Of a DNA stretch of 36,533 nucleotides, positions 1 to 36,533 are shown one piece after another. This stretch comes from Myxococcota bacterium (GTDB lineage: Bacteria; Myxococcota_A; Polyangia; Polyangiales; Houyiibacteriaceae). Under the pieces are notes generated by a model. The model ran no database searches and had not been told where the DNA came from. It saw only the letters and a program-made list of their open reading frames with translations. How positions within the stretch are numbered: position 1 is the first letter of the stretch; every line of letters starts with the position of its first letter. The stretch spans positions 1 to 36,533 of the forward strand of contig JANQQS010000167.1 of the NCBI GenBank assembly GCA_028284955.1. Reading direction: 5' to 3'. The position numbers were made by a program, and so were the translations under genes.

Positions 1-120
1 ACGCGGACCGAGGATCGCGCAGCGCCGGTAGGCCAGTCGTCGCGTCCGCGAACCGAGGAAATGCCGAAGCATGTTCGAGCGTGAGGGGATGGCGGCGAAT
101 GGCCTGCCGCCGCAAGCGAA

Positions 121-147
121 GCTGACGGGAGCGTTTGACACCAGCCT
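121..147. repeat. Dispersed repeat, copy 1, just 3' of the ATPase gene
   Basis: A stretch containing GACGGGAGCGTTTGACACCA recurs in inverted orientation at 15050-15076 with about two mismatches in 27 bases. Both copies lie within a few bases downstream of a stop codon (ATPase here, pectate-lyase-like gene there) and have the same orientation relative to that gene. Bases 1-120 hold nothing else I can support. It could be an interspersed palindrome-type element or the end of a lost mobile element; I cannot tell which. Confidence 0.5.
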
Positions 148-148
148 C

Positions 149-1327
149 CTAGTCTTCGGCGAGCTCTCGGATCGCGTCGAGATAGGGCACGGCTTCGCCA
201 AGACCATCGAAGCGTTGACGACGTTCGGCCCGACAGACGAGCCACCGACGGCGAACGGGCTTTTTCGGTTCCTGGTGAAGAAAAGATTGGATTCCGCGAA
301 AGTGCTTTCGTGTCGGTTTTTGCGTCGCTTTAACTTCGATGGCGTCGAGCGCATCCGGAAGTTCGAGGATCAAGTCGACCTCGGAGCCGCTGCGGGTTCG
401 AAAGGTTTTGAGTTGCCAGGGTTTTCGGTAGCCGTGTTTCAGCGCGAACACCTGCTGCACGAACCAGTGCTCGAAGAGAAGCCCTCTTTGGTCGGGGGAG
501 GGAATAGCGCGATGGAGTTGAAGCGCTGCGTTGCGAAGCCCTACGTCGCAAAGAAACACTTTGTCGCGCTGCTGCGTTTTTCGGCTTGTATGGTCGCTCC
601 CTCGCCAAGCGGGCAGCCGATATGCGACCAGAGTATCTTCGAGCAGCACGATGTAACGACGAATCGTTTCCTTCGAAACTTCTGCATCATCGGCGAGCTT
701 GGAGTAGTTCAGCCAATGACCACTGACGGCGGCAAACGTATCGAAGAATCGCGCATAGTCCCCGATATTTCGAACCAACGCTTCCGCCTGGATCTCCTCC
801 CGCAAATAGATGTCAACATACGATTCGAGAATCTCCGCGCCGAAGTCACGGTCGAGGTAGATCCCCGGCAACATTCCCACGGCCAGGGCGCGATCGAGAT
901 CGACTCCCCCGAGTTCGTCAAGTTCAAGCGCGCTCAAGGGCGCAAGTTGCTCAAGGATCAATCTCCCGGGGAGAAGATTGGCGCCTCCTCGCTTGAGCTT
1001 GCGTGCACTGGAACCGGTCAGTACGAAGCGGTGCTCGTTTTGGGGATCGTCGATACGAGTCTGAAGCGAGTTCAATAGTCGAGGGACCCGCTGGATTTCA
1101 TCGACGACAACCAAACCAGGTCTCGCGGCATCCAACTCGCGAAACAACAACCCCGGGTCTTTTGAGAACCGTAGATACGCGCGCTCATCCCTCAGATTGA
1201 GGTAGCGCTCGGGAGCAAGGCCCCGAACCAGCGTCGATTTTCCTACTTGTCGCGGCCCCAACAAGAGCGTGTGCCGAGAACTCTCGCGAAGTCGCTTTTC
1301 AAGGATTCTATCAACCAGGCGGGTCAT
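149..1327 (-). CDS. AAA+ ATPase with C-terminal DUF4143 domain
   Basis: The 392-residue protein belongs to the AAA_14/DUF4143 (COG1373) family. The Walker A motif GPRQVGKST is near residue 24. Walker B is VVVDEIQRVP, followed by the family signature LTGSSARKLKRGGANLLPGR. The C-terminal half has FLCDVGLRNA, LLFEHWFVQQV and a PD-(D/E)xK-like core (SEVDLIL...AIEVK) with the Glu and Lys kept. The role of the family is poorly known; these genes are often multicopy and sporadic. The frame is open further upstream, but homology begins at MTRLV, so I place the start at 1327. The ATG there forms the end of one arm of an inverted repeat (1326-1372), suggesting autoregulation. It is divergent from the oxygenase-like gene. 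The paralogue at 26544-27704 has the same layout. Confidence 0.88.
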   Translation of the reverse strand: MTRLVDRILEKRLRESSRHTLLLGPRQVGKSTLVRGLAPERYLNLRDERAYLRFSKDPGLLFRELDAARPGLVVVDEIQRVPRLLNSLQTRIDDPQNEHRFVLTGSSARKLKRGGANLLPGRLILEQLAPLSALELDELGGVDLDRALAVGMLPGIYLDRDFGAEILESYVDIYLREEIQAEALVRNIGDYARFFDTFAAVSGHWLNYSKLADDAEVSKETIRRYIVLLEDTLVAYRLPAWRGSDHTSRKTQQRDKVFLCDVGLRNAALQLHRAIPSPDQRGLLFEHWFVQQVFALKHGYRKPWQLKTFRTRSGSEVDLILELPDALDAIEVKATQKPTRKHFRGIQSFLHQEPKKPVRRRWLVCRAERRQRFDGLGEAVPYLDAIRELAED

Positions 1328-1372
1328 TTGCCTGGATAATGACCCATTATGCAGGATAAAATCCAGGTAAAT
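1326..1372. promoter_or_regulatory. 12-bp inverted repeat ending at the ATPase start codon
   Basis: The arms are ATTTGCCTGGAT (1326-1337) and ATCCAGGTAAAT (1361-1372), complementary at 11 of 12 positions with a 23-base spacer. A nested palindrome ATAATG-ACC-CATTAT sits at 1336-1350. The ATPase start codon (1327-1325, minus strand) overlaps the end of the left arm. The arrangement matches the inverted repeat before the second ATPase (26512-26546), although the arm sequence differs. An autoregulatory operator or an RNA hairpin hiding the start are both possible. The only ATG of the divergent gene (1349) also lies inside it. Confidence 0.6.
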
Positions 1373-3802
1373 CATGATCGCGGTCGTGACGAGCGACGCG
1401 TTGCGAGGATTGGCTGCGGTTGCTACGGCGTCCCGGTGAGGCAAACGCGGGGGAAGCACGATGCATCGGAGGCGACTTTTCCAACCAGCGCGGCCTCGGG
1501 AGTTCGTCCCGCCCTCAGCGAACGGTTCCAGGATACGCTGCGCGAGCGGCTCGCCTCGAGGTGGCGCGCACTCGACAAAACCAACCTGAGCGAATCGACG
1601 CTGCAGGCAGTCGATAGACGTCTCGACGCGTTGGTGGCCGTGTTGTCCGAGGCACCCAACGCGCACGGAGCACAGCTGCTGAGTCGCGTGGTCGATCGTT
1701 TCCATCCCGACGAAGCGCTCTCCAATTCCGATACTGCGGAGGCTTTCGCAGCGCTCTTGTCCTCAGAACCTACTTGCCGCTACCGCTTGGTAGAGAATCC
1801 TTGCGCCATGCGGCAACTCATCAAGATCCGCGAGGCCGCGCGTGCTCTCGCCGCGAGCGATTCAGGGAGCAAGCCGAAGCAAGCCGCATTGGCCACGCAG
1901 ATTCGATCCGCAACAGAGCGCGGCGTTTCTTCTCGCATGGCTGCATCCGCGGCGGAATGCGGGCTTGCAGAGGCGAATATAGACGGAGGGCGTATTCTCC
2001 TGCGACTACGCGACGGCGCGCTCGCCGACTTGCTTTTGCCCGAGTTCGAATTTTGCGAAGTCGAGTTCTGCCCACAACACTTTGAAGCGTGGCAAGAGCT
2101 TGCCCGGTCTTCCACCGCGTTGAACAACGTTCTGCGAAACGTTTCCGCCACTCGATTGTTTTTTGGCCTGTCAGACGACGCTGGCGAAGCGGCAGCAGTC
2201 TTCGCCGGTCCACATGGTGATGCGGCGTTGCGCCGGATCACATCACGTCTTCTCCGCTGCTTGTTGGCGCGCCGCAGACCACCCGAAAATCTATGCGTGA
2301 TGTTTTGTGCGCATACCGCGAAACGTTCTCACTATCGGGTTCGCACTCTGTTGCTCGAGTGCGTCGCAAGCGTGCTGTCTACGGAACTCTATCAGTCCCA
2401 CCCTCAGGAAAAGCAGCGCTGGGCCATGTTGTCGGCGCAGATGCTGCTCGCACGGCGCGGCGACGACGCGGACTCGGTTTCTAACCAAGGCTGGGCGATC
2501 GACGTACTGAGCTCGGATATGCGCGCCACGTACAGAAACCAGGAAGTCGCTCACGGGTTGGCGCGCGCGATGGACATGTGTGCCGCCATTTCCACGGCCG
2601 TGGAGCGTGTTCTCAGGCGCGAGGAGCACGAATACATTCTCGGCGGTCATTTCATCGTCGATCGACCCGCTCTAGCGGACATCGCAACCCTATCCCTTTG
2701 CTTGGACGACGCGAACATCGACATGACAAATGTTCGCCTCAAGACGATGCTTCGATGCGACTACGCCCTGCTCCTGTCCACTACGAACTGTTTTGCGTCG
2801 CGACTCCTGGCGAACCGAGCATTCAGTGATCGCGAGCGAAAGATTGCTTGCTCGCTAAGCAAAGCGCTCATGGTGTGGATGAGCTCGCTCGATGCCAGTC
2901 TCGAATGGTCGAACGTCGACGCCATCCGCTTTCCCGAGCGAACCCGCTACCGCTCCCTGGCCCGACTCGTCAGCCAAGTCGGTCGCAAACATTTCAGTAT
3001 AGACTGGTCCCGCGTTCGTTCGTGGCGCGACGTTCTCGATGGACGGCCAGCTCGCGGCGCGCCCTCCGTGCACGTGCCGCGATTTCGTACGCTCACATCC
3101 ACATTGCGAAACCAACTCGCGCAGGATGGGCACGTCATTTTCTCGGCCCCTTTTCTCTCCGGCACAGGTCAAAGCGCGCGAAACCGATTTCTCGACTTCG
3201 TCGGCGGATTCGGAGAGCCATACTCGCGATTTCGGCAACCTCTTATTTGGTCGTTGCGCCCTACCCCGGGCTTTCCGGCGCACGGAAGCTGCAGCCCCGG
3301 CCGGCGTCCCCTTCATAGCGAAGGTGCCTACTTTCCTCGTGGAGAGTGCCCCGACTTCTCCGTCGAATACTACCCGAGGCTCGACCCCGAACCGCCTACG
3401 TTCGCCCTCGCCGACGGTCTCCGGGCGTTTCAGCAGCTCCCCGAAGAAACCAAGGAGATTCTGCGCTGCGCGCCTGTCGAAATCACTCCCCCAAACTACG
3501 CACACGCTCCAACGCTGACCACCACGGTGATCGACGCGGATACCGCCGCTATCCGATTCAATCCCGTGTTGATCAACCGCGACAAACTATCGCCGGAACA
3601 ACGACTTGCCCTCAACCAATTGCAGCAAGGGATGCGCGTTCGAAGTTTCGCGTTGCGATCGGGAGACGTCGTGATCACGGACAACCGTCGCTACCTCAAC
3701 GGTCGTTCGGCCATGCGCTCGGGTTTTTCCTCGCGCACTCGGGGCTTTCGTGCCTATCTCAAACATGCAGAAGTCGATAGCTACGCGCGCTGGGCTATGT
3801 AG
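1349..3802 (+). CDS. Large protein with C-terminal TauD-like oxygenase domain, degenerate metal site
   Basis: The 817-residue protein has two parts. Residues ~50-560 are an alpha-helical region I do not recognise, shared with the next gene. Residues ~580-810 resemble the TauD/clavaminate-synthase-like 2-oxoglutarate/Fe(II) oxygenases. The proximal metal motif is H656-S-E658. The distal motif reads DNRRYLNGRSA, so Asn784 stands where the family and the paralogue have the metal-binding His (LHGRTA). The downstream Arg (RTRGFRAYL) is kept. Loss of one facial-triad His usually means loss or change of activity, so it may be a regulatory or scaffold paralogue. The start is uncertain: ATG 1349 lies inside the ATPase inverted repeat and has no clear ribosome site, while GTG 1436 fits the paralogue's N-terminus better. 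It is 35 bases from the next gene, so probably co-transcribed. Confidence 0.75.
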   Translation: MQDKIQVNHDRGRDERRVARIGCGCYGVPVRQTRGKHDASEATFPTSAASGVRPALSERFQDTLRERLASRWRALDKTNLSESTLQAVDRRLDALVAVLSEAPNAHGAQLLSRVVDRFHPDEALSNSDTAEAFAALLSSEPTCRYRLVENPCAMRQLIKIREAARALAASDSGSKPKQAALATQIRSATERGVSSRMAASAAECGLAEANIDGGRILLRLRDGALADLLLPEFEFCEVEFCPQHFEAWQELARSSTALNNVLRNVSATRLFFGLSDDAGEAAAVFAGPHGDAALRRITSRLLRCLLARRRPPENLCVMFCAHTAKRSHYRVRTLLLECVASVLSTELYQSHPQEKQRWAMLSAQMLLARRGDDADSVSNQGWAIDVLSSDMRATYRNQEVAHGLARAMDMCAAISTAVERVLRREEHEYILGGHFIVDRPALADIATLSLCLDDANIDMTNVRLKTMLRCDYALLLSTTNCFASRLLANRAFSDRERKIACSLSKALMVWMSSLDASLEWSNVDAIRFPERTRYRSLARLVSQVGRKHFSIDWSRVRSWRDVLDGRPARGAPSVHVPRFRTLTSTLRNQLAQDGHVIFSAPFLSGTGQSARNRFLDFVGGFGEPYSRFRQPLIWSLRPTPGFPAHGSCSPGRRPLHSEGAYFPRGECPDFSVEYYPRLDPEPPTFALADGLRAFQQLPEETKEILRCAPVEITPPNYAHAPTLTTTVIDADTAAIRFNPVLINRDKLSPEQRLALNQLQQGMRVRSFALRSGDVVITDNRRYLNGRSAMRSGFSSRTRGFRAYLKHAEVDSYARWAM

Positions 3803-3837
3803 CCCTAGCGACCATCGACCCTCAGGGAAGTAACGAG

Positions 3838-6336
3838 ATGCCAACCCACGCAGAAACGAACCGCGACGCCTCCGCAAACGTACGCAACGCGCGAGTGATC
3901 GAGCAGCGAGTGTTGGACGCCTGGTCACAGCTCGATCGCGACAAGCTGAACCCATCGGACCGCAATGCCATAGAAGCCAGCTTGCCCTTGATCGCGGAGG
4001 TATTGGTCGCGCATCCCGAGTTTTCCGGCAAACGCCTCGCGACTGAAATTCAGAAAAAGGCACGCGAACGCCAACACGATTGCCCAGAGCAATTGTCCAC
4101 GACTCTGGGCATGCTGCTTGGCCGCACGCCAGCTCTGAAACATCGCGTCGTCGACGGTGCGCGACGCGACGAAATCAATCGAGTAGTTGATGCCGCGAAA
4201 CATCTCGCGCGCTCGCTTCAGCACGGCGCCGACAAATCGGCCTATGAAAAACTGCGGCGGAGCCTGCATTCGGCAGGAAAGGAAGCCTCCTATGTACTTG
4301 CTTCTGCAGTTTCGGAGGGAGTCGAATCCGCAGGCATAAGCATGGGCGAGTTTTTGCTGTTCATCGACGACACCGACTTGTATGCGCTGGTCCCGCACTT
4401 CGAGTTTGCCGCGACTGACGTGGAACGCATTGGGCAGGCTTCGCCCACGGCCGCGCTGATCGCTAAGATTCTGAACAACCGCTCGCTTGCTCAGCGCTAC
4501 TTTTCGTTCTCGGACAACTGGCAAACCGCACATCCATGGCTGCAGAGCCAGGCTGAGGGCCCTCGCGCGTTGCGAACCCTTTCGAAGTTGGCCTCGACGG
4601 TTCGAAAGGGCCGGAGTTTGGTCGCATCCACGGTGGCAGAATGCGCCGAACTGCCTCGATGCATTCGTCATATCGCAATCGAAATCTTGGTCCAGGGAGC
4701 CTCGAGCCAAGCACAGAGCTCGTTTCGGTCCGTTCCGCACAAGACGCTCGAGGTATACGCGGAAACCGCGCTCGGCCTCCTTCTCCTGGTGTCCCCCGAC
4801 GGTGCAAGCGTCGAACAACCACCACTCAGCATTCGCTACGCAGCCGAATGCGCTTCGTTCCATACGGGGCCGATCTTTGAGCTCGAAGCTGCGGCTCGAA
4901 CACTCTGCCATGCCATGTCTCGATCTTCAGTGTTCGACGCCACCGTCAAAACCGCCATCGCCGAGGACCAAACGCTGCGCGATCGCGTTTCGGGCACCCG
5001 TATACCAACCGGCGGATGGGTAGATTGGCGCGGCTTGGTCGACCTAGGCATCGCCGCGTTCTGTCTTGCCAACCACAACCTCGATTTCGCGAACCACAGC
5101 CTTGATTCATTTGTGCGTAGCCACCCCGAAGTCTTGTTGCGATTGCTGAGACGCTTTTGCTTGGAAATCGCACACTTGGAAATCGCGGAGCGCGAACAAT
5201 GTGCGTGGCTGCACGATGTCGGGAACGCATTGTTTGTCTCGTTGGTCTCACTGATGAGTGATCTTCAACGCAGCGGCAGCCGCGCGTGGATAGAATTGGA
5301 CGAGTGTACGATGCCTCGGCGCTCCTACGATCAAAGCGCTCAACGGTGGCTTCACGACACGGGAAAATCGCGCTTTGAAGTGCGCTGGCGCTCGGCCCGC
5401 GCCTGGAGCGACATCGAAGCGCACATCAACGAGACGCACCGCAATACAAGTCTCGCTACCTGCCGTTCACAAGTCCGCGCAAACACGCTGGGCACGATTT
5501 CGGCAGTGGAACAAGAAGCGCTTCGCCGAGGCGACCTACTCTATTTCGACGCGCGTTCTGTCCTGACGAACAGTGTTCAAGACACCAAGAACCGTTTCAT
5601 CGACTTCGTTCGAGGATTTGCAACGCCGGTCTGCTTTTTCGATCAAACGCTCACCGGCATGATCACCCCCAAGCCAGGATTCGAAGAGGCATCCCAAGGC
5701 GGCCGAGGAGAGTTCCGGTTGCACACCGATCTTTCATTCTTGGATCACATTGATGGTGGGCTCCGCGGCTATGGCCTTCCGCCCGTCCACCAAATTCCCA
5801 GTGCGGACCTCTATCTCATCATGTTGTGTTTGGAGGTCGATTCCGTTGGTGGCTATCCGGTCATCGCTCACGGCGCCCACGCGCTACGGCGACTGTCGGC
5901 GCGCACGCTCCGGTTTCTTCGAGAACATGAGTTTCCAATGGACGCGCCGGGCCATATCGATACGACACGGGTAACGTCTACGGTGATCCAGAGAGACCCT
6001 GTCACGGGCGCTGAGGACATTTGCTTTCATCCGCGCCTGCTGCGAGAACAAGAGCGCCACCCGGAGCTCAAGGAGTTCGTCGAGGCATTTCGTTTGCACG
6101 AACTACGACCCGAGCGCGGCCGAATGTACGTGGTCCGCAACGGCACATGGCTACACGGACGCACCGCGCTGCATCGCCCTCCCCACCAGCGCTGTTTCTT
6201 GCGCATGTATGCCGTGCCGGATGAGGTACTGATTCGCTACGCCAGCTCGGACGAAGACACGGACGGCGAGCGCATCAGCATCACGAGGCCGGCAACGCCA
6301 GCTACGCCAGCGGTGAACATGACCGGTATCACATAG
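3838..6336 (+). CDS. Large protein with C-terminal TauD-like 2-oxoglutarate/Fe(II) oxygenase domain
   Basis: The 832-residue paralogue of the preceding gene has the same ~540-residue N-terminal helical region followed by an oxygenase domain. Here the facial triad looks complete: H629-T-D631 and H773 in WLHGRTALH, with the 2-oxoglutarate Arg candidate in HQRCFLRMY. The fold suggests an iron-dependent hydroxylase or oxidase; the substrate is unknown. TauD-like domains normally stand alone at 280-350 residues, so the extra N-terminal region is unusual. AGGGAAG about 10 bases before ATG 3838 supports the start. The last 100 bases overlap the 3' end of the convergent MFS gene. A transporter next to a tandem oxygenase pair would suit a small-molecule tailoring and export role, but that is inference. 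Confidence 0.82.
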   Translation: MPTHAETNRDASANVRNARVIEQRVLDAWSQLDRDKLNPSDRNAIEASLPLIAEVLVAHPEFSGKRLATEIQKKARERQHDCPEQLSTTLGMLLGRTPALKHRVVDGARRDEINRVVDAAKHLARSLQHGADKSAYEKLRRSLHSAGKEASYVLASAVSEGVESAGISMGEFLLFIDDTDLYALVPHFEFAATDVERIGQASPTAALIAKILNNRSLAQRYFSFSDNWQTAHPWLQSQAEGPRALRTLSKLASTVRKGRSLVASTVAECAELPRCIRHIAIEILVQGASSQAQSSFRSVPHKTLEVYAETALGLLLLVSPDGASVEQPPLSIRYAAECASFHTGPIFELEAAARTLCHAMSRSSVFDATVKTAIAEDQTLRDRVSGTRIPTGGWVDWRGLVDLGIAAFCLANHNLDFANHSLDSFVRSHPEVLLRLLRRFCLEIAHLEIAEREQCAWLHDVGNALFVSLVSLMSDLQRSGSRAWIELDECTMPRRSYDQSAQRWLHDTGKSRFEVRWRSARAWSDIEAHINETHRNTSLATCRSQVRANTLGTISAVEQEALRRGDLLYFDARSVLTNSVQDTKNRFIDFVRGFATPVCFFDQTLTGMITPKPGFEEASQGGRGEFRLHTDLSFLDHIDGGLRGYGLPPVHQIPSADLYLIMLCLEVDSVGGYPVIAHGAHALRRLSARTLRFLREHEFPMDAPGHIDTTRVTSTVIQRDPVTGAEDICFHPRLLREQERHPELKEFVEAFRLHELRPERGRMYVVRNGTWLHGRTALHRPPHQRCFLRMYAVPDEVLIRYASSDEDTDGERISITRPATPATPAVNMTGIT

Positions 6337-7472
6337 CTTCCACTCATCGATCTGGTCGCGGCGAACGCGGTGGGGCCGAAGAGCACGCCAGCGTAGTTGT
6401 ACGCCAAGATCAGCCCGGTCGCTCGGCCAACCGTGCCAGGAGCCGCGTGGACCGCAACCTGCCCCATGAAAAGCCCATTCCAGCCCACCGAAGTTGCGCC
6501 GATAACAACCACGCAGCCAACAAGCCCCGCGACACTTTTTGTTGCGGTCGCTGCGCAGAGGCACATCAAGCTCGAGGCGCTCAAAAACGCAACGTAGCGC
6601 AACAATACCAAACCGCGCCCGATCCGATCAGCGACGGCCCCCCATGCCACGCGACCCAGCACCGCGGTTGTCTGAAGAAGCGCAAGCAGCCGTCCCGCGT
6701 CGACGGGAGAAACAGAAAGTGCCTCGACCGACAGCGTGACCACGTAGCTCACGATGCTGAGCTGAATCCCGGCCATCAAAAAAGAATAGACGGCCAGGCG
6801 CTGAAGCGGACGTTCGTCCGGCCACATAGACTGAAATCGCCACGAAGGACGCACGAAAACAGGTTCGTGACGATTTCGATCATCGTCCCAGCGACTGCGC
6901 CGCACCTGCAACACCGCCAAAATTCCAACCAGAGTTGCGCCTACGGCAAACAGCGCAAATTCATGCCCGCGGGCTTCTCCGAGCAGCGGCAACACCATAC
7001 CCGCACACACGCCGCCAATGGGAATGCCCGCTTGCCTCAGGGAATACACCAAATTGTGGCGATGCCGCATACGCACGCGCGACAGCAAGTGCATACCCGA
7101 CGGGTTGCTTAAGCCGTAGCCCACCCCGACGCACAACATGCCTACACAGATCGTTGGAACGGTTCCGTACGCCAGCGCGAAGCTCCCGAGCGCCGAGGCG
7201 CCCAAACTGAGCTGCAACGCGCGGCAACCTCCCCATCGGCCCACGACCCGTCCGCCGACCATAGAGCTCGCCATCGCACCCACGTACGCCGCGCTTACCA
7301 AATACCCCAGCGAAGCTGAGGAAAACGCCAAGCTCTCAAAGAGAAGGGGCGCCAATATCGGCGTCGCGAGCACCGCAGCGCTGGCCGCGCCCTGCGAAAC
7401 CGTCGTCCATACCAGCACCGGGATGAGCGAAAGCCCCTGAGAATCACTGGGCATGCAGACTGCTTTCCGCAT
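6237..7472 (-). CDS. MFS transporter
   Basis: The 411-residue protein has about twelve hydrophobic segments in two halves separated by a polar loop near residues 190-225 (RRSRWDDDRNRHEPV). The major-facilitator signature after helix 2 (GGRVVGRWGGCRALQ) and its second-half counterpart (GAVADRIGRGLVLLR) are both present. It acts in the inner membrane, probably as an H+-coupled exporter or importer; the substrate cannot be read from sequence. The start is either M1 (7472) or M7 (7454). Its 3' end overlaps the oxygenase gene by 100 bases tail to tail, an arrangement in which antisense transcription could affect both genes. It may handle the product or substrate of the oxygenase pair, which is inferred from position only. 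Confidence 0.85.
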   Translation of the reverse strand: MRKAVCMPSDSQGLSLIPVLVWTTVSQGAASAAVLATPILAPLLFESLAFSSASLGYLVSAAYVGAMASSMVGGRVVGRWGGCRALQLSLGASALGSFALAYGTVPTICVGMLCVGVGYGLSNPSGMHLLSRVRMRHRHNLVYSLRQAGIPIGGVCAGMVLPLLGEARGHEFALFAVGATLVGILAVLQVRRSRWDDDRNRHEPVFVRPSWRFQSMWPDERPLQRLAVYSFLMAGIQLSIVSYVVTLSVEALSVSPVDAGRLLALLQTTAVLGRVAWGAVADRIGRGLVLLRYVAFLSASSLMCLCAATATKSVAGLVGCVVVIGATSVGWNGLFMGQVAVHAAPGTVGRATGLILAYNYAGVLFGPTAFAATRSMSGSYVIPVMFTAGVAGVAGLVMLMRSPSVSSSELA

Positions 7473-7577
7473 GCAGGAAGCTGAGCCCCAACGGCATGGG
7501 CGGCAACTTCGTGCAAAGTCAGTGAAGAGTCAATGATTGGTCAACGAGGATGCTTTTCGCGACGAGCTTCGCCACCC

Positions 7578-7715
7578 GTTCGCGTTGAGCACCAGGCGGG
7601 TGACTTTGGAAAGGTTTCCAATCGCCGCCGGCAAAGTGTTGCGCAGGTCATTGCCCACAAGCCGAAGCTCGATGACTGAACCGTCACGACACGTAACCCC
7701 GTGCCTGCTCCGACT
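7578..7715 (-). pseudogene. Leucine-rich-repeat remnant
   Basis: Minus-strand translation gives GVTCRDGSVIELRLVGNDLR followed by NTLPAAIGNLSKVTRLVLNAN. This is the cap plus one to two leucine-rich repeats of the type LxLxxNxLxGxLPxxIGNLxxLxxLxLxxN. No start codon or RBS, signal peptide or further repeats are attached: upstream the frame runs into the higA region and downstream it ends in low-quality sequence at 7530. I read it as the decayed scrap of an LRR surface protein gene filling the gap between the MFS gene and higA. Confidence 0.5.
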
Positions 7716-7719
7716 AGGC

Positions 7720-7980
7720 TTAGGCTGCCGACTGGCGAGCTTCCCACAAGTCGTACTCGGCTTGCATACGAACCCAGAGTTCCGCTGTTGTGCCCAAGAC
7801 TTCCTCGAGCACCAGTGCAAACTGGGGCGAGATGCCTCGTTTGCCGTTTACGATCTCGTTAATCTTGCGAGGCGCACAACCACAGCGGGTTGCGAGCTCG
7901 CTTTGGTTGAGCCCCATGTCAGCCATATACACTGTGGCTAGCACTCGACCAGGATGCATTGGTTTTGGATTACGAACCAT
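7720..7980 (-). CDS. higA: HigA-type antitoxin (XRE-family HTH)
   Basis: The 86-residue protein starts MVRNPKPMHPGRVL, matching the HigA N-terminus with its PxHPGxxL motif. A helix-turn-helix follows (NQSELATRCGCAPRKINEIVNGKR), then the family tail with TTAELWVRMQAEYDLWEA. It should neutralise the HigB RNase and repress its own operon through the HTH. The start is set by GAGGG six bases before ATG 7980. The gene lies two bases after the higB stop, so the pair is co-transcribed in the toxin-first order typical of higBA. Confidence 0.9.
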   Translation of the reverse strand: MVRNPKPMHPGRVLATVYMADMGLNQSELATRCGCAPRKINEIVNGKRGISPQFALVLEEVLGTTAELWVRMQAEYDLWEARQSAA

Positions 7981-7982
7981 GT

Positions 7983-8279
7983 TTACCCTCGGTGATAGTT
8001 TTCGATTCTGACGTCGTGAAATTCGCCGCGATGGAACGCGAACGTGATGCACCACGGCAGGTCAATGGTGACGCTCCATCGCCCCGCCTGATCCCCTTTA
8101 AGTTTATGAAGTCGGATGTTGGGTGGCTGCCCGTGAATCCTGAGGTCTTCCAGCGCGGATGTGTTGTGCATGATCGTGAGGAGTGCTTTCGCACGTTCCC
8201 ACATCGGCCTCGGCAATCGTTTACTGCTATCCCGTTCCCAAACATCACGCGCCACCTTGTTTCCAAACCCAACAATCAT
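7983..8279 (-). CDS. higB: HigB-type toxin (RelE/ParE superfamily)
   Basis: The 98-residue protein reads MIVGFGNKVARDVWERDSSK, then KALLTIMHNTSALEDLRIHG, then NIRLHKLKGDQAGRWSVTID. It ends ...CITFAFHRGEFHDVRIENYH, the pattern of HigB plasmid-maintenance toxins: ribosome-dependent mRNA interferases with the R-W-S/R-I-x-F core. The usual ITFRF is ITFAF here, so a core Arg is replaced by Ala, which could weaken catalysis. The start at 8279 is preferred because homology begins there. A 26-base tandem duplication (8259-8306) copies the start region, and its outer ATG (8306) runs quickly into a stop. Confidence 0.88.
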   Translation of the reverse strand: MIVGFGNKVARDVWERDSSKRLPRPMWERAKALLTIMHNTSALEDLRIHGQPPNIRLHKLKGDQAGRWSVTIDLPWCITFAFHRGEFHDVRIENYHRG

Positions 8280-8306
8280 GGTTCGTTTCCAAACCCAACA
8301 ATCATG
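8259..8306. repeat. Tandem duplication over the higB start codon
   Basis: The 22-base sequence GTTTCCAAACCCAACAATCA-TG occurs at 8259-8280 and again at 8285-8306, a period of 26 bases. On the minus strand this gives two copies of the ATG and first codons of higB. Because 26 is not a multiple of three, the outer ATG is out of frame and terminates in about ten codons. It may lower toxin translation or act as a short leader. Confidence 0.8.
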
Positions 8307-8307
8307 A

Positions 8308-8338
8308 CGGTATACCGAATAGTGTAATAGAGTCTCAA
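8308..8338 (-). promoter_or_regulatory. Candidate higBA promoter and palindromic operator
   Basis: Read on the minus strand, TTGAGA (8338-8333) and TATACC (8314-8309) are 18 bases apart, a plausible -35/-10 pair just upstream of higB. The perfect palindrome CGGTATACCG (8308-8317) overlaps the -10 and would be a natural operator for the HigA helix-turn-helix. Assignment is by eye only. Confidence 0.4.
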
Positions 8339-8359
8339 AAAGAGACAAGGTGATTTCAG

Positions 8360-8700
8360 CCCACCGAAGCCGAATGGGAATGGCTTGCTCGCGGACGAAT
8401 GATTCCGGGGGCGGGCACCGACCGAATCTATGCCTGAGGCGACGAACTCTCGTGTCGGTATGCAAACTATTCACCGTGCCGCGACGGAGGAGCGTCGAAA
8501 ACCATCGAAGTTGAACGAACTACGCCATCGTGCGGACTCTTCGACCTCGTGGGAAACGTCGCCGAGTTCACCGCAGACCGCTTCATGGAATACCAAGACG
8601 CCCGATGCTGGGGTGGCCTCGCCACCGAAAACCCGCTGTGCCTCCCGGAAGCGAATCAAGGCACCAGACGCACGCCGCTCATGGTGTGCGGCGAGGCGAG
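8360..8700 (+). pseudogene. Formylglycine-generating-enzyme-like (FGE/SUMF1) pseudogene
   Basis: One frame reads PTEAEWEWLARGRM, then IYA-stop-GDEL, then CRYANYS, then CGLFDLVGNVAEFTADRF. These match, in order, the FGE-sulfatase landmarks RLPTEAEWEYAARG, YPWGDE, xxANY and GLYDMxGNVWEWxxD. The only stop is TGA at 8435-8437, exactly where the family has the Trp (TGG) of PWGDE. The N-terminal half, the start codon and the C-terminal R-G-G-S-W region are missing, and the remnant runs into the 3' end of the convergent SOD-like gene. It is a truncated gene of the FGE/EgtB/PvdO superfamily, probably deposited by recombination. Confidence 0.72.
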
Positions 8701-10100
8701 TTTAGGTCGATGCACGCGAGGCGCTCTGCATCCTCGGGATCGTGAATCACGATGGACTGGGCTTCAGGACGGGCAAGGTGTTCGACGCGTGCGTTTGAGC
8801 GCCCTTCACCACTCGAATCAGCCGTGAAGTTCAGCCAGATTTCGTTTTCTTCCTCAGTATCCGCAATGGACGGATCGATTTTGTAGTGCGCGCCGCCGCT
8901 GTCCACATCGCACGGCAAGTCATGCACGTGCACGGGGTACTCTTTGTCGGCCATCGCTCCGGTCACGGAGAGTTCCGTTTCCGTCGTTCCGTCTAGCAAT
9001 CGCTTCATTGATGCATTCGCTCGAAGGTCTCTGTATCCCCTCGTTCGAGCTTCGTCGAAAAGCACCGAGTCACCGCTCGTCTCGAGGTCAGGCCAACTCG
9101 CGCGCACTAGATTCGCGCATGCGACTTTAGGGGCTTCGCTGGCAACCCGGCGATGAATCACGATGGACTGCGCATCCTCGCGAGCTCGATGGCGACGGCT
9201 TTCGAACATGTCTTCGGCGACTCCATCAGCGAAGTCTTCAATGGTGGGCCAAAGTTCGTTTTGCTCGACCACCCGCATTTCCGTGGGATCGATCTTATAG
9301 TGACCACCCGCGTCGTTTTCGTCACACGGTAGCGCGTGCACATGACTGCTGTACTCCGCGTTGGGATCGAGCCCGCTGACCATCACCGTCACGCGGGTGC
9401 CCATCATCGGCGTGCGCACCAATGTCGCGGTTCCGGCGATGGTTTGATCGTCGTCCTCGGCCGCAGCAAAGGGTTCGAAATCTCCAGTCGCCATCACGTC
9501 ACCAGAATCATCGGGCACCAGATCCGCGCACACCATCTTGTTGCCGTTTTCCGGGTCATGAATCACCACCGACATGGCGTCGCCGCGCGCCTCATGCTGC
9601 GCGGTCACGGTAGCGACAGCTCGTCCATCGGCGTCGGTGCTGAACGCAGGCCAGATTTCATTTTCCTCGACGACTTCGGTTTCCGTGGTGTCGATTTTGT
9701 AGTGGGGCCCCGCATCGAACGCACACGGGTAGGCATGCACGTGCGCCGCGTGATCGGTATTCGGCGCGAGCCCCGTAGCATGAACGTGTACCGTGGTCGT
9801 TCCATCTGACCCGCGAAGCAAAAGTGCTCGGCCGCGGAACGGCATGCCTCGATACGCCCGCAAAGGCGCGAACTCTCCGGCCAGGATCGACCGAAACGAC
9901 GACACGTTGGAGGTGCTCCCCCCATCCGTTCTGGTTCCTGCATCCGAAACCGGCGGAGGCGTCGTGGAACCCGCATCCCGCGACCCAGCGTCGTCGTCGT
10001 CACCGCACGCGACCAGCGCCATCGCCATCACGAAACACGAACAAAAAACCGGCGCGGACGGACCGCCACCAACCAGAGCAGTGATACTTCTCAACTTCAT
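8679..10100 (-). CDS. Lipoprotein with three Cu/Zn-superoxide-dismutase-like domains
   Basis: The 473-residue protein has a lipoprotein signal (lipobox LVAC, Cys32) and an Asp/Ser/Thr/Gly-rich linker to ~residue 65. Three ~130-residue repeats follow. Each has H-V-H-x-x-P-C (H120, H122, C126 in the first), a downstream HYKID (H133), and (S/Q)xVIH (H181) followed by a Cys (C191). This is the order of the SodC Cu ligands and disulfide. The Zn loop is not clearly conserved and E-N-E-(I/L)-W is an added signature, so a copper-binding or structural role is as likely as dismutase activity. In repeat two the VIHD Asp is Arg. The start is ATG 10100 just after AGAGGTG; ATG 10115 is possible. It is anchored in the outer envelope. 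Confidence 0.72.
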   Translation of the reverse strand: MKLRSITALVGGGPSAPVFCSCFVMAMALVACGDDDDAGSRDAGSTTPPPVSDAGTRTDGGSTSNVSSFRSILAGEFAPLRAYRGMPFRGRALLLRGSDGTTTVHVHATGLAPNTDHAAHVHAYPCAFDAGPHYKIDTTETEVVEENEIWPAFSTDADGRAVATVTAQHEARGDAMSVVIHDPENGNKMVCADLVPDDSGDVMATGDFEPFAAAEDDDQTIAGTATLVRTPMMGTRVTVMVSGLDPNAEYSSHVHALPCDENDAGGHYKIDPTEMRVVEQNELWPTIEDFADGVAEDMFESRRHRAREDAQSIVIHRRVASEAPKVACANLVRASWPDLETSGDSVLFDEARTRGYRDLRANASMKRLLDGTTETELSVTGAMADKEYPVHVHDLPCDVDSGGAHYKIDPSIADTEEENEIWLNFTADSSGEGRSNARVEHLARPEAQSIVIHDPEDAERLACIDLNSPRRTP

Positions 10101-10172
10101 CACCTCTGCAATCAACTCTGCAGAATCACCTCTGCAGAATCACACCTGCAGAACCACCTTAGAAGAACCACC
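10101..10172. repeat. Short imperfect tandem repeats upstream of the SOD-like gene
   Basis: About five degenerate copies of a ~14-base unit (CTCTGCAGAATCAC) lie directly upstream of ATG 10100, overlapping its leader and ribosome site. Copy number could change by slippage and so affect expression. The rest of the gap to 10313 holds no gene I can support. Confidence 0.55.
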
Positions 10173-10313
10173 TCAACGGGTTACTTCGGCGGCCGATTTA
10201 TCCATGTAGCCTAGCGGAGAAGCCGGGTTGTTCAAAATCCGCAAATGGTGATTTCTTGTTGCACGGGTACTTCCAGCAGAACTCCGAACAGCATCGAAGC
10301 ACAAGCCGATGGT

Positions 10314-11771
10314 CTACCGGGTCGCGCCCGCAGCCATCGCGGACTGCACGTGCATCCAATTTTCGAGATTGGTGTATCCGTCTCCGCTGTCGTCCCCAAA
10401 AGGATTTGGCGGAACTGCCACATCGCGACGTGATTCTCGAAGCGTGGGCCACCCCCCGGCGTTCTTCATGCAACGAGCCGATCCGTCTGGTTCTACACAG
10501 TTGATGATTTGGCCCCCTCCGGCGGCTACTTGCTCTGCGAGAGCCGCATCGACGGCATCCCGATATCCCGGCCACGCGCCTACACTTTGTTCGAGCTGCT
10601 GGGGCACGCGCTCGACCGAAACCGTTTCGGGGACGAGCGACGTCGGAGGTGTGTCGACCCGCGTCCCGTCGGTGCCAACTTCGGCAAGGTCCCACGCCTC
10701 AGATGGGGCCGAACCATCGAGCGAGTTGTCCTCCAAGAACACCTTGCTGCCCGACACCGGGGTGACCAAAATCGGCTTTCGATCGAGCGTGTCGGCGCCG
10801 GGCAAAAACGCGTTGCCCACGACGGTATTGGATGTGGTCTGATTTTGGCTGAGCATTTGGAGACCGAGCGCGCCCCAGTTGAGAACCACATTGTTCGCAA
10901 ATACGAGCTCTTTCGTTAGGCTGCGAGGATTGCGGCGGAACATGTGCGCGAGAAGACTACGCGCCAGATAGACTCGAGCGCCCCATTCTCCGAAAAGCGG
11001 CCCATAGCCATGAGGGTCGGTCGTGGTGGCACCCTCGTCTACGTGAATCGAGTCATGCAGCGGGTATCCCATGATGGAGTCGACGATGGTGATATCGCCA
11101 GCATCGAACCACACCGACAACATTTCATCGCTGGAGAAGGCCAACGAGCAATGATCGATCACAATTCGCTCTGGTGGATCGGACGAGTTCACGATAGCGA
11201 TGGCGTCGCGGTCGTTGGTCGGCGGACCGCCCGGACGATCGCCGACTCGAATACGAAGATGTTGCACCAGCACATCGCTCGCGCGAATCCGAATCCCCGC
11301 GCCGTGAATCGAGACGCCAGGCGGGGGCGCAGTCTGTCCCGCCACGGTGATATAAGGCTCACGGATCTGGAGGTCATCGGTCAACTCGATCACCCCCGAC
11401 ACCGCGAACACGCAGGTGCGAGGCCCCGAGCCCTCCATGCACGAGCGCAAGCTTCCGGGCCCGCTGGCGTTCAAATTCGTGACCTGCATGATGGACGCCT
11501 GGGGTGGGTCGAGGTGCCGGCCGCTTCCCGCGACCGTTTCCATCCCGTAGCCATCTCCGCAGGGAAGAATCGGGAGGGGTTGATTCGTCGTCGGGCAGCT
11601 CGGAACGAGCGCCACGGCTGCATCGTCGGCTGTCGATCCATCGCGGGCGGCGTGGGCATCCGATCGGGCACTTGTGTCCGCATCTTGGTCCGCGACAAAG
11701 TCGAGCCCTCCCGTATTGGACTGGCAGCCTACCCCGGCAATTGCGCAGAACATCACCAACATCCAAAACAT
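10314..11771 (-). CDS. Pectate-lyase-like (PL1-type) beta-helix lipoprotein, paralogue A
   Basis: The 485-residue protein has a short lipoprotein signal (Cys16 in AGVGC) and a polar linker to ~55. The beta-helix includes the family landmarks GSLRSCMEGSGPRTCVFAVS, PYITVAGQTAPPPGVSI, VIDHCSLAFSSDE and the FRRNPR Arg region. The C-terminus has a Ca-site-like GDDSGDGYTNLENW. It is likely secreted to the cell surface for uronic-acid polysaccharide cleavage or binding. It is the most divergent of the five paralogues: SWGxDE is FSSDE and there are extra Cys pairs. It is divergent from paralogue B, with a 121-base shared upstream region. Confidence 0.8.
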   Translation of the reverse strand: MFWMLVMFCAIAGVGCQSNTGGLDFVADQDADTSARSDAHAARDGSTADDAAVALVPSCPTTNQPLPILPCGDGYGMETVAGSGRHLDPPQASIMQVTNLNASGPGSLRSCMEGSGPRTCVFAVSGVIELTDDLQIREPYITVAGQTAPPPGVSIHGAGIRIRASDVLVQHLRIRVGDRPGGPPTNDRDAIAIVNSSDPPERIVIDHCSLAFSSDEMLSVWFDAGDITIVDSIMGYPLHDSIHVDEGATTTDPHGYGPLFGEWGARVYLARSLLAHMFRRNPRSLTKELVFANNVVLNWGALGLQMLSQNQTTSNTVVGNAFLPGADTLDRKPILVTPVSGSKVFLEDNSLDGSAPSEAWDLAEVGTDGTRVDTPPTSLVPETVSVERVPQQLEQSVGAWPGYRDAVDAALAEQVAAGGGQIINCVEPDGSARCMKNAGGWPTLRESRRDVAVPPNPFGDDSGDGYTNLENWMHVQSAMAAGATR

Positions 11772-11892
11772 CTCAGCAATCTAACGAGAAAGCGCACCGA
11801 TCGCACGAGACCACGCGCCAGAAACAGGTTTCCCATCTTGTCGAGCGCGACGGCATGGGTACCATGAAGGTCGGGGAGGAGAGAGGTCCGCG

Positions 11893-13344
11893 ATGCACCG
11901 CTCAACCCCATTCTTGCCCGCTCGGTGCATTCATTGCCTCAGCTTGGTCGCAGGCGTGCTGGGCCCCGGCATGCTGGGAATCAGTGCGTGCCACGGCTCT
12001 GACCCGTCGCTCACCCACGATGATGCTCGCGATTCTCGCGGAGGCGGACAACCGGGAGGAGGCATCGACGACGGGGCATCCATGTTGCCGGACGACGGAG
12101 CCGGCGCGGTGGCTCGAAGCCGCGAAACACAGTGCGGAAGCGATCTCTGCGTGTTTCCCGGTGCCGAAGGCTACGGCGCGCTCACTCCGGCCGGCCGTGG
12201 CGGCCGCGTGATTCATGTCACCACGCTTGACGATGACGGCGACGGATCGCTTCGCGACGCGCTCACTACCTCCGGACCACGCACGGTGGTGTTCGATGTC
12301 TCAGGAACGATCGAGCTTGAATCCGAGATCAAGATTCGTGATCCCTTCCTCACGATTGCGGGACAAACCGCGCCATCGCCGGGAATCACAGTGGCCAACC
12401 GAACAGTGGGACTCAGAACACACGACATTCTCATCCAACATCTTCGCTTTCGTGCTGGAGAGGATGCCGGGCGAGACGCGGATACCATGAACATTTTGGG
12501 ACCCGATCTTACCGGAGATCAGGTTCACTCCATCATCATCGACCATTGCTCGTTCAGTTGGGGAATCGACGAAACTCTAAGCTTCAACTACGAGCCGAGC
12601 GAGATCACCGTGTCGTCGGTTCTGGTCAGCGAAAGCTTGAGCCACGCGGGTCATTCAGAGGGCGAGCATTCCAAGGGAATTCTCTTCGGCGACCTGACCA
12701 AGAACGTCACGCTCATCCGCAGTGTCGGCGCGCACAACGTGGACCGCAATCCTTTCGTCAAAGGCGGGAGCATTGCGGTGGTAGCGAACAATATGTTTTA
12801 CGATTGGGGCAAAGACTACGGCGCTCGTTTCGGCTCGTCTGACTCCAGAGACTGGCCGATTGCGGCGGTATTTCTCGGCAACGTGTACGTTGCCGGTCCG
12901 AGTTCGCCCAGCGATTCGTTTGCGGTGTCCGTTCACGATCGTCTGCACCGAGATTCGGAGATCTACATGAACGACACCCTAGCGATGGGGGTAGACGCAT
13001 ACGACAACGAAGCTGATTTCGATCCTCTCGTCGATGCTCCTCCTCTGGATATGCCATCTCGTTTGACGGTGATCCGGTCAAACGACGTGGAGAACGTGGT
13101 GCTCGCAGATGTCGGCGCACGACCTCGAGATCGAGACGCGGTCGATGCTCGCGTGCTCGACCAGATCCGAACGAGAAAAGGTGGGGTGATCGACAGCGAA
13201 AAAGAAGTCGGCGGCCTGCCTCAGCTCGCTGAGAACCGAAAGGTTTTTGACGAAGGCAGCGACCCCAGCGGCGACGACGACCGCGACGGCTACTCGAACC
13301 TGGAAGAGCGACTTCATGAAGCTGCGTTTGCGCTGGAACAGTGA
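11893..13344 (+). CDS. Pectate-lyase-like (PL1-type) beta-helix lipoprotein, paralogue B
   Basis: The 483-residue protein has lipobox GISAC (Cys33). The mature part begins FPGAEGYGALTPAGRGGRVI, the usual start of these lyases. Then come GSLRDALTTSGPRTVVFDVS, PFLTIAGQTAPSPGITV, the metal-site motif IDHCSFSWGIDETLS, and the catalytic-Arg region HNVDRNPFVKG. The tail DDDRDGYSNLEERLHE is a Ca-binding-like repeat. GGAGGAGAG upstream of ATG 11893 supports the start. It would act outside the cell on pectin-like polymers. It lacks the extended GHSTG(L/M)IVGSN block of paralogues C-E and has GHSEGEHSKGILFG instead, so substrate specificity probably differs. Confidence 0.85.
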   Translation: MHRSTPFLPARCIHCLSLVAGVLGPGMLGISACHGSDPSLTHDDARDSRGGGQPGGGIDDGASMLPDDGAGAVARSRETQCGSDLCVFPGAEGYGALTPAGRGGRVIHVTTLDDDGDGSLRDALTTSGPRTVVFDVSGTIELESEIKIRDPFLTIAGQTAPSPGITVANRTVGLRTHDILIQHLRFRAGEDAGRDADTMNILGPDLTGDQVHSIIIDHCSFSWGIDETLSFNYEPSEITVSSVLVSESLSHAGHSEGEHSKGILFGDLTKNVTLIRSVGAHNVDRNPFVKGGSIAVVANNMFYDWGKDYGARFGSSDSRDWPIAAVFLGNVYVAGPSSPSDSFAVSVHDRLHRDSEIYMNDTLAMGVDAYDNEADFDPLVDAPPLDMPSRLTVIRSNDVENVVLADVGARPRDRDAVDARVLDQIRTRKGGVIDSEKEVGGLPQLAENRKVFDEGSDPSGDDDRDGYSNLEERLHEAAFALEQ

Positions 13345-13489
13345 CATCTATCGCAGTGATATCCGCTGACACATTGGAGCAATAACGTCTCACCGCGGCA
13401 GTCTTTGTGTCTTTGCAGATGTGTCGGTAGGTTGTTACCCTTGTGCGCCGAAGCTCACATTCTCCCGAGCCAAACCCACAGGAGTCGCG

Positions 13490-15046
13490 ATGTATGATGT
13501 TGTGCGAAACGGGCCTACACCATTCCTGTGGTGTGCGATAGCGGCGATCGTCGGCTGCTCGAGCAACGTCGAATCCGGCGACTCCAGCAATACCGACGAA
13601 GACGCCAGTTCGTTCGAAGTCACGATAGACAGCACCCGAGGTGCAAGTTCGTCGACCCGCGACTCTGCGAATGCATGTTCTCGCGGAATCACTCCGGCTT
13701 TTCCAGGCGCTCAAGGCGGCGGGGCCGCAGCGGTAGGTGGTCGCGGTGGACGAATCATCGAGGTGACTACGCTTGCCGATCGCGGGCCCGGCAGTCTGCG
13801 TGCAGCACTGAACGCATCCGGGCGCCGAATCATTGTGTTTCGGGTATCCGGGACGATCAAAGTTCAAAGCCCACTGAGCATCGATAATCCGTACGTGACC
13901 GTGGCCGGGCAGTCTGCGCCGGGTCGTGGCGTATTGCTTAGCGGACAAGATATCGACTTGCAGCCTCTGTCGGTTGGGACACACGATGTCGTTCTGCGTT
14001 ACCTCAAGATTCGTACCGGACGGGGCCGGTCCTACCGGTACGGCGCGGGCGACGTGGTTTCGATGGGCGAAGGCGCAGAGCTCTACAACGTCATCGTCGA
14101 CCACTGCTCTTTAAGCTGGGGCAACGACGAGAACGTGGCGCTCTGGTCTGACTCCGACATCATTCGCGACATCACCATTTCAAATAGCATCATCTCGGAA
14201 GCATTGGACCATGACGGTCACAGCACAGGGCTGATTGTCGGAAGCAACTCAATTTGCGAAGACATCAAGAACATTTCCGTTCATCACAACTTCTTTGCGC
14301 ACAACGACAATCGAAACCCCTATCTCAAAGTGGCGTCCCAGGAAGTGATCAACAACATCGTGTACAACTGGGGTTGGCTCGCCACTCAAATAGCCGGTGG
14401 AGTCGACATCGACATTGTGGGCAACCTGTACAAGGCTGGGGCGGACGATCGCGGCCGCTCTGAAGTTGTCTGGCGCTCGGACCGCGTAAGTTGCAACGAA
14501 GGACCGCCAGGACCGCCTTCGATTCACATGGCCGGCAATGTCGGTCCCCACAACAGCGACCCCAAGTCAGACGGATGGAATACGATGCTGGAGCGTGCCG
14601 AAGCGTGGGGTTACCCGCTGCCGGATCGGCGTCTCACGCGAGTCGACCGCAAATTTCAACGATCCACACGGTTGAAGTTCGCGGCCTGCCCGGTTGACGT
14701 TGATCCGGTCGGGGAACTCGAGTCTTCACTCTTGAACAACGTCGGGGCCAGCCGACGAATCACCGGCCGAAGCAAGTGGGTTTGGGCGCGCGATGAAGTC
14801 GACCGACGCGTGATTCGAGACTACCGCAATGGAACCGGCAGTATCATTTTGACCGAGTCAGATGTCGGAGGATTTCCCGATATGCCGCGCCGTATCCCGT
14901 ATTGGGACACCGACCACGATGGCATGTCGAATTGGTGGGAAAAGAACAACGGGTTCGATCGCTATGACCCGACAGACGGGCCGAAAGACCGAGATGGCGA
15001 TGGCTATACCAACGTCGAAGAGTTCTTGAACGGCACAAAGCCCTAA
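13490..15046 (+). CDS. Pectate-lyase-like (PL1-type) beta-helix lipoprotein, paralogue C
   Basis: The 518-residue protein has lipobox IVGC (Cys23). GGAG five bases before ATG 13490 and the MY..VR start shared with paralogues D and E set the start. Motifs in order are FPGAQGGGAAAVGGRGGRII, GSLRAAL, PYVTVAGQSAPGRGVLLSGQ, VDHCSLSWGNDENVALWSDS, GHSTGLIVGSN and HHNFFAHNDNRNPYLK, which has the Arg at the lyase catalytic position. The C-terminus carries two acidic DxDxDG-type loops (DTDHDGMSNWWE, DRDGDGYTNVEEFL) that probably bind Ca and pack on the helix end. It is highly similar to D and E, consistent with tandem duplication. It is expected on the outer surface, cleaving acidic polysaccharide. Confidence 0.88.
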   Translation: MYDVVRNGPTPFLWCAIAAIVGCSSNVESGDSSNTDEDASSFEVTIDSTRGASSSTRDSANACSRGITPAFPGAQGGGAAAVGGRGGRIIEVTTLADRGPGSLRAALNASGRRIIVFRVSGTIKVQSPLSIDNPYVTVAGQSAPGRGVLLSGQDIDLQPLSVGTHDVVLRYLKIRTGRGRSYRYGAGDVVSMGEGAELYNVIVDHCSLSWGNDENVALWSDSDIIRDITISNSIISEALDHDGHSTGLIVGSNSICEDIKNISVHHNFFAHNDNRNPYLKVASQEVINNIVYNWGWLATQIAGGVDIDIVGNLYKAGADDRGRSEVVWRSDRVSCNEGPPGPPSIHMAGNVGPHNSDPKSDGWNTMLERAEAWGYPLPDRRLTRVDRKFQRSTRLKFAACPVDVDPVGELESSLLNNVGASRRITGRSKWVWARDEVDRRVIRDYRNGTGSIILTESDVGGFPDMPRRIPYWDTDHDGMSNWWEKNNGFDRYDPTDGPKDRDGDGYTNVEEFLNGTKP

Positions 15047-15049
15047 GAG

Positions 15050-15076
15050 ACTGGTGTCAAACGCTCCCGTCGGCTC
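15050..15076. repeat. Dispersed repeat, copy 2
   Basis: CTGGTGTCAAACGCTCCCGT lies right after the stop of paralogue C and is the inverted counterpart of the copy at 121-147. See that entry. Confidence 0.5.
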
Positions 15077-15175
15077 GCTTGTCTTAGCCGCCACCCGGCT
15101 GCGTTGCTGGGCATGGGTTGCGGCATAAAATTTCCTTTTTTATTGTAATCTTTCAAACACACTGCTTGCGGTATC

Positions 15176-15204
15176 TGCGGAATTTGATAATCTGATCATC
15201 CGCA
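15176..15204. promoter_or_regulatory. Inverted repeat upstream of pectate-lyase-like gene D
   Basis: TGCGGA (15176-15181) and TCCGCA (15199-15204) flank an AT-rich 17-base spacer that includes GATAAT and the palindrome TGATCA. This A/T-rich patch, 20 bases before the start codon in otherwise GC-rich DNA, is a plausible -10 region with an operator. No -35 is convincing. Confidence 0.3.
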
Positions 15205-15223
15205 TTTAACCCAAGGAGTTTCG

Positions 15224-16771
15224 ATGTACGCTCATGTGCGCGGCAGACGCGCAACGTTGTTCTTGTGCATGGCGGCAGTCGCCACCGGATGCTCAAGTAA
15301 CGGAAAAGATGGAACAATATCCGGAGCTGATTCCGTCTTTGATCCTGAAATAGGCGCGCAAGTTGCGCATGTCAGTTCCACCAACGACTCCGCGGGCCTT
15401 TGCTCCGGAGGGGTGATCCCCGCGTTTCCGGGTGCTCAAGGCGGCGGCGCGGCCGCAGTCGGTGGGCGCGGAGGAGCGGTCCTTGAGGTCACCACGCTCG
15501 CAGACAGCGGGCCAGGCAGCTTGCGCGCCGCGCTGGACGCCTCTGGGCCTCGAACTGTCGTCTTCCGAGTAGCTGGGACCATCCAAGTCCAAAGCCCCCT
15601 GAGCATCGACAATCCGTTCATCACGGTGGCCGGCCAGACCGCGCCAGGCGGCGGAATCATGATCAGCGGTGAGGACATTGATCTTCAGCCACTCTCGGTT
15701 GGCACACACGATGTAGTCTTGCGCTATCTGAAGATTCGCACTGGGCGCGGCGACTCGTATCAACCCGGCGCGGGTGACGTGGTGTCGATGGGCGAAGGCG
15801 CCCCGCTTTACAACGTGGTCATCGACCACTGCTCGCTAAGCTGGGGCAACGACGAGAACGTGGCGCTCTGGTCCGATTCGGCGGTCATTCGCGATATTAC
15901 GGTCCAGAACAGCATCATCTCGGAAGCGCTGGATCACGACGGTCACAGCACGGGGATGATCGTAGGCAGCAATACGATTTGTGAAGACATTGAGAACATC
16001 AGCGTTCACCACAATATGTTCGCCCACAACGACAACCGAAACCCGTACTTGAAGGTGGCGTCGCAAGAGGTCGTCAACAACATCATCTTCAACTGGGGTT
16101 GGATGGCTACCCAAATTGCAGGTGGTGTCGAGGTCGACATCGTAAGCAACATCTACCGAGCGGGCGACGATGACCGAGGTCGGTCTGAGGTCGTGTGGCG
16201 CTCCGATCGTGTGAGCTGCAACGAAGGGCCTCCCGGAGATCCGTCAATTCACATGGCGGGCAACATCGGCCCACACAACAGCGATTCTAGCTCTGACGGA
16301 TGGGATACGATGCTTGAGCGCGCTGAGGCGTGGGGATATCCGCTGCCCGACCGCCAGCTCACGCGCGTGACTCGCGACTTTCAGCGCACGGCGCCGCTCG
16401 ACTTTGCGGACTGCCCCATCGCTGTCGATCCCGTCGAAAATCTCGAATCCGTGCTTCTCGGCGACGTGGGTGCCAGCCACCGTCTGAACGGCCGGGGCAA
16501 CTGGGTGTGGGCGCGTGACTCGGTAGACAAGCGCATCGTTCAAGAATACGAGGACACGTACGGATGGATCATCTTGATTGAAGATGATGTGGGAGGATTC
16601 CCGACCATCGCGACCGGCAACCCGTACAGCGACAACGACCATGACGGCATGCCGAACCGCTGGGAACGCGACCACGGCTTCAACAAAAACAACGCCTCAG
16701 ATGGATCTCAGGACCGCGATGGCGACGGATACACCAACTTGGAAGAGTTCCTGAACGGTACGCAACCCTAA
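15224..16771 (+). CDS. Pectate-lyase-like (PL1-type) beta-helix lipoprotein, paralogue D
   Basis: The 515-residue protein has lipobox ATGC (Cys23) and a strong AAGGAG six bases before ATG 15224. The motif series is the same as in C: FPGAQGGGAAAVGGRGGAVL, PFITVAGQTAPGGGIMISGE, IDHCSLSWGNDENVALWSDS, LDHDGHSTGMIVGSN, HHNMFAHNDNRNPYLKVA. It ends with two Ca-loop motifs (DNDHDGMPNRWERDHG, DRDGDGYTNLEEFLNG). A strong intrinsic terminator follows the gene, separating it from the DUF4397-like gene. It is probably a surface-exposed polysaccharide lyase with specificity close to C and E. Confidence 0.88.
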   Translation: MYAHVRGRRATLFLCMAAVATGCSSNGKDGTISGADSVFDPEIGAQVAHVSSTNDSAGLCSGGVIPAFPGAQGGGAAAVGGRGGAVLEVTTLADSGPGSLRAALDASGPRTVVFRVAGTIQVQSPLSIDNPFITVAGQTAPGGGIMISGEDIDLQPLSVGTHDVVLRYLKIRTGRGDSYQPGAGDVVSMGEGAPLYNVVIDHCSLSWGNDENVALWSDSAVIRDITVQNSIISEALDHDGHSTGMIVGSNTICEDIENISVHHNMFAHNDNRNPYLKVASQEVVNNIIFNWGWMATQIAGGVEVDIVSNIYRAGDDDRGRSEVVWRSDRVSCNEGPPGDPSIHMAGNIGPHNSDSSSDGWDTMLERAEAWGYPLPDRQLTRVTRDFQRTAPLDFADCPIAVDPVENLESVLLGDVGASHRLNGRGNWVWARDSVDKRIVQEYEDTYGWIILIEDDVGGFPTIATGNPYSDNDHDGMPNRWERDHGFNKNNASDGSQDRDGDGYTNLEEFLNGTQP

Positions 16772-16795
16772 ACTCGACCTGACTAGAACGAAAGA

Positions 16796-16835
16796 AAAGA
16801 GCTTCCGGGGGACACTTTGCCCTCGGAAGCTCTTT
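16796..16835 (+). terminator. Intrinsic terminator after pectate-lyase-like gene D
   Basis: Arm AAAGAGCTTCCGGGGG (16796-16811) pairs with CCCTCGGAAGCTCTTT (16820-16835). This gives a 16-bp stem with one G-U pair and an 8-base loop, flanked by A-rich and T-rich (TTTCATTT) tracts. It is likely bidirectional. The rest of the 16836-17053 gap shows no gene. Confidence 0.88.
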
Positions 16836-17053
16836 CATTTGAAAATCCAGCACGAGACGTTTTCAGACAAAGGATGATGACTCAAATACTGGACGGCTGC
16901 AGTACAACCGTTTTCTGATGCCGTCACAAAAAAGCTCGCGCATACAAGCCACCCCAGTGTATCGTTTTGGCTTGGCGATAGTTCCAATTCAGTGATCAGA
17001 TGAATCACGTGACAGGCTAAACCGCACTACGTTCGGACTCGGAAGGGATACCT

Positions 17054-18064
17054 ATGCTGACACGAAATCTTTCTTGCTTATTTGTCGCGGCAACGCTCGT
17101 GGTCGGGGTGGGCTGCGGAGACGACGACACCACCGCCCGTGACAGCGGTACGACTCTTCGTGACAGCGGCACAATCCTTCGCGACAGCGGCACAATCCTT
17201 CGCGACAGCGGCACAAACGATGGTTCCGCGGGCGATTCCAGCGCAGGCGACGCGGCCACCGACGGGGGACCTCCGGAAATGACAATCGTCCTAAGGTTTG
17301 CGCACCTTATCGGCGGCGCGGGCCCGGTCGGAGTCTGCGCCGATACCGGCACGGAGATTACGCTTCTCAACTCGCTCCTCAGCGACGGAGCGCCGCCCGC
17401 TCTCGGCGAAGGAAACGTGACCGACTTTGTGCTCGCGCCGGTCTCGGCGCTGCCTGCTGGGACAACGCTTGAGGTCTATGCGTTTGACGACATCTCCGGG
17501 ACGGCATGTCCGGATGGCACGGGAAGCGAAGAAGCGGTCATTTCAGTCGCGCTCGCAGATTTGAACATCGATCCCGAAAACGCGTACACCATCGCCGCGG
17601 TTGGCGACCTAGACGCAAGCGAAGCGGACGACCAGCCAACGCTCATTGCCGTCGAGGAGGTCTTCGCGCCCATGGACAGCGGAATGGTCTCGATTACGGT
17701 CGTGAACGCAGTGCCCGGGTCGCCTCCAGTGATATTCTGCCAACAGGGTTCGTCGGGCAGCGAAGTCGACCTGATTCCCGATGTCGCAGAAGGGCTTGAA
17801 TTCAAACAAGCCGCGACGACCGAAGTCGACCACGACGACCTCGACGCCATCGGCGGAACCCTCAAACTCTATTTTCTTGGGTTGCCCGTGGACGACGGCG
17901 GACGACGGTGCACCGATTTCGACGGCAGCACCTTCACTGGCGTTCGAACTGGCCACGCATCCTACATGGCAATTCCCAACAACGGCGGAGCGGTGACGCT
18001 GTTCCGGGACCAAGTGAGCGACACCAGTGTAACTGGCGCGCAGAATATTGCGCCCGCGCAATAA
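17054..18064 (+). CDS. DUF4397-like lipoprotein
   Basis: The 336-residue protein has lipobox VGVGC (Cys23) followed by a low-complexity linker built on (R-D-S-G-T-I/T-L) repeats. Residues ~75-190 and ~205-320 look like two beta-sandwich units: LRFAHLIGGAGPVGVCADTG ... LPAGTTLEVYAFD ... AYTIAAVGDLD, then VSITVVNAVPGSPPVIFC. This is the style of the DUF4397 modules common in myxobacterial lipoproteins; I infer the family from pattern only. GGAAGGGA precedes the start. Four Cys in the mature domain suggest disulfides and an extracytoplasmic site. A 3' remnant of a second copy lies at 22120-22230. Confidence 0.6.
   Translation: MLTRNLSCLFVAATLVVGVGCGDDDTTARDSGTTLRDSGTILRDSGTILRDSGTNDGSAGDSSAGDAATDGGPPEMTIVLRFAHLIGGAGPVGVCADTGTEITLLNSLLSDGAPPALGEGNVTDFVLAPVSALPAGTTLEVYAFDDISGTACPDGTGSEEAVISVALADLNIDPENAYTIAAVGDLDASEADDQPTLIAVEEVFAPMDSGMVSITVVNAVPGSPPVIFCQQGSSGSEVDLIPDVAEGLEFKQAATTEVDHDDLDAIGGTLKLYFLGLPVDDGGRRCTDFDGSTFTGVRTGHASYMAIPNNGGAVTLFRDQVSDTSVTGAQNIAPAQ
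17138..17215 (+). repeat. 21-bp in-frame tandem repeat
   Basis: Three full copies and a partial fourth copy of a 21-base unit encode RDSGT(I/T)L in the linker of the DUF4397-like lipoprotein. Copies two and three differ by one base (CGT/CGC), implying recent expansion. Length variation would change the surface tether without breaking the frame. Confidence 0.9.
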
Positions 18065-18094
18065 CGTGTTCCAATCAAACGCCAAATCAAAAAA

Positions 18095-18115
18095 ATTCGT
18101 GAACGGTACGCAAAA
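18095..18115 (+). other. Possible short scar of a pectate-lyase gene tail
   Basis: The bases around GTGAACGGTACGCAA resemble the last codons of gene D (CTGAACGGTACGCAA encoding LNGTQ), here in the 67-base gap before the RCC1 gene. A similar scrap (GAAGAGTTCTCAAACGGTAG) sits at 22271-22290 before the second RCC1 gene. Each match is short, so chance is possible; the repeated position is what makes it notable. Confidence 0.35.
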
Positions 18116-18131
18116 CCAAACAAGGTAACCA

Positions 18132-19913
18132 TTGCCTAAATACGGTCGAAGGCATGTGCATGGTGGATGGGTGGCCGCATTGCTGCTTCTGGCATCTTGC
18201 GGATCCAGCGAACGGTCGCTGACATGGAGCGTCGGTTTTGAAGACGAAAACCTGAGTGCTCGCGCCACCCTCCTCCGCGGTCGGATTTTGGAAGGCGGCT
18301 GCGATTCGGGGGTGATTCTGTATAGCGCCGAGCAAGACCGGCAAGGCGAAGGAATGATGGATGCGCCGCCCAGCCTACCTCCCGGCACATATAGTTTCGT
18401 CGGTGAGGCTCAAGATGGGGAATGTCGCGCGTTCGCCCGTGGCTGTACGGAGGTAGAGCTCCCGAGCGAAGGAATGACCATCGTCGTGACCCTTCGAGAG
18501 AGCGACGAGGTAACCTTGTGTGGCGAGCGCGAGTGCGAGAACGGACGGTGTTCTTCGTGCGAATCGAACGATGATTGCGCAGAATGCCTCATCTGCGACC
18601 CGGCTACCCGCGGCTGTGTTCCCGACGAAGAGGGGAGAATGTGTCAGGACGGAGCCGGGGCATGCCGCAGCGGTAACTGCTGCGCTGGCTGCTGGGATGG
18701 GATGCGGTGCCAAGACGGAGGGGTCATCAACGCGTGCGGCGCCGGCGGAGGGGCATGCCAAGAATGCGCCTGCCCGGCAACGACTTGCGCGGCCGGCGCA
18801 TGCACGATCGCCGAGCCCGTGCAGCAAGCCGATACAGGCGACTTTCATGCATGCGCGGTCACTTCCAACGGCAGCATGTGGTGCTGGGGCAACAACTCGC
18901 GCGGGCAGCTCGGTATCGGAGAAAGAGACAACACCTCGACACAACCGATGCGGGTCGGTTCGCACTCGGATTGGCGTATGGTCTCAACCGGCGAGAACTT
19001 TGGATGCGCGATTCGCAACGACGGCAGTCTGTGGTGCTGGGGCGACAACGGGTTTCAACAGCTCGCCAGCGCGACGCTGTCGCTGAGCGATGTGCCTCTT
19101 CAAATCGAGAGCGACACGGATTGGCAGATGGTTCGCGCGGGACGTTATTCCGCGACCGTCTGTGGCCTTCGAGGAGCTTCTTTGTACTGCTGGGGCCGCG
19201 ACACCCGCGGACAACTCGGCGTCGGCGGCACTGGAGACGAAATGACTCCAGACAGGGAAAAAGTTCGCGGTTCGCCGACGTTGGTGGAGCCAGCCGACGT
19301 ATGGGCCTCGGTTTCTGTGGGCAACACGCACACCTGCGCGATTCGCACAAACAACTCTCTCTGGTGCTGGGGCAACGCGGACAACAGCCGGCTCGGGACA
19401 GGCGACACCATGAACCAGGTCGTGCCCGCTCAGGTAGGCGCCGATCTCGATTGGGCCACCGTTACGGCGGGTCTGGACCATACATGCGCCACGAAGACGG
19501 ACGGTTCGTTGTGGTGCTGGGGACGAAACTCCGTGGGCGCGTTGGGCTTGGGTGACAACGAAACGAGAATGATGCCCACCGAGGTCAGCAGCCTAACCAA
19601 CGTTGTCGAAGTTGCGGCAGGCGACCAAGGCACCTGCGCGATGACAGAAGACAGCAGCGGAATCGCCCTCTACTGCTGGGGAGATAATGATGATGGTCAG
19701 CTTGGTCTGGGGACCGTAGATAGCGCGCTGACACCGTTGCAAGTGGACGAGCGCGTCGACTGGCTGCCGGGAACGCTATCCGTCGGTTTTTCAGTCTCGT
19801 GCGCGGGGCATTCCGACGGCAGCCTCGATTGTTTTGGAGAGAATGACATGGGGCAGCTCGGCCAAGGGAACAACGAGCCAGCAACTACGCCGACCGGCGT
19901 CTGTATTCGCTGA
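18132..19913 (+). CDS. RCC1-propeller lipoprotein, copy 1
   Basis: The 593-residue protein starts at a TTG (18132). The start is supported by AAGGTAACCATTG, conserved before the second copy, and by a good lipoprotein signal (LLASC, Cys23). Residues ~30-125 are an unassigned beta domain. Residues ~130-235 form a Cys-rich collar (CENGRCSSCESNDDCAECLI and onward) of myxobacterial type. Residues ~240-590 are seven RCC1-type blades, each with (L/M)xCWG(N/D/R)...GxLG; the last is LDCFGENDMGQLGQG. It is a surface-displayed propeller, probably for binding proteins or polysaccharides; no enzyme motif is seen. Its DUF4397-like neighbour is 67 bases upstream and likely co-transcribed. Copy 2 (22312-24093) has identical length. 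Confidence 0.85.
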   Translation: MPKYGRRHVHGGWVAALLLLASCGSSERSLTWSVGFEDENLSARATLLRGRILEGGCDSGVILYSAEQDRQGEGMMDAPPSLPPGTYSFVGEAQDGECRAFARGCTEVELPSEGMTIVVTLRESDEVTLCGERECENGRCSSCESNDDCAECLICDPATRGCVPDEEGRMCQDGAGACRSGNCCAGCWDGMRCQDGGVINACGAGGGACQECACPATTCAAGACTIAEPVQQADTGDFHACAVTSNGSMWCWGNNSRGQLGIGERDNTSTQPMRVGSHSDWRMVSTGENFGCAIRNDGSLWCWGDNGFQQLASATLSLSDVPLQIESDTDWQMVRAGRYSATVCGLRGASLYCWGRDTRGQLGVGGTGDEMTPDREKVRGSPTLVEPADVWASVSVGNTHTCAIRTNNSLWCWGNADNSRLGTGDTMNQVVPAQVGADLDWATVTAGLDHTCATKTDGSLWCWGRNSVGALGLGDNETRMMPTEVSSLTNVVEVAAGDQGTCAMTEDSSGIALYCWGDNDDGQLGLGTVDSALTPLQVDERVDWLPGTLSVGFSVSCAGHSDGSLDCFGENDMGQLGQGNNEPATTPTGVCIR

Positions 19914-20035
19914 GCCCGTATGCCACTCCGAAATCGATTGGCCTAGCGTTCACCGTTGGTCTCGCGCTTTGCGATGTTCTGACTTCGTTGGTACTGTGAA
20001 AGCATAGCGGTCGGGGTGTATCGGAGCATGTAAGC

Positions 20036-21607
20036 ATGTATGTAGATGTGCGCAGCAACCGGCTTGTGTTGATTGTGTGCGCGTGGTTCTTCGCTCTGGC
20101 GTGCGACCACAAAACCAGCGGTCTTGGTCCCCAAGACTCGGACGCAGCCCGCGATGTTCCTAGTGACACGTCGCTTCCCGATCAAACGCGGGATGCGGCG
20201 CGCGCCGACGGCTCGACGAACGACAGTGGGAACGCATGCGCGAACGGCCTCATTCCGGCGTTTCCAGGCGCAGAGGGAGGCGGAGCGGCATCGGTCGGAG
20301 GCCGCGGGGGCCGGGTTCTTGAAGTGACTACGCTGGCCGACAGCGGCGCAGGCAGCCTGCGCGCCGCGCTGGATGCCCCAGGACCACGAATCGTTGTGTT
20401 CCGCACTTCAGGCACGATTCGTCTCCAGCGACCGCTCAGCATCGATCGACCGTTCGTCACCGTAGCGGGCCAAACTGCGCCGGGCGGTGGAGTGATGCTC
20501 AGCGGCGAAGACATCGACCTGCAGCCGCTCTCGATCGGCACGCACGATGTCATTCTGCGCTATCTGAAGATTCGTACCGGGCGCGGCGATTCTTATCGAC
20601 CAGGCGCGGGAGACGTGATCGCGATGGGGGAAGGCGGCGATCTCTTCAACGTCATCATCGATCACTGCTCTTTGAGCTGGGGCAATGACGAGAATGTGGC
20701 GCTGTGGTCAGACTCTGGTGTGATTCGCGATGTCACGATCTCAAACAACATCATCTCAGAAGGATTGCACCATGATCGACACAGCACAGGGCTGATCGTC
20801 GGCAGCAACTTAATCTGCGAGGACATTCAGCGCATCAGCGTCCACCACAACTTCTTCGCCCACAACTACAACCGAAACCCGTATCTCAAGGTTGCGTCGC
20901 AAGAGGTGATCAACAACATCGTCTACAACTGGGGCTGGCTGGCCACGCAGATTGCGGGCGGGGTCGAGATCGACATTGTAGGCAACCTGTACAAAGCTGG
21001 AGTCGACGATCAGGGAAGGTCTGAGGTCGCGTGGCGTTCGGATCGACGCAGCTGCAACGAGGGCCCGCCCGGGCCACCGTCGATTCATCTGGCGGGCAAC
21101 GTCGGCCCGCACAACGACGACCCAAGTGTCGATGGATGGGACACCATGCTCGAACGCACGGAAGCGTGGGCGAACCCTCCTCCGTTCACTCGTCCCACCC
21201 GCGTGACGCGCGACTACCAGCGCTCGAATCGAATGTCGTTCGCTGCGTGTCCGGTCACCATCGATCCCGTGCAGGAGCTGGAAGACACGCTGCTTCCGAA
21301 CGTCGGCGCAAGCCGTCGACTCGACGCGCGAGGGGAATGGGTAAGCAATCGGGACGAAGTCGACCAGCGTGTGTTACGCGAATATAGAGATGGCGGAGGC
21401 GCGATCATCCTCACCGAATCGGACGTCGGCGGATTTCCGGATGTCGCGAGCGGCGAGCCCTACACCGACACCGACCGAGACGGTATGGCGGATGAGTGGG
21501 AACGAATCCATGGGTTCAATCCTTCTTCAGCATCTGACGGGCCAACAGATCGAGACGGCGACGGCTACACGAACGCGGAAGAGTTTCTGAACGGCACTCA
21601 ACCCTGA
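20036..21607 (+). CDS. Pectate-lyase-like (PL1-type) beta-helix lipoprotein, paralogue E
   Basis: The 523-residue protein has lipobox ALAC (Cys23) and MY..VR at the start, as in C and D. It has FPGAEGGGAASVGGRGGRVL, PFVTVAGQTAPGGGVMLSGE, IDHCSLSWGNDENVALWSDS, GLHHDRHSTGLIVGSN and HHNFFAHNYNRNPYLKVA, plus C-terminal Ca loops DTDRDGMADEWE and DRDGDGYTNAEEFLNG. It differs from C and D at two sites in the cleft: GLHHDRHS for ALDHDGHS, and HNYNRNP for HNDNRNP. These may shift substrate preference. Its last 81 bases overlap the antisense tail of the deleted lipoprotein ORF. A near-copy of its last ~23 codons plus 3' flank lies at 24165-24252. Confidence 0.88.
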   Translation: MYVDVRSNRLVLIVCAWFFALACDHKTSGLGPQDSDAARDVPSDTSLPDQTRDAARADGSTNDSGNACANGLIPAFPGAEGGGAASVGGRGGRVLEVTTLADSGAGSLRAALDAPGPRIVVFRTSGTIRLQRPLSIDRPFVTVAGQTAPGGGVMLSGEDIDLQPLSIGTHDVILRYLKIRTGRGDSYRPGAGDVIAMGEGGDLFNVIIDHCSLSWGNDENVALWSDSGVIRDVTISNNIISEGLHHDRHSTGLIVGSNLICEDIQRISVHHNFFAHNYNRNPYLKVASQEVINNIVYNWGWLATQIAGGVEIDIVGNLYKAGVDDQGRSEVAWRSDRRSCNEGPPGPPSIHLAGNVGPHNDDPSVDGWDTMLERTEAWANPPPFTRPTRVTRDYQRSNRMSFAACPVTIDPVQELEDTLLPNVGASRRLDARGEWVSNRDEVDQRVLREYRDGGGAIILTESDVGGFPDVASGEPYTDTDRDGMADEWERIHGFNPSSASDGPTDRDGDGYTNAEEFLNGTQP

Positions 21608-21631
21608 GGGTTTGTTAGAGCTTGAGCTCCG

Positions 21632-21961
21632 CATAGTGAATGTCGCCGGTATCAACCCCATGTCGAATTCGTTCAGCGCGATGATGTCGCCGTCTTGCAG
21701 CAACCACACATCTGAGTCTGCGGCCGCATCGACCAAAGTGAACGCGATATCTGCGGTGACCGGATACGCCTCCACTGTCGAATCCGCTGTCGAAGGTTGA
21801 TCCGACGACTTAGTGTTTGAGGTGCACCAGGCAAAACCTGCACCTCCGAAGAGTGCGCCCGCCAGCAATGGGAGTTTCAGCGCACAGCGCTCTTGAAGCT
21901 GTTCCGCCAAACGCTCGTAGCCATCACGCTCACGCTGAAGCTCTGCCAGCGACTGTTCCAC
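21632..21961 (-). pseudogene. Internally deleted copy of the two-domain N/D-P-linker lipoprotein
   Basis: Residues ~26-100 of this minus-strand frame (KLPLLAGALFGGAGFAWCTS ... FTLVDAAADSDVWLLQDGDI ... NEFDMGL) align with the start of the lipoprotein at 24255-25244. After MGL the homology stops. The DNA then jumps to the 3' flank of the intact gene (GGAGCTCAAGCTCTAACA), so roughly 700 bases are missing and the frame runs on to 21527, inside gene E. The first ~24 codons (GTG start 21961; QSLAELQRERDGYERLAEQL) are a coiled coil not found in the intact copy. They recall the leucine-zipper N-terminus of IS66-type transposases. Expression as a fusion peptide cannot be excluded. Confidence 0.65.
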
Positions 21962-22119
21962 CGTAGTCTACGGTCGAGTGCCGCTCAGGAACTCCAATGT
22001 GAGCGCTGGATGCTCGCGGGGCGCCTGGTTTTGGCGCGCTACAAAAACGCTCGCGCGTTCACCCCTTCCTAGGGTAGTTTCTTAGGCATTCGATAGTAGA
22101 TCACGAAGGCACGACTGTC

Positions 22120-22230
22120 GGGACAGCGTACATGGCGATTCCCAACAACGGCGGAGCGGCGACGCTGTTTCGCGACACGATCAGCATGAGCAGCGTAACC
22201 GGTGTAAAGAATATCGCGCCCGCGCCATGA
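22120..22230 (+). pseudogene. C-terminal stub of a second DUF4397-like gene
   Basis: The frame ending TGA 22230 reads AYMAIPNNGGAATLFRDTIS and then SSVTGVKNIAPAP. It matches residues ~299-336 of the intact gene (SYMAIPNNGGAVTLFRDQVS...VTGAQNIAPAQ) with the same position relative to a downstream RCC1 gene. The N-terminal ~300 codons are gone. Bases 21962-22119 hold no gene I can support; on the minus strand they may be IS-derived. Confidence 0.8.
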
Positions 22231-22270
22231 CTTTGCTCCGATCAAACGTCGGCGCTCTCGGGATAGGCGA

Positions 22271-22290
22271 GAAGAGTTCTCAAACGGTAG
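22271..22290 (+). other. Possible short scar of a pectate-lyase gene tail (second RCC1 leader)
   Basis: GAAGAGTTCTCAAACGGTAG resembles the E-E-F-L-N-G-T end of genes C-E (GAAGAGTTCCTGAACGGTAC). It lies between the DUF4397 stub and the second RCC1 gene. Confidence 0.4.
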
Positions 22291-22311
22291 CAACCTAGAC
22301 CAAGGTAACAA

Positions 22312-24093
22312 TTGCCCAGACACAGTTTATTGCATTCGTGTGGTGGATGTGCGTGCTTGCTTGTGCTGCTGGCATCGTGTGGATCCAGCGAGCGTGCGCT
22401 GTCGTGGAGCATTCGGTTCGAAGACGAAAGCCTAAGCGCTCGTGCCACCCTCCTCCGAGGACGTATTCTGGAGGGCGGCTGCGATTCGGGCGTGATTCTA
22501 TACAGCGCGGACCAAGACCGGCAGGGCGAAGGCATGATCGTCACGCCGCCCAGCCTGCCTCCGGGCACCTATAGTTTTTTCGGTGAGGCCCAAGACGAGG
22601 AGTGCCGCGCGTACGCCCGAGGGTGCACGGAGGTGGAGCTTCCTAGCGAAGGGATGACGGTCGTCGTAACCCTTCGAGAGAGCGAAGAACTGACCCTGTG
22701 TGGCGCGCGGGAGTGCGAGAACGGACGGTGTTCGTCGTGCGAATCGGACGACGACTGCGCGGAATGCCTGGTATGCGACCCCGCAACCCGCGGCTGCGTC
22801 CCCGACGGAGACGGGACGGCGTGTCAAGAAGGCACAGGGATGTGCCGTGGCGGCAGCTGCTGCGCGGGCTGCTGGGACGGGACGCGATGCCAAGGCGGAG
22901 GCGTCATCGAAGCGTGCGGCGCGGGCGGAAGCACTTGTCAGGAATGCGTGTGCCCGGCGACGACGTGCACGGACGGCGAATGCGTGATCGCAGAGCCCGT
23001 GCAGCAAGCCGATGCCGGCGACCTTCACGCGTGCGCGGTGACGTCGAACGGCAACTTATGGTGTTGGGGCGACAATATGCGCGGTGAGCTGGGCATCGGG
23101 GAAAGAGACAATACCTCGGCGCTGCCGATGCGGGTTGGCTCGAGCTCGGATTGGCGGATGGTTACGACCGGCGAAAATTTTTCGTGCGCGATTCGCAACG
23201 ACGGTAGTTTGTGGTGCTGGGGCGACAACGGTTTTCGGCAACTTGGCAGCGACACGCTGGGACTCAGCGAAGTACCCCTCCGAATCGGCAACGACTCGGA
23301 CTGGCGAATGGTTCGCGCGGGTCGTTTTTCAGCGACCGTCTGCGGACTGCGCGGAGATTCTTTGTATTGCTGGGGGCGCGATACGCGTGGGCAACTCGGC
23401 GTCGGAGGCACGGGAGACGCAATGACTCCGGACCCGGAAAAATCACGCAGCACACCAACGCAGGTGGGGCCCGCGGACGTATGGTCTTTTGTTTCGGTGG
23501 GCAATACCCACACCTGCGCCGTTCGCACCAACGGGTCGCTTTGGTGTTGGGGCAACGCAGAGCAAGGGAGGCTCGGAACCGGCGATACCATGGATCAACT
23601 TTTCCCCGTTCAAGTGGGCACCGATCTGGATTGGGTGACCGTTGCGCCGGGTCTGGATCATACCTGCGCCACGAAGACCGACAGCACGTTGTGGTGCTGG
23701 GGGCGAAACTCGGTGGGCGCTTTGGGCTTGGGCGACAACGAGACGAGAATGATGCCCACCGAGGTCAGTGGCTTCGCCGACGTCGCCGAGGTCGTATCGG
23801 GCAACCAAGCCACGTGCGCGATACAGCAGGATGGCAGCGAGACATCGCTCTACTGCTGGGGAACGAACGCCCGCGGCCTGCTCGGTTTGGGAACCGTAGC
23901 CAGTGCATTGACGCCGTTTCAGGTAGACGAACGCGTCGACTGGCTGCCCGGAACATTGTCTATTGGGTTTACATTTTCATGCGCGGGGCATGCCGATGGC
24001 AGCCTCGATTGTTTTGGGGAGAACGATATGGGACAGCTCGGCCAAGGAAACACCGAGCCTTCTTCGACGCCAACCGGGGTGTGCATCCGCTGA
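22312..24093 (+). CDS. RCC1-propeller lipoprotein, copy 2
   Basis: The 593-residue paralogue of the gene at 18132-19913 has the same length and domain order. It has a TTG start (AAGGTAACAATTG), lipobox LLASC (Cys23), a beta domain, a Cys-rich collar (~130-235) and seven RCC1-type blades ending LDCFGENDMGQLGQG. Most differences are conservative, so both copies appear functional. Blade edges vary most (NNSRGQ/DNMRGE, DNDDGQ/TNARGL), which would suit diversification of a binding surface. Upstream it has only the DUF4397 stub instead of a full partner, so its promoter must lie in 22231-22311 or further upstream. Confidence 0.85.
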   Translation: MPRHSLLHSCGGCACLLVLLASCGSSERALSWSIRFEDESLSARATLLRGRILEGGCDSGVILYSADQDRQGEGMIVTPPSLPPGTYSFFGEAQDEECRAYARGCTEVELPSEGMTVVVTLRESEELTLCGARECENGRCSSCESDDDCAECLVCDPATRGCVPDGDGTACQEGTGMCRGGSCCAGCWDGTRCQGGGVIEACGAGGSTCQECVCPATTCTDGECVIAEPVQQADAGDLHACAVTSNGNLWCWGDNMRGELGIGERDNTSALPMRVGSSSDWRMVTTGENFSCAIRNDGSLWCWGDNGFRQLGSDTLGLSEVPLRIGNDSDWRMVRAGRFSATVCGLRGDSLYCWGRDTRGQLGVGGTGDAMTPDPEKSRSTPTQVGPADVWSFVSVGNTHTCAVRTNGSLWCWGNAEQGRLGTGDTMDQLFPVQVGTDLDWVTVAPGLDHTCATKTDSTLWCWGRNSVGALGLGDNETRMMPTEVSGFADVAEVVSGNQATCAIQQDGSETSLYCWGTNARGLLGLGTVASALTPFQVDERVDWLPGTLSIGFTFSCAGHADGSLDCFGENDMGQLGQGNTEPSSTPTGVCIR

Positions 24094-24164
24094 GCGACAG
24101 CAATGTGCGAGGTCGAGCTTTGCGGCGCTGGGCTTCTAGGTAGTGTGAAGAGCTAGGTGATGGT

Positions 24165-24252
24165 CCGACAGATCGAGACGGCGACGGCTACACAAATGCG
24201 GAAGAGTTTCTGAACGGCACTCAACCCTGAGGGTCTGTTAGAGCTTGAGCTC
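24165..24252 (+). pseudogene. Pectate-lyase tail plus 3' flank, duplicated from gene E
   Basis: Bases 24165-24231 encode GPTDRDGDGYTNAEEFLNGT plus QP-stop, nearly identical in DNA to 21540-21607. The match continues past the stop (GAGGGTCTGTTAGAGCTTGAGCTC). The rest of the lyase gene is absent; upstream is the end of RCC1 copy 2. The fragment abuts the 3' end of the intact minus-strand lipoprotein, exactly as the real gene E abuts the deleted lipoprotein. Confidence 0.85.
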
Positions 24253-24254
24253 CA

Positions 24255-25244
24255 CTACAGCACGCTCAGGTCCCATCTTGGTCCGATGTGGCCGCAGCCA
24301 TCGCGACCGATATCCACTCGGCCAGGACAGTCATCCTCGTCTCCCGCGTCGTTGGGGGGTCCGTTGCCGCATTGAATGTCGTTGTACACGGGCCGCCCGT
24401 CGCGCCCCGGGCCGGGACCGATGGCATCGCAGACTTCGCGCACGGTTCGTCTACCGCGAGGCGTGTCTACGAGGATCGAGCCGATGTTGTGGTCGAACGT
24501 CGAATCGCAGTAGCACTTGTCGCCGACGGAGTAGCTATCTCGCCAATTCGGTCGGGGATTTCGTCCGGCAACGGTGCGGACGGTCACGATGTCGGGATGG
24601 GTTCCTGGCGGGTTTTGTGGGTCGGGGTCGGGAGCAGGAGCGGGATCGGGATCGGGATCAGGAGCGGGACCTGGATCGGGATCGGGGGCAGGAGCAGGGT
24701 TGGGATCGGGGGCGGGAGCAGGGTTGGGATTCGGGTTTGTGGCGACGATCTCCACCGTGATGTTGTGGGCGCCCAGTGTCTCCCCGGCACCTCGGTCTTC
24801 GGAATACAATTTCACTCCGATTTCGTATTCGCCCGGCGCGGGGTTCCATGCGCGGTAGTCGCCGCCTCGATCGCCGGCGATTGCGTAGGGCACGAAGTTT
24901 TCCGTGCTGAACACAGATCCATTCAAAGAAAAACGAGCGCTTTGGTGATTCGTCGCGGTAGTGTCGGCCCGCACGCTCAACCCCATGACGAATTCGTCCA
25001 ATGCGATGACGTCGCCGTTTTGTAGCAACCGCACGTCTGAGTCCGTGGACGCGTCGACCAAGGTGAGCGTGATATTGGCAGTGACTGGAAACGTCTCCAC
25101 CGTCGAGGGTTCATTCGGCGATGTAGCATTTGACGTGCACGCCAAGCATCCGGCCAATGCTCCGGCCAGGAACGGGAGTTTCAGCGCTACTCTGCGAGTA
25201 CGGACGAAGCAGGTAGCACGAACGAAATACTGGCTCGCAATCAT
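24255..25244 (-). CDS. Two-domain secreted lipoprotein with N/D-P repeat linker
   Basis: The 329-residue protein starts at ATG 25244 (GAGG ~8 bases upstream). It has a signal peptide with lipobox LAC-T (Cys36). Residues ~50-175 form a beta-sandwich module of the kind LTLVDASTDSDV...DGDVI...RADT...ENFVPYAIAGDRGGDYRAW...YSEDRGAGETLG, which I know as a recurrent non-catalytic module of secreted bacterial enzymes. Residues ~176-222 are a (N/D)P(A/D)P linker. Residues ~222-329 are a Cys-rich domain (CYCDSTFDHN ... CDAIGPGPG ... IQCGNGPPND ... CPGRVDIGRDGC) with about six Cys. No catalytic motif is visible; a polysaccharide-binding role is inferred from its lyase neighbours. A decayed copy lies at 21632-21961. 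Confidence 0.75.
   Translation of the reverse strand: MIASQYFVRATCFVRTRRVALKLPFLAGALAGCLACTSNATSPNEPSTVETFPVTANITLTLVDASTDSDVRLLQNGDVIALDEFVMGLSVRADTTATNHQSARFSLNGSVFSTENFVPYAIAGDRGGDYRAWNPAPGEYEIGVKLYSEDRGAGETLGAHNITVEIVATNPNPNPAPAPDPNPAPAPDPDPGPAPDPDPDPAPAPDPDPQNPPGTHPDIVTVRTVAGRNPRPNWRDSYSVGDKCYCDSTFDHNIGSILVDTPRGRRTVREVCDAIGPGPGRDGRPVYNDIQCGNGPPNDAGDEDDCPGRVDIGRDGCGHIGPRWDLSVL
24619..24736. repeat. G/C-rich tandem repeat encoding the N/D-P linker
   Basis: Repeated GGATCGGG and GGAGCAGGGTTGGGATCGGG units encode the linker of the minus-strand lipoprotein. Such DNA tends to change length by slippage, and the strand with G-runs could form G-quadruplex structures. Confidence 0.8.
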
Positions 25245-25390
25245 CGGGGGACCTCACTTGATTCGGGTCGTTTCTCTCCAGCGCGTATGTAGGTACCGTG
25301 ACGACACGAAATCGGCTCAAACCGAATTGGATTCGGGGATGTGACACCAGTATCGAAGGCAAATTGCAACATACATGCACTCTTGCTTTA

Positions 25391-26398
25391 ATGATGGAAG
25401 TGGGGCGGGTCGAATGGCGGGCGGGGCTGGCGACACTGTTGCTCCTGGGAGGGGGCTGCAGAACCGGTCTCGAATCGATCAATGTCGCTGGCGCGGAAGA
25501 TGCGTCGAGCGCGACGGACGCATCTTCCGCCAAAGACGCGTCCGTCGACGGCGACGCGCAACTGCCAAGGGATGCGGCCATCATCCCCGATCGAGACGAT
25601 CTATCCCCCCTCGTACGCTATTGGATTCGCGAAGCGACAAGTGGGCAGTCGCCTAGCGAACTGGTGGACGATACGGTCGAGCCTTTCAATGTGCCTCTGC
25701 TCTACCCTTCAACCCAAAGTCCGGTGTTTGGCGACATCGTGGAAGGGGGGAACACCCATCTACGTTTCGACCCTGAGGCCGTAGATACTGGAGGAGCAAG
25801 AGCCACGATTGGCTCCAAACTCTCAAAAATCCAAGGGAGCCCGCAAGCAACCCTCGAGGTCAAGTATCAACGCGGGCCATGCACCGACGAGCAGCCGAGA
25901 GTATTCGGCCTAAGCCAGTCTGGATCTGTGGGTAGCGGCGCGTTTTACATGCGGGAACTCGACGCGCACGACGGCCTGATCCTGCGCTCGCTCCGCAGCT
26001 CGCGTTGGTCTTTCTTTCATCTGCAGCAACAGTGTCCCATCCGTTCCATCTCGGTCGTGCATTGGGTCGTCGATACCCGCGAGGCGGTGGAAGCAGACCG
26101 AGTTCGCGCGTACATCAACGGCACCCGGCAACCCGTTGTGGCGTATCAGGGGGGGCCCTACACAGGTAGATTCCCAGCGGAAAACGACGGCATGGATATT
26201 GGCACCGAAACAGAACTTCTTTTGGGCTCGCCGGAAAGCGACACCGACACCCGCACCGCCGATATGCATCTTTGGTACGCGGCGCTCTACGACAAGGCGC
26301 TCAATGAGCTGCAAATCGCCAGGCAAGCAAAGCGACTTCAGCAAAATGACGACCAGTGGACCCGCGTCGAAGACGAGAACGCTGGACGCGAAAACTAA
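25391..26398 (+). CDS. LamG/concanavalin-like lipoprotein
   Basis: The frame opens at 25298, but the double ATG at 25391 gives a standard lipoprotein signal (LLLGGGC, Cys23), so I start there (335 residues). A D-A-S-S-A-K/T linker runs to ~75. The remainder looks like a LamG-type jelly roll: strands LEVKYQRGPC, FYMRELDA, DGLILRSL, the turn HWVVDT...RVRAYING, LLLGSPES, and the end DMHLWYAALYDKALNELQIA, the hallmark of LamG_3 (W-x-A-x-Y-x-x-A-L). It probably binds surface glycans or partners. It is divergent from the N/D-P lipoprotein, with an upstream gap of ~150 bases. Confidence 0.7.
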   Translation: MMEVGRVEWRAGLATLLLLGGGCRTGLESINVAGAEDASSATDASSAKDASVDGDAQLPRDAAIIPDRDDLSPLVRYWIREATSGQSPSELVDDTVEPFNVPLLYPSTQSPVFGDIVEGGNTHLRFDPEAVDTGGARATIGSKLSKIQGSPQATLEVKYQRGPCTDEQPRVFGLSQSGSVGSGAFYMRELDAHDGLILRSLRSSRWSFFHLQQQCPIRSISVVHWVVDTREAVEADRVRAYINGTRQPVVAYQGGPYTGRFPAENDGMDIGTETELLLGSPESDTDTRTADMHLWYAALYDKALNELQIARQAKRLQQNDDQWTRVEDENAGREN

Positions 26399-26511
26399 GC
26401 GCGCATCAGAATCGGCTCCCGGCCCAGGTCGCACGGTCTTCACGCCGTCTCTCCCTCTGATTCCCCAAGAGGTACGAGGTGCACTCCACGAAGCGAGAAC
26501 GCCAGATTGAC

Positions 26512-26546
26512 CATGTGCCAAATTTCAGCGTATTATTTGGCACATG
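26512..26546. promoter_or_regulatory. Perfect 12-bp inverted repeat ending at the second ATPase start codon
   Basis: CATGTGCCAAAT (26512-26523) and ATTTGGCACATG (26535-26546) are perfectly complementary with an 11-base spacer. The ATG of the ATPase is the last three bases of the right arm. No Shine-Dalgarno sequence is visible, so initiation may be leaderless or controlled by this element. The gap 26399-26511 shows nothing else. Confidence 0.75.
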
Positions 26547-27704
26547 TACCCGCGGCTCTCTAAGCTTTCAAAATCGCATAGCTTTTTTCTGTTTGGGGCG
26601 CGGGGGACAGGCAAATCCGGGCTGCTCAAGCAGCTCTTTCGGCCAAACGAGGCTCTGTGGATCGACCTCTTGGATCCTGAGCTCGCGAATGAACTAAGCG
26701 CGTATCCAAATCGACTTGTGGCGCGCCTCGACGCAAAGCATCCACGAGTGCCGTGGATCATCATCGATGAAGTGCAAAAGGTTCCTGCGCTTCTTGAGAT
26801 CGTGCATCAACAACTCAGTCAGAAAAGATTTCTCTTCGCGCTGACGGGATCGAGCGCCCGAAAGCTCAAGCGAGGCGCCGCCAATCTGCTTGCGGGGAGA
26901 GCGTTCATGTTCAGCCTCTTCCCGCTTACCCACAACGAACTGGGCAGCGACTTTGATCTGCACACGAATCTTCGTTTCGGTACGCTGCCCGAAGCGTGCA
27001 ATCTACGCGAGACGATCGACAAACGTCGCTTTCTGAAAGCCTACGCCAACACATACCTCCGAGAAGAGGTGATTGAAGAGCAGATCGTACGCAACCTGCC
27101 TCCTTTTCGTCGCTTTCTGGATATCGCAGGAGCCCACACGACCGAAATCATCAACTACTCCAATATCGCAAGAGACATCGATTCAGATCCCAAAACGGTC
27201 TCGCGATACTTCGATATTTTGGAGGACACGCTTCTCGGCTTTCATCTGCCGAGCTACACAAAATCGATTCGAAAGCAGCAGAGGAAGGCGAAAAAGTTCT
27301 ACTTCTTCGACAATGGGGTCGCACGAACACTGAGTCGACGTGTGGACGACCCGCTCAGACCCAAGACATTCGAATACGGCCAGCTCTTTGAAAACTTCGT
27401 GGTCAACGAAGTACACCGCCTGCTGAGCTACGCTGAACAAGAATTTCGTCTTTCGTTTCTTCGTGTATCGGAAACGCAGGAGATCGATCTGATTGTTGAG
27501 AAAGGAACACGAAAAACCTTTGTGTGCAAAATCAAATCGACCGACCGAGTCGACGCACGGCACGCCCACGCTCTGCGCACCCTCGGAAAAGATTTCGACA
27601 ACCCTGAGCTGAGACTCATTTCGACCGACCCGATCCGCAAACGATTCGATGACGTGATTGCGCTGCCGTGGCAGCAGGCTCTCGATGAAATCGCGAGCGC
27701 ATAG
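26544..27704 (+). CDS. AAA+ ATPase with C-terminal DUF4143 domain, second copy
   Basis: The 386-residue protein has Walker A GARGTGKSGL (~residue 20), Walker B WIIIDEVQKVP, and the signature LTGSSARKLKRGAANLLAGR. The DUF4143 part has FYFFDNGVARTL, QLFENFVVNEVHR and QEIDLIVEKG. In the nuclease-like core the usual I-E-V-K is V-C-K-I-K (FVCKIKSTD), so the conserved Glu is lost, whereas the ATPase at 149-1327 keeps IEVK. The start codon is part of a perfect inverted repeat. The physiological role is unknown for the family. The 3' end faces a truncated third relative at about 27790-27921. Confidence 0.88.
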   Translation: MYPRLSKLSKSHSFFLFGARGTGKSGLLKQLFRPNEALWIDLLDPELANELSAYPNRLVARLDAKHPRVPWIIIDEVQKVPALLEIVHQQLSQKRFLFALTGSSARKLKRGAANLLAGRAFMFSLFPLTHNELGSDFDLHTNLRFGTLPEACNLRETIDKRRFLKAYANTYLREEVIEEQIVRNLPPFRRFLDIAGAHTTEIINYSNIARDIDSDPKTVSRYFDILEDTLLGFHLPSYTKSIRKQQRKAKKFYFFDNGVARTLSRRVDDPLRPKTFEYGQLFENFVVNEVHRLLSYAEQEFRLSFLRVSETQEIDLIVEKGTRKTFVCKIKSTDRVDARHAHALRTLGKDFDNPELRLISTDPIRKRFDDVIALPWQQALDEIASA

Positions 27705-27789
27705 CTCGTCGAGCCTTTGCGCGAATCACGAACAGTCCGGCGCCTGCCGTTCGCCGGACGCGACAAACACTTTGCACTGCGCCGTTTCG

Positions 27790-27921
27790 GTGACGGATCC
27801 CGACTGCGTGTTCGTCGTAGTTGAAGTATTCGTAGGAAGAGACGAGGCTTTTGGCGAGCGTTGTTTTGCCGACCTGACGTGGACCGCTAAGCAAGACCAC
27901 GCGCTCTTCGAGATCCATTCG
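27790..27921 (-). pseudogene. N-terminal fragment of a third DUF4143-type ATPase
   Basis: The minus-strand frame reads MDLEERVVLLSGPRQVGKTT and then LAKSLVSSYEYFNYDEHAV. This is the start, Walker A and first strand of the same ATPase family. Homology stops after FNYDE and the frame then runs antisense into the intact ATPase. It is a truncated copy lying tail to tail with its relative. The rest of 27705-28185 shows no other gene I can support. Confidence 0.75.
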
Positions 27922-28185
27922 AAATCGGCCCTGATTGCGCGCGGTTCATCCGACCAAAGCGGCATAGGCTCCGAAAAAGACAAGACTAAACGGGAATTGT
28001 GTCCGAAATAGTCAGTAGCGTTGTGACCGCCCGTTCAGACAGAGCCCGTGCACGCGGCGATGCGGGACTCGCGCTCGTTCGCACGAAAGGGTTAACGAAA
28101 TTACTCAACAATAGGCTTGCATAGTGAACACGCGCCGGGCGATTCTCCGCCTAGCGGAGGGACGTTCCTCGGAGAGGAAGGCGGC

Positions 28186-28896
28186 GTGGTGCATGCATAC
28201 CAAAAGCCTGCTCGTCGAAGAGGCCCGGTGCGCCGTCGTCAGCAAATGGGCCTCGTCGTCGGCTCAGTCTTGGGAACCGGGATCACGGTCGGCATTTTTT
28301 CGTCCGGCAACGAGCGTCTGCGAGCACGAGGCCCGATGAATCCGGGTCACGAAGATATTCGGTGCGCCCAATGTCATGCCGACGCCGCGGGCAGCACGCG
28401 CCAGCAGATTCAAGCAAACGTTCGCTATCTGCTTGGGCAGCGAGCAACGCCGGTTGATTTTGGTTTGCGAGACGTCGGCAACGCAGAGTGCTTGGGGTGC
28501 CACGAGCGACCCAACGATCGGCATCCCGTATTTCGTTTTAACGAACCACGCTTCGCAGAGGCGCGCAGAAGCATTGCGCCCCATCGCTGCATCTCTTGTC
28601 ACGCCGAGCATAAAGGCCGTCGCGTCAGCGCGGAACCAACGTATTGCCAACATTGCCATGAAGACCTGAAACTATCGTCGGACCCGCTCGACACACCGCA
28701 CCGGGAGCTTGTGAGCCAACAGGAGTGGCAGACGTGCCTGGGATGTCACGATTTTCACGGGAATCATTTGATGCAGGTGCCGCGCGTATTGGATGAGGCG
28801 ATTTCGGTTCCGCGAATCGAAGCGTATTTCAAGGATTCCCATTCTCCGTACTCTCCTCTGAGAAAACATCGTGCGAAGCGCGAGGCGCAACCATGA
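28186..28896 (+). CDS. Membrane-anchored pentaheme cytochrome c
   Basis: Five CxxCH motifs are present in order: CAQCH, CLGCH, CISCH, CQHCH and CLGCH. Further His residues (NDRHP, APHR, HGNH, FHGNH) could be distal ligands. A basic N-terminus (KPARRRGPVRRRQQ) and one hydrophobic helix (MGLVVGSVLGTGITVGIF) anchor it with the hemes in the periplasm. The frame is open from TTG 28117, but AGGAAGG before GTG 28186 makes that the better start (236 residues). It resembles multiheme c3/NapC-like electron carriers only in outline. Its stop overlaps the next start (ATGA), so translation is coupled with the DUF3365 gene. It likely shuttles electrons between the membrane cytochrome and a periplasmic partner. 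Confidence 0.82.
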   Translation: MVHAYQKPARRRGPVRRRQQMGLVVGSVLGTGITVGIFSSGNERLRARGPMNPGHEDIRCAQCHADAAGSTRQQIQANVRYLLGQRATPVDFGLRDVGNAECLGCHERPNDRHPVFRFNEPRFAEARRSIAPHRCISCHAEHKGRRVSAEPTYCQHCHEDLKLSSDPLDTPHRELVSQQEWQTCLGCHDFHGNHLMQVPRVLDEAISVPRIEAYFKDSHSPYSPLRKHRAKREAQP

Positions 28897-29885
28897 GCCG
28901 CCATGAGCAGCCGCGCGGTGATGACAACGTTCGACATCGCCGTCAGCGGCGGGAGGGCGCGGTCTCGGGAACAAGGAAAATCGAGGCTATCCCGCTGGTG
29001 CACAAGAAAGAAGAGCGTGCATCGTCGACACCCTTTGCCGCGGCCCGACGTCGTCGCCAACCCATTCGCTGGACGCCGCTCGTTTTCATGGTTTTGTCGT
29101 TTGCGTCGTTGATCGTGTACCTATTCGTGAGTGCGCCGCCGCCGCTGCCGGAACGTGCCGTCGAAGACAGCGGTGCGATGCTGAGCGTGGCCCAATTGAT
29201 TCAGGTATGCGCCGACGAAAACGCGGCCGTGCGTGCGATGTACACGAAAGAGATCGTGGGGTTTGGCAAACAAGTGGGCCTTTCGTTTTCGGAGCAGTGG
29301 AAGCAAGCCGACGAGAACTCTGGCCCGCTTCCTGCGCTTTTCTTGCGAGAAACCGCGGCGCACCTGGAACGGTCTTCGGTCCCGCTCGGACTCTTTCTTG
29401 GTTCGAGCAATCCAATCAACAAAGCAAACCTTTTTCGCGGGATTCAACGCGAAGCTTTTCGCCGCATCAAAGAGACTCGAGAACCAGAGTTCTTTTATGA
29501 CGAAAGCACCGAGCGCCATACAGCCATGTTTCCCGATGTCGCGGTGGCCAAGCCCTGCGTGAGCTGCCACAACGAGCACGAAGACAGCACCAAACGAGAC
29601 TGGAAACTCGGTGATGTGATGGGCGCAACTACGTGGTCGTATCCAAAAGAGTCCGTGCCGCTGCGTGAAGCGATGCGTGTGGTCGCTGCGTTGCGGCAAA
29701 GCTATCTCGAGGCGTATGCGCAGTATGTTCGCAAAGCCCAGGAGTTTGAGAACGCTCCTGCGGTCGGCGAACGTTGGCCACGGGATGGCTACTACTTGCC
29801 CCGCGTAGACCGGTTTGCGGCGAGAGCCGCAAAGCGCAGCTCGGCACAAACCCTGAACAGTTTGATCTCTGCTGCTTTGGAGTGA
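28893..29885 (+). CDS. Membrane-anchored DUF3365 (Tll0287-like) heme-domain protein
   Basis: The 330-residue protein has a basic cytoplasmic N-terminus (~60 residues) and one TM helix (TPLVFMVLSFASLIVYLFVS). A periplasmic domain of the DUF3365/Tll0287-like family follows: AMYTKEIVGFGKQVGLSFSE, NPINKANLFRGIQREAFRRI, EPEFFYDESTERHTAMFPDV, then the heme motif CVSCH (C222, C225, H226) in KPCVSCHNEHEDSTKRDWKL-GDVMGA. Tll0287-type domains are PAS-like folds binding a c-type heme, used as redox or gas sensors. Here there is no attached kinase or cyclase, so it is either an electron carrier or a stand-alone sensor. It overlaps the upstream pentaheme gene by four bases and is two bases from the next gene. 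Confidence 0.82.
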   Translation: MSRHEQPRGDDNVRHRRQRREGAVSGTRKIEAIPLVHKKEERASSTPFAAARRRRQPIRWTPLVFMVLSFASLIVYLFVSAPPPLPERAVEDSGAMLSVAQLIQVCADENAAVRAMYTKEIVGFGKQVGLSFSEQWKQADENSGPLPALFLRETAAHLERSSVPLGLFLGSSNPINKANLFRGIQREAFRRIKETREPEFFYDESTERHTAMFPDVAVAKPCVSCHNEHEDSTKRDWKLGDVMGATTWSYPKESVPLREAMRVVAALRQSYLEAYAQYVRKAQEFENAPAVGERWPRDGYYLPRVDRFAARAAKRSSAQTLNSLISAALE

Positions 29886-29887
29886 CG

Positions 29888-30361
29888 GTGAAGTTCGACT
29901 GGCTGTTTCTTGTCGGAATCGCACTACTCGTTGGATTGACTTTGCTCCTGACCTGGGGCCCGGAATGGGCCTGGCTCGCTGAGCAGCAGACCAACCCAAC
30001 GTTCAAGTTCTTGAGCGGTGGCGCGCTAGCCGCGTATCTGCTGCATCAATGGTGGCTTGCGGTGGCTCGCGGACTTCGATGGAACCGAATGGCCAAACGC
30101 GCCTACGAGCCTCACCGATACTTCGGGGTCCTGGCGCCGATTGTTTTCTATGTGCATTCGATCCGGTGGGGGTACGGCTTTTTGATCTTGCTAAGCACCA
30201 CATACGTTTCCAACGTGGCCATTGGAATGATCGGTCCGGAGCGATTTCATCGAAGCGCCCCTTGGTACCGCGCCGGTTGGACCGTGCTGCATGTCGCGTT
30301 CGCAGCGGTGGTGACGGCGCTCGCCGCGTCTCATGCTTGGTTCGCGTTCTACTATGAGTAG
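29888..30361 (+). CDS. Four-helix, His-rich membrane protein (cytochrome-b-like)
   Basis: The 157-residue protein starts at GTG 29888, two bases after the upstream stop; the longer open frame is not supported. It has four or so hydrophobic segments: WLFLVGIALLVGLTLLLTW, GGALAAYLLHQWWLAVA, GVLAPIVFYVHSIRWGYGFLILL, and WTVLHVAFAAVVTALAASHAWFAF. His residues within or at the ends of helices (LLHQWW, HRYFG, YVHS, VLHVAF, ASHAWF) are spaced like bis-His b-heme ligands of cytochrome-b561/ferric-reductase-type proteins. It is probably the quinone-facing membrane module feeding or draining the two c-type proteins of this operon. The family is not identified. Confidence 0.7.
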   Translation: MKFDWLFLVGIALLVGLTLLLTWGPEWAWLAEQQTNPTFKFLSGGALAAYLLHQWWLAVARGLRWNRMAKRAYEPHRYFGVLAPIVFYVHSIRWGYGFLILLSTTYVSNVAIGMIGPERFHRSAPWYRAGWTVLHVAFAAVVTALAASHAWFAFYYE

Positions 30362-30631
30362 CGCGTCGATGTACCCAAACTGGGATTACCCTCTAAGGAT
30401 GATCATTTCAAGAAAGTAAACGGACGGTAACTTCCCGGTAGATCGCAGCGTCAAGCATGGTAACGTTCGATGAATCCGTTTCGTGGTCAGCGGGCTGCTG
30501 ACGACGATGAAGTGACGGTTGCCCTAGGTTGTTCCGGAGTTGGGGTCCGTGGACTGCCGAGCGCGATCGTTTGAGGTGCTGTTCTGGACTCACAATCGCA
30601 CGCAGTTCCAGCCGATATCAAGCCGGAAACG
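30362..30631. other. Intergenic region upstream of the kinase gene
   Basis: No gene or RNA is recognised in these 270 bases. A small hairpin GTCAGC-GGGCT-GCTGAC is at 30486-30502. The kinase promoter must lie here or be shared with the redox operon; I see no convincing -35/-10 pair. Confidence 0.4.
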
Positions 30632-32029
30632 ATGTTTGGTCGGTACTGGATCCATCGACGGATTGGCCGCGGAGGGATGGCTGAAGCCTGGCTCGCGACC
30701 GCGATGGGTCCGCAGGGTTTTCAGAAAAAAGTCGTTTTGAAAGTCATCGCGCCACGTCGCGCGCAAGATAACCAGTTTGTTCGAATGTTTGTACGGGAAG
30801 CGTCGCTCGCGGCGCAGTTGAACCACCCAAACGTTGTGCAAGTATTCGATTTTGGCAAACGTGACGGCACCTACTTCATCGCGATGGAATACGTGCCAGG
30901 ATTCAACCTGCGCCAGATTGCGAGTCGCGCAGCGGAGCAGCGGGTGGCTTTGCCGCTCGGTTTTGTTGCAGGCGCAGTGGTGGCTTGTTGTCGCGGGCTA
31001 TCTCATGCACACGGAACACGAGGCAAAGACGACGCCCACCGCATCATTCACCGAGATGTGACATCTGAGAACATCATCGTCTCGGATGACGGGATCACGA
31101 AACTGATTGACTTCGGAATCGCCGCAACGGCTGGGGAGATGGGCGCCGAGGCCGGGGTGGTGAAGGGGAAGCCGGCATACCTCGCCCCCGAACTGGTGCG
31201 CGGGCGCCCGATCGATCCCCGGTGCGATATTTATTCGCTGGGCGTGGTGCTTTACGAGTTGCTCACGGGACAGCGGCCTTTTGGCGCACAAACCGGGCCC
31301 GCAGTACTCCGTCGCGTAGTGAACGAGGGCTTGCCGTCGATCGACGACCGAGCGCCGCATCTTCCCTTGTCACTCCGAGAGGTGGTTCGCCGAGCCACCT
31401 CGATTGAGCCGACTCGTCGTCCCGAGAGCGCATCCGCGTTTTTGAACGATTTGAAACAAGCATGTGTTGCGGCGGAAAGCCCTCCCCACGGTCCTGAGCA
31501 AATGGCCGATTTCGTGTCTGCTCTCTTCGAGGAACCGTGTCGGTTGCCCTCGTCGAGGATGAGCACGGATACGACCTCCGCGCCGGCGAGTTCGGACGAC
31601 GATGAAGTCGATGAAGTCGATATCGACATCGAGTTCGATCTGGAAGCCCTGCATGACGAACTAGGTCTTCGCATTCGACCCGAGGTTCGATCAGGTCCTG
31701 CGTCGTGGAAGCCTCATATGAGCGACATCTTTGCCGTCGGTCGTCCCGCCCGGCGTTCAAGCGAGCGAACCAGTTCGAGGGGATACGATTCTGGAGCGAG
31801 CAAGCCGAGCGAAGTCAAGCCAGGAGCGAGACCGCCTTCTGACCCATCCAATCTGTTTGATCGGCAGAGCGCAGCGAGAAAACGGCCAAGCGGTTGGCCG
31901 GCGTGGGTGACATCAAGCGACCACGCGTTCGGAGCTTTGCGCATGCGCAAAACGGCGCCAGCGGGAAAACCACCTTTTGTGACTGTACGAACTATGTCCG
32001 ACGATTCCGAGTCTGAGAACAATACATAG
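30632..32029 (+). CDS. Soluble eukaryotic-like Ser/Thr protein kinase
   Basis: In the 465-residue protein the kinase domain spans ~4-275. It shows the Gly-rich loop IGRGGMAEAW, catalytic Lys37 (VLKVI), Glu56 (VREASL), HRD140-142 in IIHRDVTSENIIV, DFG160-162 (DFGIA), APE as YLAPELVRG, and DIYSLGVVLYELLTG. All catalytic residues are present. The C-terminal ~190 residues are low complexity with an acidic stretch (DDDEVDEVDIDIEFD) and no TM helix, sensor or repeat domain. That is unlike PASTA-type kinases, so input probably comes from partners. GGAA a few bases before ATG 30632 is a weak ribosome site. It is 15 bases from the roadblock gene, suggesting one operon of kinase, roadblock, OmpA-like, roadblock-like and V4R. 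Confidence 0.92.
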   Translation: MFGRYWIHRRIGRGGMAEAWLATAMGPQGFQKKVVLKVIAPRRAQDNQFVRMFVREASLAAQLNHPNVVQVFDFGKRDGTYFIAMEYVPGFNLRQIASRAAEQRVALPLGFVAGAVVACCRGLSHAHGTRGKDDAHRIIHRDVTSENIIVSDDGITKLIDFGIAATAGEMGAEAGVVKGKPAYLAPELVRGRPIDPRCDIYSLGVVLYELLTGQRPFGAQTGPAVLRRVVNEGLPSIDDRAPHLPLSLREVVRRATSIEPTRRPESASAFLNDLKQACVAAESPPHGPEQMADFVSALFEEPCRLPSSRMSTDTTSAPASSDDDEVDEVDIDIEFDLEALHDELGLRIRPEVRSGPASWKPHMSDIFAVGRPARRSSERTSSRGYDSGASKPSEVKPGARPPSDPSNLFDRQSAARKRPSGWPAWVTSSDHAFGALRMRKTAPAGKPPFVTVRTMSDDSESENNT

Positions 32030-32044
32030 ATAGCGGAGGTATTT

Positions 32045-32440
32045 ATGGCACAGCAGCAAAACGTCGTACCGATGGCGACTCGTTCGGAACGCGTCAACGA
32101 GGTACTCCGCGCATTGCGAGTGACGACGCCGGACATCATCGGTTCGGTCCTCGTCAATATGGACGGCTTCATCGTGGCGTCCCTTCTTCCGAGCGAAGTC
32201 GACGAAGAGCTGATCGGCGGAATGGCGGCCGCCATTCTGGGCGTCGGCGAACGAATTTCGAGTGACTTGATGGCATCTGAAATGGAGCAGGTGTACGTGC
32301 GCTCCCCCAAGGGATACATCGTGGTCAACGCGGTCACGTCCGAAACTGCGCTCGTTTTGTTGGTCACGCGAGAAGCGAAGTTGGGGCTCATTTTTCTCGA
32401 ATTGCGACGCGCGGTCGGAGAGCTGGCGCACGTACTCTGA
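32045..32440 (+). CDS. Roadblock/LC7-domain protein
   Basis: The 131-residue protein is a single roadblock/LC7 fold: VNEVLRALRVTTPDIIGSVL, VNMDGFIVASLLPSEVDEEL, IGGMAAAILGVGERISSDLM, then the strands VYVRSPKGYIVVNAV and ALVLLVTREAKLGLIFLEL. In bacteria such proteins (MglB-like) usually regulate small Ras-like GTPases or cluster with them; no GTPase gene is in this window. GGAGG before ATG 32045 is a strong ribosome site. Its stop and the next ATG overlap by one base (TGATG). Confidence 0.9.
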   Translation: MAQQQNVVPMATRSERVNEVLRALRVTTPDIIGSVLVNMDGFIVASLLPSEVDEELIGGMAAAILGVGERISSDLMASEMEQVYVRSPKGYIVVNAVTSETALVLLVTREAKLGLIFLELRRAVGELAHVL

Positions 32441-33126
32441 TGCTTGCGTTGTCGCGCAGTCACCATTCGACGTGGGCTGTTGTCGTCCTCCTGATCGGAC
32501 TCGCAGACCTTGCATACCTCGACTTCGTCGTCGGGCCAGAGGTATTCAGGCCGCGTGCAGCAGCCGCGGAATTGACTGCACGTGTTCGTCCAACTTCGAT
32601 CACTATCTCGAGTCTAAACGCCGCCCCGAGCTCAAACACTGTTCCGAGTTCGAACACCGTCTCGAGTTCGAACAGCACGGCTTCGAATTCGGATCGCACA
32701 GTTTCGAATTCAGACAACGTTGCGAACGTTGATCCTGAGCCACCCCCATCGCCGAGTCACCCTCCGCCCACCGCAGCCACAGCGCTGTTCGCGCAAGACA
32801 GCGCAAAGCTAAACATCGCATCCGTTCGCGAAGTCGAGCGCATCGGACACGCAATCACATCAGAAAAAACCTTTCCTGAGAAACTGCATGAGGTTCTTGT
32901 CGTGGGCCACGCAGACAATCGAGGTACCCCAAGATACAACGCGGCACTAGGCCGCAAGAGGGCAGACAGCACGGCGCGCCAGTTGCGGCGCCTCGGCATT
33001 CCTCGAAGCAAGCTTCGAATCGAAAGCCGCGGGGAAACCGAGCCAATCGATTCGCGTTCTGTGCCACAGGCTTGGGCGCGAAATCGCCGCGTAGAGATTA
33101 CCGTGCACTGGGAGGAGCAACCATGA
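32440..33126 (+). CDS. Inner-membrane-anchored OmpA-like peptidoglycan-binding protein
   Basis: The 228-residue protein has one N-terminal TM helix (WAVVVLLIGLADLAYLDFVV), a Ser/Asn/Thr repeat linker (~57-95), a Pro-rich stretch, and a C-terminal OmpA domain. The latter has the signature VVGHADNRGTPRYNAALGRK, RADSTARQLRRLGI, IESRGETEPID and NRRVEITVH. The Asp and Arg that hold diaminopimelate (GHADNRG, RNRRVE) are present. The topology is MotB-like, tethering an inner-membrane complex to the cell wall. It overlaps both neighbours (TGATG upstream, ATGA downstream), so tight coupling with the two roadblock-type genes is expected. Confidence 0.87.
   Translation: MLALSRSHHSTWAVVVLLIGLADLAYLDFVVGPEVFRPRAAAAELTARVRPTSITISSLNAAPSSNTVPSSNTVSSSNSTASNSDRTVSNSDNVANVDPEPPPSPSHPPPTAATALFAQDSAKLNIASVREVERIGHAITSEKTFPEKLHEVLVVGHADNRGTPRYNAALGRKRADSTARQLRRLGIPRSKLRIESRGETEPIDSRSVPQAWARNRRVEITVHWEEQP
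32626..32720 (+). repeat. Ser/Asn-coding repeat
   Basis: Degenerate ~18-base units around GAGTTCGAACAC encode SSN(T/S)V-type repeats in the OmpA-like protein. This is a flexible linker between the membrane helix and the wall-binding domain. Confidence 0.7.
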
Positions 33127-34016
33127 CCTCACTTTTTGGAAACCCGCTTCACGGTCTATGGATTATGTCGACGCTCGGCGCGGGATTGTTTTTCTGCGCG
33201 GGCTACTTGCTGTCTCGCGGTCGACGTACCACCGTGGCGCGCCTAGATCCGGTGCCTTCGATGCCGACGATCCCTCCCGAACCGGCGCGCGACCACCGCG
33301 CCGAGGCATCCTTGCGGCACTCGCTCATCCAAACGGAGGATCGGTGCCGGCGTCTCACCGAAGAACTCAACGTGATGCGCGGCTCGCTGAACCAGGCGCA
33401 CGCTTCGCTGAATCGGGCCCAAGGTTCAACAGCGGAGCTTGCAGAACTGAAAAAGAAAAACGGGGAGCTCCAAGCCCAAATCAAGTACGCTCGATCGATC
33501 GAAAAAGAGCTTCGCGCACAGCTTCGCGTAGCCCATCGATCTTCGTCCGCATCGACCAGACCGCGTCCACGGTCTAGTGCGCCACCGGTCAAGACGCCGC
33601 TTCCGCCGCCGGTAACCCAATCTGCGCGCGGTGTTGAGTACGCGCTCAAACGAGTCCTCGAGAACCTGCGCCGCGATGTTCGGCTGCGCGAGGTTGTGGT
33701 TGCGGACCGGATCGGTTTTCCCGTGGCGAGCCTTGGCTCGGAAGCCGATGCGATGGCTGCTTGTTGCGCCTTTCTTCGAGATATGGCGCGTCGCGCATGC
33801 GAAATCGTACCGGTGGGTATGCCGTCTCGAGTAACCGTTGAAGACGTGAATGGCTCCACGCTGACACTTTGCACATTCGAACCAGCAGAACCCTCTCTTC
33901 TTGTTCTCGGGGGCGACGAAAGACTTTCTCGAGCCCACCTTGAACAAGCTTTGCAGAATTCCATCGACTTACTCGAGCGAGACATCGAGCAAAATCGACC
34001 GACGGCGACCCACTGA
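33123..34016 (+). CDS. Membrane-anchored coiled-coil protein with C-terminal roadblock/LC7-like domain
   Basis: The 297-residue protein starts at ATG 33123, overlapping the previous stop (ATGA). The TM helix is LWIMSTLGAGLFFCAGYLLS. A coiled coil at ~65-150 (EELNVMRGSLNQAHASLNRA, ELKKKNGELQAQIKYARSIE) and a Pro-rich hinge follow. The last ~105 residues read REVVVADRIGFPVASLGSEA, CCAFLRDMARRACEI, VTVEDVNGSTLTLCTF and SLLVLGGDERLS. That is a roadblock/LC7 pattern with the D-x-x-G-x-P-V-A-S turn. The domain faces the cytoplasm if the coiled coil does. It could recruit the soluble roadblock protein or the kinase to the membrane. The fold call is from pattern only. Confidence 0.75.
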   Translation: MTSLFGNPLHGLWIMSTLGAGLFFCAGYLLSRGRRTTVARLDPVPSMPTIPPEPARDHRAEASLRHSLIQTEDRCRRLTEELNVMRGSLNQAHASLNRAQGSTAELAELKKKNGELQAQIKYARSIEKELRAQLRVAHRSSSASTRPRPRSSAPPVKTPLPPPVTQSARGVEYALKRVLENLRRDVRLREVVVADRIGFPVASLGSEADAMAACCAFLRDMARRACEIVPVGMPSRVTVEDVNGSTLTLCTFEPAEPSLLVLGGDERLSRAHLEQALQNSIDLLERDIEQNRPTATH

Positions 34017-34029
34017 GCAAGGAGACAAG

Positions 34030-34548
34030 ATGACTGAACGACAACAGATGCCTCGCACCGTCGGCGCCAAAGAGGTTGCTACGGTATCCCCCCGAATCGA
34101 TCGCGTCGATGCAGCCAACGCGATGAGCATTGTGCGGCCGACCTTAGGAGACAATGCCGGCGTCGCGCTCTATCGTTTGCTTCGGCTTGTCGCGCTGGAA
34201 GACATCATTGGGCGAGGCGCCGCAGGCACGGCATACATCGCCGGAAAGAAGCTCGGGAAGGGGCTTGGTCTTCCGGATCTAGACGCCTTTCTCGAGCTCT
34301 GTGACACCCTCAAAATCGGCATCATCAAAGTGCCCGTATTGACCAGCTCAAAAGCGCATGTCGCAGTGCATGAATGCATCACGTGCAGCGGCATGAAACC
34401 GATGGGTCGCACTCTATGTCACTTTGAAGGCGGCTTGATCGCGGGAGTCGTCGAGTCGGTGATGAAGAAAAAGACGCGCGCTCAGGAGAAGACCTGCATC
34501 GGGGGACTTGGCCACGATGCGTGCGGTTTTGACATCCTCATCGGCTAA
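34030..34548 (+). CDS. V4R (4-vinyl-reductase-type) domain protein
   Basis: The 172-residue protein starts at ATG 34030 after GGAGACAAG. The V4R domain (Bet3/TRAPP-related fold) is clear: YRLLRLVALEDIIGRGAAGT, AYIAGKKLGKGLGL, VAVHECITCSGM, LCHFEGGLIAGVVE, CIGGLGHDACGF. The Cys/His cluster (HECITC, LCH, C...C) is the usual putative metal or ligand site. V4R domains bind small hydrophobic ligands or act as sensor modules. Together with roadblock proteins in one operon it resembles a minimal TRAPP-like set (Bet3-like plus roadblock). It is 13 bases after the roadblock-like gene. Confidence 0.87.
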   Translation: MTERQQMPRTVGAKEVATVSPRIDRVDAANAMSIVRPTLGDNAGVALYRLLRLVALEDIIGRGAAGTAYIAGKKLGKGLGLPDLDAFLELCDTLKIGIIKVPVLTSSKAHVAVHECITCSGMKPMGRTLCHFEGGLIAGVVESVMKKKTRAQEKTCIGGLGHDACGFDILIG

Positions 34549-34658
34549 GTTGGTCCCAGACGCGCGAATCGCCCCCCCTGCCGAGCTCTGCCATTGCCGA
34601 ATGGCGCCGCAGGTCCCATAAACGAGGACGCCGGGGACCAAATCGGAGCGTCAACACG

Positions 34659-36356
34659 ATGAGCAAGCGAACGTCGATCGTCGAAAACATTATTCGTAAA
34701 GATCCGTACGAGCGTTCGGATGAAATGCAGCCAATTTTGAGCGCGGAGGCGATTGCGCAGGTTCAGCGCTTCGGCACGGTCGAGCAGGTGGAGCAAGGGG
34801 CTGTGCTGTTCGATATTGGTGACCAGCTAACGCGCTTCATTGTGGTCCTCTCCGGGGCTCTGGCCATCGAAGTCGATGGATGCACGGAAACCACGACCAT
34901 CGTGGAACATCGGCGCGGTGCGTTCACCGGTGAGATCGATATGTTCTCCAATCGCCGAGCCGTGGTGCGAGGTCGCTGCGTGGAACCGGGGGAGATGATT
35001 TTCGTTGAGCGCGACGCCTTTCGTCGATTGCTCGCGACGCATGCCGATCTCTCGGAACTCATCACCCGAGCTTTCATTCTGCGCCGGAGCGGGCTCATTT
35101 TTCATGAGCGCGGCGACCTTGTGATCGTGGGTACGGAAACGGATGGCTCCTTTGTTGCGCTGCGCGCATTTCTCGCGCGCAATGGCCATCCTCACGGCGT
35201 GATCGATCCCCAAACCGACGAGAAGCGCACCGCAGAAGTCTTCTCGCACTATGAGATAACCAGCCGCGACCTTCCCGTGGTCATCTACCGGAACAAGACT
35301 GTGCTCAAGCAGCCTACGGTGCGGCAGCTGGCCGACTTGGTCGGCTTGTCACAGCCGTCTGGCAACAAGACTCACTACGACGTCGCGGTAGTGGGCGTCG
35401 GCCCGGCCGGTCTCGCCGCAGCAGTGAACGCCGGAGCCGAGGGCTTGTCGGTTATCGCGATCGAAGGCGGCGCACCTGGGGGCCAAGCAGGCACCAGCTC
35501 CAAAATCGAAAACTATCCCGGGTTTCCGACGGGCATTTCTGGGCAAGCACTCGGCGCGCGCATGTTGCTGCAAGCCCAAAAATTCGGCGCAGAGATCGTG
35601 ACGCCCCGCCAAGTCAAAGCCATCGAATGCGACGCCCGCCCCTACGTGCTGGAGCTGGAGGATGGCGAGACGCTCAGTGCGTCCTCGATCGTCGTCGCGA
35701 GCGGAGCGAAGTGGCGCCGCCTCCATCTCGATAAAGAAGAGCTGTTTGAAAACGCGGGGGTACACTACGGCGCGACGGCAGTGGAGGCGATGCTTTGCGA
35801 GGGCGAGGAGGTCGCGGTGGTGGGCGGGGGCAACTCTGCCGGCCAAGCCGCGATTTATCTATCCGGTCGCGCAAGCCATGTTCATATTCTGATTCGAGGT
35901 GAAAGTCTGGCCTCGAGCATGTCCGACTACCTGATTCAGCGCATCGAAGCGTCGCCCAACATCACCCTCCATCGCTTCACCGAAGTGGTGAAACTGAGCG
36001 GGGAAGAACGTCTCGAAGGCATGACCTGGAAGCATCGACGCACGAGCGAAACCGAGGAGCGACCGGTTCGCCACCTCTTCGTGATGATCGGCGCGGTGCC
36101 CAACACCGAATGGCTCGGTGATTGCCTTCTGCTTGATGAAAAAGGATTCATCAAAACCGGAAGCGATTTGCCCACAGACTACCTCGTCACCGCGGACTGG
36201 ACCGCCCAGCGCATGCCCTACATCGGAGAAACCTCGAGACCCGGCATCTTCGCAGTCGGCGATGTGCGCTCAGGAAGCGTCAAACGCGTCGCGTCCGCCG
36301 TCGGCGAAGGCGCCATCTCCGCACAGTTTCTTTTCCGTGTCACGCGCGAAGTCTAA
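34659..36356 (+). CDS. cNMP-binding / thioredoxin-reductase-like flavoprotein
   Basis: The 565-residue protein has three parts. Residues ~28-145 are a cyclic-nucleotide-binding beta-roll (FDIGDQLTRFIVVLSGALAI, GAFTGEIDMFSNR). Residues ~152-232 are a thioredoxin/glutaredoxin-like fold without CxxC (VIVGTETDGSFVALRAFLAR). Residues ~240-565 are thioredoxin-reductase-like: FAD site GVGPAGLAAA, GGQAGTSSKIENYPGFP, NAD(P)H site VVGGGNSAGQAA, end GIFAVGDVRSGSVKRVASA. At the reductase CxxC position it reads GVHYGATAVEAMLC, so the redox disulfide is missing. This is a recognised architecture whose function is unclear. It sits 110 bases after the V4R gene; operon membership is possible. Confidence 0.88.
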   Translation: MSKRTSIVENIIRKDPYERSDEMQPILSAEAIAQVQRFGTVEQVEQGAVLFDIGDQLTRFIVVLSGALAIEVDGCTETTTIVEHRRGAFTGEIDMFSNRRAVVRGRCVEPGEMIFVERDAFRRLLATHADLSELITRAFILRRSGLIFHERGDLVIVGTETDGSFVALRAFLARNGHPHGVIDPQTDEKRTAEVFSHYEITSRDLPVVIYRNKTVLKQPTVRQLADLVGLSQPSGNKTHYDVAVVGVGPAGLAAAVNAGAEGLSVIAIEGGAPGGQAGTSSKIENYPGFPTGISGQALGARMLLQAQKFGAEIVTPRQVKAIECDARPYVLELEDGETLSASSIVVASGAKWRRLHLDKEELFENAGVHYGATAVEAMLCEGEEVAVVGGGNSAGQAAIYLSGRASHVHILIRGESLASSMSDYLIQRIEASPNITLHRFTEVVKLSGEERLEGMTWKHRRTSETEERPVRHLFVMIGAVPNTEWLGDCLLLDEKGFIKTGSDLPTDYLVTADWTAQRMPYIGETSRPGIFAVGDVRSGSVKRVASAVGEGAISAQFLFRVTREV

Positions 36357-36437
36357 CGCTCACGAACGCGTCTGAGCCCACGAAACCAAAGGGAAGAAAC
36401 CGATGATAGTGTAGTCTAGGCGCTGATGAGTTTGCCT

Positions 36438-36479
36438 GAGGGTCTGGCACCCAGACCCTCTCGTCGGGGTACGACCCCG
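36438..36479 (+). terminator. Two adjacent hairpins 3' of the flavoprotein gene
   Basis: GAGGGTCTGG-CAC-CCAGACCCTC (36438-36460) is a perfect 10-bp stem. CGGGGT-ACG-ACCCCG (36465-36479) is a second 6-bp stem. No U-tract follows, so these may be a factor-assisted terminator or an mRNA 3'-end structure. Bases 36480-36533 show nothing else. Confidence 0.5.
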
Positions 36480-36533
36480 CCGATTCACCCAAACTCCCCC
36501 GCCAGGAGGCACGTAACCTGGTTTCCGGGTAGT

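Follow-up and report, generated by a model that had tools for sequence, protein, structure and literature searches.

Three coupled genes from a Myxococcota bacterium encode a pentaheme c-type cytochrome (P1), a Tll0287-like heme c protein (P2) and a small five-helix membrane protein (P3), which may together form one transmembrane electron-transfer module, most likely serving nitrogen-oxide chemistry; we give this reading about an even chance of being correct. The genes lie within a 36,533-nucleotide stretch of DNA (contig JANQQS010000167.1, assembly GCA_028284955.1), referred to here as the window. The three genes are conserved as a unit together with their heme-ligand pattern, and both reductase fusions and N-oxide gene neighborhoods are found in several lineages. 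In the proposed mechanism, P3 would be a small cytochrome b whose two HX13H helices bind a pair of b hemes between them, spanning the inner membrane, and it would deliver electrons to the pentaheme cytochrome and the heme c protein on the periplasmic side. The cytoplasmic donor would be an NAD(P)H:FAD:[2Fe–2S] reductase where one is fused or adjacent, and in the window either a reductase encoded elsewhere (a candidate on contig C202, see below) or the quinone pool. We infer this heme content of P3 and the direction of electron flow, as well as the substrate and the order in which P1 and P2 act; the module would probably remove nitric oxide or feed electrons into an N-oxide step in the periplasm.

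The P1 and P2 genes share four bases (ATGA at 28893), and two bases separate P2 from P3 (Table 1), exactly as given, with the same coordinates, in an earlier sequence-only reading of this DNA. The G+C content of the three genes (0.58–0.59) is close to that of the window (0.59), and no promoter-like site was found by a simple scan of positions 27900–30700. The same reading had described two membrane-anchored c-heme proteins and a His-rich membrane protein, and both descriptions hold: P1 contains five CXXCH motifs and P2 one, while P3 contains none and has six histidines, four of them invariant among its relatives. Its count of four helices for P3 is superseded by the predicted model, which has five.

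Table 1. Features of the three-gene locus (positions in the window)
Feature	Position	Strand	Details
P1, membrane-anchored periplasmic pentaheme c-type cytochrome	28186..28896	+	236 aa, GTG start
Five heme c sites of P1	28363..28749	+	CXXCH at residues 60, 102, 135, 154, 184
P2, Tll0287-like (sCache_heme, DUF3365) mono-heme c protein, one N-terminal membrane helix	28893..29885	+	330 aa
Heme c site of P2, CVSCH, residues 222-226	29556..29570	+	C222, C225, H226 and H229 kept in 80/81 rows
P3, five-helix membrane protein with two HX13H motifs, predicted di-heme b	29888..30361	+	157 aa, GTG start
First HX13H of P3 (H76, H90; helix 3)	30113..30157	+	
Second HX13H of P3 (H135, H149; helix 5)	30290..30334	+	

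Several other features of the window were recorded. Genes for a Ser/Thr kinase, a roadblock/LC7 protein (66–70% identical) and a V4R protein adjoin the triad (30632–36356) and are shared with L016 and L131 (a Kofleriaceae locus and a genome of the same class); they may represent a conserved signaling cluster into which the triad is set. A cyclic-nucleotide-binding domain is fused to a pyridine nucleotide-disulfide reductase at 34659–36356. Elsewhere in the window are several secreted paralogues in a row with an FPGA/GGRGG-type motif (10314–21607; no catalytic Pfam match in the one scanned) and an AAA_14/DUF4143 ATPase, after which a short frame on the minus strand resembles the start of a second one (26544–27918).

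A scan of 84,980 species genomes for P1 returned 229 relatives, of which the best 80 were analyzed. Among these best 80 of 229, P2 is present in 80/80 loci and P3 in 77/80, so the co-occurrence search proposed in the sequence-only reading returned more than chance association. In the three loci without P3, the contig ends inside P2 (L071), the P2 frame is shortened (L028) or P3 is absent (L011); tblastn did not find P3 in L132 (genome G277). The distance matrices of P1, P2 and P3 correlate with r = 0.94–0.96 across 75 sets (74 loci and the window) and r = 0.83–0.87 across the 26 non-Bacteroidota sets, with no permutation reaching the observed values (2000 and 5000 permutations). Three extracted frames containing stop codons (P1 of L006 and L020, P2 of L074) were counted in the residue-conservation rows and excluded from the alignments and distance correlations; P2 of L006 and L020 and P3 of L006, L020 and L074 were retained in the alignments. 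The stops in L020 and L074 may stem from the choice of frame start or end. P1 with two in-frame stops in a gammaproteobacterial MAG (L006:4001-4657) and the shortened P2 in a Methylococcaceae MAG (L028:6657-7226) are possible cases of decay or assembly error.

The hosts of the triad comprise Gammaproteobacteria, Methylococcaceae, Bacteroidota, Methylomirabilota, Nitrospirota, Chloroflexota, Gemmatimonadota, Campylobacterota, Myxococcota and Rhodobacterales. Within these groups P1 is sparse, occurring in 4/377 genomes of the window's phylum, 7/95 of Methylomirabilota, 6/201 of the order Methylococcales and 22/249 of Flavobacteriaceae, and a single-sequence search for P3 in relatives from the family and order of the window organism gave 0/56. 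This patchy distribution suggests horizontal transfer of the triad as a unit.

P1 matches PF14537 (31.3 bits, cut-off 25), and its predicted model has a single N-terminal helix (residues 14–38). The five CXXCH motifs and six further histidines (residues 55, 113, 142, 172, 191 and 194) are kept in 81/81 rows, two of which contain stops. The six additional conserved histidines are enough for bis-His ligation of all the hemes, so P1 reads as a wire, and since it looks bis-His throughout, it has no obvious catalytic site. Assignment to the NrfB, NrfH or OmcA/MtrC types was rejected: the NrfB-type pentaheme profile TIGR03146 (NCBIfam) scored 18.2 bits against a cut-off of 166.6, the window protein fell far below the NCBIfam cut-offs wherever it had a match, and the NrfH profile matched other members of the P1 family and not the window P1. 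A PDB sequence search gave weak multiheme matches only (for example, an eight-heme nitrite reductase, E = 0.0075), and a Foldseek search with the P1 model gave no match.

P2 is placed among the Tll0287-like proteins by its match to PF11845 (40.6 bits, above the cut-off of 24.1); no relative was found by sequence search of the PDB. In addition to the heme c residues (Table 1), M212 is kept in 81/81 rows, and CHNxH and M212 are invariant in 47 aligned sequences. The P2 family has no conserved Cys outside CXXCH, the C106 of the window protein being found in 1/81 rows. The heme segment C-x-x-C-H-N-x-H and the conserved DW and GDV that follow it align with a Leisingera chemoreceptor and a Chelatococcus cyclase, while the conserved C-terminal region of P2 is absent from both of these sensors. 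According to PMC12889525, nearly half of Tll0287 domains stand alone, which makes the earlier statement that they are usually fused to other domains too strong; that P2 itself stands alone beside apparent electron carriers was rightly noted. In the same text, a signaling-type Tll0287 domain without an axial Cys binds NO tightly and a stand-alone Tll0287 protein with an axial Cys does not. Set against that split, P2 appears unusual: it shares the domain, the CXXCH and the stand-alone state with these proteins, but the characterized stand-alone protein has an axial Cys, whereas the CHNxH motif of P2 is that of the two aligned signaling proteins. Its heme motif matches that of the signaling domains, a class with a measured NO binder (PMC12889525), which favors the N-oxide reading. 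An unlikely extension is that the triad forms a new NO-consuming complex, in which electrons from NAD(P)H or quinol would pass through a di-heme b P3 and the P1 wire to P2 as a catalytic, NO-binding heme c Cache protein reducing NO in the periplasm; if so, a sensor fold would have been turned into, or derived from, an enzyme.

The four histidines that form the two HX13H motifs of P3 (H76, H90, H135 and H149) are present in 78/78 sequences, and the predicted model (pLDDT 95) consists of five long helices, the third bearing H76/H90 and the fifth H135/H149. The sequence-only reading had named loss of these histidines in orthologues, or membership of a known non-heme family, as grounds for abandoning it and had called for structure prediction to place the His pairs; the histidines are conserved, the model places both pairs, and no match to a non-heme family was found. 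PMC5566968 gives a pair of HX13H motifs, one on TM3 and one on TM5, as the signature of the ferric reductase domain and cytochrome b.

P3 thus characterized looks like a small cytochrome b, and by its ligand pattern it would work like the ferric reductase/NOX family, with Pfam membership falling below the score cut-off. The window P3 has no Pfam or NCBIfam match. PF01794 weakly matches 29/55 aligned P3 members (best E = 1.9e-5) and not the window P3, and in the two members viewed singly the profile is matched over part of its length only. Comparison of the P3 profile with 26 PF01794 proteins by hhalign (26/30 loci used, the other four having been set aside beforehand) gave a probability of 0.4%, from a sample that may not represent the NOX branch. 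We take those 26 proteins to be mostly short and MsrQ-like. No relative was found for P3 by PDB sequence search, and Foldseek returned nothing at E = 0.001. A fold comparison (VIA) gave SpNOX (8qta; Z = 8.0, rmsd 3.1, 112 residues) and superoxide oxidase (Z = 9.7), on a par with helical bundles of no known relation, and formate dehydrogenase gamma was also among the matches; as unrelated bundles are mixed in with them, family membership was not rested on fold. P3 resembles the ferric reductase/NADPH oxidase family (PF01794; SpNOX) in its two HX13H motifs on separate helices and its NAD(P)H reductase partner, but it is smaller and below the Pfam cut-off, the reductase is N-terminal or separate, and its electrons would go to c hemes.

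That partner is a FAD/NAD/[2Fe–2S] reductase, which adjoins P3 in 50/50 Bacteroidota loci (342 aa in Maribacter) and is either fused to P3 or encoded immediately before it in 5/30 non-Bacteroidota loci (L007, L015, L055, L072 and L080); reductase–P3 fusions also occur in two Methylococcales loci (L141 and L142). The fusions scanned in L007, L015 and L080 carry BFD, FAD and NAD domains on the same frame as P3, and the fusion frame in L055 and L072 was deduced from tblastn. The fusion lineages are Chloroflexota, Gemmatimonadota, Campylobacterota and some Gammaproteobacteria. As the reductase is fused or adjacent to P3, NAD(P)H can donate electrons that pass via P3 to the periplasmic c hemes. In the two Methylococcales loci, an HTH regulator with a MetOD1-like domain directly precedes the fusion (L141:11786-12415, L142:7145-7786), and in L051 and L074 a large cytochrome c assembly protein is encoded within the operon between the reductase and P1.

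In the window, no reductase gene adjoins the triad. One FAD_binding_6 protein was found in the window genome (419 aa, contig C202), with the same three domains (FAD, NAD and 2Fe–2S) and 31% identity to the Maribacter reductase, and is only a candidate for the electron donor in the window organism. The expectation that every triad genome encodes such a reductase failed, as 4/25 lack a FAD_binding_6 protein (these genomes may be incomplete). The sequence-only reading had suggested a quinone-to-periplasm electron path. Quinone as the sole donor is not supported, given the reductases beside or fused to P3; for the window's own arrangement, with no adjacent reductase, a quinol donor is possible.

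The N-oxide role draws on gene context and is most strongly indicated for Flavobacteriaceae. A globin gene is present in 47/50 Bacteroidota loci, and 42/50 have a gene for nitrate uptake or reduction. Full-length NasA (60/249 Flavobacteriaceae) occurs in 22/22 genomes with P1 versus 38/227 without it (Fisher 8e-16, ignoring phylogeny), and the P1–NasA pairs are on one contig in 22/22 cases and within 71 kb in 20/22. These loci resemble the narK-bjgb-flp-nasC locus of Bradyrhizobium, for which the accessible part of PMC4724949 describes a globin and a flavoprotein with nitrate assimilation as a proven NO-detoxification pairing: globin, flavin reductase, NarK, nitrate ABC transporter and nitrate reductase genes occur together, but a membrane cytochrome b, a pentaheme cytochrome or a Tll0287 protein is not named in that part of the text.

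NorB/Nod-like genes lie beside the triad in 6/7 Methylomirabilota loci (the exception being L138), with a small c cytochrome between them and the triad in the loci inspected. Nod is, we presume, the appropriate name for these NorB-like genes. A conserved 95-aa protein is also encoded between them and the triad (L135:6650-6934, L134:10502-10786, L137:9997-10281), with no Pfam match in the one scanned. The NorB family is present in 7/7 Methylomirabilota triad genomes and over the cut-off in 7/88 others, a weak association within one lineage that ignores phylogeny; as a general rule, NorB co-occurrence failed outside Methylomirabilota, since in a search of 31 triad genomes, among them the window's, only three were over the cut-off. 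Elsewhere, H-NOX is encoded directly downstream of the triad and followed by a histidine kinase in 2/2 Rhodobacterales loci, a formate/nitrite transporter gene adjoins P3 on the other strand in L006 with a heme-copper oxidase gene beyond it, and a NOR-like gene lies ~4.5 kb away in L028. The N-oxide genes searched for are absent from 24/30 non-Bacteroidota loci; none lies near the triad in the window, and the window genome has no match to NorB-type qNOR (PF22085). For the window organism, an N-oxide role would be an extrapolation.

These absences bear on the possibility, which we consider doubtful, that the triad is a quinol-to-periplasm carrier chain with an unspecified acceptor and no special link to N-oxides, the NAD(P)H reductase having been added in some lineages only. 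Most of the Gammaproteobacteria, Methylococcaceae, Methylomirabilota and Nitrospirota loci, like the window, consist of P1-P2-P3 alone, and both the genomes without a FAD_binding_6 protein and the window's lack of N-oxide neighbors fit such a chain; against it, a reductase is fused to P3 in seven loci and adjacent to it in 50, N-oxide neighborhoods recur across unrelated lineages, and no quinone site was identified. It is quite improbable that P2 is instead a sensor of NO or redox state, gating the chain or reporting on it and being neither carrier nor enzyme. Its heme region does resemble chemoreceptor and cyclase Tll0287 domains, and signaling genes do lie beside the triad in two loci (H-NOX with a histidine kinase) and near it in the window, L016 and L131 (kinase, roadblock and V4R genes), but P2 lacks an output domain, every locus encodes it with a conserved C-terminal region of its own that is missing from the two aligned sensors, and the kinase, roadblock and V4R genes are common to only three loci of the window's phylum.

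We attach a still lower probability to a ferric-reductase-like role, in which the triad would supply reducing power in the periplasm for iron, for heme or for the maturation of cytochrome c. The HX13H pattern of P3 is that of ferric reductases, and hemA lies beside the triad on a Flammeovirga plasmid, but no iron-uptake genes were recognized among the recurring neighbor clusters (most read by eye); the cytochrome c assembly protein within the operon of L051 and L074 would fit this role, yet it occurs in only 2/80 loci and may simply mature these cytochromes.

No description of the P1-P2-P3 set was found in the open-licence literature searched, and the earlier judgment that it is not a described complex was mostly right. 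Similar sets have, however, been noted: as far as the available text goes, He et al. (2017; PMC5566968) describe, in Fe(II)-oxidizing bacteria, multiheme cytochromes of the periplasm whose genes precede those of 5-TM proteins carrying a pair of HX13H motifs, in many cases together with a further redox protein, and assign no function to them. The genes reported here likewise combine a multiheme c gene with a 5-TM two-HX13H protein, P2 lying between the two. The resemblance extends to the placing of HX13H on helices 3 and 5 and, for the most part, to the lack of a porin; a Tll0287 partner, an NAD(P)H reductase fusion or an N-oxide context is not named in that text, and as the comparison is by description, the two may be the same set. 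The pairing of a multiheme cytochrome with an HX13H membrane protein was therefore known before; the Tll0287 partner, the reductase fusions and the N-oxide links are added here.

Annotation of the triad genes goes no further than 'hypothetical protein', 'DUF3365' and 'cytochrome c3 family'; in Flammeovirga, the RefSeq gene names read globin, DUF3365, hypothetical, ferredoxin-NADP reductase and cytochrome c3. If the electron-transfer module proposed here is correct, these genes would constitute a widespread, horizontally spread NAD(P)H-to-periplasm electron route, linked with the use of nitrate in marine Flavobacteriaceae and with NO chemistry in Methylomirabilis, and stand-alone Tll0287 domains, for which only a 'redox-related' role has been proposed, would gain named partners and a testable pathway.

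Follow-up and report, generated by a model that had tools for sequence, protein, structure and literature searches.

The window (the whole stretch of 36,533 nucleotides analysed here) carries a five-gene operon in which a metal- or gas-sensing protein appears to be coupled to a protein kinase by way of two roadblock proteins, the customary GTPase being absent. We consider it somewhat probable that the operon encodes a GTPase-free, peptidoglycan-anchored redox/gas-sensing module: roadblock proteins would form its scaffold, a metal protein that can be exchanged for others would be its sensor, and a kinase would be its output. The analysis shows the genes, the folds of their products, the metal-site residues and the conserved linkage, and also that relatives exchange the input for ODP or extend it with hemerythrin or hydrogenase. 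The operon comprises:

30632..32029, + strand: Ser/Thr kinase, 465 aa, soluble (Pfam Pkinase, 6e-39)
32045..32440, + strand: ROB, soluble roadblock/LC7 protein, 131 aa (Pfam Robl_LC7, 2e-12)
32440..33126, + strand: OMP, with an N-terminal TM, a linker and a periplasmic OmpA domain (Pfam OmpA, 2e-15)
33123..34016, + strand: CCR, with an N-terminal TM, a coiled coil and a C-terminal roadblock domain
34030..34548, + strand: V4R protein, 172 aa (Pfam V4R, 4e-11)

All five ORFs are on the + strand, with spacings of 15, -1, -4 and 13 bases, and the ORFs, coordinates, order and overlaps match exactly those of an earlier note on this DNA, which had read the set as a possible signalling complex. The kinase, roadblock, OmpA and V4R families that it named are borne out by Pfam matches above cut-off, and the N-terminal membrane segments of OMP and CCR are also supported; taken as a whole, its interpretation stands in part, the partners varying among relatives. 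A promoter and terminator scan found nothing resembling a sigma-70 promoter and gave no useful terminator signal.

ROB is an MglB-type roadblock protein of the CvnB kind: in addition to its Pfam match, its profile matched CvnB5 (3leq) with an E value of 6e-17 and a PDB roadblock with 2e-35, and it is 54-70% identical to the ROBs of related operons. The earlier note had called the end of the fourth protein roadblock-like and had named the lack of a roadblock fold at 33123-34016 among the findings that would speak against its reading. The fold is present. Against Robl_LC7 in Pfam the CCR C-terminus gave a match of 0.022, which is under the cut-off, and it matched the PDB roadblock 7f8m (profile E 1e-6) and the soluble roadblock family (hhalign E 2e-6); its AlphaFold model has the topology H-E-E-H-E-E-E-H (pLDDT 75), and the top Foldseek match of this model was Myxococcus xanthus MglB (E 2.5e-7, TM ~0.7). 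As profile, hhalign, AlphaFold and Foldseek agree, this is a true roadblock domain, and both ROB and the CCR C-terminus belong to the roadblock/LC7 superfamily (alpha-beta fold). An RGRR motif on the C-terminal side of the CCR membrane segment predicts a cytoplasmic C-terminus.

The OmpA domain of OMP follows a linker rich in Ser/Asn/Pro and contains the D...R peptidoglycan motif, with a D-x14-R spacing read from the sequence. The label ‘MotB-like’ previously given to OMP was right as to the OmpA family but loose, since the protein is closer to Pal/YfiB than to MotB. The kinase, which has the motifs K37, HRD140 and DFG160 and a C-terminal tail rich in Asp/Glu/Ser, is indeed soluble, with no sensor domain and no TM, and its proposed role as output is among the supported parts of the earlier reading. 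It is one of ~117 kinase matches in its genome, which is myxobacterium-like, and since there are >100 kinases per myxobacterial genome the adjacency of a kinase is by itself weak evidence. Across four genomes, its best non-self match was the kinase of a hydrogenase-type operon (G072).

The V4R protein scored 43 bits against the Pfam cut-off of 31 and has a Foldseek match to PoxR/MJ1460. Residues C130, E153, C156 and C165 align with the zinc ligands of PoxR/MopR, which supports the earlier suggestion of a metal-site V4R and indicates that the Cys3-Glu zinc site known from PoxR/MopR/DmpR is retained here as a putative metal site; an extra CxxC lies at E115-C116-x2-C119. The AlphaFold model matched PoxR, MopR and TRAPPC3 in Foldseek with a pLDDT of only 59, too low to place the metal site, and the residue assignment therefore rests on the alignment. 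It speaks against a sensory role that the zinc site of PoxR-type V4R proteins is structural. In PoxR/MopR-type V4R domains, zinc is bound by three Cys and one Glu (PMC10715001, PMC7264223). There is no Trp among the 172 residues, so that nothing corresponds to the Trp that anchors phenol in DmpR/MopR, and Pfam detected no further domain besides V4R, and hence no AAA+ output domain; the protein thus lacks the combination of anchoring Trp/His and AAA+ output that marks the PoxR/MopR phenol sensors. Phenol sensing is disfavoured by the missing Trp.

The earlier reading had been staked on conservation of gene order in relatives, and we found the linkage kept, with the order rearranged among linked loci of several families; this check, like that of the roadblock fold, failed to refute the reading. 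The core ROB-OMP-CCR adjoins V4R in Polyangium, Minicystis and myxococcal MAGs, and one further genome (G187, locus L178) has all five families in a single locus, where ROB is 70% and V4R 73% identical to those of the window. What accompanies the core varies. In six MAG loci it is a NiFe hydrogenase with an Fe4S4-V4R-like protein, in G040 the V4R gene is followed by hemerythrin, and in Polyangium a histidine kinase and a DUF4388 regulator take the place of the Ser/Thr kinase. A sister operon class of ~20 loci has ODP in place of V4R (PF19583, 6e-68). ODP, an O2-binding diiron protein, is known to sense O2 and to act on a kinase array (PMC7666581). Other V4R homologues adjoin GGDEF or PP2C genes (neighbours named by eye), as expected of separate sensors.

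The redox surroundings of these operons, namely a pentaheme cytochrome and a Tll0287-like protein in the window and hydrogenase, hemerythrin and ODP in relatives, were missed by the earlier note. Upstream of the kinase gene in the window lie:

28117..28896, + strand: pentaheme c-type cytochrome (5 CXXCH), probable associated gene
28893..29885, + strand: Tll0287-like periplasmic c-heme protein (Pfam 4e-10), probable associated gene
29882..30361, + strand: small membrane protein, 159 aa, probable associated gene

Genes 48% identical to that of the cytochrome and 47% identical to that of the Tll0287-like protein (one CXXCH, N-terminal TM) adjoin the G187 operon, and the 159-aa protein is 29% identical to the product of L178:12313-12798, a homologue that is itself, and alone of the two, weakly ferric-reductase-like (Pfam 0.019). 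Heme genes hence flank the operon in two families (window and G187); cytochrome-Tll0287 genes occur also without the operon in G322, and most V4R operons are without them. Tll0287 proteins carry c-heme, and those that stand alone seem to be connected with redox (PMC12889525). A downstream cNMP/FAD oxidoreductase (34659-36356) was rejected as an operon member because no homologue lies beside the G187 operon. For a hydrogenase large subunit, a weak search with no positive control gave no match in the window's own genome.

In the module as we infer it, from its topology and contacts to the nature of the signal and the direction in which it travels, OMP would be held in the inner membrane and grip the peptidoglycan, and CCR would be held in the same membrane with its coiled coil and roadblock domain facing the cytoplasm. 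ROB and the CCR roadblock domain would most likely dimerise into a membrane-bound landing platform, on which the Ser/Thr kinase would dock as output. V4R would provide the input via its Cys/Glu metal site, and may be fed by, or respond to, the neighbouring periplasmic heme proteins; it is the neighbouring genes that suggest the stimulus. We propose more tentatively, and with rather less than even confidence, a wider and previously undescribed class: a peptidoglycan-anchored, GTPase-free roadblock platform that accepts V4R (alone or with hemerythrin), ODP, or a whole NiFe hydrogenase and V4R-like partners as sensors, together with different kinases, and reports redox, O2 or H2. The open-access papers searched for V4R alongside roadblock, hydrogenase or ODP gave no account of such an operon.

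The earlier statement that no MglA/Ras-like GTPase is present is true of the operon but not of the genome, which carries an MglB-MglA pair on another contig (C101, L064); a weak Roc match was likewise found only on another contig. This pair, and an Anaerolineales locus (L102) in which a window-type V4R (41% identical) lies between MglB-MglA and two roadblock genes, would fit ROB and CCR regulating an MglA encoded elsewhere, with the operon as a branch of the GTPase polarity system. We regard this as unlikely: none of the Myxococcota roadblock/V4R or ODP operons surveyed has a GTPase gene, and MglA in this genome already adjoins an MglB of its own. That the signal read by V4R and reported by the kinase is instead a hydrophobic ligand (aromatic, lipid or isoprenoid), rather than redox or gas, seems rather unlikely too. 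PoxR, MopR and DmpR do bind phenols through their V4R domains (PMC7264223), and TRAPPC3 binds palmitate, an internal cavity being common to V4R domains (PMC10933270); the window V4R, however, is without the phenol-anchoring Trp, and O2-/H2-linked metal proteins fill its place in related operons.

Hydrogenase accompanies the set in six loci and the pentaheme cytochrome in two, which could also mean that the set is a scaffold positioning or maturing envelope redox enzymes (cytochromes, hydrogenase), the kinase only regulating that assembly. This is improbable given the many operons that contain a sensor-type ODP, a histidine kinase and a receiver-DUF4388 protein but no enzyme. A chance neighbourhood of unrelated genes, which the abundance of kinases in these genomes might suggest, was rejected and is effectively refuted by whole-genome domain counts and the kept linkage: with 2-6 Robl_LC7 and 2-6 V4R domains per genome, five V4R-roadblock pairs within 3.1 kb were seen against 0.08 expected (a rough estimate from seven representative genomes, which were chosen for carrying matches, so that the P-value of 3e-8 is only indicative), and the linkage recurs in several families with rearranged order.

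To our knowledge, bacterial roadblock proteins are understood almost solely as GTPase regulators. According to a 2014 survey, MglB-type roadblocks that lack a GTPase (‘orphans’) had yet to be characterised (PMC4316618), and an operon family in which kinases and exchangeable metal sensors accompany one soluble and one membrane roadblock offers a GTPase-independent role that can be tested. In bacteria, the family also sets V4R, the ancestor fold of Bet3/TRAPP, beside roadblocks, and it is a candidate means for predatory soil bacteria to read O2, H2 or the redox state of the envelope.

V4R shares ancestry with Bet3 (PMC2253512). In eukaryotic TRAPP it comes together with roadblock/longin folds, and the Asgard TRAPPC3-roadblock proteins are comparable. 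The echo of TRAPP or polarity modules noted earlier holds for this fold and goes no further, since Pfam found no longin or Rab in the products of the operon or of adjacent genes; on this ground a TRAPP-like trafficking role was rejected. With PoxR/MopR/DmpR and MsvR the window V4R shares its fold and, by alignment, the Cys3-Glu site, the V4R cysteines of MsvR being redox-active (PMC3729527); it differs in standing alone, unfused to DNA-binding or AAA+ domains, and in its extra CxxC and missing Trp. The ODP family that fills the sensor place in sister operons also serves Treponema denticola chemotaxis, where its partners are CheA/MCP and not roadblocks; in the window that place is taken by V4R. 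Closest to the operon come M. xanthus MglA/MglB and the Streptomyces conservons/AGPS (CvnA-D, with accessory sensors CvnE/F). The former shares the roadblock fold, CCR modelling closest to MglB, but couples MglB to MglA within a few genes, whereas the operon here has no GTPase and sets its roadblocks beside a kinase and an anchor to membrane and wall. Like the conservons, the operon joins an input-less kinase, an MglB-type roadblock and an accessory sensor at the membrane (PMC13343842, PMC4316618). In contrast to them it has no CvnD GTPase, no CvnC-type protein and no CvnA-like sensor histidine kinase, its kinase being Ser/Thr (a histidine kinase is found in the Polyangium relatives), and it adds a second, membrane-tethered roadblock and an OmpA wall anchor, with V4R/ODP metal proteins where conservons have a GAF accessory.

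The five genes that the earlier note had placed in a row on the + strand were confirmed at their coordinates, with intergenic gaps of 15, -1, -4 and 13 bases, the ATGs at 32440, 33123 and 34030 being taken as the starts of OMP, CCR and V4R:

30632-32029, +, STK gene: kinase (Pfam Pkinase, 6e-39)
32045-32440, +, ROB gene: soluble roadblock protein (Robl_LC7, 2e-12)
32440-33126, +, OMP gene: OmpA-domain protein (OmpA, 2e-15)
33123-34016, +, CCR gene: membrane coiled-coil protein (sub-threshold Pfam roadblock match only)
34030-34548, +, V4R gene: V4R protein (V4R, 4e-11)

By motif reading STK retains K37, HRD140 and DFG160, and no transmembrane segment was seen in its sequence. OMP has a single, N-terminal hydrophobic segment, which predicts a periplasmic OmpA domain; this domain retains the Asp and Arg, 15 apart, with which OmpA-type domains bind peptidoglycan. 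In CCR a single N-terminal hydrophobic segment is followed by RGRR, and the coiled coil and roadblock are therefore predicted to be cytoplasmic. The proposal of a roadblock-like end in CCR holds for the last 130 residues: a profile built from the C-termini of 15 CCR proteins matched the solved roadblock protein 7f8m (E 1e-6) and, by hhalign, the ROB family (2e-6), and an AlphaFold2 model (10 input sequences, pLDDT 75.5) had the roadblock element order H-E-E-H-E-E-E-H, its best Foldseek matches being M. xanthus MglB (E 2.5e-7, TM about 0.7).

Sequence and fold searches with V4R (model weak, pLDDT 59) returned PoxR, MopR, MJ1460 and TRAPPC3. Across the V4R subfamily E115, C119, C130, E153, C156 and C165 are invariant and C116 is nearly constant; C130, E153, C156 and C165 align (hmmsearch) with the zinc-site residues of MopR and PoxR, whose group, like DmpR, has a Cys3-Glu zinc site (PMC10715001; PMC7264223). 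The window V4R contains no Trp, and hence the phenol-anchoring Trp of DmpR is missing. The cysteines of a related V4R protein, MsvR, respond to redox (PMC3729527).

Genome-neighbourhood comparison showed that the gene set is kept in relatives, 29 of 116 of which have close ROB homologues, as ROB-OMP-CCR with V4R, ODP (an O2-binding diiron protein) or hydrogenase partners:

(a) several Polyangium species, P. fumosum (L087) among them, and Minicystis rosea (L116): V4R-ROB-OMP-CCR-HK (histidine kinase)-receiver/DUF4388
(b) six separate loci in MAGs assigned to Myxococcota or to unresolved deltaproteobacteria (L081, L082, L083, L084, L085 = L035, L086; three end at a contig boundary or are without OMP): DUF4388-STK-V4R-like-NiFe hydrogenase-ferredoxin/V4R-like-ROB(-OMP)-CCR in the two fullest, receiver-DUF4388 instead of DUF4388-STK in two others
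(c) genome G040: one contig with CCR-V4R (65-69% identical)-hemerythrin, a second with STK-V4R-roadblock
(d) some 20 further Polyangiales loci: HK-ROB-ODP-receiver/DUF4388-OMP-CCR, or this set plus a ParA-like gene and one for a protein with a C-terminal roadblock
(e) G187, from a different family of the same class: V4R, CCR, OMP, STK and ROB all together

Pfam confirmed ODP (6e-68) and hemerythrin (8e-13), as well as Fer4, HK and hydrogenase, in these operons. The STK of G187 is split, its N-lobe lying on the opposite strand past ROB, which implies that the segment with the remaining STK and ROB is inverted relative to the window order, either by assembly error or by a real inversion; the apparent inversion (L178, G187:C11, 8420-10144) spans ~1.4 kb, with breakpoints within STK and near the ROB end. 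In L081 and L083-L086 the NiFe hydrogenase genes lie between two V4R-like genes, one fused to an 8Fe-ferredoxin-like domain, and the roadblock core, a candidate H2-sensing arrangement. These V4R-like proteins are remote from V4R by hhalign (one E 7e-7, probability 92; the other weak, 2e-4, probability 44).

A second survey was seeded with V4R instead of ROB. The V4R profile matched 13 places in 11 of 284 genomes of the phylum, and the neighbourhoods of matches new to this survey were inspected. A roadblock gene adjoins V4R at one place in G187 and at two in G295; in G176 it lies within ~1 kb, on the opposite strand. Elsewhere V4R adjoins GGDEF genes (G279, G169, G125) or PP2C-type genes (G072:C680), all named by eye, the pattern expected of a stand-alone sensor serving several outputs. 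Related-subfamily V4R genes at L180-L182 and L080 likewise directly adjoin, by eye, HAMP-like/GGDEF or PP2C/anti-sigma-type genes. Roadblock and V4R domains are scarce (2-6 each per genome), and about 0.08 V4R-roadblock pairs within 3.1 kb were expected in seven representative genomes versus 5 observed; because the genomes were picked as hit carriers, the P-value is only indicative. The operon linkage is real, conserved and beyond chance.

The description of the operon as GTPase-free holds for its five genes, not for the genome, where contig C101 carries an MglB-MglA pair (Ras-like GTPase MglA and its roadblock partner) and C102 a weak Roc-like match. It is possible that the operon works with a GTPase acting in trans, and an Anaerolineales MAG (Chloroflexota L102, 7526-10372) has MglB-MglA-V4R-ROB-ROB in a row, which makes a connection to a GTPase possible for that phylum. 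The L102 V4R is of the window type, making the locus a GTPase-containing cousin in another phylum. On the short contig L069 (G072:C719) several MglB-like proteins, one MglA and DUF4388 regulators are clustered. L102 aside, a kinase is the constant partner in the operons described here, where other roadblock systems carry a GTPase.

Three genes lie immediately 5' of STK. They encode a pentaheme cytochrome, a Tll0287-like protein that has a single CXXCH and, at a distance of 270 bases from STK, a small membrane protein. Homologues (47-48% for the cytochrome and Tll0287-like protein, 29% for the small membrane protein) directly adjoin the G187 operon, oriented divergently from it. Of 284 genomes, only 3 have close homologues of the Tll0287 gene, and the third of them, G322, lacks the operon. 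Stand-alone Tll0287 proteins are c-heme binders with assigned redox-related roles (preprint PMC12889525). Starting 110 bases 3' of V4R, a gene at 34659-36356 encodes an FAD/NAD oxidoreductase that resembles thioredoxin reductase and has a cyclic-nucleotide-binding domain at its N-terminus; no conserved counterpart adjoins the G187 operon. Elsewhere in the window, 10314-21607 encodes at least four or five similar, repeated secreted-type proteins, pectate-lyase-like by eye, that share motifs such as 'DIDLQPLSVGTHDVVLRYLKIRTGRG' and are interleaved with Cys-rich proteins, and 7983-8279 (-) a small protein resembling, by eye, HigB/RelE-type toxins.

Overall, the interpretation given in the earlier note is partly supported: what stands is the domain content, how ROB and the C-terminus of CCR fold, the metal-site residues, and a gene linkage that is conserved while its sensors and kinases vary; the contacts and signal route are what we infer. 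ROB and CCR would pair as a roadblock dimer at the membrane, tethered to peptidoglycan by OMP; V4R, or ODP, hemerythrin or hydrogenase, may hand a redox or gas signal to this assembly, and output would run via STK or via HK and a DUF4388 regulator. No description of a bacterial V4R-roadblock, ODP-roadblock or hydrogenase-roadblock operon was found in the papers searched, all of them open-access, and novelty is therefore provisional; a 2014 survey noted that orphan MglB had not been characterised by then (PMC4316618). The operon is a new variant of roadblock-kinase signalling and possibly a class of its own, the nearest known systems being MglA/MglB, the ODP O2 sensor (PMC7666581) and the conservons, with CvnF8 as an accessory protein that stimulates their kinase (PMC13343842).
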